DNA of 37,552 nt from Acidobacteriota bacterium (GTDB lineage: Bacteria > Acidobacteriota > Vicinamibacteria > Vicinamibacterales > CAVVIG01). The notes beneath the pieces are model-generated. The model saw nothing but the letters and a program-made list of their open reading frames with translations, was not told the DNA's origin and did not search any database. How positions within the stretch are numbered: position 1 is the stretch's first letter; every line of letters starts with the position of its first letter. This document shows, in pieces, positions 1-37,552 of the stretch. The stretch is from positions 1 through 37,552 of the forward strand of contig JADGOC010000021.1 of assembly GCA_017883165.1 (NCBI GenBank), given 5' to 3'. The position numbers and the translations under genes are program-made.

Positions 1-549
1 CGCCTCGGCGAGGCGACGCGCGGAATCCTGCGCGTCAAGCTGTGCGCGACCGGCCGCGCCGCGCACTCGTCGTTTCCCGAGCTCGGCGACTCAGCGATCG
101 ACAAGCTGCTCGATGCGCTGGTCGCGCTACGTGAGGTGACGCTGCCGTCGGACCCGGTGCTCGGCCTGACGCATTACTCGATCGGACTCATCTCGGGCGG
201 CGTTGCGCCGAACGTCATCTCGCCGGCGGCGGAGGCCGAAGTGATGTTCCGCACGGTGGGCGACGCGCGAGAGGTCCGCCGCGCGATTGAGCCGCTCGAA
301 CGGATGGTCGCGATCGAGCACGTTCTCGACGTGCCGCCGGTGCGCCTGACGCAGGTGCCAGGTTTTGAGACGGCGGTGTTTCCGTACACGACGGACATCC
401 CCTTCCTCGCGCAGTGGGGCGAGCCGCTGCTCTTCGGCCCTGGATCGGTGCACGCGGCGCACACGGCGAACGAATACGTGTCGATTGCGGACCTTCACGC
501 TGCGGTCCGGCATTACGTCACCATTGCGCGCGAGCTCCTCGCAAGGTGA
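1..549 (+). CDS. M20 family metallopeptidase, C-terminal part
   Basis: This is the 3' part of a gene that begins left of the window; the frame is open from base 1 to the TGA at 547-549. The visible 182 residues cover the lid/dimerisation domain and the C-terminal piece of the catalytic domain of an ArgE/DapE/CPG2-type zinc peptidase. The lid domain carries the typical RAAHSS substrate-loop motif near the start and a GGVAPNVISP strand. Near the end there is FGPGSVHAAHTANEYV, where the H-x-x-NE pattern supplies a metal ligand and substrate contacts in the family. The family hydrolyses N-acyl amino acids or small peptides; the substrate cannot be read here. The stop overlaps the next gene's GTG start by 4 bases, so the two are probably co-transcribed. 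The N-terminal metal site is outside the window. Confidence 0.88.
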   Translation, partial: RLGEATRGILRVKLCATGRAAHSSFPELGDSAIDKLLDALVALREVTLPSDPVLGLTHYSIGLISGGVAPNVISPAAEAEVMFRTVGDAREVRRAIEPLERMVAIEHVLDVPPVRLTQVPGFETAVFPYTTDIPFLAQWGEPLLFGPGSVHAAHTANEYVSIADLHAAVRHYVTIARELLAR

Positions 550-2321
550 TCGAACCACGCGACGAATACGAGCGCAGGCTGGCGACCTCCGGCGAGGCGG
601 TCGCACGCGGTGAACGGGCGCACCTGCTGGTGTCGAACCTCAGGCTCGCCGTGGTCGCGCTCGCGGCACTGGAGGGTTGGCTCACGGTACACAACGGCAT
701 CTCGCCGGCGTGGATGCTTTTCCCGACCGTGTTCTTCATCGGGCTCGTCGTCGTGCATGCGCGCGTGCTGAATCACCTCGAGCGGGCGCGTTGTACTCGG
801 AGCCTGTACGAGCGCGGTGCGAATCGGCTGGATGGGCGATGGGCGGGAAAGGGTTGCGATGGCGCGCGGTTCCTGGAAGACCACCCATACGCGCGCGATC
901 TCGATCTATTCGGCCGCGCGTCGCTTTTCGAGTTGCTCGACACGGCGCGAACCGAGGCGGGGGAGGAGACGCTCGCGGGCTGGTTGCGCCGCGGCGCGCC
1001 GGTCGACGAGGTGCGCGCCCGGCAGGCCGCCGTCGACGAGCTGCGGCCGATGATCGACTTCCGCGAAGAGCTGTCGGTGCTCGCCTCCGAAACGCCGGTC
1101 GCGCGGACGGGCGTGCTCGCCGCCTGGGCGGCCGGGGTTCCGACCGGCTTCCCCGTGTGGGTCCGGGTTGTGTTTGCGTCGTGCGCCGTCGCCACCATCA
1201 CCCTCTTTGTTGCCGCGGCCACGGGCGCCGCCAGTGTCCATATCCTGCTGCCATGGCTTCTCGTGCCGTCGGCAATCGGGCTGATCTGGCGACGCCGGGT
1301 CCGGCGCGTGCTGGCACGCGCCGATGCGCCCGAACGCGAGCTCGTCCTGCTGTCGGCACTTCTCGAACGCATCGAGCGCGAGTCCTTCGCGTCCGCTCGC
1401 TTGACGGCGCTCCGCGACGCGCTTGCCACCGGCGACGTGATGCCGTCCCGCCGCATTGCGGCGCTGGCGCGGTTGGTGTCGTGGGCGGACTCGACGCGCA
1501 ATCAGTTGTTCGCGCCCGTCGCGCTGGTGCTCATGCTGCGCAGCCAGCTCGCGGCGGCCATCGATCGCTGGCACGCGAGGTACGGGCCAGGGGTCGGCGA
1601 GTGGCTCCGCGTCGTGGGCGAACTGGAAGCGCTGGCCGCGCTCGCGACTTACGCCTACGAGCACCCGTCGGATCCATTTCCAACGCTCGTGGACGAGCCG
1701 CTGTTTGACGCGACCGCCCTGCGGCACCCGCTGCTGAGCGACGCGTCGTCGGTCCAGAACGACGTACGGATCGGCGGCAGCGGACCGCGGGTGGTCATCG
1801 TGAGCGGGTCGAACATGTCGGGCAAGAGCACGCTGCTTCGCGCGATCGGCGTCAACGTCGTGCTGGCGCAGGCGGGCGCTCCAGTCAGGGCTGTGAGCCT
1901 GCGAATGTCGCCGCTCTCCATCGGGGCGACGCTGAGGATCGAGGACTCGCTCCAGGCCGGCCGATCGCGCTTCTACGCGGAGATCCTCCGCATCCGCGAC
2001 ATCGTGGAGCTCGCGCGCGGGCCGGTGCCGGCGTTGTTCCTGCTGGACGAAATCCTGCACGGCACCAATTCCTACGACCGGCGCATCGGCGCTGAAGCGA
2101 TCATTGGCGCGCTTGTTGGCGCGGGCGCGATCGGTCTCGTCACGACGCACGATCTGGCGCTCACCGAGCTCGTGCCCTCGCTCGGCGCTGCCGGCGCGAA
2201 CGTCCACTTCGAGGATCGGCTGGAAAACGGTGCGATAGTGTTCGACTACCGGATGCGCCCAGGCGTTGTCGAGCACAGCAACGCGCTCGCGCTGATGCGC
2301 GCGGTTGGACTCGATGTGTAA
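546..2321 (+). CDS. Membrane-anchored MutS-like ATPase (MutS family C-terminal domain)
   Basis: The predicted product is about 591 aa. The GTG at 546 is preferred because it overlaps the previous stop (GTGA) and homology-like sequence begins there. Two hydrophobic hairpins are visible, near residues 35-65 and 205-245. The C-terminal third is a MutS-type ABC ATPase: Walker A GSNMSGKST at about residue 421, Walker B LFLLDEILHGTNS, and a downstream TTHD switch motif. The mismatch-recognition, connector and clamp parts of true MutS are missing. The protein therefore belongs to the family of membrane-associated MutS-like ATPases that is often annotated as mismatch repair but has no demonstrated repair role. 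The link to an M20 peptidase gene gives no clear functional clue. Confidence 0.85.
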   Translation: MIEPRDEYERRLATSGEAVARGERAHLLVSNLRLAVVALAALEGWLTVHNGISPAWMLFPTVFFIGLVVVHARVLNHLERARCTRSLYERGANRLDGRWAGKGCDGARFLEDHPYARDLDLFGRASLFELLDTARTEAGEETLAGWLRRGAPVDEVRARQAAVDELRPMIDFREELSVLASETPVARTGVLAAWAAGVPTGFPVWVRVVFASCAVATITLFVAAATGAASVHILLPWLLVPSAIGLIWRRRVRRVLARADAPERELVLLSALLERIERESFASARLTALRDALATGDVMPSRRIAALARLVSWADSTRNQLFAPVALVLMLRSQLAAAIDRWHARYGPGVGEWLRVVGELEALAALATYAYEHPSDPFPTLVDEPLFDATALRHPLLSDASSVQNDVRIGGSGPRVVIVSGSNMSGKSTLLRAIGVNVVLAQAGAPVRAVSLRMSPLSIGATLRIEDSLQAGRSRFYAEILRIRDIVELARGPVPALFLLDEILHGTNSYDRRIGAEAIIGALVGAGAIGLVTTHDLALTELVPSLGAAGANVHFEDRLENGAIVFDYRMRPGVVEHSNALALMRAVGLDV

Positions 2322-2324
2322 GCG

Positions 2325-2361
2325 GTTCCTGGTTCTCGACTCTCGGTTCGGGGTTTGTGGT
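2325..2361. repeat. Degenerate GGTTC-rich intergenic phrase
   Basis: The 40-base gap between the convergent MutS-like and amidase genes is almost entirely imperfect repeats of GGTTC/CGGTTC with T-rich linkers. No hairpin with a T-run is visible. It looks like a low-complexity intergenic spacer rather than a gene or terminator. Confidence 0.5.
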
Positions 2362-3690
2362 TCACCGCAGCGCTGTTTCGCAGGCGAGGGCGACGCCGAG
2401 CAGCGCGTCGGTCTGCATGCGCGCGCCGGCGAGCTGCAGGGCGCAGGGCAGGCCGTTCGAAGTGTGCCCGCACGGCAGCGAGATCGCGGGATGTCCCGTG
2501 AGATTGAAGAGCTGGGTCAGCCGGAGCATCAAGCTGCGCACCGGTTCCTTCGTCGCGCCGATCATCACCGAGTTCGCGCCGAGGAGCGGCGCTGGAATCG
2601 GGAGCGTCGGCAGCACGAGCGCGTCGTAGTTAGCCAGCGCCGCGTCGACTTCGCGCCGCAAGACCTCGCGGCCAATCTGGGCGCGCACGTAATCCTCCGC
2701 CAGAATATGCCGTCCCATCTCGAGCCGCAGCCGCACGGGCGCCGTGTATGAATCCGGTTGCTCATCGATCGTCGTCGCGTGATACGCGGCGGCTTCGGCG
2801 AGTCCGATATGCAGGTAAACGGACGCGATGTCCCTCGCATGCCGAATCTCGACCTCCCGCACGTGCGCGCCGGCGGCGCGCAGCCGATCGAGCGCGGCCT
2901 CGAACGCGGTCCGCACTTCGTCGTCCAGCACATCACAGAAGTACGGGCGTGGGACGGCGAGGCGCAAACCGCCGAGCGGCGCCGCGACGAGCGGACGCGT
3001 CACCTCGTTGCCGAGGAGCGCGTGATAGACCAGATACGCGTCGGCAACGCTCGAGGTCAGCGGACCGACGTGATCGAGCGAGCGGGCCAGCGGCACGACG
3101 CCGTCGGCCGACACTTCGCCGTATGTCGGTTTCAACCCCACGGTGCCGCATGCCGCCGCGGGGATGCGGATCGACCCGCCGGTGTCGGTACCGACCGAGG
3201 CCAGCGCCATGCCGGCGACGATGCTGGCGGCGGAGCCGCCGCTCGATCCGCCGGGCGACCGCGTCTCATCGTGAGGATTGCGCGCGGGTCCGAACGCCGA
3301 GTCCTCGCTCGTCGTGCCGAGGGCGAATTCGTGGAGGTTGGTCTTGCCGACCACGACGGCGCCGGCCCGCCGCAGATGGACGACGATCGGCGCGTCATGC
3401 TCGGCGACATGCCTGGTGCGCAGGCGCGACGCCGCCGTCGTGGCGGTGCCGCGCATGTCGACCAAATCCTTGATCGACATCGGCACGCCGTGCAGCGGGC
3501 CGCGATCGCGCCCGGCGGCGATCTCGCGATCCGCCTCGCGCGCCTGGTGGCGCGCCTCGTCGGCCATCACGAGAATGAACGCGTTCAGCCGCGCGTTGCC
3601 GGCCTCGATGCGGGCCAGGCACGTGTCGGTGGTCTCGAGCGCGCTCACCTCGTGGGCGCGGAGCTTTCGTCCGAATTCTTCGATGGTCAT
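2362..3690 (-). CDS. Amidase signature family amidase (GatA/AtzF-like)
   Basis: The product is 442 aa from ATG at 3690. It has the complete amidase-signature core with the Ser-cisSer-Lys triad: catalytic Lys74 in PMSIKDLVD, the glycine/serine loop SPGGSSGGSAA at residues 145-155 carrying the cis-Ser, and nucleophile Ser173 in GTDTGGSIR. The family hydrolyses a wide range of amides, and the GatA members act in tRNA-dependent amidation. No gatB or gatC is nearby and the N-terminus lacks other fused domains, so a free-standing amidase of unknown substrate is more likely than GatA. The start is 222 bases from the OMT gene end; the short spacer carries two TGACGACT direct repeats. Confidence 0.9.
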   Translation of the reverse strand: MTIEEFGRKLRAHEVSALETTDTCLARIEAGNARLNAFILVMADEARHQAREADREIAAGRDRGPLHGVPMSIKDLVDMRGTATTAASRLRTRHVAEHDAPIVVHLRRAGAVVVGKTNLHEFALGTTSEDSAFGPARNPHDETRSPGGSSGGSAASIVAGMALASVGTDTGGSIRIPAAACGTVGLKPTYGEVSADGVVPLARSLDHVGPLTSSVADAYLVYHALLGNEVTRPLVAAPLGGLRLAVPRPYFCDVLDDEVRTAFEAALDRLRAAGAHVREVEIRHARDIASVYLHIGLAEAAAYHATTIDEQPDSYTAPVRLRLEMGRHILAEDYVRAQIGREVLRREVDAALANYDALVLPTLPIPAPLLGANSVMIGATKEPVRSLMLRLTQLFNLTGHPAISLPCGHTSNGLPCALQLAGARMQTDALLGVALACETALR

Positions 3691-3702
3691 CGCGAGCCTG
3701 GC

Positions 3703-3731
3703 TGACGACTGGTGACGTGCGACTGACGACT
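3703..3731. repeat. TGACGACT direct repeats in intergenic spacer
   Basis: TGACGACT occurs at 3703-3710 and again at 3724-3731, with a related TGACG between them. The repeat fills the 39-base gap between the O-methyltransferase stop and the amidase start. It resembles a low-complexity spacer phrase; an operator role is possible but unsupported. Confidence 0.4.
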
Positions 3732-4467
3732 ACTTCCTCGCGTCGTCATTGAAATCCGCCTCGCGCAGCGCGTGCGTGGCCCGCGCCAGCGTGTCGAGCA
3801 TCGGCTTCAGCTCCGGCGACCCGCGCTTCACGGCGATGGCCACGCCGTCGCGCAACGGGACGGTCGCCGTCATCAACGCCGGGTGCGCGTTGATCCGCTC
3901 GTTGTATTCCGCGATGGCGCGCCCATCGGCGACGTCGTGCGTCGGTTTCTCCGTGAAGCCCGGAGCCACCTCGCCGTTCCACAGCACGTTGTCGGTGACG
4001 AGCAGCCCGCCCGGCCGCAGCAGCGCGACGAGGCGATCGAGCAGCGGCGTGTACAGGTTCTTCGCGCCGTCCTGATAGATCAAATCGAACGGCCCGGACA
4101 CCTTCGCAATCATGATCTTCACGTCGCCGACGATGACGCTGACGCGCTCGGCGAGTCCCGCGCGCGCGAAGTTCTGGCGCGCCCTGCGCGCGCGCTCTTC
4201 GTCCATCTCCATCGTCACCAGCATGCCGTCGGCCGGCAACGCGCCGGCGAGCCAGATACCGGAGTAGCCGACCGCGGTGCCGATTTCGAGAATCCGTTTC
4301 GCGCCGATCGCGGTGGCCAAGACCCGCAGAAGGGCGCCGACCTCGGCGTCGATGAGCGGCAGGTCCTCCGCGACGCCGGTGCGCGCGATGTCCTCCAGCA
4401 CGGGATCGGCGAGATGGTTCAGTCCGGCGAGATATCGCTCAATGGTATCGGGGACGATTTGACCCAT
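3730..4467 (-). CDS. SAM-dependent O-methyltransferase, family 3 (catechol-OMT-like)
   Basis: The product is 245 aa from ATG at 4467. A longer open frame to 4890 exists, but it would overlap pyruvate kinase antisense and adds only non-homologous Arg/Ser/Ala-rich sequence. Class I methyltransferase features are visible: SAM-binding motif I ILEIGTAVGYSG near residues 60-71, an acidic residue after strand 2 (VTMEMDEER), and the family-3 metal/catechol pocket as YQDGAKNLY and VTDNVLWNGEV. Family members methylate catechol-like or caffeoyl-type hydroxyls using Mg2+. The start lies 16 bases from the divergent pyruvate kinase ATG, so the two promoters must overlap. A TACAAT hexamer at 4482-4477 (minus) leaves only 9 bases before the ATG, suggesting a leaderless or very short-leader mRNA. 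Confidence 0.88.
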   Translation of the reverse strand: MGQIVPDTIERYLAGLNHLADPVLEDIARTGVAEDLPLIDAEVGALLRVLATAIGAKRILEIGTAVGYSGIWLAGALPADGMLVTMEMDEERARRARQNFARAGLAERVSVIVGDVKIMIAKVSGPFDLIYQDGAKNLYTPLLDRLVALLRPGGLLVTDNVLWNGEVAPGFTEKPTHDVADGRAIAEYNERINAHPALMTATVPLRDGVAIAVKRGSPELKPMLDTLARATHALREADFNDDARK

Positions 4468-4482
4468 AATTGACCAATTGTA
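4465..4482. promoter_or_regulatory. Overlapping divergent promoters of O-methyltransferase and pyk
   Basis: Plus-strand CATAAT at 4465-4470 sits 7 bases before a TTG (4478) and 13 before the pyk ATG (4484). Minus-strand TACAAT at 4482-4477 sits 9 bases before the OMT ATG (4467). Each -10-like element lies on top of the other gene's start region. No convincing -35 element was found; these would fall inside the opposite coding sequence. Confidence 0.4.
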
Positions 4483-4483
4483 C

Positions 4484-5908
4484 ATGCGGCACACCAAGAT
4501 CATCGCGACCGTCGGCCCGGCCAGCGATTCCGATGCGATGCTCGACGCGCTCATTGCCGGCGGCACCGACATCGTCCGTCTGAACTTCTCATACGGAACG
4601 CACGAGTCGCAGGCGGCGACGTACCGCCGCGTGCGCGCCGCTGCGGCGCGCGCGAAACGTGAGGTCGCCATTCTCCAGGATCTCAGCGGCCCCAAGATCC
4701 GCACCGGTGCGCTCGCAGGCGGCCGGCCGCTGGTGTTGAAGCCTGGCGAGACACTTCGCATCGTGACGGGCGATTTCGCCGGCGGCGCGGGCCGCGTGTC
4801 GACGACCTTCGCCGGGCTCGCCCACGGCGTCCGGCCCGGCGATCGGCTGCTCCTCGCCGACGGCCGCATCGAGCTGCGGGTGGACGCCACCGACGGCTCC
4901 GAGATTCAGACGACGGTGGTGGACGGCGGGGAGCTTGGGGAGCACAAGGGCATCAGCGCGCCGGGCGTGGCGCTGCCGGCCTCGGCGATCACGCCGAAAG
5001 ACGTCGACGACTTGAGGTTCGGGCTCTCGCTCGGCGTGGACATGATCGCGATCAGCTTCGTGCAGACCGCCGCCGATCTGCGGACGGCGCGCCGGCTGAT
5101 GACGGAGGCCGGCGGCGCGTGCGGCGCGGACGTGCCGCTCATCGCCAAGTTGGAGCGGCCGCAGGCGCTCGAGCAGCTCGACGCGATCGTCGCGTCGTGC
5201 GACGCGGTGATGGTCGCGCGCGGCGACCTGGGGCTCGAGATGCCGCTCGAGCGCGTGCCCCGGGCGCAGAAGGAGATCACGCGCGCGGCGCGCCGCGCGG
5301 GCATTCCCGTGATCGTCGCGACGCAGGTCCTCGAATCGATGACGACCGAGGCGCGTCCCACGCGCGCGGAAGTCAGCGACGCCGCCAACGCGGTCGGCGA
5401 CGGCGTGGATGCGATCATGCTGGCGGGAGAAACGGCGATCGGCGCGTTTCCGGCCCGCGCCGTGCAGACGCTCGACGCGATCATCCGCGACGCCGAGACG
5501 AGCCCGGCGGCCGAAGCGACGCTCCGGGCGCGCCAGGGCTCGGGCGGCGGCCACGAGGAGGCGCTGTGCGAAGCGGCGGTGACGCTCGCCAACCGCGGCG
5601 GCGCACAGGCGATCGTCGCGGTGACGCGGGGCGGCGGCACGGCCCGCCGGCTGTCGGCGCTGCGTCCCCGCGCCCCGATCATCGCGACGACCGATCGGAA
5701 CGACACGGCTCGGCGGCTGGCGCTGTACTGGGGCGTCGTGCCGGTGTGCACCGACATCGGCGAGAACGTGGACACCGCGGGCGCGCTCATCTCGGCGCAG
5801 CTCGTCGCGCGGGGGCTGGTGGCCGCCGGCGCGGCGGTGGTGCTCGTGAGCATCAGTCCAGACCTGACGCGAAGCAACGCCAACTACCTGAAGATTCAAC
5901 GCCTGTGA
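4484..5908 (+). CDS. pyk: Pyruvate kinase
   Basis: The product is 474 aa from ATG at 4484; an in-frame TTG at 4478 would add two residues. It catalyses phosphoenolpyruvate + ADP to pyruvate + ATP, the last step of glycolysis. The N-terminus MRHTKIIATVGPAS, the RLNFSYGTHE segment and SGPKIRTG are typical of the A/B domain junction. The active-site region MVARGDLGLEMPLERVP, followed by QKEITRAARRAGIPVIVATQVLESM, corresponds to the family signature with the conserved Mg/K-binding Glu and Asp. The usual V-E-I after GDLG is replaced by L-E-M. The C-terminal regulatory domain is present and ends in a hydrophobic strand as usual. The stop overlaps the MscS start by one base (TGATG), suggesting translational coupling. 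Confidence 0.96.
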   Translation: MRHTKIIATVGPASDSDAMLDALIAGGTDIVRLNFSYGTHESQAATYRRVRAAAARAKREVAILQDLSGPKIRTGALAGGRPLVLKPGETLRIVTGDFAGGAGRVSTTFAGLAHGVRPGDRLLLADGRIELRVDATDGSEIQTTVVDGGELGEHKGISAPGVALPASAITPKDVDDLRFGLSLGVDMIAISFVQTAADLRTARRLMTEAGGACGADVPLIAKLERPQALEQLDAIVASCDAVMVARGDLGLEMPLERVPRAQKEITRAARRAGIPVIVATQVLESMTTEARPTRAEVSDAANAVGDGVDAIMLAGETAIGAFPARAVQTLDAIIRDAETSPAAEATLRARQGSGGGHEEALCEAAVTLANRGGAQAIVAVTRGGGTARRLSALRPRAPIIATTDRNDTARRLALYWGVVPVCTDIGENVDTAGALISAQLVARGLVAAGAAVVLVSISPDLTRSNANYLKIQRL

Positions 5909-6975
5909 TGCCGTACGCGCGCTACACGACCGTTGGCGCGATCGTGATCGCGTTCGTGCTCGCGGCGATCGTCGTGCGGGTCATGCACGGCGTCGTCCAC
6001 CGCGTGCTCGACGCACTGGACATCGTCAGCGCGGAGAACCGCGCGGCGGTGGACGCGCGTGCGAAGTCGCTCATCAGGGCGCTGACGCTGCTCGCCTACG
6101 GCGTCGCCGCGGCGGCGAGCGTGTCGCTCGCGCTGGCGCGCTTCGGCCTGGGCGAGCCGCGATGGGAGCCTCGCGTGATCGCGCGGTGGGTCCTCGGCCA
6201 CGGCCTCAATCTCGCGATCATCGTCGGCGGCGCCTACGCGGTGATTCGCGCGGCGAATCTGGCGATCGAGCACCTGCAGTACAAGCTCGGGCGGCGGCAC
6301 GCGCAGACCGATCTCGAGTGGCAGCGGCGCGCGGCGACGCTCGGCGCGATCCTGACAAGCCTGGTGTCGGTGACCGTCGGCTTCATCGCCATCCTGATGG
6401 TGCTGCGCGAGCTGGCGATCGACGTGCTGCCGATCCTGACCGGCGCTGGCATCGCGGGGCTGGCGATTGGATTCGGCGCACAGAATCTCGTGCGCGACGT
6501 CATTTCCGGGTTCTTCCTCATTCTCGAAGATCAGGTCCGCGTCGGCGACATCGCGCGCATCAACGGGGTCGGCGGCACCGTGGAGCAGATCAATCTCCGC
6601 ACGATCGTCGTGCGCGACAACGAAGGCGCCGTGCAGGTGTTCCCCAATGGGACGATCACGTCCCTCGCGAACCTCAGCAAGCAGTATGCGTACGCGATTG
6701 TGGATATGCGGGTGGCGTACGGAGAGAATATGGATCGCGTGACGGGCGCCATTCGCGAGGTCGGAGCGTCCATGAAGGGCGATCCCGCGTGGGGGCCGCT
6801 CCTCCTCGCGCCGATCGAGATCGTCGGGGTCGAGTCGCTGGCCGACGGATGGGCCACGGTTCGCACCAAGTTCAAAACGCAACCGCTGAATCAGGGAAAG
6901 ATCGCCAACGAGCTGCGAGGCCGGCTGATGACCACATTCGCCGAGCGCCGCATTCGACCGTATGCCGGCTGGTAG
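5908..6975 (+). CDS. MscS family mechanosensitive ion channel
   Basis: The product is 355 aa. The ATG at 5908 is chosen because it overlaps the pyk stop by one base and starts directly with a transmembrane helix. Hydrophobic segments lie near residues 8-30, 53-75, 90-115 and 145-170. These are followed by the glycine/alanine-rich pore helix with AGIAGLAIGFGAQNLVRDVISG, then the beta-domain GFFLILEDQVRVGD with GGTVEQINLRTIVVRD and VFPNG. This is the standard MscS order of pore helix TM3 and cytoplasmic vestibule. Such channels gate on membrane tension and protect against hypo-osmotic shock. It has about 70 residues more than E. coli MscS because of the extra N-terminal helix. It is probably in one transcript with pyk, an unusual pairing. 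Confidence 0.93.
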   Translation: MPYARYTTVGAIVIAFVLAAIVVRVMHGVVHRVLDALDIVSAENRAAVDARAKSLIRALTLLAYGVAAAASVSLALARFGLGEPRWEPRVIARWVLGHGLNLAIIVGGAYAVIRAANLAIEHLQYKLGRRHAQTDLEWQRRAATLGAILTSLVSVTVGFIAILMVLRELAIDVLPILTGAGIAGLAIGFGAQNLVRDVISGFFLILEDQVRVGDIARINGVGGTVEQINLRTIVVRDNEGAVQVFPNGTITSLANLSKQYAYAIVDMRVAYGENMDRVTGAIREVGASMKGDPAWGPLLLAPIEIVGVESLADGWATVRTKFKTQPLNQGKIANELRGRLMTTFAERRIRPYAGW

Positions 6976-7000
6976 AGACCGCGTCAAGGAGAGCCATCAG

Positions 7001-9067
7001 ATGAGAACGTTGAAAATGCTGAAGACCTTCGTGTTCGTCGTGCTGCCCACGACCGCGCTCGTCGCGAGCGCCGGGAGCCTGTTGGGGCCGCCCATGCACG
7101 CACAGCAGGCGGCCGCGGCCAAGAGCGCCGGCCTCGACCTGACGGCGATCGACAAGACTGCCGATCCCTGCGTCGATTTCTACCAGTACGCCTGCGGCGG
7201 ATGGATCGCCACGCATCCGATTCCGGCCGATCAGTCGTCGTGGGGCCGCGCGAACGAGTTGGACGAGCGCAATCAGGCGACGCTGCGAAAGATTCTCGAA
7301 GACGCGGCGAGCCATCCCAAGCCCGAGGCCGATTCGAAGAAGATCGGCGACTTCTACGCGTCGTGCATGGACGACAGCGCCGCCAACCAGAAAGGGCTCG
7401 CGCCGGTGCAGCCGGAGCTCGATCGCATCGCCGCCATGGCCAAACCGGCGGATCTCGTCGCCGAACTGGCGCGGCTCCACACGATGGGTGTCGACGCGCT
7501 CTTCAACTTCGGGTCGCAGGAGGACTTCAAGGACTCAAAAGTCGAGATGGCGACCATCGACCAGGGCGGCCTTGGTCTACCCGACCGCGACTACTATCTG
7601 AAAGACGACGCGAAGTCGCAGGAGCTCCGCAAGCAGTACGCCGCGCACGTGGGCCGCATGCTCACGTTCACGGATGAAGGGGCCGACCAGGCCGCCGCCG
7701 ACACCAAGAGCATCATGGACCTCGAAGCGGCGCTCGCCAAGGTGTCGATGGAGCGCGTGAAGCGGCGCGAGCCGGCGAACGTCTATCACAAGATGACGCG
7801 CGACGAGCTCACGGCGCTCACCCCCGCGTTCGACTGGCCGGCGTATCTGGCCGGCGTCAAGGCGCCGGCGTTCACCGCGATCAACGTCAGCCAGCCGGAT
7901 TTCTTCAAGGGCGCGGACGCCCTCATCGCGTCGACGCCGATGAACGTGTGGAAGGCGTATCTTCGCTGGCACGTCCTGCACGCGACCGCGCGCTTCCTCA
8001 GCGCGAAGGTCTACGACGAGAGCTTCGACTTCTTCGGCAAGACGCTGACCGGCGCGAAGGAGCCGCGGCCGCGCTGGAAGCGCTGCGTCCAGTACACCGA
8101 CGAATCGCTCGGCGAGGCGCTCGGCCGCTACTACGTCGACGAGACGTTCGGCGCCGAAGGCAAGGCGCGGATGCTGACGATGGTCACGGCGCTCGAAGCA
8201 TCGCTCGAGACGGACATCCAGCAGCTCGATTGGATGACCGCCGAGACCAAGAAGCAGGCGCTGGTGAAACTGCACGCCATCACGAACAAGATCGGCTATC
8301 CCGACACGTGGCGCGACTATTCGTCGGTCCGCGTCGTCCGCGGCGACTTACTCGGCAACCACGCGCGTGCGTACGCGTTCGAATTCACGCGCGACATCGG
8401 GAAGATCGGCAAGGGCGTCGACAAGAGCGAGTGGCTGATGACGCCGCCGACGTTGAACGCCTACTACCACCCCGTGATGAACAACATCAATTTTCCCGCG
8501 GGTATCCTGCAGCCGCCCTTCTTCGATCGCGCCAACGACGACGCGATCAACTACGGCGCGATCGGCGCGATCATCGGCCACGAGCTGACGCACGGGTTCG
8601 ACGATCAGGGGCGCCACTTCGACGCCGACGGCAACCTGCGCGACTGGTGGAGCGAGGCCGACTCGAAGGAATTCGAGAGCCGCGCCAGCTGCGTCGCCGA
8701 CGAGTACAGCAAGTTCGACGCGGTGCCCGACATGAAGCTGAACGGCAAGCTGACGCTCGGGGAGAATACGGCGGACAACGGCGGCGTCCGGATCGCGCGG
8801 ATGGCGTTGATGAAAGCGGTCGGCGCCAACCCGCCGCCGCCGTCCGACGGCTTCTCGCTCGATCAGCGCTTCTTCGTCGCCTACGCGCAGGTCTGGTGCC
8901 AGAGCCAGCGCCCGGAGATCGCGCGGATGCTCGCGACCGTGGACGTGCACTCGCCGGGGCGCGCACGCGTCAACGGCGTCGTGTCGAACATGCCGGAATT
9001 CCAGAAGGCGTTCTCGTGCAAGGCGGGGTCGCCGATGGTGAATCCGAATATGTGCCACGTCTGGTAG
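7001..9067 (+). CDS. M13 family metallopeptidase (PepO/neprilysin-like)
   Basis: The product is 688 aa. ATG at 7001 is preceded by the ribosome-binding sequence AAGGAG at 6986-6991. Residues 1-36 look like a signal peptide ending near MHAQQAAAA, so the enzyme is probably periplasmic or secreted. The N-terminal M13 domain begins at DPCVDFYQYACGGW. The catalytic zinc motif HELTH lies at residues 527-531 in GHELTHGFDDQGRHFD, and the third ligand is in GENTADNGG. The family consensus is GENIADNGG or GENIADLGG, so only the Ile-to-Thr change is unusual. The C-terminus ends in the family's C-x-V-W (CHVW). Family members cleave short peptides on the amino side of hydrophobic residues. It is separated from the MscS gene by 25 bases and may share its transcript. 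Confidence 0.95.
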   Translation: MRTLKMLKTFVFVVLPTTALVASAGSLLGPPMHAQQAAAAKSAGLDLTAIDKTADPCVDFYQYACGGWIATHPIPADQSSWGRANELDERNQATLRKILEDAASHPKPEADSKKIGDFYASCMDDSAANQKGLAPVQPELDRIAAMAKPADLVAELARLHTMGVDALFNFGSQEDFKDSKVEMATIDQGGLGLPDRDYYLKDDAKSQELRKQYAAHVGRMLTFTDEGADQAAADTKSIMDLEAALAKVSMERVKRREPANVYHKMTRDELTALTPAFDWPAYLAGVKAPAFTAINVSQPDFFKGADALIASTPMNVWKAYLRWHVLHATARFLSAKVYDESFDFFGKTLTGAKEPRPRWKRCVQYTDESLGEALGRYYVDETFGAEGKARMLTMVTALEASLETDIQQLDWMTAETKKQALVKLHAITNKIGYPDTWRDYSSVRVVRGDLLGNHARAYAFEFTRDIGKIGKGVDKSEWLMTPPTLNAYYHPVMNNINFPAGILQPPFFDRANDDAINYGAIGAIIGHELTHGFDDQGRHFDADGNLRDWWSEADSKEFESRASCVADEYSKFDAVPDMKLNGKLTLGENTADNGGVRIARMALMKAVGANPPPPSDGFSLDQRFFVAYAQVWCQSQRPEIARMLATVDVHSPGRARVNGVVSNMPEFQKAFSCKAGSPMVNPNMCHVW

Positions 9068-9110
9068 TTGGAGCGCGCCGCCGCGCCACCTCGAATCTCG
9101 CGCGGGCGAA

Positions 9111-9125
9111 GGTGCCGGCGGCACC
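9111..9125. terminator. Short GC hairpin between convergent genes
   Basis: GGTGCC and GGCACC (9111-9116 / 9120-9125) form a perfect 6-bp stem with a 3-base loop, in the 64-base gap between the convergent M13 and SRPBCC genes. There is no T-run on either side, so intrinsic termination is uncertain. Confidence 0.3.
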
Positions 9126-9131
9126 CGGACG

Positions 9132-9599
9132 CTACTTCTCGAGCAGCGACTTCAGCGACGCGAGTGCGCGTTCCCACCCGTTGCCGACCACCTCGTAATA
9201 CCGGCGCCAGCGGTCGCTTTCCTCGAATCCCTTCTGCGTGACGCGCACGCGCGTGCCGGTGTCGGCCGGCGTGCAGGTCACCTCGAGCGCCATCGGGCCG
9301 ATCGGATCGCCGTCGGGCGGCAGCCAGAATGCGTCGGCGACGAAGAAGCCGAGCCCCGGCTCGAAGTGCACCACCGTCCCGCGAAACACGCCGCCCAGGC
9401 GTCCCAGCACGTCATCACGGAAGTCGGTCGGCGCCCACTCGATGACGTACGGCCCGAGCGCGCGCGGCATCGTCACGGCGTGCGACACCTGCCACCACGC
9501 ACTCAGCGCGTCCGCGTCGAAGAACGCTTTGAGGACGCGTCCGGCGGGCGCGCCGATGACGATGGAGACGTCGAGAACCGGTGCGGCGGCTCGTGCCAT
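9132..9599 (-). CDS. SRPBCC / AHSA1-like domain protein
   Basis: The product is 155 aa from ATG at 9599. The pattern is that of the AHSA1 (activator of Hsp90 ATPase homologue 1-like) branch of the START/SRPBCC superfamily. It has an N-terminal strand VLDVSIVIGAPAGRVLKAF, followed by FFDADALSAWW, a central beta sheet with FRGTVVHFEPG, a strand VTCTPADTGTRVRVTQKGF, and a C-terminal helix beginning WERALASLKSLLEK. These proteins have a hydrophobic ligand cavity, but most bacterial members have no assigned ligand. Upstream on the minus strand GAGG lies 4 bases before the ATG, and a TATCCT hexamer lies 8 bases before it. It diverges from the LOG-family gene with 60 bases between the starts. Confidence 0.85.
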   Translation of the reverse strand: MARAAAPVLDVSIVIGAPAGRVLKAFFDADALSAWWQVSHAVTMPRALGPYVIEWAPTDFRDDVLGRLGGVFRGTVVHFEPGLGFFVADAFWLPPDGDPIGPMALEVTCTPADTGTRVRVTQKGFEESDRWRRYYEVVGNGWERALASLKSLLEK

Positions 9600-9659
9600 G
9601 CACCTCTAGGATATCGCCACCGCAAACCGGCGAGAAACTGATGATAAAGTGGCAAGCGT

Positions 9660-10523
9660 ATGGCGCAGCAGCCGATGGCGTATCTGTATCCGGAGTTCCT
9701 CGAGAGCCAGGAGGCCCGGCCGATCCGCATCCTGGCCGAATATCTCGAACCGCTCCGGCGGTTCAAAGAGCAGAAGATCCAGGACACGGTCGTGTTTTTC
9801 GGATCGGCGCGCGTCGACAGCCGTGAGCGCGCCGAGCGCGCGCTGGCGACGCTGCGGGCGCGCGGCGTGCGCGACGCCGACGACCACTATCAGACCGAGC
9901 TGACCAAGACGCGGAAAGCGCTCGAGTGGGCGCGGTACTACGAGGACGCCCGCGAGCTCGCGCGGCAGCTCTCGGTCTGGACGCTGACGCTGCAGTCGGA
10001 GAATCACCGCTTCGTCGTGACGTCGGGCGGCGGCCCCGGCATCATGGAAGCCGCCAACCGCGGCGCGCGCGAGGGCGGCGGAAAAACCATCGGGTTGAAC
10101 ATCCGGCTGCCGTTCGAGCAGGGCGCGAACCCGTACATCACCGACGGATTGCACTTCGAGTTTCATTATTTCTTCATGCGCAAGTTCTGGTTCGCGTATC
10201 TCGCCAAGGCGCTCGTGATCTTCCCCGGCGGCTTCGGCACGCTCGACGAGCTCTTCGAGATTCTCACGCTCGTGCAGACCGACAAGCTGTCGAAGAAGAT
10301 CGCCGTGATCCTCTACGGCCGCGAGTACTGGGATCAGGTGCTCCATTTCCAGCCCATGGCGGAGTGGGGCGCCATCGCCGAAAAGGATCTCGAGCTGCTG
10401 CAGTACGCCGACACGCCGTCTGACGCCTTCGAGCAGTTGAGGAGTCACCTCATCGCGCACCATGTCGAGCCAACGACGGAGCAGGAAGCCGAAGCGCCCG
10501 GCATTGCGAAGACCCGAGGGTGA
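9660..10523 (+). CDS. LOG family protein (TIGR00730/lysine-decarboxylase-like Rossmann fold)
   Basis: The product is 287 aa from ATG at 9660; ATG at 9675 is a possible alternative. It has the two LOG motifs: GGGPGIMEA at residues 123-131 and PGGFGTLDE at 189-197. An N-terminal VVFFGSARV strand marks the Rossmann fold. Plant LOG proteins release cytokinins from nucleotide 5'-monophosphates, and E. coli PpnN in the same superfamily cleaves nucleoside monophosphates. Family annotation as lysine decarboxylase is not supported by function. An extra helical segment (about residues 75-110) between the first strand and the GGGPG motif distinguishes it from short LOG proteins. It is followed after one base by the DinB gene, so the two form an operon. 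Confidence 0.9.
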   Translation: MAQQPMAYLYPEFLESQEARPIRILAEYLEPLRRFKEQKIQDTVVFFGSARVDSRERAERALATLRARGVRDADDHYQTELTKTRKALEWARYYEDARELARQLSVWTLTLQSENHRFVVTSGGGPGIMEAANRGAREGGGKTIGLNIRLPFEQGANPYITDGLHFEFHYFFMRKFWFAYLAKALVIFPGGFGTLDELFEILTLVQTDKLSKKIAVILYGREYWDQVLHFQPMAEWGAIAEKDLELLQYADTPSDAFEQLRSHLIAHHVEPTTEQEAEAPGIAKTRG

Positions 10524-10524
10524 T

Positions 10525-11001
10525 ATGGACACACACGCCCGTCAGAAGCTCATCGATCGATACAAGGACGGCTACCGCGCCGTCTCCGACGCGCTCGTGG
10601 GCGCGACCGAAAAGGATCTCGACGCGCGCCCGGCGCCCGGCAAGTGGTCGGCGCGCGAGATCGTGCATCACCTCGCCGACAGCGAGATGACCTCGGCTGT
10701 CCGTTTGCGGCTGTTGGTCGCGAGCGACCGGCCGCAGATTGCCGGCTACGATCAGGAGGAGTTCGCGCGGCGGCTGTACTACGATCGCCCGATTGAGGCC
10801 TCGCTCGACGCGTTCAAATCGGCACGCCGGACGACGGGGGAGATCCTCGATCGGATGACGGAGGCGGAGTGGGCGCGCGAGGGCACGCACACCGAGCACG
10901 GCCGCTACACGGTGGAGCAGTGGCTGGAGATTTACGCTGGGCATGCGCACAACCACGCCCAGCAGATTCGTGTCGCGCGCGCGTCGGCCAGAAAGAGCTG
11001 A
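10525..11001 (+). CDS. DinB/YfiT-like family protein
   Basis: The product is 158 aa. The ATG at 10525 starts one base after the LOG-family stop; an in-frame upstream extension into that gene is only Arg/Pro-rich. The DinB four-helix-bundle signature is present: PGKWSAREIVHHLAD with metal-ligand candidate His49, and a C-terminal helix with GHAHNHAQQI, giving His140 and His144. The three-histidine site usually binds Zn or Ni. Characterised superfamily members include bacillithiol and mycothiol transferases, but many are unknown. The start and tight coupling to the LOG-family gene are well supported; the substrate is not. Confidence 0.88.
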   Translation: MDTHARQKLIDRYKDGYRAVSDALVGATEKDLDARPAPGKWSAREIVHHLADSEMTSAVRLRLLVASDRPQIAGYDQEEFARRLYYDRPIEASLDAFKSARRTTGEILDRMTEAEWAREGTHTEHGRYTVEQWLEIYAGHAHNHAQQIRVARASARKS

Positions 11002-11047
11002 CGATCACGACGATCAGCGCAGAACTCGCTGAAACCGCAGAAAACGT

Positions 11048-12211
11048 TTAGTACAGCAGGACGGCCTGCCTGACGCGGTCGAACTCCTCGACGGCGGATT
11101 CCCACGACCGCGCGATCTCCCCGGCCGCCATCCCGCTCTCGATCTGCTCGCGCAGCGCCGGCGATCCCGCGAGCACGTCGATGGGCAGCCGCTCGTGTTC
11201 ATACTCATAGGGCGGATCGCGCCAGCCGAAGCGATCGGGATCGCTCGCGCGAAACGTCTCGAGCAGCGCGACCGCGCTGGCGACGGGGCGGAAGCTCTGT
11301 CGATCGCGCACGTGAATCTGGCAGCCGCCGCAGCGTTCGCGCGCGTGCTTGTGGAAGGTCGGCTCGAAGGCCGCGGGGCGGAAGAAGACGCCCGGCAGCC
11401 CGCGCCGGTTCATCGCGCCCGCGAAGCGCTCGGCCACGATCCAGGGCGCGCCGACCAGCTCGAACGGCCTCGTCGTGCCCCGGCCTTCCGAAATCCTGGT
11501 GCCCTCGAAGAGCACCGTGCCGGGATAGACCGTCGTGGTGTCGAAGGTCGGAATGTTCGGCGACGACATGATCCACGTCAGGCCGGTCGCGTCGAAATAC
11601 ATCTCGCGCTGCCAGCCCTCCATCGCGATCACCTCGAGATCGGCGCCGATGGCGAAATGGTCGTTGAAGAGCCGCGCGATCTCGCCGATGGTCATGCCGT
11701 GCCGCATCGGAATCGGGTACATGCCGACAAACGACTCGAATCCGCGGACGAGCACGGGACCCTCGACCTGGACGCCGCCGATCGGATTGGGCCGGTCGCA
11801 GACGATGACCTTCAGGCCGCGCCGGCGGGCCGCCTTCAGGCAGTTCGCCATCGTGTAGATGTAGGTATAGATGCGGACGCCGACGTCCTGCAGATCGATC
11901 AGGAGGACGTCGAGGTCGGCCAGCATCTCGGGCGCCGGCTCGCGCGTGTCGCTGTAGAGCGAGTACACCGGCACGCGGCGGACCTCGTCGCGGCCGTGCG
12001 GCGTTTCGATCATGTTGTCCTGGACGTCCGACTGGAAGCCGTGCTGCGGCCCGAAGATCGCCGCGAGGCGGGCGCGCGGATGGCCGGCGAGGCGATCGGC
12101 GATGTGCCGCAGCTCGCCGTCGACCGACGCCGGATTGCAGACGACCCCCACGCGCTTGCCGTCGAGGGCGCTCGAATCGAGAATCCGTTCGGAGCCGAGG
12201 CGCACGCGCAT
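11048..12211 (-). CDS. DUF1343 family protein, exo-beta-N-acetylmuramidase NamZ-like
   Basis: The product is 387 aa from ATG at 12211. The full DUF1343 pattern is present: RVGVVCNPASV, FGPQHGFQSDVQDNM, SLYSDTREPAPEML, DVLLIDLQDVGVRIYTYIYTM, CDRPNPIGG, RHGMTIGE and SPNIPT. The characterised member NamZ (GH171) removes terminal N-acetylmuramic acid from peptidoglycan fragments. No signal peptide is present with this start, so a cytoplasmic role in cell-wall recycling is possible. Upstream frame extension to 12460 is open but not homologous. A perfect TATAAT at 12223-12218 (minus) ends only 6 bases before the ATG, so the transcript is probably leaderless. The DinB gene converges on it, 46 bases from its stop codon. 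Confidence 0.9.
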   Translation of the reverse strand: MRVRLGSERILDSSALDGKRVGVVCNPASVDGELRHIADRLAGHPRARLAAIFGPQHGFQSDVQDNMIETPHGRDEVRRVPVYSLYSDTREPAPEMLADLDVLLIDLQDVGVRIYTYIYTMANCLKAARRRGLKVIVCDRPNPIGGVQVEGPVLVRGFESFVGMYPIPMRHGMTIGEIARLFNDHFAIGADLEVIAMEGWQREMYFDATGLTWIMSSPNIPTFDTTTVYPGTVLFEGTRISEGRGTTRPFELVGAPWIVAERFAGAMNRRGLPGVFFRPAAFEPTFHKHARERCGGCQIHVRDRQSFRPVASAVALLETFRASDPDRFGWRDPPYEYEHERLPIDVLAGSPALREQIESGMAAGEIARSWESAVEEFDRVRQAVLLY

Positions 12212-12217
12212 CGCGCG

Positions 12218-12225
12218 ATTATAAT
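12218..12225 (-). promoter_or_regulatory. -10 element of the NamZ-like gene (palindromic ATTATAAT)
   Basis: ATTATAAT is self-complementary, so it contains TATAAT on both strands. On the minus strand the hexamer ends 6 bases before the ATG at 12211, where transcription should start. No good -35 match is seen near 12241-12246. Confidence 0.5.
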
Positions 12226-12353
12226 GTGCTCCCTGCATCGACTCCGGCTGTCGCTCGTCGCGGCGCGCGTGCTGGCGACGGCCGTGTTCCAGGCGATGGT
12301 CTATCAGGCGATCGTGAAGTGACGCACCGGATTGCCAGCAAATCGGCCCAGAC

Positions 12354-12383
12354 TTGCCTGTTGACGGGCTCCGTTGATAGACT
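12354..12383 (+). promoter_or_regulatory. Predicted sigma-70-type promoter for the RRM gene
   Basis: TTGCCT at 12354-12359 and TAGACT at 12378-12383 are separated by 18 bases. This would give a leader of about 135 bases before the RRM start, which is long for this window and contains the hairpin at 12382-12402. Confidence 0.35.
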
Positions 12384-12402
12384 GACCGCTTCTGGTGGTC
12401 AG
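12382..12402 (+). promoter_or_regulatory. Leader hairpin upstream of the RRM gene
   Basis: CTGACC and GGTCAG form a perfect 6-bp stem around a 9-base loop in the leader of the RNA-binding protein gene. The remaining 316-base stretch between the NamZ-like start and the RRM start holds no convincing gene; a 32-codon frame from 12224 was rejected. Confidence 0.3.
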
Positions 12403-12527
12403 CCCTGCCTGCTTCGCCCGCGTCACGTGTCGATCGAGCCTTCCTGACTCGCTCCCTCACCAGCGTGCCTGCTTAGCCGACGTGCAGCCACTTCACTAGA
12501 AGCAGAGAAGCAGACGAGGAGACAGTG

Positions 12528-12860
12528 ATGGGTCGAAGGCTTTACGTCGGGAATCTTCCGTACACCACAGGCGAAGCGGAACTCCAGGAACTCTTCAGCA
12601 AGGCCGGCACGGTCGAGTCGGTGCGCGTCATGCGTGACGCCGCGACGGGCCGCGCGCGCGGGTTCGCGTTCGTCGAGATGTCGACCGACGAGGAAGCGCA
12701 GAAGGCGGCCTCGGAGCTCAACCAGTTCCAGATGGGCGGCCGCAGCCTGACCGTCAACGAAGCGCGTCCCAAGCCGGAGTTCTCCGGCGGCGGCGGCGGC
12801 TTCGGCGGGAACCGTGGTGGCGGCGGTGGTGGCGGCGGACGTCGCGAGCCGCGCTGGTAA
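12528..12860 (+). CDS. RNA recognition motif (RRM) RNA-binding protein with Gly-rich tail
   Basis: The product is 110 aa. ATG at 12528 is preceded by GAGGAG; a GTG immediately before it is an alternative. A single RRM fills residues 1-80, with RNP2 LYVGNL at 5-10 and RNP1 RGFAFVEM at 44-51, including the aromatic residues that stack on RNA bases. The last 28 residues are almost pure glycine with Phe/Asn/Arg, ending in RREPRW. This organisation matches bacterial and cyanobacterial Rbp proteins, which resemble eukaryotic glycine-rich RNA-binding proteins and are often cold-induced. The long leader with a hairpin would fit post-transcriptional or cold control, but that is inference. The next gene starts 5 bases after the stop. 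Confidence 0.93.
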   Translation: MGRRLYVGNLPYTTGEAELQELFSKAGTVESVRVMRDAATGRARGFAFVEMSTDEEAQKAASELNQFQMGGRSLTVNEARPKPEFSGGGGGFGGNRGGGGGGGGRREPRW

Positions 12861-12865
12861 CCCTC

Positions 12866-13093
12866 ATGAAAGCGTGGACAAAAGGCGATCGAGTCGCGCA
12901 GCCCACTTACGGGTCCGGCACGCTTGTCGAAGTCAACGAACACCACACCGTGATCGACTTCGACGAGCATGGTCGCCGTGTCTTCGCCACGCGTCTCGTG
13001 GTGCTGCAGGCAACCAATGAGCCGGCGCCCGCCAAGGCCGCGCGCAAACGCGCGACCAAGGCCAAGCCGAAGGAAAAAGAAGCCAAGGCCTAG
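12866..13093 (+). CDS. Small DUF3553/Tudor-like protein with basic tail
   Basis: The product is 75 aa from ATG at 12866, five bases after the RRM gene. Residues 3-50 form a small beta-barrel pattern (WTKGDRVAQPTYGSGTLVEV, HHTVIDFDEHGRRVFA) like the DUF3553 and UvrD/CarD-type Tudor domains, which contact RNA polymerase or nucleic acid. The last 25 residues are Lys/Ala/Arg-rich, as in many nucleic-acid-binding tails. Co-transcription with the RNA-binding protein is likely. Its TAG stop overlaps the stop of the convergent histidine kinase in a shared CTAG. Domain assignment is by pattern only. Confidence 0.75.
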   Translation: MKAWTKGDRVAQPTYGSGTLVEVNEHHTVIDFDEHGRRVFATRLVVLQATNEPAPAKAARKRATKAKPKEKEAKA

Positions 13094-14361
13094 TTCTCAC
13101 TCCGCGGTAACGACACACAAAACGTGCTTCCCCCTGGGGCGCTCGTCTCGAGGACGAGCGTCCCACCATGTGCTTCGGCGATCCATTTTGCAATCGGTAA
13201 TCCGAGTCCGGTGCCGCTCCCGCGTCGCGACGGATCGAGCCTGACAAACCGATCGAAGATCCGCGCCTGATCGGCCGGCGCGATGCCCGGCCCCGTGTCC
13301 GTCACCGAGATCTTGATCGTCCCCGGCTCTTCGCGCAGGCCGACCGACACCGATCCGCCCGGCGGCGTGTGCTGCACGGCGTTCTGCAGCACGTTCAGCA
13401 GCAGCTGACGGAGCAGATCTTCATCGCCCCGAAAGGGCGTCTCGCGCGGGGTCGAGGATCCGATGGTCACTCCCCGCTCGCTCGCGAGGACCTCCGCGGC
13501 GCGGCGGCATTCGTCCACCAGTTCATCCAGATACAAATCGACCGGCCGCAGCGGATATCCGCCCGCGTCGGCTCGCGCCAGGACGAGCATGTCCTCGACG
13601 AGCCGGCCCAGCCGCCGCGCTTGACCGCCGGTGATCGCGAGCGCTTCGCGGTACTCGGCCTCGTCGCGGTGGGCGCGGCCGAGCGTCACCTCCGCCGCCG
13701 TGCGCACGACCGACACCGGCGTGCGCAGCTCGTGCGACGCGTCGGCCATGAACTGGCGCTGCGTCTTCAGCGCCTCGGTAATCGGACGCAAGCCGATCGA
13801 GGCCAGCCACAAGCCGCCGGCGCCCGCCAGAACGAGCACGATCGGAATGCCCACCAGCATCGCTTCCCGCACTTCGTGCTGTTCACGGCTCACGTCGGTG
13901 AGCGGGCTTGCCGCCACGAGCAGCAGCGTCGTTCCGTCAAACGTCTCGGGCCGTGCGTGCACCCGCCACGCGCCCGCCATCGTCTGCACGGTCCAGGCGG
14001 CTGGCGTCAATGCCGACGGGGGCGACAGCGGCGGCAGCGGCTGGAGATCGCGAAGGTCAAGGCCGTCCAGCTTCGACGCGAGCGGCGAGCCGTTCGCGTC
14101 GAAGATCGCCACGGCGCGTCCAGGCGTGGCCACCGTGTCGCGCGCCTCTTCCGCGGCCGACGCCGGAGTCGAGTGTTCCTTGAGCTCGCCGCGCACGACA
14201 TTCGCGATGGTCGCCTCGAGGCCGTCGAGCTCTCGATCCACGCGCCGGATCCCCAGGCGCCCCTGCACCCACAGCACGTCCGCGCCGAACAGGCACAGGA
14301 CGACGACGAGCGCGACGGTGTACCAGAGCGTCAGCCGCGCGCGCAGCGACAGCGCCATCAT
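13090..14361 (-). CDS. Sensor histidine kinase
   Basis: The product is 423 aa. ATG at 14361 overlaps the response-regulator stop by 4 bases (ATGA); a second ATG follows directly. Order: TM1 at about residues 9-31, a periplasmic sensor of about 130 residues, TM2 at about 166-188, a short linker with HAMP-like LRPITEAL, then HisKA with phospho-acceptor His210 in FMADASHELRTPV. HATPase_c carries the N box LLNVLQNAVQHTPPGG, the G1 box DTGPGIA and the G2 box GTGLGLPI. The signal is unknown. It is the partner of the adjacent OmpR-family regulator, and the divergent PepSY and efflux genes are the most likely targets. Confidence 0.95.
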   Translation of the reverse strand: MMALSLRARLTLWYTVALVVVLCLFGADVLWVQGRLGIRRVDRELDGLEATIANVVRGELKEHSTPASAAEEARDTVATPGRAVAIFDANGSPLASKLDGLDLRDLQPLPPLSPPSALTPAAWTVQTMAGAWRVHARPETFDGTTLLLVAASPLTDVSREQHEVREAMLVGIPIVLVLAGAGGLWLASIGLRPITEALKTQRQFMADASHELRTPVSVVRTAAEVTLGRAHRDEAEYREALAITGGQARRLGRLVEDMLVLARADAGGYPLRPVDLYLDELVDECRRAAEVLASERGVTIGSSTPRETPFRGDEDLLRQLLLNVLQNAVQHTPPGGSVSVGLREEPGTIKISVTDTGPGIAPADQARIFDRFVRLDPSRRGSGTGLGLPIAKWIAEAHGGTLVLETSAPGGSTFCVSLPRSEN

Positions 14362-15044
14362 GACGCGTCGCCTCCAACCGCCAGCTGGTAGCCCTCGCCG
14401 CGGCGCGTGCGAATCAACGATTCCGAGCCGGGGCGATCCAGCTTGCGCCGCAGCCGCTGCACGTACACGTCGACGACGTTCGACAGCGGATCGTAGTGTT
14501 CGTCCCACACGTGTTCCGCGATATCGCCGCGGCTGACGACGTCGCCCCCGCGCCGGACGAGATATTCGAGCAGCGCATATTCCTTCGCCGTCAACCGGAT
14601 CTCGTCGGTTCGCACCCAGGCGCGCCGGCTGCGGGTGTCGAGCGCGAGGGGGCCGACCGACAATCGTTCCGGCAGGAGAGGCTGCTGGCCTCGCCGGATG
14701 AGCGCACGCAGCCGCGCGAGCAGCTCGCCGAAATCGAACGGCTTGACCAGATAATCGTCGGCGCCGCAATCGAGCCCTTCGATGCGCGCCTCGACGGCGT
14801 CGCGCGCGGTGACCATGAGGATCGGCACGGCACACGCCGACTCGCGAATCGTCCGGCACACCGTGAAGCCGTCCTTGCCGGGCAGCATCACGTCGAGGAT
14901 CACCGCGTCGTAATCGGTTGTGCCGACCTGGAAGATCGCAGCGTCGCCGTCGCAGGCCACGTCCACCGCATACGCGTGTTCGCGGAGGCCCTTGGCGAGC
15001 ACGTGGGCGGCGTTCGGTTCATCTTCGACCAGCAGGACACGCAT
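14358..15044 (-). CDS. OmpR/PhoB-family response regulator
   Basis: The product is 228 aa. ATG at 15044 begins the canonical MRVLLVEDEP; an upstream in-frame extension to 15104 is not homologous. The receiver domain has acidic residues in EDE near the start, phospho-acceptor Asp51 in VILDVMLPG, Thr/Ser in MVTAR and Lys in YLVKPF. The C-terminal winged helix (about residues 130-225) includes LTAKEYALLEYLVRRGGDVVSR and VDVYVQRLRRKLD with RTRRGEGY, the DNA-binding signature of this family. Regulators of this type bind head-to-tail repeats with 10-11 bp spacing; such a repeat is present at 15107-15123, in the divergent intergenic region. Confidence 0.96.
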   Translation of the reverse strand: MRVLLVEDEPNAAHVLAKGLREHAYAVDVACDGDAAIFQVGTTDYDAVILDVMLPGKDGFTVCRTIRESACAVPILMVTARDAVEARIEGLDCGADDYLVKPFDFGELLARLRALIRRGQQPLLPERLSVGPLALDTRSRRAWVRTDEIRLTAKEYALLEYLVRRGGDVVSRGDIAEHVWDEHYDPLSNVVDVYVQRLRRKLDRPGSESLIRTRRGEGYQLAVGGDAS

Positions 15045-15106
15045 CGTGACAGCCTTTGGGACGTTGCCGATCATAGCGGCCAGCACATGAATACGCCATG
15101 ACACCT

Positions 15107-15140
15107 GTTCATGCTCGGTTCATCATCGGCCCATTACACT
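15107..15140 (+). promoter_or_regulatory. OmpR-type direct repeat and promoter upstream of PepSY gene
   Basis: GTTCAT occurs at 15107-15112 and 15118-15123, exactly 11 bp apart, the spacing used by OmpR/PhoB-type regulators. TACACT at 15135-15140 is a fair -10 element. The repeats cover the expected -35 position (about 15112-15117), as in activator-dependent promoters. Further TTCATG/CATGAA half-site-like sequences lie at 15085-15090 and 15097-15101, on the regulator's side. Confidence 0.5.
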
Positions 15141-15165
15141 GGTGCGGCGGTTTGAGGAGGCAGAC

Positions 15166-15618
15166 ATGACGATTCGACAGATCGCCCTCACCACGGTGCT
15201 CGCGTTCGGTATGGCCGGCGTTTTCGTTGCCGCCGGGGCCGACCAGAAACTTCAAATGAAAGACTTGCCGGCCGCCGTTCAAAAGGGAGTAACCGCGAAC
15301 CTCAACGGGGGGACGCTCAAGGGGCTCTCGAAAGAGGTCGAAGGCGGCAAGACGATCTACGAGGTCGAGACGACGCTCTACGGCCGCACGAGAGATTTCC
15401 TCCTGGATGTGACCGGGCGCCTCGTCGAGCTGGAAGACGAGATGGCGATGGACGCCGTGCCGGCCGCGGTCAAGACCGCGCTCGAGACGCACGGCAAGAT
15501 CCTGAAAGTCGAGTCGGTCACCCGCGGCAAGGTCGTGACCTACGAGGGCACGGTCGAGAAGGACGGCAAGAAGTCGGAGGTGGCCGTCGACGCCAACGGG
15601 AAGAAGGTCAAGGGCTGA
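15166..15618 (+). CDS. PepSY-like domain periplasmic protein
   Basis: The product is 150 aa from ATG at 15166, preceded by TGAGGAGG. Residues 1-25 form a signal peptide. The mature part shows two PepSY-like (PF11396-type) units: LPAAVQKGVTANLNGG with KTIYEVETTLYG and DFLLDVTGRLVELE, then VPAAVKTALETHG with VTYEGTVEKDGKKSEVAVDANG. Such proteins are often encoded next to two-component systems and are thought to modulate envelope proteases or sensors, but mechanism is unproven for most. It diverges from the regulator gene with an OmpR-type direct repeat between them. Its stop overlaps the next gene's ATG by one base. Confidence 0.88.
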   Translation: MTIRQIALTTVLAFGMAGVFVAAGADQKLQMKDLPAAVQKGVTANLNGGTLKGLSKEVEGGKTIYEVETTLYGRTRDFLLDVTGRLVELEDEMAMDAVPAAVKTALETHGKILKVESVTRGKVVTYEGTVEKDGKKSEVAVDANGKKVKG

Positions 15619-18155
15619 TGCTCGTCGCCGTTCTGGCGCTCAGCGCGCTGCTCCAGGCGCAATCCGCGCCGCGGGTGGCCTTGAGCGGCGTCGTCCAGGA
15701 CCAGACCGGCGCCGTGCTGCAGAATGCGACGGTGGAGCTCGTCGCCGCCTCGGGCGCCGTGCAATCGACGACGACGACCGACGCGGTCGGCGCGTTCCAC
15801 TTCGACAACGTTGCCGCCGGCCAGTACGAGCTTCGAACATCGTTCGAAGGGTTCAAGCCGGCCGCCGTGCGCGTCCGCGTCGGCGCGCGGACGCCGGCGC
15901 CGCAGAAGCTGGTGCTTCGGCTCGCCGACGTCACGCAGGAGATCACGGTGAGCAACGCCGCGGCGCAGGTCGACGCGACGGCGTCGAACAACCTGGACGC
16001 CGTAACCGTCGATCAGCAGATGCTCGAAAGCCTGCCGGTGTTCGACCAGGACTACATTGCGACGCTGTCGCGCTTTCTCGATTCCGGATCGCTCGGCTCG
16101 GGCGGCGCCACCGTCGTCGTCAACGGCATGGAAGTGAGCGCGCTGAGGGTCAGCGCGTCGGCGGTCCAGCAGATCAAGATCAATCAGGATCCGTACTCGG
16201 CCGAGTACGCGCGGCCAGGGCGGGGACGAATCGAAATCCTGACCAAGCCCGGAGGCCAGGAATATCACGGCGAAGGGAACGTCATCTTCCGCGACGCGGT
16301 TTTCGATGCGCGGAACGCGTTTGCCTCGACCAAACCGCCCGAACAGAAGCACATCGTCGAGGGTGTGTTTGGCGGGCCGGTCGGGACGGGCGGCAAGACG
16401 TCTTTTCTTATGTCGGGGCACGACCAGCGCGACGATCAGCAGGCCGTGGTGTTCGCGTTGGGTCTGACGGGCGTGATTCAGGACATCGCGCCGCAGCCGA
16501 ACCGCCAGTCGCTTCTTTCGGCCAGCCTGACGCATCAGCTCAGCGACAAGACGACGATCTCGATTCGGCCAAGTTACGAGTACGAGAGCCAGCAGAATCG
16601 CGGCGTGGGCGGCACGACGCTCGCGAGTGCGGGCACGAACTTCGAACACCGCGAAGAGCAGGTCACCTACACGCAGCAGACGGTCTTCCGCCCGACGCTG
16701 CTCAATCAGTTTCAGGTGCTCGTCGGGCACGAACGCGAGCCGACCACGAGCCTTTCGCCGGCCCGCGGCATTGTCGTCGCCGGCGCGTTCACCGGGGGCG
16801 GCGGGCAAAGCGATCTGCTCCGCACCGAAACGCACATGCAGCTCACCGAGAGCCTCGTGTGGACCAAAGGGCATCACCTGATTCAGGGCGGCTTCCAGCT
16901 GCCGGACTGGAGCCGCCGCGGCTTCTACGACCGGAGCAATTTCGGCGGCTCGTTCTATTTTTCGAACCTCGACACGTATGCGGCGGGGCAGCCCTACGCC
17001 TTCATCCAGCAGAAGGGGAACGGCGATCTCGCATTTCTCGAGAAGCAGGTCGGGACCTACATCAAGGACGACTGGCAGGTACGGCCCGGACTGTCGGCCT
17101 CGCTCGGGCTCCGCTACGACTGGCAGAACTATTTTCACGACGACAACAACGTCGCGCCTCGCGCGTCGCTCGCGTATGCGCCGGGCAACAGGAAGACCGA
17201 TGTCATTCGCGTCGGCGCCGGAATCTTCAACGATCGGAGCGGCCCGGTCGTCATCGCCGATCTACTGCACTCTCAGCCCGGCGGTTTGACCCGGGTGGTC
17301 GTCACCAATCCCGGCTATCCGGATCCGTTTCAATCCGCCGCGGCCGCCGCGGCGCAGCCGCCGAGCATCGTCCGGCTTGCGCCGGATGTGCAGATTCCGC
17401 ATACGTTCCAGTACAGTCTGGGGATCGACCATCAACTCCGGAAGGCCACGACACTGTCGGTGACGTATGTCGGGGCGCGGGGCTACCATCTGTTCCGATC
17501 GCGAGACATCAACGCGCCGCCGCCGCCCTTCTATCTCTCACGTCCCGATCCAACCTACGGCGTGGTGCGCGAGGTCGAATCCAACGGCCGGCAGCGGAGC
17601 GATTCGCTGCAGCTCACGCTGCGCGGGAAGATGACGCCGTGGTTCAACGGCCAGATACAGTACACGCTGAGCCGCGTCTATAACGATACGAACGGCATCG
17701 GATCGTATCCCGCCAACGACTACGATCTGTCTGGCGAATGGGCGCATGCCGACTTCGACCGGCGGCACCGGTTCCTTCTACTTGGCCGACTCAGTGCGCG
17801 GGTTGTGGACGTCGGTGTCGGCGTGACGATGAATTCCGCGGCACCGTACACCGAGACGTTGGGGCAGGACGTCTACAACAACGGCCGCGGACGCGCGAGG
17901 CCGGCGGGCGTGCCGCGGAACAGCCTCGAGGGCCAGAGCTTCGCGCAGCTCGATCTGCGCCTGTCACGAGATCTGAAGATCAACGCCGGGACGCCGCAGG
18001 AGCGCAGCGTCGCGATCGCGCTCGACGCCTTCAATGTGACCAACAGCGTCAACTATGCGAACTACATCGGGACGATGAGCTCGCCGTTTTTCGGACAACC
18101 CGTGGCGGCGCGCGCGCCGCGCCAAGTGCAACTTTCCGCTCGGCTCAGCTTTTGA
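15618..18155 (+). CDS. TonB-receptor-like outer-membrane protein with carboxypeptidase-regulatory domain (Oar-like)
   Basis: The product is 845 aa from ATG at 15618, overlapping the PepSY stop (TGATG). A short signal peptide (residues 1-14) is followed by a carboxypeptidase-regulatory-like Ig fold at about 20-95 (VALSGVVQDQTGAVLQNATVEL). A plug-like domain follows at about 105-215 (VFDQDYIATLSRFLDSGS, TVVVNGMEVSAL, YSAEYARPGRGRIEI). The remainder alternates strands as expected of a beta barrel and ends in Phe (LSARLSF), the terminal aromatic signal for outer-membrane insertion. No TonB box is obvious. Proteins of this architecture are abundant in Acidobacteriota and Bacteroidota. Its place at the head of an RND efflux operon under an OmpR-type site is unusual for a nutrient receptor. 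Confidence 0.88.
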   Translation: MLVAVLALSALLQAQSAPRVALSGVVQDQTGAVLQNATVELVAASGAVQSTTTTDAVGAFHFDNVAAGQYELRTSFEGFKPAAVRVRVGARTPAPQKLVLRLADVTQEITVSNAAAQVDATASNNLDAVTVDQQMLESLPVFDQDYIATLSRFLDSGSLGSGGATVVVNGMEVSALRVSASAVQQIKINQDPYSAEYARPGRGRIEILTKPGGQEYHGEGNVIFRDAVFDARNAFASTKPPEQKHIVEGVFGGPVGTGGKTSFLMSGHDQRDDQQAVVFALGLTGVIQDIAPQPNRQSLLSASLTHQLSDKTTISIRPSYEYESQQNRGVGGTTLASAGTNFEHREEQVTYTQQTVFRPTLLNQFQVLVGHEREPTTSLSPARGIVVAGAFTGGGGQSDLLRTETHMQLTESLVWTKGHHLIQGGFQLPDWSRRGFYDRSNFGGSFYFSNLDTYAAGQPYAFIQQKGNGDLAFLEKQVGTYIKDDWQVRPGLSASLGLRYDWQNYFHDDNNVAPRASLAYAPGNRKTDVIRVGAGIFNDRSGPVVIADLLHSQPGGLTRVVVTNPGYPDPFQSAAAAAAQPPSIVRLAPDVQIPHTFQYSLGIDHQLRKATTLSVTYVGARGYHLFRSRDINAPPPPFYLSRPDPTYGVVREVESNGRQRSDSLQLTLRGKMTPWFNGQIQYTLSRVYNDTNGIGSYPANDYDLSGEWAHADFDRRHRFLLLGRLSARVVDVGVGVTMNSAAPYTETLGQDVYNNGRGRARPAGVPRNSLEGQSFAQLDLRLSRDLKINAGTPQERSVAIALDAFNVTNSVNYANYIGTMSSPFFGQPVAARAPRQVQLSARLSF

Positions 18156-18220
18156 CCGATCATGGCCCTGACTAGATTCCTGACCGCTGTTCGCACTAGG
18201 CTTGAGGACCCTGTAGCCCT

Positions 18221-19468
18221 GTGAACACTGTCATCGCGCTCATCGCCGTGCTCGCCGGGTTCGCCTCCCACGAGCCGGCTATCGTGTCGGCTCAGGCCGC
18301 GGCGCCGCCGACTCCGCTCACCCCGCTGACGTACGACGCGGCGCTCGATTTGGCCACTTCTCGCAACCTCGGCCTCGAAGCCGTCCGTCGGCAGCGTGCG
18401 ATCCGCGAGGCCGCGATCCGCATCGCGCGCCAGCTGCCCAATCCCGACGTCAGCTTCGAACTGACGCGCGACACGCCGCACGAGACGGCCGGCGTCGATG
18501 TCCCGATCGAAATCGGTGGCAAGCGATCGAGGCGGATCGATCTCGCGAACGAAGAGCTCACGCTCGCCGACGTCGACGTGCGCGCGGAGCTGCGCGCGGT
18601 CCGCAAGGAGCTGCGCCAGGCGTTCTACTCGCTCGTGGCCGGCGACGCGCGCGTGACGGTCGCCGACAGCGTGCTCGAGATCTCGCGTCGAGTACGCGAC
18701 GCGGCGCAGGCGCGCGTTGAAACCGGCGCGGCGCCCCGGCTCGAGGTGTTGCAGGCCGACCTCGGCGTGACGCGCGCCGAAGCCGAGCTGGATCTCGCGC
18801 GCAGCGTGCGCATCGCGGCACAGGCGAACCTCAACGCGATCCTCAATCTGCCGCCGCAGCAGGCGGTGGCGGTGTCGGGCAGCCTCATTGATCGCACCTC
18901 GGCGCCCGCCTACCCAATCGCGCTCGCCTCCGCCATCACGTCCAACGTCGATCTCCTCAGGCTCGATCGCGAGATCGCGGTGGAGCAGCGCCGCGCCGAT
19001 CTGCTGCGGGCCGAGCGGACGCCGACGCCGACCTTCTCGCTCGGCGCCATGTTCAGCAACCCGGGCGGCGACTTTGGTTCAGGCTTGCGCGGCGCCGTCA
19101 GTGTCGGCGTGCCGATTTTCAGCCGCAATCAAGGCGAGATCGCCCAGTCGATTGCGACGACGTCGCAGCTGCGCGCGGAGCGGGAGGCGACCACACGCGA
19201 TGTCGAGAACACCGTCTTCGCCATCGTCGCCAGAATCGACGCGCAGCGCCGGCAGCTTGACGCCTATCAGCAGCGCCTCGTCCCGACGGCGACCGACCTC
19301 GAGTCGTTGGCGGAAGAGAGTTACCGGGCCGGACGGACGTCGATTCTCGGTGTGCTCGATGCGCAGCGCAGCCTGCGCGATCTCAGGCGGGAAGCGCTGC
19401 AGGTGATGCTCGACCTGCAGTTCTCGCTCGCGGATCTGGAGGAGATTCTTGGAACGGCGCTCCCGTAA
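18221..19468 (+). CDS. TolC family outer-membrane efflux protein
   Basis: The product is 415 aa from GTG at 18221; GAGGA at 18204-18208 is a weak ribosome-binding site. Residues 1-25 look like a signal peptide. The rest is two OEP repeats: long amphipathic helices with LTYDAALDLATSRN at the start, then ELRQAFYSLVAGDARV, and a second unit beginning near IALASAITSNVDLLRLDREIAVEQ. The length and the VDVPIEIGGKRSRRI segment match CzcC-like members that pair with RND pumps. It forms the outer-membrane channel of the tripartite pump encoded by the next two genes. A 65-base gap separates it from the TonB-like gene, so a secondary promoter is possible. Confidence 0.93.
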   Translation: MNTVIALIAVLAGFASHEPAIVSAQAAAPPTPLTPLTYDAALDLATSRNLGLEAVRRQRAIREAAIRIARQLPNPDVSFELTRDTPHETAGVDVPIEIGGKRSRRIDLANEELTLADVDVRAELRAVRKELRQAFYSLVAGDARVTVADSVLEISRRVRDAAQARVETGAAPRLEVLQADLGVTRAEAELDLARSVRIAAQANLNAILNLPPQQAVAVSGSLIDRTSAPAYPIALASAITSNVDLLRLDREIAVEQRRADLLRAERTPTPTFSLGAMFSNPGGDFGSGLRGAVSVGVPIFSRNQGEIAQSIATTSQLRAEREATTRDVENTVFAIVARIDAQRRQLDAYQQRLVPTATDLESLAEESYRAGRTSILGVLDAQRSLRDLRREALQVMLDLQFSLADLEEILGTALP

Positions 19469-20594
19469 CGGTCCGGCTAGAGCCGGACACTGCGTAATTT
19501 TGGCGTTGATGTTGTGCGGCGCCTGCAAAGGCAAAGGCGGCGACGCAGACGATGCGGTGAAGCCAGCCGAGGTCCCGACCATCAGTGCTGACACGGCGAA
19601 GGTGGTGCGCCGCACGCTCGCCGCGGAGCTCGCCGTCCGCGGCACGATTGCGGCGGTGCCCAACGAGGACGTCAAGGTCAGCGCGCTCGTCCCCGGGCGT
19701 GTGATCAAGGTCAACGTGGCCGAAGGCGACACGGTGAAGCAGGGCCAGGTCCTCGCCGAGCTCGATCGTCAGCCGTTGCAGGATCAGCGCCGCCAGGCGA
19801 CGGCGTCGGTCGATCAGGCCAAGGCGCAGCTCGAGAACGCGCGGCTCAACCTCCAGCGCAACCAGCAGCTCTTCGAGCGGGGCATCGCGGCCGGCAAGGA
19901 AGTGGAGGACGCCCGCAAGGACATGGCGTCGGCGCAGGCGGCGCTCGATCAGGCGAACGCCGCGCTGAACGCGGCCGAGCGTCAGGTCGAGCGCGCCGAG
20001 GTGCGCTCGCCGATCGACGGCCAGATCGTCAAGCGCATGGTCAGCGGCGGCGAGCAGGTGGACGGCACCGCGGCGCAGCCCATCGTCGAGATCGCCAACC
20101 TCGACCGCGTCGAGCTCGACGCGAACGTGCCGTCGGAACATCTAGCGCCGATCAAAGCCGGCCAGCCGGTCGACGTCGTGAGCGACGCCTATGCCGGACA
20201 CACGTTCGCGGGCACGGTGCTGGCCATCGCGCCGGCGGTCGATCCGACGACCAACGCGGCGCTCGTCCGGATCCGCATCACCAACGCGGAGCGGCTGCTC
20301 AAGGTCGGCATGTTCGCCGAGGCGCACGTGCAGCTCGCCCAGCACGCCAACGCGCTCGTCGTCCCGCCGTCGGCCATCGTGCGCGATCAGGAGGGAGCGG
20401 TGGTGTACGTGCTGACTGGCGACATCGCGCAGCGGACGCCCGTGAAGACCGGCCTCGAAAAGCCTGACGCGGTCGAGATTCTCTCCGGCGTCAAGGAGGG
20501 GCAGACGGTGCTGACCTCGTCGGTCTACGGCTTGGGCGAAAAGGCGAAGCTGGCGGCCCCGAGCAAATCCGAGCCAGGCAAATCCGAACCATGA
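19449..20594 (+). CDS. RND efflux periplasmic adaptor (membrane fusion protein)
   Basis: The product is 381 aa from a TTG at 19449, overlapping the TolC gene by 20 bases; no better upstream start gives the full signal sequence. Residues 14-26 (CVILALMLCGAC) look like a lipoprotein signal, though the lipobox LCGAC has Cys at -3. The adaptor architecture is clear: a biotinyl-lipoyl-like half-motif VSALVPGRVIKVNVAEGDTV, a long coiled-coil hairpin at about residues 105-180, the second half-motif VRSPIDGQIVKRMVSGGEQV, then beta-barrel and membrane-proximal domains. It bridges the RND permease and the TolC channel. Its stop overlaps the RND gene's ATG by 4 bases. Confidence 0.93.
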   Translation: MERRSRNGPARAGHCVILALMLCGACKGKGGDADDAVKPAEVPTISADTAKVVRRTLAAELAVRGTIAAVPNEDVKVSALVPGRVIKVNVAEGDTVKQGQVLAELDRQPLQDQRRQATASVDQAKAQLENARLNLQRNQQLFERGIAAGKEVEDARKDMASAQAALDQANAALNAAERQVERAEVRSPIDGQIVKRMVSGGEQVDGTAAQPIVEIANLDRVELDANVPSEHLAPIKAGQPVDVVSDAYAGHTFAGTVLAIAPAVDPTTNAALVRIRITNAERLLKVGMFAEAHVQLAQHANALVVPPSAIVRDQEGAVVYVLTGDIAQRTPVKTGLEKPDAVEILSGVKEGQTVLTSSVYGLGEKAKLAAPSKSEPGKSEP

Positions 20595-23500
20595 ACGTCG
20601 CCCGCTTCGCCGCCAACAACGCGCGCGCCATTGTGTTCGGCGTCGCCTTCGTGACGCTCGCCGGCGTGTATTCGATCACCGCGCTGCCGAGCGGCATCTA
20701 TCCAGAAGTCGAGTTCCCGCGCATCGCGATCGTCTCGCACTCGGGCGATCTCTCGCCGCGCATCATGCTCATTTCGGTGACGCGGCCGCTCGAAGAGGCC
20801 GCGCGCGGCGTGCTCGGCGTCCGCCGCGTGCGATCGAAGACGATCCGCGGCGCCACCGAGATCTCCGTCATCTTCAATCCCGACGCCGACATGCCGTACG
20901 CGCTGCAGTTGATGCAGGGCAAGGTCGACGAAACGCGGCAGGATCTGCCCGGCGGCACCGAGATCCGCGTCGAGCGCATGACGCCGTCGCTCTTCCCGAT
21001 CCTCGGCTTCAACATCACCGGCGACATACCGGCCGCCGACCTGCGCGACATCGCGATGTTCCAGATCCGGCCGCTGCTCAGCCGCATTCCCGGCGTCGCG
21101 CGCGTCGACGTCGCCGCGACCGACGAACGCGAAGTGTCGGTCGTCGTCGATCCAGGGAAGCTGAACGCGTCGAAGCTCTCGATCGATCAGGTCGCCGACG
21201 CGTTGAAGAGCGCCAATCAGGTGACGTCGGTCGGCCGTCTGCCGAAGGATTATCAGCAGTTCCTCATCCTGTCCACATCCGAGCTCACCAGCCTCGACGA
21301 CGTCCGCCACGTCGTCGTCGCCTTCAGGCAGCAGACGCCGGTGTATGTCGGCGACATCGCCGAGGTGCGCGAGGGGGTCGTCGATCGGACGACGCTCGTG
21401 ACGGGCAACGGACAGCCGGCGGCGGTGGTGAACGTCGCGCGTCAGATTCGCGGCAACATCATCGCGATTGCCGACGGCGTCGACCAGGCGCTCCACGATC
21501 AGGCGGCATCGCTGCCGCCGGCGATTCACATCTCGAAGGTGTACGACCTGGCGACCTTCGTCAAAGAGGCGGTGCGGAGCGTCAGCGACGCGATCATCAT
21601 CGGCAGCATTCTCGCGGTGTTCGTGCTGCTCGCCTTCCTGCGCGACTGGCGCGCCACGTTTGTCGCGGCGACGACGCTGCCGCTGACGATCGTCGGGACG
21701 TTCTTCATCCTGCATCTCGCAGGCGGCACCATCAACCTCATGTCGATGGGCGGCCTCGCCGTCGCCATCGGGCTCGTGATCGACGACGCGATCGTGGTCG
21801 TCGAAAACATCCACCGACATCTGGCGTCTGGGGACACGCCGGAGGCCGCCGCGGAGCGCGGCACCAACGAGCTCTTCGGCGCCGTGGTCGGATCGACGTT
21901 GACGACGGTGGTGGTGTTCGTGCCGCTGGGCCTCTTGCAGGGCATGGTCGGCCAGTTCTTTACGGCGCTGTCGCTGACGCTCTGCGGCGCCGTACTGCTG
22001 TCGCTGGTGTACGCGCTCATATTCATTCCCGTGCCGGCGGCGCGGTTTCTCAGGGCGCACGGCCCGGGAAAGCCGGAGACGCTCGGCTGGCTGAGCCGCC
22101 GCTACGAAGGGGTTCTGCGCGGCGCGCTGGCGCGGCCGATGCTGGTCATCGCCGTGACGATCGTCGTCGCCTTGGTAGGCGTGCTGTTCTATTTCCGGCT
22201 CGAGACCGGCTTTCTGCCGGAGATGGACGAGGGCGGCTACGTGATCGACTACTGGACGCCGCCGGGCACGTCGCTCCAGGAATCGGACCACATGATCAGC
22301 CGCCTCGAAAATATTTTGAAGGCGACGCCGGAAATCTCCGGCTTCAACCGCCGGACAGGCGCCGAGATGGGGCTGTTTGCCACGCAGCAGAACCGCGGCG
22401 ACATTCTGGTGAAGCTGAAGCCGCGATCGAAGCGCGACAAGGACGTCAACGAAATCATCGCCGACGAGCGCGACCGCTTCGCGAAGGAAGCGCCGGGTAT
22501 GACGATCGAATTCGTCCAGATTCTACAGGACATGCTCGGCGATCTGGAGGGCACGCCGGAGCCGGTCGAGGTCAAGCTGTTCGGTGACGATGTGCCGACG
22601 CTCGAGACGATCACGGCGCGGGTCGCCGAGAAGATGTCGCAGGTGCCGGGGCTGGTTGACCTCGTGTCTCCGCGGCGCGGCAACCCCGAGCTCGAAGTGC
22701 GGGTCGACCCGACGCGGGCCGCGAAAGCCGGCTTCACGACGCAGCAAGTGTCGACCGAGCTCGCCAGCGGCCTGCTCGGCAACGTCGCGACCGAGGTCCG
22801 GCGCGGCGATCGGCTCGTCGATCTGCGCGTCCGCTATCCTGACTCGTACCGCTTCGACGCGGCGTGGGTCCACGATTATCCGCTCGTGACGCCGGCCGGC
22901 GCCGTCGTGCCGCTGTCGGCGACCGCCGACATCACCACGGTGGCGGGCAGCTCCGAGCTGCACCGGGAAGACTTGAAGCAGATGATGCCGATCACCGGCC
23001 GCCTCGAGAATCGCGACATGGGGAGCGTGATCGAGGACGTGAAGAAGCTGCTCGCCGGCGAGCACCTCCCGGTCGGCTACACCTACGCGATCGGTGGACA
23101 GTACGAGAGCCAGCAGGAGTCGTTCCGCTCGCTCGTCGTCGTCTTGTCGATTGCGGTGCTGCTCGTGTTCGGCCTGCTCGTCGCGCAGTTCCGCCGCTTC
23201 ACAGCCGCGGTCGTGATCATGTCGGCGGCGCCGCTGTCGCTCGTCGGCGCGTTCGGCCTGCTGCTCTTGACCGGCACGCCGCTCAACGTGTCGTCGTTCA
23301 TGGGGCTGATTCTGTTGATCGGGCTGATCGTCAAGAACGGCATCATCCTGATGGACTACGCGGATCGGCTGGACGAACAGGGCATCGAGCGCCGCGAGGC
23401 GCTCGTGCAGGCCGGAGCCGTCCGGCTGCGGCCGATTCTGATGACGACGCTCTGCACGCTGTTCGGCCTGCTGCCGCTGGCGCTCGGATTGGGATCGGGT

Positions 23501-23632
23501 GCGGAGCTGCAGAAGCCGCTGGCGATCGCGGTGATCGGCGGGCTGTCGGTGTCCACGATCATCACGCTGGTGTTCGTGCCGACGATGATCTCGGTGCTGC
23601 ACGACCACCAGGCCAGATACAAACAGATCTAA
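20591..23632 (+). CDS. RND efflux transporter permease (AcrB/HAE1-like)
   Basis: The product is 1013 aa from ATG at 20591, the usual size of the family. Twelve hydrophobic helices are arranged as 1+5+1+5 around two large periplasmic loops. The TM4 proton-relay segment reads GLVIDDAIVVVENI. The Asp-Asp pair is typical of HAE1 drug-type pumps, whereas metal-type pumps usually have one Asp in this segment. The start MNVARFAANNARAIV and the first loop PSGIYPEVEFPRIAI are standard. A second half-repeat contains VLLVFGLLVAQF and IGLIVKNGIILMDYADR. It uses the proton gradient to expel substrates through the TolC channel. Substrate is unknown; drug or biocide is favoured over metal on the Asp pair. 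Confidence 0.95.
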   Translation: MNVARFAANNARAIVFGVAFVTLAGVYSITALPSGIYPEVEFPRIAIVSHSGDLSPRIMLISVTRPLEEAARGVLGVRRVRSKTIRGATEISVIFNPDADMPYALQLMQGKVDETRQDLPGGTEIRVERMTPSLFPILGFNITGDIPAADLRDIAMFQIRPLLSRIPGVARVDVAATDEREVSVVVDPGKLNASKLSIDQVADALKSANQVTSVGRLPKDYQQFLILSTSELTSLDDVRHVVVAFRQQTPVYVGDIAEVREGVVDRTTLVTGNGQPAAVVNVARQIRGNIIAIADGVDQALHDQAASLPPAIHISKVYDLATFVKEAVRSVSDAIIIGSILAVFVLLAFLRDWRATFVAATTLPLTIVGTFFILHLAGGTINLMSMGGLAVAIGLVIDDAIVVVENIHRHLASGDTPEAAAERGTNELFGAVVGSTLTTVVVFVPLGLLQGMVGQFFTALSLTLCGAVLLSLVYALIFIPVPAARFLRAHGPGKPETLGWLSRRYEGVLRGALARPMLVIAVTIVVALVGVLFYFRLETGFLPEMDEGGYVIDYWTPPGTSLQESDHMISRLENILKATPEISGFNRRTGAEMGLFATQQNRGDILVKLKPRSKRDKDVNEIIADERDRFAKEAPGMTIEFVQILQDMLGDLEGTPEPVEVKLFGDDVPTLETITARVAEKMSQVPGLVDLVSPRRGNPELEVRVDPTRAAKAGFTTQQVSTELASGLLGNVATEVRRGDRLVDLRVRYPDSYRFDAAWVHDYPLVTPAGAVVPLSATADITTVAGSSELHREDLKQMMPITGRLENRDMGSVIEDVKKLLAGEHLPVGYTYAIGGQYESQQESFRSLVVVLSIAVLLVFGLLVAQFRRFTAAVVIMSAAPLSLVGAFGLLLLTGTPLNVSSFMGLILLIGLIVKNGIILMDYADRLDEQGIERREALVQAGAVRLRPILMTTLCTLFGLLPLALGLGSGAELQKPLAIAVIGGLSVSTIITLVFVPTMISVLHDHQARYKQI

Positions 23633-23646
23633 GTGTGCTCTGAGTC

Positions 23647-24618
23647 TCAGGGGAGACGATGGACGAGCACTTCCGTCGCGTGGTGCACCGTCGCGAGGAG
23701 CGGGGCGTAGGTGAAGGCGAGCGATGCGGCCGCGGCCACCACCAGCGTGAGGCGCGCCGACGATGTGCGGCGACGTGCAGCGTCGCGAGGCGGCGGCTCG
23801 TCGATCAGCCGCAGCACGCGCGAGGTGATTTCTCCGCCGCCGACCAGCGTGCTGATTGGCTCGGTGCAGGGCGTGAGCGCCGGCATCAGGCGCGCGACCT
23901 TGACGAGCGCCGACGCCAGCGCGAGGCGCCCGGCGCGATCCGTGACGGCCGAGGCGGTCGCGTCCGCGGCGAGTTCGGCTGCTTCGGCCCACCCGCGTTC
24001 GAGCCGGCGCGCGGCCCGCGTCCAGCCGAGCAGATCCGGCGTGCCGCGCATTGCGAGGCGCTTCAGGTTGTCCCAGGCGCGGTGATGGCTGACCTCGTGA
24101 CTGATGCTCGCGGCGAGCTCCTCGGGCGTCAGCGCGTCGATGAGCCCGCGCGTCACGAGCAGCCGCGACCGCACGATCCCGACGAGCGCCATGACGGGCT
24201 GCTCCGCCTCGACCCGGAAGGCGGGGATGCCGATGCCGTCGAGCGCGAGCGGCTCCGCCGTTTGCGTCCAGGCGCGCGCCCGTCCAATCGCGTGCCACCA
24301 GGCGACCGCGCCCCGCGCGAACGCGTTGACGAGCAGCGCGCCGGCCGCCGCCGCGGCGAGCGTCAGCGTGAGATCGAAGCCTTCGGTGAATTCGCGCGGC
24401 TCGAACTTCCAGTACGAGGGGACAAAGACGAGCGCCACGAAGAGAACCGACGCCGTTGACGGCAGGAGCCGCAGCAGCAACAGCAGCGGCGCGGACCGGC
24501 GTGCGTACCGCGCCCTGCTGGTCCTGTCGGTCACGAGGGCCACGGCCGCCGAGACCGCGACGTTCGTCGCGAGAAACCACGCCAGCGCCAGCGTCGCGCC
24601 GTGCAGCAGATAGTTCAC
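23647..24618 (-). CDS. M56 family (BlaR1/MecR1-like) membrane metallopeptidase
   Basis: The product is 323 aa from GTG at 24618, overlapping the BlaI stop by 4 bases. Hydrophobic segments occur near residues 5-28, 45-70, 85-105 and 285-310. The zinc motif HEVSH in ASISHEVSHHRAWDNLKR, and downstream ELAADATA, match the M56 peptidase domain of BlaR1/MecR1. The extracytoplasmic penicillin-binding sensor of true BlaR1 is absent, so the protein is a sensor-less M56 peptidase. In characterised systems the peptidase inactivates its BlaI-type repressor; that is the likely relation here. The induction signal is unknown, and beta-lactams are not implied. Confidence 0.9.
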   Translation of the reverse strand: MNYLLHGATLALAWFLATNVAVSAAVALVTDRTSRARYARRSAPLLLLLRLLPSTASVLFVALVFVPSYWKFEPREFTEGFDLTLTLAAAAAGALLVNAFARGAVAWWHAIGRARAWTQTAEPLALDGIGIPAFRVEAEQPVMALVGIVRSRLLVTRGLIDALTPEELAASISHEVSHHRAWDNLKRLAMRGTPDLLGWTRAARRLERGWAEAAELAADATASAVTDRAGRLALASALVKVARLMPALTPCTEPISTLVGGGEITSRVLRLIDEPPPRDAARRRTSSARLTLVVAAAASLAFTYAPLLATVHHATEVLVHRLP

Positions 24619-25076
24619 GGCTCCCTCCGCCGCTTTTCGCGGATGAGCCGCTCGAGCTCGTCGAGGAGCGCCCGATCGCGCTCGGACACCGCGTCGACGA
24701 GAGAGGAGAGCACCGGCAGCGGCTCGCCTTCGCGCTGCAGCAGGCTGTGCACCAGCTCGGTCGCCACCTGGCCCTCGATCTCGGCGCGCGACGCCGTCGC
24801 ACGGTACACGAACGCGCGCCCCACTTTGCGCCGCGCCAGCAGTCCCTTCTTGAATAGCCGGTCCATCGTCGTCATCACCGTGGTGTAGGCCACGGCGGGG
24901 CCGAGCTCGTCGCAGCCGTCGCGCACGCTCGTCTCGCCATGGCGCCAGACGAGCGTCATCACGTCGCGCTCGAGCGAGCCGAGGCTGTTTTCGAGGAGCT
25001 CGTGCGACGATTTGAAGCCCCAGAACTGGAACCGGCGGCGCATTTCAGGTTGAGCGTAGGCCGTGCCGACGCGCAT
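24615..25076 (-). CDS. BlaI/MecI/CopY family transcriptional repressor
   Basis: The product is 153 aa from ATG at 25076; ATG at 25043 is an alternative. The Penicillinase_R winged-helix domain is clear: LGSLERDVMTLVWRHGETSVRD, AYTTVMTTMDRLFKKGLLARRKVGRAFVYRA. It ends in a helical dimerisation region LLDELERLIREKRR. About 33 residues precede the usual start of the family. The protein should bind an inverted-repeat operator as a dimer, and cleavage by the adjacent M56 peptidase should relieve repression. The gene starts one base after the upstream flavoprotein stop. Confidence 0.93.
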   Translation of the reverse strand: MRVGTAYAQPEMRRRFQFWGFKSSHELLENSLGSLERDVMTLVWRHGETSVRDGCDELGPAVAYTTVMTTMDRLFKKGLLARRKVGRAFVYRATASRAEIEGQVATELVHSLLQREGEPLPVLSSLVDAVSERDRALLDELERLIREKRRREP

Positions 25077-25077
25077 G

Positions 25078-26346
25078 TCAACGGCCGTGAGCGCGCCGGG
25101 CGAGCGCCGTCGCGGCCACGCGGGCGCTCGACCACGCCCATTGGAAGTTGAAGCCGCCGATGCGGCCGTCCACGTCGAGAATCTCGCCCACCAGAAACAG
25201 CCCGGGGCAGACGCGCGATTCCATCGTCGCCGGATCGATTTCGGTGAGCGGGACGCCGCCCGCCGTCACCTCGGCGTAGTTATAGCCGCGGCTGCCGACG
25301 ACCGGGAGCGGCCACGCGACGAGCGCCTGCACGAGCCGGCGCCGTTCCTCGCGCGGGAAGTGCGCCAGCGCAGTGGCCGCGTCGATGTGCAGGCGCCGCA
25401 AGAGCGCCGCCGCGGCTGACGTGGGCACGAGCGTCGCCAGCCCGCTCTGCACGGAGGCTTTCGGCCGCTCCGCGGCGAGCGACGTCCACCGGCGCTCGAG
25501 ATCGTCGAACGTCAGCCCGGGGCAGAAGCTCGCCGTCAGCCGCGCGTCGTGCTCTTCGAGCGTCGCGCGGAGCCAGTGACGCGACATGTCGAGCGCCGCC
25601 GGTCCGCTGATGCCGAAGTGCGTCCACAAGAGCGCACCCCGAATCCTGGACGCGGCGCCGCCGTCCACCCAGAGCGTCAGCTCGACGTCGTGCGAGACGC
25701 CCGACAATTGGCCGTGCAGATCGTCGTCTTTCGAAAGGAGTAGGGGCGCCAGCCCCGGCGTCGTCGGCGTGATCGAGTGGCCGAGGCGCCGCGCGATCTC
25801 GAAGCCGGCGCCGTCACTGCCGGTCTTGGGCAGCGACAGGCCGCCGGTCGCGAGCACGACGGCGTCGGCGTCGTGTTCGCCGCGCGAGGTCGTGATGCGG
25901 AAGCGCTCGCCGGCGCGCGAGATGTCGAGCACGCGGTGATCGGCTCGAAGGTCGGCGCCGCTGGCGTCCGCCGCGCGGAGCAGCGCGTCGAGCACGTCGC
26001 GCGCACGGTGTGAATCGGGAAAGAGCTTGCCGTCCGCTTCCTCGCGCAGCCGCACGCCGAGCTCCTCGAAGAAGGTGATCGTGTCGGGCACGGGAAAGGC
26101 GCGAAGCACGCGGCGGATGATCGATCGTTTGCCGCCCCAGAAATCGCCGTCCGTGACCGACGCGTTCGTGACGTTGCAGCGCGATCCGCCGCTCACGAGG
26201 ATCTTCGCGCCCGGCTTCTTCGCGCCGTCCAGCAGGCGTACGGCTCGTGCCGGGTTCAGCCGTCGCGTGAAGATCGCGGTGGCCAGACCCGCGGCGCCGG
26301 CGCCGACGATCGCGGTGTCACAGGCGTGAGGAAGTGAAGGGCTCAG
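25078..26346 (-). CDS. NAD(P)/FAD-dependent oxidoreductase, HI0933/YhiN-like, with no canonical start codon
   Basis: The core region reads as a HI0933-type flavoprotein: SGGSRCNVTNA, FFEELGVRLREEADGKLFP, VLATGGLSLPKTGSDG, GFNFQWAWSS. The frame is homologous beyond the first GTG (26196). Upstream it encodes TAIVGAGAAGLATAIF, the FAD dinucleotide-binding motif (GAGAAG encoded about 26304-26287), and a KKPGAKIL segment. From the in-frame TGA at 26391-26389 to 26196 there is no ATG, GTG or TTG; only CTG at 26346-26344 could serve. The end given here uses that CTG (422 aa, normal family size); the GTG start gives 372 aa and loses FAD binding. Alternatives are a frameshift near the start or a non-functional copy. 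The gene heads the BlaI/M56 operon. Confidence 0.8.
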   Translation of the reverse strand: MSPSLPHACDTAIVGAGAAGLATAIFTRRLNPARAVRLLDGAKKPGAKILVSGGSRCNVTNASVTDGDFWGGKRSIIRRVLRAFPVPDTITFFEELGVRLREEADGKLFPDSHRARDVLDALLRAADASGADLRADHRVLDISRAGERFRITTSRGEHDADAVVLATGGLSLPKTGSDGAGFEIARRLGHSITPTTPGLAPLLLSKDDDLHGQLSGVSHDVELTLWVDGGAASRIRGALLWTHFGISGPAALDMSRHWLRATLEEHDARLTASFCPGLTFDDLERRWTSLAAERPKASVQSGLATLVPTSAAAALLRRLHIDAATALAHFPREERRRLVQALVAWPLPVVGSRGYNYAEVTAGGVPLTEIDPATMESRVCPGLFLVGEILDVDGRIGGFNFQWAWSSARVAATALARRAHGR

Positions 26347-26507
26347 GTCTACGATTGTATGCGCCTGACATTTTTCGGCGTGTCTGTTTCAGAACGGCAC
26401 ACAAGTGCACGCCGCTGCGTTGTCCTGATTTCGATGAAGGCCATTTTGATTGTGAGGTTTGCGGCGACTGGCTTGGCGGCGCGTTGTTTGTAGAGACTGC
26501 GTCAGCA

Positions 26508-26708
26508 ATGCAGCCAACAATGCGGCCGAACCCGACCGACAACCCCCAGCCCTGCCCGAAGTGCGGCAGCGCAAGAACGCAGATGGTCGGCCGCTCGCCG
26601 TCGCCGCCACTGGCGGCGTCGAACATGCCGCCCGTCGCGTACGTCCAATGTCAGACCTGCGGGTACATGTCCACCGTCCCGCAGCCGAAACGCCGCCCGT
26701 CGTACTAA
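26508..26708 (+). CDS. Small zinc-ribbon protein of unknown function
   Basis: The product is 66 aa from ATG at 26508. Two CxxC pairs, CPKC and CQTC, separated by about 30 residues, indicate a zinc ribbon. The same open frame extends upstream to GTG 26334 and contains a further Cys-rich piece (CEVCGDW). That part could be the true N-terminus, which would overlap the antisense flavoprotein, or a decayed fragment. The stop overlaps the convergent methyltransferase stop by 4 bases. Base composition before 26508 is visibly lower in GC than its neighbours. I do not recognise the family and no ribosome-binding site is evident. Confidence 0.5.
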   Translation: MQPTMRPNPTDNPQPCPKCGSARTQMVGRSPSPPLAASNMPPVAYVQCQTCGYMSTVPQPKRRPSY

Positions 26709-27514
26709 GCAGGCGAGACGCCGAGCACCGCCGTTGGTGGGTCGGCCGGTTCCCGATGGTAGACGACTCGCAGTCCGGCCGCCCGCACTTCCGTTTCAAA
26801 CTCGTTCCGCGTGAACAGATGGTGGTAGTGGAGCACCTTCCCTTTGGGGCCGTGGGCCTCGACGACATCGTGCTGCTCGAGGCGCCAATCGGAGCGCATG
26901 ATCACTGACGCTAGCCGCGCGAGCCGGACGCCGCGTTGCCGCTCGGCGGTCTCCGTCGCGTAGTAGGTCACGACGATCCGCCCGCCCGGTTTCAGTCGGC
27001 GGCGCGCGTGCTCTAGCGCGAGGACACGGCGTCCGGACCCCGGAATCACCGTGTACATCTGGTCCGAGAAGATCACGACATCGAACAGGCCGGGGAGCTC
27101 GACGCCATCCTCGATCGCGCCCTCGACGAGCGTGGCGGAAATTCCTCGCGCATCCAGGTGCCGCTGCGTGACCGACAACGGGCCGGCGAGGCAATCGAGC
27201 CCCACCACCTCATGGCCGGCCGCGGCGAGCGCCAGTACGTCGCGACCGGTGCCGGCGCCGACGATGAGGATACGATCGCCGGCGTTCAGAAAACGATCGT
27301 AGATGTCGCGCTCCCACCAGAAGAGGCCGCTGAGCGCGTCCTTGTCGCGCGCGCGGTAATGCTCGTACTCGAGCGCGGATCGCCGACGGAACTCCTCGGC
27401 CGTGAGCGACCCGACTGCAAAGTAGAGCAATCCCTTTGCCGCGCGCTCGGCCAGCGACGCCGCGCTGACGAACGCCGTATACGTCCAGACGCGCCACCGG
27501 GCCGTTTCATGCAT
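26705..27514 (-). CDS. Class I SAM-dependent methyltransferase
   Basis: The product is 269 aa from ATG at 27514; an ATG at 27510 follows in another frame. The methyltransferase fold is clear: motif I RILIVGAGTGRDVLALAAAG at about residues 81-100, an acidic residue after strand 2 (VVGLDCL), motif II/III FDVVIFSD, and LKPGGRIVVTYYA. An N-terminal helical extension of about 75 residues may recognise the substrate, which is unknown. TACAAT at 27531-27526 (minus) lies 11 bases upstream of the ATG, giving a leader of only a few bases. The gene is the last ordinary chromosomal gene before the tRNA-derived repeat array. Confidence 0.85.
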   Translation of the reverse strand: MHETARWRVWTYTAFVSAASLAERAAKGLLYFAVGSLTAEEFRRRSALEYEHYRARDKDALSGLFWWERDIYDRFLNAGDRILIVGAGTGRDVLALAAAGHEVVGLDCLAGPLSVTQRHLDARGISATLVEGAIEDGVELPGLFDVVIFSDQMYTVIPGSGRRVLALEHARRRLKPGGRIVVTYYATETAERQRGVRLARLASVIMRSDWRLEQHDVVEAHGPKGKVLHYHHLFTRNEFETEVRAAGLRVVYHREPADPPTAVLGVSPA

Positions 27515-27635
27515 GATGCCCAGTCATTGTAGTGACACCGACGGCGGATGGGACTCGACCCGCGCGCCAGCGGGCGTCTGAGAGCAGCACTTCCGGGCGA
27601 GTGACCGCGTGATGTAGCGTGTGTACATTAGAGGG

Positions 27636-27704
27636 TGGTGCGAAAGAGGGGATTCGAACCCCTGCGGTATTGCTACCGCCAGCCCCTCGAGCCGTCGAGA
27701 AAGG
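27636..27704 (-). repeat. tRNA-Leu(GAG) 3'-half repeat, copy 1
   Basis: Read on the minus strand, 27692-27636 is the 3' half of a class II tRNA: anticodon loop T(C)GAGGG, 3' anticodon stem GCTGG, variable arm GCGGTA-GCAA-TACCGC, T arm AGGGG-TTCGAAT-CCCCT, acceptor CTTTCGC, discriminator A, encoded CCA. The 5' half is absent. To the right, CCCCTCGA (27683-27690) and TCGAGAAAGG (27695-27704) form an imperfect inverted repeat around GCCG, like a tyrosine-recombinase core site centred on the anticodon loop. Its 5'-flank tail is the shortest and lacks the TTCGCAC pair seen in copies 2-5. The 300 bases from 27515 to 27814 hold no gene besides this repeat. Confidence 0.85.
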
Positions 27705-27814
27705 CTAGCACACCGATGCGCATCAGGTTGGGTGCCCTCGGAGCGCCAAGGTGCACTGATCGGAACTCGGCCAACTCCCGTCCATGTCAGACTAGGAAGA
27801 TGGAGAATCACATA

Positions 27815-28264
27815 ATGCGTTTTGCGTGTTTGCTGTTCGCGCTTTCTGTTTCGGCTCAGGCGCAGTCGGGCTCGGCGCCCACGAACTCGCCGCCACCAGA
27901 GTGTCTGGACTACGCGTCGAAACTCGACAGCTGCTCGCCCTACACCTGTACGTTCACGCATCCGATGACGGGCGACAAGCTGGAACGGAAGATCATCGGT
28001 TTGGCCGGCGGCAAGTGCGTGACGATCGAATCCATGCCTGGCAAGCACAAGATGCAGTGCGAGTACCCACCGGACATGCGCAAAGCGGTGGCCGCGTTCT
28101 TCAGGGAGACACAGGCCGCTGAGGCCGCTGGCAAGACCATCGGCGGCAAGGTCGCGATGGACGGGGACGGGAAGCCGAAGTCCACGACCACTGTCGAAGG
28201 GAAGCCCGTGGTGAATCCACTCCAGCAGGCCATCGAAGGCGGCGTCTGCAAGATCGGCGGGTAG
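27815..28264 (+). CDS. Periplasmic Cys-rich protein of unknown function
   Basis: The product is 149 aa from ATG at 27815, with GGAG at 27802-27805; ATG at 27800 would add five residues. Residues 1-19 are a signal peptide (MRFACLLFALSVSAQAQ). The mature part has five Cys near CLDYASKLDSCSPYTC, GGKCV and MQCEYPPDMRKAV, then a Gly/Lys-rich stretch and a Cys near the end. The pattern C-x-F-x-HP-x-TG and GKC-x-x-x-E-x-MP recurs in uncharacterised secreted proteins of other bacteria, but I cannot name a family. It is the first gene inside the repeat array and is in the same orientation as the M20 gene. Confidence 0.78.
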   Translation: MRFACLLFALSVSAQAQSGSAPTNSPPPECLDYASKLDSCSPYTCTFTHPMTGDKLERKIIGLAGGKCVTIESMPGKHKMQCEYPPDMRKAVAAFFRETQAAEAAGKTIGGKVAMDGDGKPKSTTTVEGKPVVNPLQQAIEGGVCKIGG

Positions 28265-28288
28265 GTTTCTGATCTATGACGGCTGCCC

Positions 28289-28294
28289 TAGAAT
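28289..28294 (+). promoter_or_regulatory. -10 element of the M20 peptidase gene (probably leaderless)
   Basis: TAGAAT is followed by exactly 7 bases and then the ATG at 28302. No ribosome-binding site is present. This fits the pattern of -10 hexamer plus 6-7 bases plus start codon seen for the NamZ-like and M16 genes. Confidence 0.45.
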
Positions 28295-28301
28295 GCTGCC
28301 C

Positions 28302-29702
28302 ATGCGAATTGCGAGATTGCTGGTACTGGCCGGGATGCTATCGGGCGCGGCGCTGGATGACGCCACAAGCCGGTTGAGCCGCGACATTTTCAAGGAACTG
28401 ATCGAGATCAACACCACGGACTCGGTGGGCAACACCACCACCGCCGCGAACGCGATGGCCAAGCGTCTGAAGGACGCCGGATTTCCGGCCGCGGACGTTC
28501 AGGTGCTGGGGCCGAACGACCGCAAGGGCAACATGGTGGCTCGCCTGCGGGGAACTGGGGCCAAGAAGCCCGTCCTGATCATCGGCCACCTCGACGTCGT
28601 CGAGGCGAAGCGCGAGGACTGGACCACCGATCCGTTTCAGTTCGTGGAGAAAGACGGCTACTTCTACGGCCGCGGCACACAAGACATGAAGGTGGACGAT
28701 GCGATTCTGGTGACCACCTTCATCCGCTTCAGACAGGAGGGGTACCGTCCTGACCGCGACTTGATTCTGGCGCTGACCGCGGACGAAGAGGGCGGCACGT
28801 CGAACGGCGTCGAGTGGCTGCTGAAGAATCACCGGGACCTCATCGACGCCGAGTTCGTGTTGAATGAGGATGCGGGCGGCGTCACCACCATGAAGGGCAA
28901 GCCGGTGAACGTGGATGTGGAAGCCAGCGAGAAACAGTACGCCGATTTCGAACTGACCGTGCTCAACCCGGGTGGGCACAGTTCCCTGCCCACTCCGGAT
29001 AATGCGATCTATCACCTCTCGGACGCGCTGTCGAGGCTGGAGCACACGCCGTTTCCGCTGGAGTTCAACGCCGTGACGCGCACGTACTTCGAACGACGCG
29101 CGCCGCTCGAAAACGAGCAGACCAAGGCCGACATGAACGCGATTCTTCAGACGCCTCCCGATGCCGCAGCGGTGGCGCGGCTGAGCAAGGAACCGCGCTA
29201 CAACTCGATGCTGCGTACCACGTGCGTGGCGACTCGCCTCAGCGCCGGCCATGCCAACAATGCGCTCCCGCAAACGGCGCAAGCGATTGTGAACTGCCGC
29301 ATCCTGCCGGGCCACTCGGCCGCGGAGACGCAGCAGGCGCTGGTCCGCATGTTCGCCGATCCGAAGGTTACGGTGCATTACCTCGGGGCAATCGGCGGCG
29401 CGGCTCAAGCGTCGGACTCGAAGGGCTTTCCCACCGTGCTGCCGCCGGCCGAAGTGATGCGCCCGCTGGAGCAAGTGGCGGCGGAGATGTGGCCGGGCGC
29501 GCCGGTGATTCCGGAAATGGAGACGGGCGCTTCGGACAGCGTCTACACCATGGCCGCAGGCATCCCGACTTACGGCTTCAACGGAGTGGGACTCGACCAG
29601 GACGACGTCCGGGCGCACGGCAAGGACGAGCGAGTGCGAGTCAGCGCGTACTACGACGGGGTCGAGTTCTGTTACCGGTTCCTGAAGGCAATGACCAAGT
29701 AG
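28302..29702 (+). CDS. M20/M25/M40 family metallopeptidase (secreted)
   Basis: The product is 466 aa from ATG at 28302; ATG at 28293 lies inside the -10 element and is less likely. A short signal peptide (to about residue 18) precedes the catalytic domain. Metal-site motifs are complete: GHLDVVE near residue 95 (metal ligand His, catalytic Asp), GRGTQDMK (bridging Asp), and TADEEGGTSNG (catalytic and ligand Glu). The lid domain contains GGHSSLPTPDNAIY and the C-terminus a second-site region with METGASDS and DERVRV. The enzyme probably trims small peptides or acylated amino acids in the envelope. It is cargo in the first interval of the tRNA-fragment array. Confidence 0.93.
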   Translation: MRIARLLVLAGMLSGAALDDATSRLSRDIFKELIEINTTDSVGNTTTAANAMAKRLKDAGFPAADVQVLGPNDRKGNMVARLRGTGAKKPVLIIGHLDVVEAKREDWTTDPFQFVEKDGYFYGRGTQDMKVDDAILVTTFIRFRQEGYRPDRDLILALTADEEGGTSNGVEWLLKNHRDLIDAEFVLNEDAGGVTTMKGKPVNVDVEASEKQYADFELTVLNPGGHSSLPTPDNAIYHLSDALSRLEHTPFPLEFNAVTRTYFERRAPLENEQTKADMNAILQTPPDAAAVARLSKEPRYNSMLRTTCVATRLSAGHANNALPQTAQAIVNCRILPGHSAAETQQALVRMFADPKVTVHYLGAIGGAAQASDSKGFPTVLPPAEVMRPLEQVAAEMWPGAPVIPEMETGASDSVYTMAAGIPTYGFNGVGLDQDDVRAHGKDERVRVSAYYDGVEFCYRFLKAMTK

Positions 29703-29768
29703 GATAGGCGTTCACGCCTGTTTGACTAGCCGTCCAGCGGATCGCGTTCTCCGGCCCTTCTGCGAGTC

Positions 29769-29860
29769 TGGTGCGGAAGAGGGATTCGAACCCCTACCTT
29801 ATTGCTACCGCCAGCCCCTCAAGCAGTCGAGAAAGGCGAGCAATTCGCACACATTCGCAC
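29769..29860 (-). repeat. tRNA-Leu(GAG) 3'-half repeat, copy 2 (decayed)
   Basis: The core 29824-29769 (minus) ends in the acceptor CTTCCGC-A-CCA. The T arm has lost one G (AGGGG/CCCT), and the variable arm no longer pairs fully (GCGGTA-GCAA-TAAGGT), so this copy is drifting. The tail keeps TCGAGAAAGGC and then has two TTCGCAC units at 29844-29850 and 29854-29860, 10 bp apart. Its left flank (from about 29741) resembles that of copy 4: TTCTCCGG-x-CCTTC and GAGTC before the CCA. The 303 bases from 29703 to 30005 contain no gene. Confidence 0.8.
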
Positions 29861-30005
29861 AGCCGGCGCGCGTCACGCTGGGTCCGGCCGCGCGCGGACC
29901 GGCCCTTCTATGGCTGGGCCGCTCATGGTAGGCTCGCCTTTCAACTCAGACGTCGCGATCTGACGCCGGTGTTCATACCAAGCGGTTGGTCCCAAGGAGG
30001 TCCAT

Positions 30006-30296
30006 GTGACGCTCACATTGCCAGGGCTCATCGTGTTGATCATTATCGCGGCGATCTGCGGCGCCGTCGGCAGGGCTCTGGCCGGCGGAGCGCGCGGCGG
30101 GCTCATTGTCTCCACCGCCATCGGGTTCATCGGCGCTCTGCTCGGACCATGGGTCGCGCGCCAGTTCCACCTCGCCGAACCCTTCGTCCTCCGCGTGAGC
30201 GGCTATTCGTTTCCCATCGTGTGGTCGATCATCGGTGGCGCCCTCTTCGTGGCGCTCCTTCACCTCCTCTCCGGGCGGAGAAGGATTTGGAGCTGA
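30006..30296 (+). CDS. GlsB/YeaQ/YmgE family membrane protein
   Basis: The product is 96 aa from GTG at 30006, with a strong ribosome-binding site AAGGAGG at 29993-29999. The family pattern is three short transmembrane segments: LIVLIIIAAICGAVGRALAGG, GLIVSTAIGFIGALLGPWVARQF, and a C-terminal helix IVWSIIGGALFVALLHLL. This group (transglycosylase-associated protein by annotation) is stress-inducible in several bacteria, and its biochemical role is unknown. It is slightly longer than the usual 80-90 aa. It is the first gene of a two-gene cassette, 27 bases before the YdhR-like gene. Confidence 0.88.
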   Translation: MTLTLPGLIVLIIIAAICGAVGRALAGGARGGLIVSTAIGFIGALLGPWVARQFHLAEPFVLRVSGYSFPIVWSIIGGALFVALLHLLSGRRRIWS

Positions 30297-30323
30297 CATC
30301 GCGTTGCTCAACAGGAGAACCGA

Positions 30324-30635
30324 ATGCCACAGCAAATACTGCAGGTGAATCTTAAGTTCAGCATCCCGCGCTCCGACTTGGCAGCAGCCTGGCTCGACGT
30401 GGCGAAACCCATTGCGGACTGTCCCGGTCTCCGCTGGAAGGTGTGGTTGATGAACGAGGCAGAAAACGAGGCTGGTGGTATCTACCTTTTCGAAAGCAAA
30501 GCGGCAGCGGAGTCTTATATGGCCGGGCCGATCGTCGCGGCGCTCAAGTCGAGCCCAGCCGTCAGCAACATCAGCGCAAAGTTATTCGATGTAATGGAAA
30601 AACACAGCGCGATTACCAGAGGCCCGCTGAAGTAG
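30324..30635 (+). CDS. YdhR-like ABM-fold protein (putative monooxygenase family)
   Basis: The product is 103 aa from ATG at 30324, with AGGAG at 30313-30317. The short alpha/beta pattern matches the YdhR family of dimeric ferredoxin-like (ABM) proteins: QVNLKFSIPRSDLAAAWLDVAKPIADCPGLRWKVWL, then GGIYLFESKAAAESYMAGP, and a final strand. The family is named from structure and enzymatic activity is largely untested. It shares the cassette with the GlsB gene. Its stop overlaps the start of a P-type ATPase fragment. Confidence 0.85.
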   Translation: MPQQILQVNLKFSIPRSDLAAAWLDVAKPIADCPGLRWKVWLMNEAENEAGGIYLFESKAAAESYMAGPIVAALKSSPAVSNISAKLFDVMEKHSAITRGPLK

Positions 30636-30733
30636 CCGACAAGCGGCTCATCGCCGCATTTCACGACCTGGGCGTTTTGGTGAAGATGCTCACCGGCGAC
30701 GCGCTGGCGGTCGCGAGCGAAATCGCGCGCTGA
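30635..30733 (+). pseudogene. Fragment of a P-type ATPase (TGD motif region)
   Basis: The plus-strand frame encodes ADKRLIAAFHDLGV and VKMLTGDALAVASEIAR, then stops at 30733. This is the hinge/P-domain region just before and including the TGD motif of P-type cation ATPases, most like plasma-membrane H+-ATPase (type III) sequences. Nothing before it (no DKTGT) or after it (no GDGVND) is present. The fragment starts immediately after the YdhR stop and ends 10 bases before tRNA fragment copy 3. It is a remnant left at a recombination junction. Confidence 0.65.
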
Positions 30734-30742
30734 ATTAAAAGA

Positions 30743-30910
30743 TGGTGCGGAAAAGGGGATTCGAACCCCTACGGTATTGCTACCGCCAGCCCCTCAGCTT
30801 TCGAGAGAGGCTAGCACACGTAAACGGACGTTGACTGTGTTGACGGCCCGTCTGCAGATGTGAGCGCGCGTGTGCGCCCGCCACGACTCTATTCGCACAT
30901 TTTTCGCACC
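30743..30910 (-). repeat. tRNA-Leu(GAG) 3'-half repeat, copy 3, with conserved tail
   Basis: The core 30798-30743 (minus) has the intact variable hairpin GCGGTA-GCAA-TACCGT and T arm AGGGG/CCCCT, and acceptor TTTCCGC-A-CCA; the anticodon loop has lost one base. The tail (30799-30910) continues with TCGAGAGAGGCTAGCACAC, a GTGTGCGCCCG block near 30870, then ACGACTCT and TTCGCAC at 30892-30898 and 30903-30909 (11 bp apart). Tail blocks are shared with copies 4 and 5. The rest of the 369 bases from 30636 to 31004 contains no gene other than the ATPase fragment and the M16 promoter. Confidence 0.85.
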
Positions 30911-30992
30911 CTCGGGCCGCGCTCTAGAATATCCACCAACCCGGACTGCCAGCCACACTTGGATCCCATTCCAATGACCCGAGCGCGTCCGA

Positions 30993-30998
30993 TAAGAT
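30993..30998 (+). promoter_or_regulatory. -10 element of the M16 peptidase gene (probably leaderless)
   Basis: TAAGAT is followed by 6 bases and then the ATG at 31005, with no ribosome-binding site. This places the transcription start at or next to the start codon. Confidence 0.4.
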
Positions 30999-31004
30999 GG
31001 ACGG

Positions 31005-33881
31005 ATGACTTTCCCGTGCCTTCGCGTCGCCGTGAGCGGTGTGTTCGCCAGCGTGCTTGCCGCCGCGGTTTCGGTCGCGTCCGCCCAGAGGCCGCCCGCT
31101 GGACACGAGACGTCCGCGGCGTCGGTCGCATCCTATGGCCTTTCGCAGCAGATGCCGGTGGATCCGGAAGTCGTAGTCGGCACGCTGCCGAACGGCTTAC
31201 GCTACTACGTGCGCGCGAACGGGAAACCGGGCCACCGGGTTGAGTTGCGGCTCGTCGTCAAGGCCGGTTCGGTGCTGGAGGACGACGACCAGCGGGGGCT
31301 GGCGCACTTCGTCGAACACATGGAGTTCGAAGGCACACGGCACTTTCCGCGGCAGAGCATCGTCGACTTCCTGTCGTCGCTCGGCTTGAGTATCGGTCCG
31401 GACGCGAACGCGGTGACGAGCTACGACGACACGCAATACACGCTGCGGGTGCCGACCGACGTGCCTGGCGCACTCGATCGCGCGCTGCTGATCCTCGAGG
31501 ACTGGGCGCAGGGCGCCTCGTTCGATCAGGACGGTATCGACCGCGAGCGCGGCATCGTTCTGTCGGAATGGCGGATGCACCTCGGCGCAGGCGAGCGTAC
31601 GCAGGACAAGATCCGCCGCGTGCAGCTCGAAGGATCGCGCTACGCGGATCGGCCGCCCATCGGCGACCCTGACATCATCGAGCACGCGCAGCGTGAGCAA
31701 GTCACGCGGTTCTATCGCGATTGGTACCGTCCGGATCTGATGGCCGTGATTGTCGTGGGCGATGTCGATCGCGACGCCGCCGAAACCATGCTCAAGGAGC
31801 ATTTCTCATCCCTCTCCTCGCCCTCGCCCGAGCGATCGCGGCCCGCGTTCGATGTGCCGGACCATCCCGCCGCGCGCTACGCCGTCGCCACCGACAAGGA
31901 GACGACCGCGACCGCCGTCGAGATCAGCGACCTTCGGCCGGCGCGCAACCAGGGGTCGGTCGGCGGCTATCGCGAGCTGATGCTCGACCAGTTGTTCGCC
32001 GGCATGCTCGGCGCCAGGCTCAACGAACTCAGCCAGAGCGTGAATCCGCCATTTCTCAGAGCGGCCGCGGATCGTGAGCTGTTCCCGACGCCTAGGACGA
32101 AGGACGAGGCGGTGCTCGAGGCGCTCGTTTCGAACGATGGCGTGGCGCGCGGTCTTGGCGCGCTCGTGACCGAGCTCCAGCGGGTCGCACGGTTCGGCTT
32201 CACCGCGACCGAACTCGCGCGCGCGAAGCAGGCGATGATGCTCGGCTCCGAACGCGTGGCCACGGAAAGCCCGGACCGTGAATCCGCGAGCCGCGCAGAC
32301 GAGTACACGCGGAATTTTCTCGAGGGAGAAGCGCTGCCAACGATCTGGCAGGAGCTCGCGTTCCACCGGCGGTTCGTCCCAGCCATCACGCTGGGCGGAG
32401 TCAACGCGCTCACCGGGGAATGGTTCCCCGACCGGAACCGACTCATTGTCGTATCCGCGCCGGAAGCGGCAGGCGTCGTTCTGCCCGATCAGGCGCAGCT
32501 CGCGGCGGTGGTGAAGACCGCCTCGGCGACGCGGCTCGAGCCCTATGTGGACGCCGCGGCGGGGGAGGTCCTCTTGGACGCGCCGCCTGCACGCGGCACG
32601 ATCGTGAAGACAACGGTCCGTCCGGAGGCCGGCATCACTGAGTGGATGTTGTCGAACGGCGCAACCGTCGTGCTCAAGCCGACCAAGCTGAAGGAAGATC
32701 AAATCCTGTTCCACGCCACGGCGCCAGGGGGAACGTCGCTAGCGAGCGACATCGATTTCATTCCCGCTCGCGTCGCCGACGCCGTGGTCCCCGCGGGCGG
32801 CGTCGGGCGGCTGACCGCCGTGCTGCTCGACAAGATTCTCGCCGGCAAGGCGGTCGCCGTTACGCCGTACATCAGCGAAATCGACGAGGGAATGGGAGGC
32901 GGAAGCACGCCGCAGGATCTCGAAACGATGTTCCAGCTCCTGTACCTGCGATTCACGCAGCCGCGCGGCGATCCGACCGCGTTCGCCGCGATGACGTCGC
33001 AGGCCAGAGCGCTGCTTGCGAATCAGATGGCGAGCCCCGACGTCGTGTTCAACCAGGCCATTGAGGCCACGCTTAGCCGGAACAGCCCCCGGCGGCAGCC
33101 CGAGACGCCTGGAACGGTAGACCAGTGGAATCTCGCGAAGTCGCTGGCGTTCTACAAGTCGCGCTTCGCTGACGCAAGCAACTTCACGTTTGTCTTCGTC
33201 GGCAGCTTCACGCCGGAAACCATCAAGCCGCTCGTCGAAACCTACATCGCCAGCCTCCCAGCGACGCACGCACACGAGACATGGCGGGACCTCGGCATCG
33301 CACCGCCCTCCGGGGTCGTCGAAAAGACCATCCAGAAGGGCATCGCACCGAGGAGCGACGTGGCGATCATCCTGTCCGGGCCGTTCGAGTACGACGATGC
33401 GCACAGGCTGGCGCTTCGGACGGTGACCCTCGTGCTGGAATCGCGGCTGTTCGACACGATCCGGCAGGAGCTCGGGGGCACCTACAGCATCACGGTCACG
33501 CCGGACACGCGAGAGTTTCCTCTGCCGGAATACAGCGTTCGGATCGACTGGACGTGCGACCCCGCGCGTGCGGCGACTCTCGTGCAACGCGTCTTCGACG
33601 AGATTGCGTTCGTGAAGGCCACGCCGCTCTCACCAGATCAGGTGGCCCGAATCCGCGAGAGCCTCGTGCGCGAGTTCGAGAGAAACAGCCAGGACAACGG
33701 CTATCTCCTCAACCAGATCTCACGCCGCTACGAAAACGGCGACGCGACGGACGTAGCGGCGGTTGACAACCTGCCGGACCGGATCGCGGCGCTGACGGGC
33801 GACGCGATTCAGCAGGCGGCGCAGACCTATCTCAATGTCGAGAACTACGTGAAGGTCACGCTGGTGCCGGAGACGAAGTAG
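31005..33881 (+). CDS. M16 family (insulinase-like) metallopeptidase, secreted
   Basis: The product is 958 aa from ATG at 31005, typical for the two-domain bacterial M16 (PqqL/zinc protease) proteins. Residues 1-27 are a signal peptide ending VASAQ. The inverted zinc motif HFVEH lies at residues 101-105, with third ligand Glu181 in DRERGIVLSEWR, at the expected 76-residue spacing. Three further M16 units follow: one beginning near QVTRFYRDWYRPDL, a second half starting near WMLSNGATVVLKP, and a final unit with FTFVFVGSFTPE and QELGGTYSITV. Only the first HxxEH is intact, as normal. Probably a periplasmic peptidase. It is the sole gene between tRNA fragments copies 3 and 4. Confidence 0.94.
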   Translation: MTFPCLRVAVSGVFASVLAAAVSVASAQRPPAGHETSAASVASYGLSQQMPVDPEVVVGTLPNGLRYYVRANGKPGHRVELRLVVKAGSVLEDDDQRGLAHFVEHMEFEGTRHFPRQSIVDFLSSLGLSIGPDANAVTSYDDTQYTLRVPTDVPGALDRALLILEDWAQGASFDQDGIDRERGIVLSEWRMHLGAGERTQDKIRRVQLEGSRYADRPPIGDPDIIEHAQREQVTRFYRDWYRPDLMAVIVVGDVDRDAAETMLKEHFSSLSSPSPERSRPAFDVPDHPAARYAVATDKETTATAVEISDLRPARNQGSVGGYRELMLDQLFAGMLGARLNELSQSVNPPFLRAAADRELFPTPRTKDEAVLEALVSNDGVARGLGALVTELQRVARFGFTATELARAKQAMMLGSERVATESPDRESASRADEYTRNFLEGEALPTIWQELAFHRRFVPAITLGGVNALTGEWFPDRNRLIVVSAPEAAGVVLPDQAQLAAVVKTASATRLEPYVDAAAGEVLLDAPPARGTIVKTTVRPEAGITEWMLSNGATVVLKPTKLKEDQILFHATAPGGTSLASDIDFIPARVADAVVPAGGVGRLTAVLLDKILAGKAVAVTPYISEIDEGMGGGSTPQDLETMFQLLYLRFTQPRGDPTAFAAMTSQARALLANQMASPDVVFNQAIEATLSRNSPRRQPETPGTVDQWNLAKSLAFYKSRFADASNFTFVFVGSFTPETIKPLVETYIASLPATHAHETWRDLGIAPPSGVVEKTIQKGIAPRSDVAIILSGPFEYDDAHRLALRTVTLVLESRLFDTIRQELGGTYSITVTPDTREFPLPEYSVRIDWTCDPARAATLVQRVFDEIAFVKATPLSPDQVARIRESLVREFERNSQDNGYLLNQISRRYENGDATDVAAVDNLPDRIAALTGDAIQQAAQTYLNVENYVKVTLVPETK

Positions 33882-34039
33882 CGCGGCGTGGAGCTCAGTT
33901 GCGGAAGGCGTCCCTAACGCCCAATTCTCTGTTACTCGCCTCGCACAACCTGGTCGACGCCTCTGCTTCCCCGCGAGTGCCGCCGCACGTTTCCGTGAGG
34001 ATGTTAGCTATCGGTTAGCTGAACCGAGGGTACGGAAGA

Positions 34040-34061
34040 AAGGCCCGGTTCTCCGGGCCTT
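34040..34061 (-). terminator. Intrinsic terminator facing the tRNA 3' end
   Basis: AAGGCCCGG (34040-34048) and CCGGGCCTT (34053-34061) form a perfect 9-bp stem with a TTCT loop. On the minus strand it is followed by TTTCTTCC. It lies 9 bases beyond the CCA of copy 4, exactly where a minus-strand tRNA transcript would end. The same flank is partly recognisable beside copy 2. The remainder of the 190-base gap 33882-34070 shows no gene. Confidence 0.65.
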
Positions 34062-34070
34062 CGGTGAGTC

Positions 34071-34241
34071 TGGTGCGGAAGAGGGGATTCGAACCCCTAC
34101 GGTATTGCTACCGCCAGCCCCTCAAGCTATCGAAAAGGGTAAGCACGCACACGTAAGCAGACCTGAACTGTGCTGACGGATCGTACGCACACATGCGCGC
34201 ACGTGTGCGCCCGTCACGACTTGTTTCGCACAAATTCGCAC
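34071..34241 (-). repeat. tRNA-Leu(GAG) 3'-half repeat, copy 4, with conserved tail
   Basis: This is the best-preserved copy. Core 34127-34071 (minus) reads GC-TTGAGGG-GCTGG (anticodon GAG), variable arm GCGGTA-GCAA-TACCGT, T arm AGGGG-TTCGAAT-CCCCT, acceptor CTTCCGC, discriminator A and CCA. An intrinsic terminator sits directly 3' of it. The tail has TCGAAAAGGGTAAGCACGC, CACACGTAAGCAGAC, GTGTGCGCCCG at about 34203-34213, and TTCGCAC at 34225-34231 and 34235-34241. The 5' half of the tRNA is missing. Confidence 0.88.
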
Positions 34242-34318
34242 ACGGGTCGGCGGCTCGTTTGATCGGCCAACGGCACCTCTTGCGCTGCGGAGGTTGCTCG
34301 GCTCAATGTCTAGGCGAC

Positions 34319-34345
34319 TGATCAGGAGTTGCCTCCGCCTGATCA
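34319..34345. repeat. Inverted repeat upstream of the DUF4442 gene
   Basis: TGATCAGG (34319-34326) and CCTGATCA (34338-34345) form a perfect 8-bp inverted repeat around 11 bases. There is no T-run, so an operator or recombination-related site is as likely as a terminator. The 557-base stretch 33882-34438 otherwise contains only the terminator and repeat copy 4. Confidence 0.4.
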
Positions 34346-34418
34346 AGCTCAGCCCCACCTCTTCGAGGACGGGATTATTCTCGCCCTCCCTGCTTGGCCG
34401 AATACTCTTCAGCCCCGA

Positions 34419-34424
34419 TATACT
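34419..34424 (+). promoter_or_regulatory. -10 element of the DUF4442 gene
   Basis: TATACT is followed by 14 bases and the ATG at 34439. Transcription would start about 8 bases before the start codon. No clear -35 element is seen. Confidence 0.35.
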
Positions 34425-34438
34425 TTATCGAGCACCCG

Positions 34439-34900
34439 ATGCGTCGTGACCCTTTGCGTTTGATGAAATGGATCAATTGGTATCCGCCGTTTCTCGGCGC
34501 GAACATCCGCGTGGTTTACACCGCGCCCGATTTCCAAACGATTCGCGTGCAATCCAAACTTTCGTGGCGAAATCTGAATGCTGTGGGCACGCACTTTGGT
34601 GGCACGCTGTATGCGATGTGCGATCCCTGGTTCATGCTGATGCTGATGCGGATGCTGGGCGAGGATTACATCGTATGGGACAAGGCAGCGAGCATTCAAT
34701 TCGTGCGCCCCGGTCGCGGCACGGTGACGGCGACATTTTGCGTAACGCGCGAGCACGTGGACGAAATTCGCGCGCGTGCCGATGCGGGTGAGAAGATCGA
34801 GCCAACGTTCAGCGTCGATGTGATGGACCAGCAGGATCAGATCGTCGCGCACGTCGACAAAGTCTTGTATGTCCGCAAGAAAAAGCCAAAGGCAGAATGA
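34439..34900 (+). CDS. DUF4442 domain protein (hot-dog thioesterase-like)
   Basis: The product is 153 aa from ATG at 34439, where the family normally begins (MRRDPLRLMKWINWYPPFLGA). An in-frame TTG at 34394 would add 15 residues. The conserved DUF4442 core is complete: SKLSWRNLNAVGTHFGGTLYAMCDPWFM, DYIVWDKAASIQFVRPGRGTV and VAHVDKVLYVRKK. The fold is a PaaI-like hot-dog, so acyl-CoA thioesterase activity is possible but not shown. Codon and base composition are visibly less GC-rich than the rest of the window (for example GCATTCAATTCGTG), which supports recent acquisition. It is cargo in the last interval of the array. Confidence 0.85.
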   Translation: MRRDPLRLMKWINWYPPFLGANIRVVYTAPDFQTIRVQSKLSWRNLNAVGTHFGGTLYAMCDPWFMLMLMRMLGEDYIVWDKAASIQFVRPGRGTVTATFCVTREHVDEIRARADAGEKIEPTFSVDVMDQQDQIVAHVDKVLYVRKKKPKAE

Positions 34901-35004
34901 AACCCATCGATGTCGCACACGCTCACCCTCGATGAGTTTCAGACGTGATGTCCCCATGATTTCCTACTCTTATTGGACATCATCGATCTCGATCGATACG
35001 CCAG

Positions 35005-35163
35005 CTGAACGCCTGGCACACCGCCCAAGACACTCTCGACACCGTCACCGTGGTGGACGACGTCGTGGTCGGTGCCTTGCCGCAGATCGAAGCGCGAGTC
35101 GGCAAGCAAGCGCGATCGGCACGCAGCAAAGATCTACTTGAAGACCCAGTGGGCCACGTCTGA
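35005..35163 (+). pseudogene. 3'-terminal coding remnant without start
   Basis: A stop-free plus-strand frame encodes LNAWHTAQDTLDTVTVVDD, then VVVGALPQIEARVGKQ and SARSKDLLEDPVGHV, ending at TGA 35161-35163. It has protein-like composition but no start codon in context. It overlaps the convergent CPBP gene by 30 bases. An adjoining frame just upstream (LDIIDLDRYAS, about 34968-35006) suggests a frameshifted longer gene. I do not recognise the family. It is probably the decayed end of an earlier cargo gene. Confidence 0.4.
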
Positions 35164-35838
35164 CTCGAGGTTCCAATAGATAATCGCGAGCGCCGTCAGA
35201 TCGAACGCGGCGTGCGCGCACATCAGCATCCACAGCCGCCCCGTCATCGCGAAGATCGCGCCGAACACGAGACCGGTGCCGAGGGCTTGCTCGACGCCGG
35301 GCCATCCCTGGTCTGGATAGTGAGCCAGTCCAAACAGGACAGTTGTGATCACCACGATTGCCACTTTGGCGCCGGCGCTGGATCCGAGGAGCTTGCCGAG
35401 CCGTTCGAACAGGTAGCCACGGAACACAGTCTCTTCTCCGAAGCCCGCAACCAGCATCGCGGCGATCGCCGCCGGTAGCAGTGCCCGATTTCCCGCCAGG
35501 TAATGGTAGGTCTGATTGATCACCGGGGCGCCGACGAGCGGCATCACGATCGCCTTCATCAGCAATTTGAAGGTGCTGCCGAAAACCAACCCGATCGCGA
35601 GTCCGCCGATCCAGCTCCTTGGCCGCACATAGCCGATCTCACGCCACGGCGTTCGCGACAACCGCGCCCATAACAACACGAGCATGGCGCCCACGGGCAC
35701 GACGACAATGCCCACGGTGCCGTTGCCGGAGAAAAGGATGACGAGCGTTGCGAGGATTCCCAACGGTCCGAATCCCCGCAACGCCGCCGCGAAGCGATCG
35801 TCAGATGTCACCAGTGTGCGTGGAACCGGCGGTGTCAT
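35134..35838 (-). CDS. CPBP family intramembrane glutamic endopeptidase
   Basis: The product is 234 aa. ATG at 35838 has AGGAAG just upstream; ATG at 35892 would add 18 polar residues. Six to eight hydrophobic segments are visible. The Abi/CPBP motif is intact: EETVFR at residues 135-140 (EE-x3-R), followed by His173 in FGLAHYP (F-x3-H) and a last segment with HAAFDLTAL (H-x3-D type). Eukaryotic Rce1 in this family cleaves prenylated proteins; bacterial members have roles in bacteriocin immunity or unknown substrates. It is the only complete gene in the array on the minus strand, the same orientation as the tRNA fragments. Confidence 0.9.
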   Translation of the reverse strand: MTPPVPRTLVTSDDRFAAALRGFGPLGILATLVILFSGNGTVGIVVVPVGAMLVLLWARLSRTPWREIGYVRPRSWIGGLAIGLVFGSTFKLLMKAIVMPLVGAPVINQTYHYLAGNRALLPAAIAAMLVAGFGEETVFRGYLFERLGKLLGSSAGAKVAIVVITTVLFGLAHYPDQGWPGVEQALGTGLVFGAIFAMTGRLWMLMCAHAAFDLTALAIIYWNLESDVAHWVFK

Positions 35839-35902
35839 AACTTCCTGAGGGAGACGGCTCGCGCGTGTACTCTTGATACGCTGATGGCACACAGGAGTTC
35901 AG

Positions 35903-36337
35903 ATGTCGGCGTTATCAAGAGTCAGGAGACGACGGGCGATAAGCCTGGTCATAGTGGCGCTTGTCGCGTGCGGCAGCCTGCTCGCCTGCAACCGCAATCC
36001 CGCGGGCCCAAACGGAGGGCCACTCGCGACAGGCCGATGGACCGGCGACGGTGTTTGTCTGTCAGTGGCCGACACCGGCTGCAACCTCGCGGTCGGGTGC
36101 AACCATGGCCAGTTCCCGCGACCGACCATCCGCGCTGACGGCACGTTCGACGTCGACGGCACGTACCGCATCGAGGCTGGACCGATCTCGATCGAGCCGG
36201 CACCGCCCGCACACTTTTCGGGCGTCGTGACCGGTTCACGCCTGACCCTCACTGTAATGCCGAGCGGATCACTTCCGCCGGCATCCTACTCAATGACGCC
36301 GACGACGGCAGGGGCGTGCCCTATTCCGTGCGTGTAG
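35903..36337 (+). CDS. Small lipoprotein of unknown function
   Basis: The product is 144 aa from ATG at 35903, with CAGGAG upstream. The N-terminus has an Arg-rich n-region, a hydrophobic stretch ISLVIVALVACGSLLAC, and lipobox LLAC with Cys at residue 29, so it should be a lipid-anchored envelope protein. The mature domain is Gly/Pro-rich with several Cys (GDGVCL, TGCNLAVGCN, and AGACPIPC at the end) and alternating strands, suggesting a small disulfide-bonded beta domain. I do not recognise a family. It diverges from the CPBP gene. Confidence 0.72.
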   Translation: MSALSRVRRRRAISLVIVALVACGSLLACNRNPAGPNGGPLATGRWTGDGVCLSVADTGCNLAVGCNHGQFPRPTIRADGTFDVDGTYRIEAGPISIEPAPPAHFSGVVTGSRLTLTVMPSGSLPPASYSMTPTTAGACPIPCV

Positions 36338-36388
36338 CGTTGATCACGAATCGCGGTTGCGTTACACGAGAGTGGAAGGAAGAGAGTC

Positions 36389-36555
36389 TGGTGCGGAAGA
36401 GGGGATTCGAACCCCCACGATCTTGCGATCGCCAGCCCCTCAAGCTTGCCGAAATCATGCGCTGATGTGACCCGACGCGTTCTCTTGAGACGGCTGCTAC
36501 ACAGAAGCGCGCACCTGCGCACGCCGGCGACGACTCTATTCGCACATTTTCGCAC
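36389..36555 (-). repeat. tRNA-Leu(GAG) 3'-half repeat, copy 5, with variant variable arm
   Basis: Core 36445-36389 (minus) has the GAG anticodon loop, acceptor CTTCCGC-A-CCA and T arm GGGGG-TTCGAAT-CCCCT. The variable arm is CGATC-GCAA-GATCG, where the other copies have CGGTA-GCAA-TACCG; changes on both sides keep the hairpin paired. The tail is more diverged near the core but retains a GCGCGCACCTGCGC block, then CGACTCTA and TTCGCAC at 36539-36545 and 36549-36555. From 36338 to 36755 no gene is supported. Confidence 0.85.
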
Positions 36556-36755
36556 ACCGCTAATACTGAATCAGCGCCACTTGGCTCCAGGCTGATCAGC
36601 CGAGGCGGCTAGCGCAAACCGCGTGCGCGTTCAGATCAACCTGAGCGTCGGCGAGCGCCGAGGCCAGCTTCTCAAGGTCGTCGCCGCAATCCTTCCTTGA
36701 CACTCTCCCGTTTTTCACCGAGCATGGGCGGCCCACGTCCACCCGGGAGGTTCTT

Positions 36756-37247
36756 GTGCCCATTCCTGTCCGGCTCCGCGTCAATAACACGTCATGTGAA
36801 CACACCGTCGAACCGCGGGTCCTGCTGGTGCACTACCTGCGCGATTTCTGCGGCCTGACCGGCACGCACGTCGGCTGCGAAACCGGCATCTGCGGAGCCT
36901 GCACCGTGCTCGTCGACGGCCAGCCCGTCAAGTCGTGCACGATGTTCGCCGTCCAGGCCGACGGCTTCGACGTCACGACCATCGAAGGCATCGCAACCAA
37001 CGGCCATCTGCACCCGGTGCAGCAGGGCTTCTGGGATTGCCACGGCCTGCAATGCGGCTTCTGCACGCCGGGTATGATCATGGCGTCCGTGCACCTCCTC
37101 GCGCAGAACGCGTCGCCCAGCCGCGAACAGATCGCGGAGGGGTTGCGCGGCAACCTGTGTCGCTGCACCGGCTACTCGCACATCTTCGACGCGGTCAACC
37201 AAGCTGCGGGCCAGTCCGCCCGGATCACGGGGGTGGCGCGTGGCTGA
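36756..37247 (+). CDS. (2Fe-2S)-binding small subunit of a molybdenum hydroxylase (CO dehydrogenase/xanthine dehydrogenase type)
   Basis: The product is 163 aa from GTG at 36756, with GGGAGG at 36745-36750. Two iron-sulfur clusters are indicated: plant-ferredoxin type cysteines CETGICGAC with a downstream Cys (VKSC), and the C-terminal four-helix domain with CGFCTPGM and CRCTG. The protein carries electrons from the molybdopterin subunit. Length and motifs match CoxS/CutS-type subunits. It overlaps the large subunit start by 8 bases. The actual substrate (CO, purine, aldehyde or other) cannot be decided from this subunit. Confidence 0.95.
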   Translation: MPIPVRLRVNNTSCEHTVEPRVLLVHYLRDFCGLTGTHVGCETGICGACTVLVDGQPVKSCTMFAVQADGFDVTTIEGIATNGHLHPVQQGFWDCHGLQCGFCTPGMIMASVHLLAQNASPSREQIAEGLRGNLCRCTGYSHIFDAVNQAAGQSARITGVARG

Positions 37248-37552
37248 CACGACCACTACTCCCTACGTCGGCCGCGCGATGAGGCGCGTCGAGGATCCAC
37301 GGCTCGTCAAAGGCATCGGCACGTACGTCGACGACCTGCGGCTCTCAAGGCTGCTGCACGCTGCGATCCTCCGCAGCCCCTACGCCCACGCGCGCATCGT
37401 CCGCATCGACGTATCCGCCGCGCGCGCCATTCCCGGTGTCGTCGCGGTCCTGACCGGCGCCGACGTGAACGCCGCCTGCGGTCTCGTGCCATGCGCGGCC
37501 GCGATTCCCGATCTGAAAGCGCCGAAGCACACGGTGCTCGCGGGCGATCGGG
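37240..37552 (+). CDS. Molybdopterin-binding large subunit of molybdenum hydroxylase, N-terminal part
   Basis: The frame opens at GTG 37240 and runs past the window end; 104 codons are visible. The start VADTTTTPYVGRAMRRVEDPRLVKG and the segments TYVDDLRLSRLLHAAILRSPYAHARI and GVVAVLTGADV are those of the aldehyde-oxidase/xanthine-dehydrogenase a/b hammerhead domain. The molybdopterin-binding domain and active-site motif, which would separate CO dehydrogenase (AYRCSFR) from others, are outside the window. It is coupled to the small subunit by overlap. A medium FAD subunit was not seen between them. Confidence 0.92.
   Translation, partial: MADTTTTPYVGRAMRRVEDPRLVKGIGTYVDDLRLSRLLHAAILRSPYAHARIVRIDVSAARAIPGVVAVLTGADVNAACGLVPCAAAIPDLKAPKHTVLAGDR

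Follow-up and report, generated by a model that had tools for sequence, protein, structure and literature searches.

A putative tRNA-anchored array of integrase-less gene cassettes next to tRNA-Leu(GAG) in a member of the Vicinamibacterales

The window, by which we mean the whole 37,552-nt stretch of DNA analyzed here, contains five copies of the 3′ half of a tRNA-Leu(GAG) gene (r1–r5), each running from the anticodon loop to CCA and all in a single orientation, and the intervals between them hold small unrelated genes, as a preliminary description had reported. The five halves aligned with one another at E-values of 1e-12 to 1e-38 in BLAST searches of their own genome and 60 relatives, far beyond chance, and the same 58 nt constitute the 3′ part of the intact tRNA-Leu(GAG) genes called by ARAGORN in relatives. 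The earlier statement that none of the halves has a 5′ part was also borne out: ARAGORN detected no complete tRNA in the window, and the tRNA-Leu(GAG) 5′ half was absent from the whole assembly when up to three mismatches were allowed. In the BLAST search of the genome against itself, all five near-full copies sat at one locus on one contig. Outside that contig, there were only short or weak matches, which fell on the genome's other tRNA-Leu genes. The features of the locus, from left to right, are as follows.

24615–25076, minus strand: conserved chromosomal flank gene, next in order in relatives; presumably a BlaI-type repressor
25078–26196, minus strand: conserved chromosomal flank gene that adjoins the tRNA-Leu(GAG) locus in same-family genomes; we take it to be a flavoprotein of the BaiN/HI0933 type
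27636–27692, minus strand: r1, tRNA-Leu(GAG) 3′ half, decayed, with 3–4 substitutions; no adjoining tandem-repeat arm was found
27693–29768, plus strand: cassette r1–r2, with a small secreted-type protein (about 27812–28264, no Pfam match) and an M20 peptidase (28293–29702)
29769–29825, minus strand: r2, tRNA-Leu(GAG) 3′ half, with substitutions that break the variable arm and a 1-nt deletion in the T-arm
29826–30742, plus strand: cassette r2–r3, with a small membrane protein (30006–30296) and a YdhR-like mono-oxygenase (30324–30635)
30743–30797, minus strand: r3, tRNA-Leu(GAG) 3′ half, with a 1-nt deletion in the anticodon loop
30798–34070, plus strand: cassette r3–r4, with an M16 peptidase (31005–33881)
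34040–34066, no strand assigned: terminator-like hairpin GGCCCGG..CCGGGCC on the CCA side of r4, identical in L081 (contig G056:C215)
34071–34128, minus strand: r4, perfect tRNA-Leu(GAG) 3′ half, 58/58 identical to the functional tRNA of genome G010
34129–36388, mixed strands: cassette r4–r5, with a DUF4442 protein (34394–34900, plus), a CPBP/Rce1-like protease (35134–35892, minus), and a small lipoprotein-like ORF (35903–36337, plus)
36389–36446, minus strand: r5, tRNA-Leu(GAG) 3′ half with a compensated variable arm (GATC/GATC versus GGTA/TACC)
36447–37552, plus strand: partial cassette past r5, ended by the contig end, with a [2Fe-2S] subunit (36756–37247) and the start of a large oxidoreductase subunit

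A further flank gene is, on our assumption, M56. The match of the membrane protein at 30006–30296 to the Transgly_assoc family was weak and under the cut-off, and the [2Fe-2S] subunit at the contig end belongs to a molybdenum-type oxidoreductase.

Comparison with relatives placed the array on the chromosome. The order in these genomes is pgk-tpiA-secG-tRNA-Leu(GAG), a variable interval, and then the genes of the window's left flank; in same-family genomes, the flank genes lie on the CCA side of the tRNA, and secG and tpiA lie on the other side. The interval between the tRNA and the flank ranged from 1.6 kb (G016) to 14 kb (G006), with values of about 4 kb for G022 and 6.6 kb for G020, and its gene content differed among the genomes compared (G016, G020, G022, G006, and G024); the corresponding interval in the window is at least 10 kb. 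This comparison identifies the window as the tRNA-Leu(GAG) locus in a genome of the order Vicinamibacterales. In G000, the window's own genome, pgk is cut short where contig C119 starts, in the expected orientation, and tpiA had no match in the assembly. Given this broken pgk at the contig edge and the lack of both tpiA and the tRNA 5′ half, the array head most likely falls in the assembly gap between C150 and C119, and an intact tRNA-Leu(GAG) should lie in the gap to the right of the contig end. The preliminary description had predicted an intact minus-strand tRNA on that side from the orientation of the halves, and relatives carry the intact tRNA exactly there. In all eight relatives whose array shares its contig with a normal intact tRNA (G042, G030, G046, G032, G028, G050, G024, and G049), that tRNA heads the array, with halves or arms downstream in the same orientation; G119 has an array-head copy with a divergent 5′ half. 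Copies at contig edges (for example, in G039), each possibly one gene split by assembly, were left out of the arrays. The preliminary description had suggested looking in relatives for the repeat unit and for changes of cargo; arrays of the same type occur in relatives from several families, and the cargo changes between genomes, as the differing interval contents noted above show. Nothing was encountered that the preliminary description had named as speaking against it, that is, complete tRNA genes at each position in a better assembly, identical cargo order in distant species, or the lack of a recombinase and of variation in any relative.

The halves are part of a longer conserved unit. The preliminary description had the repeats end at the anticodon loop; the breakpoint is indeed there, but the repeats extend further, since r3, r4, and r5 have about 100 additional bases in common on the anticodon side (repeat family D2) and r2 has a shortened arm. 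Four of the five halves carry a tandem 10-bp repeat on the anticodon side (TGTGCGAAnn, twice), and the shared bases of D2 end in this tandem repeat, which reads TGTGCGAAnnTGTGCGAA followed by nnnAGTCGT on the tRNA strand, with a period of 10 bp. The unit alignment revealed a second, weaker 10-bp repeat closer to the core, CGTCAGTTCACGTCAG, in several genomes. The arms in the window are as follows.

29844–29861, minus strand: arm at r2, tandem repeat TGTGCGAATGTGTGCGAA, near the half
30869–30909, minus strand: arm at r3, conserved D2 arm, with a 1-nt length change in the tandem repeat
34216–34242, minus strand: arm at r4, TGTGCGAATTTGTGCGAAACAAGTCGT
36530–36556, minus strand: arm at r5, TGTGCGAAAATGTGCGAATAGAGTCGT; a perfect arm

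Relative to the same cassette on contig G056:C215, the r2 arm lacks most of the usual spacer. A search of the window with the arm pattern (up to three mismatches) gave two matches, both exact, as opposed to none in 100 shuffled sequences. Across 10 units from eight genomes, the mean majority fraction was 0.93 in the arm repeat, 0.97 in the anticodon stem-loop core, and 0.64 in the spacer, a contrast that is partly selected for because some units were found via the arm, although the units found via the tRNA half agree with it. The arm pattern occurred in 11 of the 162 genomes of the order, one of them doubtful (G153, with two mismatches and no half nearby), and the reversed control pattern had no matches; a scan of the phylum gave matches in eight of 396 sampled genomes, all inside the order. 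A search for another arm beyond the CCA end of D2 cassettes gave nothing convincing. Arm repeats were thus seen on a single side of the D2 core, whereas elements of the type found in G050 have them on both sides, a difference that counts against the explanation favored below. The exact arm and half patterns had no matches in IMG/VR, and the phage and plasmid collections gave only weak matches to the tRNA part and no phage or plasmid carrier.

The preliminary description compared the locus to an integron, and one explanation would be an integron-like system with its own integrase acting on folded single-stranded sites. The array architecture, the small cargo, and the changes in cassette order fit such a system, as do toxin-antitoxin genes in the array of a relative and an integron integrase in G032, but that integrase copy is truncated and lies on a contig other than that of the array. 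The core is also the end of a tRNA and the target is a chromosomal tRNA gene. When the arm strands were compared with dinucleotide shuffles, neither strand folded any better (z of about −1.3 to +1.5), and the array has no dedicated integrase. An integron-like mechanism is therefore highly improbable, and this part of the earlier comparison was abandoned.

From left to right, the halves and arms form a series of decreasing decay. The arm is gone from r1 and shortened at r2, whose half also has an indel and unpaired changes; at r3, the damage consists of the loop deletion and the 1-nt change in the arm repeat; r4 shows none, and r5 differs by paired changes only and keeps a perfect arm. In other words, the units are more decayed the further they lie from the predicted tRNA end, a pattern that fits accretion with the oldest unit on the left and the newest on the right, in a series of only five units, and that supports the serial accretion proposed earlier. 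The terminator-like hairpin of r4 has a degenerate version at r2. The variable arm of r5 differs from the usual form by paired changes, and r5 apparently derives from the tRNA of a different host, which suggests an earlier stay of its cassette in such a host; none of 21 tRNA variants was an exact match to the source. The paired changes that preserve the r5 hairpin could also be expected if the halves were a dispersed tRNA-derived repeat or a functional RNA copied independently of the cargo, and a scan of the array against Rfam, which matched no family, leaves room for a new RNA on that ground. However, paired variable-arm variants are also present among the functional tRNA-Leu(GAG) genes of different hosts, the mutations in r1 to r3 are unpaired, and the confinement of the five near-full copies to one locus is not that of a dispersed repeat, which makes this explanation very unlikely.

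A relative provided the clearest example of a target duplication. In G032, about 60 bp of the intact tRNA recur unchanged in a downstream half. This identical stretch takes in a variable arm that is unique among the genomes examined, and the distal half is preceded by the same arm as in the other units. The integrase-less insert of about 3.6 kb between them encodes a tannase-like gene, an amidohydrolase, and a small ORF. Because this insert is bounded by a perfect copy of the host's own unusual tRNA end, the repeat is an attachment site, and the G032 arrangement is the standard outcome of one insertion into the tRNA 3′ end, in agreement with the tRNA-targeted, site-specific integration put forward in the preliminary description.

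Evidence for reordering came from the 3-kb contig G056:C215. This contig shares 99.07% identity with positions 31353–34140 of the window, which span the M16 cassette, the terminator, and the r4 half, and the identity stops in the anticodon stem-loop. Past the stem-loop, the contig has an arm that is absent from the window and then matches positions 29853–29992, the start of the r2–r3 cassette, at 97.9%; the order of the M16 and r2–r3 cassettes is thus opposite to that in the window. The half on this contig also matches r4. Since G056 belongs to a different family and its own tRNA-Leu(GAG) is unlike the half on the contig, G056:C215 probably stems from a genome closely related to that of the window and was placed in the wrong bin. 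As judged from sequence comparison, it shows reordering between near relatives and no transfer between families. The junction at the 58-bp repeat could in principle be a misassembly, yet the junction arm is absent from the window. More generally, the contigs of relatives frequently break at these repeats, as they would if broken complete tRNA genes or misjoined repeats had produced the array, but every half runs on into a flank and unique cargo of its own, the separate contig G056:C215 bears out the M16 cassette through r4, and many independent assemblies hold similar arrays. An assembly artifact is hardly credible on this evidence.

The GC content was 0.56–0.67 within the array versus 0.64–0.73 before it. 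Arrays of this kind are often rich in toxin-antitoxin and defense genes, and the cargo of other arrays included HigB with a helix-turn-helix partner, PIN and RHH-PIN pairs, an AAA_21 ATPase with HMM matches to several defense systems, and an SNF2 helicase that matched the BrxHI and DpdE models. Homologs of the M16 cassette were considered as mobile units elsewhere; they reached at most 88% nucleotide identity and their loci had no halves.

As the preliminary description had noted, no recombinase family was found in the cargo of the window, and PF00589 genes were found neither in the window nor on the array contigs of G042, G030, G046, G032, G013, and G027. No integrase was found in the D2 arrays examined or in the window, whose array head, next to the tRNA, most likely falls in the assembly gap. 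The cassettes combine att sites with the lack of an integrase gene, as cis-mobilizable elements do. Tyrosine integrases directly after tRNA-Leu(GAG) go together with a different repeated arm, of the TTGCAAG type, in G050, G014, and G095, and a diverged form of this arm accompanies an integrase at tRNA-Leu(GAG) in G066. In G050, a 24-kb element bearing an integrase and a 2-kb integrase-less cassette lie in tandem with matching arms, and their arm-proximal sequences are nearly the same. This pair lends anatomical support to mobilization by the integrase of another element and is the best evidence that cargo-only cassettes can share the site of a helper. The searched genomes of the order yielded no integrase with D2-type arms, which makes a helper for these arms hypothetical. 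The G050 integrase was rejected as a helper in the window's own genome, since it had no match in G000. The six tyrosine-recombinase matches of G000 were Xer-like genes or fragments, distant from any half.

The missing integrases could also mean that the array is a fossil of ordinary tRNA islands whose own integrases have since been deleted, with cassettes that are now fixed and are not mobilized in trans. Loss of this kind does occur, as indicated by integrase remnants or partial copies beside tRNA-Leu(GAG) in G014 and G009, and the decay of r1 to r3 and the loss of the half from several G042 units point in the same direction. In contrast, all D2 arrays examined lack an integrase, including the recent single insertion with a perfect duplication in G032, and cassettes that are still 99% identical have been reordered at the core. 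We regard the fossil explanation as possible but not probable.

We favor, with a probability of roughly 0.8, serial site-specific insertion of small integrase-less cassettes at one tRNA-Leu(GAG) gene; because the cassettes have no recombinase, mobilization in trans by the tyrosine integrase of another element is the most likely means. The target would be the single tRNA-Leu(GAG) gene just right of the contig end. A circular cassette would bear an attachment site composed of the anticodon stem-loop, the 3′ half, and the anticodon-side arm, whose tandem 10-bp sites may be where the integrase binds. Recombination in the anticodon stem-loop would join the 5′ half of the host to the 3′ half of the cassette and restore an intact tRNA, and every insertion would displace the older 3′ half leftward, adding one half and one arm, so that the old units on the left would decay while the new units on the right remain intact.

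The array is a new case of a known kind, the tRNA-anchored additive islands. Arrays of tRNA or tmRNA 3′-end repeats with integrase-less cargo have been described (PMC3146451, PMC2764846, PMC10872708, PMC7771536), and the unusualness claimed in the preliminary description was overstated. The closest precedent is the ssrA islands of Dehalococcoides, which stand in tandem behind one essential RNA gene, with 3′-end direct repeats (up to 11 in one strain) and similarity in the 150 bp around each repeat; 15 islands lack an integration module and were read as possible cis-mobilizable elements, and 16 retain it (PMC3146451, PMC2764846). The window array shares the tandem islands, the 3′-end direct repeats, the similar surroundings, and the integrase-less members. 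However, the Dehalococcoides islands have a tmRNA target, a serine recombinase, and a 20-bp repeat, whereas the window has tRNA-Leu(GAG) and a 58-bp repeat plus an arm; cassettes of the window type are mostly 1–5 kb (one interval is about 9 kb) and, unlike those of Dehalococcoides, no integrase has been seen with their D2 arm. Additive flexible islands with tRNA 3′-end repeats, namely those at the tRNA-Lys of Methylopumilus (Methylophilaceae; PMC10872708), in Actinomarinales (PMC7771536), and in Alteromonas (PMC4119200, PMC5217437), resemble the window, as far as the portions consulted describe them, in that cassettes are gained and lost at a conserved tRNA, 3′-end repeats mark the insertions, and the content varies among strains; those portions describe neither a conserved arm by each repeat nor an integrase-less class with its own arm type.

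Within the order, the tyrosine-integrase islands of G050, G014, G066, and G095 share tRNA-Leu(GAG) and the core with the window, and in G050, too, the arm consists of 10-bp units in tandem, at a distance of about 100 nt from the core. These islands have an integrase ending at the tRNA and TTGCAAG-type arms, whereas the window has TGTGCGAA-type arms and no integrase. Integrons and CALINs also form one-orientation arrays of small cassettes, and integrase-less arrays can be mobilized in trans (PMC11389934); the window differs in that its sites lack an attC-like fold, its locus holds no integron integrase, and the site is the end of a tRNA. Tycheposons, compared with the window by description alone, are cargo-carrying elements at tRNA genes as well, described with a tyrosine recombinase (PMC10872708, PMC11389934).

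Our boldest reading would be a cassette-exchange system spanning the Vicinamibacterales, in which integrase-less cassettes with a bipartite site of TGTGCGAA arm and anticodon stem-loop are reshuffled at tRNA-Leu(GAG) by one trans-acting integrase, as a tRNA-based counterpart of the integron; we consider it decidedly doubtful. The tRNA-Leu(GAG) locus behind pgk-tpiA-secG is a hotspot across this order, in a group known mainly from metagenome-assembled genomes, and the array provides a short DNA signature for locating its cassettes. The helper and cargo pair of G050, with its matching arms, makes the action of an integrase in trans on cargo-only cassettes directly testable. If a helper for the TGTGCGAA arms were found, the locus would represent a tRNA-based cassette system with an effect comparable to that of integrons.

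In G032, the relative with a 3.6-kb integrase-less insert at tRNA-Leu(GAG), a 124-aa ORF (L236, contig C203, 814–1188) matched TIGR02249 with an E-value of 3e−55, covering the C-terminal third of integron integrases. This ORF is a truncated integron integrase, and it and the tRNA array of the same genome are located on separate contigs.

Within the window, mechanically called ORFs (27635–28264, 29722–29931, and 29771–30355; e.g., MVRKRGFEPLRYCYRQPLEPS...) cross the tRNA 3′ halves or have their starts within them. These overlapping ORFs are an annotation trap, and the first gene of the array probably starts near position 27812.

Among the relatives in which an intact tRNA-Leu(GAG) heads the array, G042, G030, and G046 (L067, L068, and L069) shared a sequence containing GCGAAGGCTGTCCCGCC directly after the CCA of the intact tRNA. 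At L040, L047, and L052, the intact tRNA-Leu(GAG) gene was preceded by a tandem repeat around TGTTGTC(A/C)AG, which is perhaps a third type of arm, derived from an element that carried a whole tRNA.

At tRNA-Leu(CAG), a downstream half or an adjoining integrase was observed at L084 (G017, 8359–9724), L208, and L225, and this gene appears to be a second hotspot, of the type seen at tRNA-Leu(GAG). Across the order, the tRNA genes near relatives of the tyrosine integrase of G050, which has an element at tRNA-Leu(GAG), were those for Leu, Gly, Arg, Gln, Thr, Phe, Val, Glu, and His (L205–L233). Therefore, this single integrase family appears to have switched its tRNA targets repeatedly.
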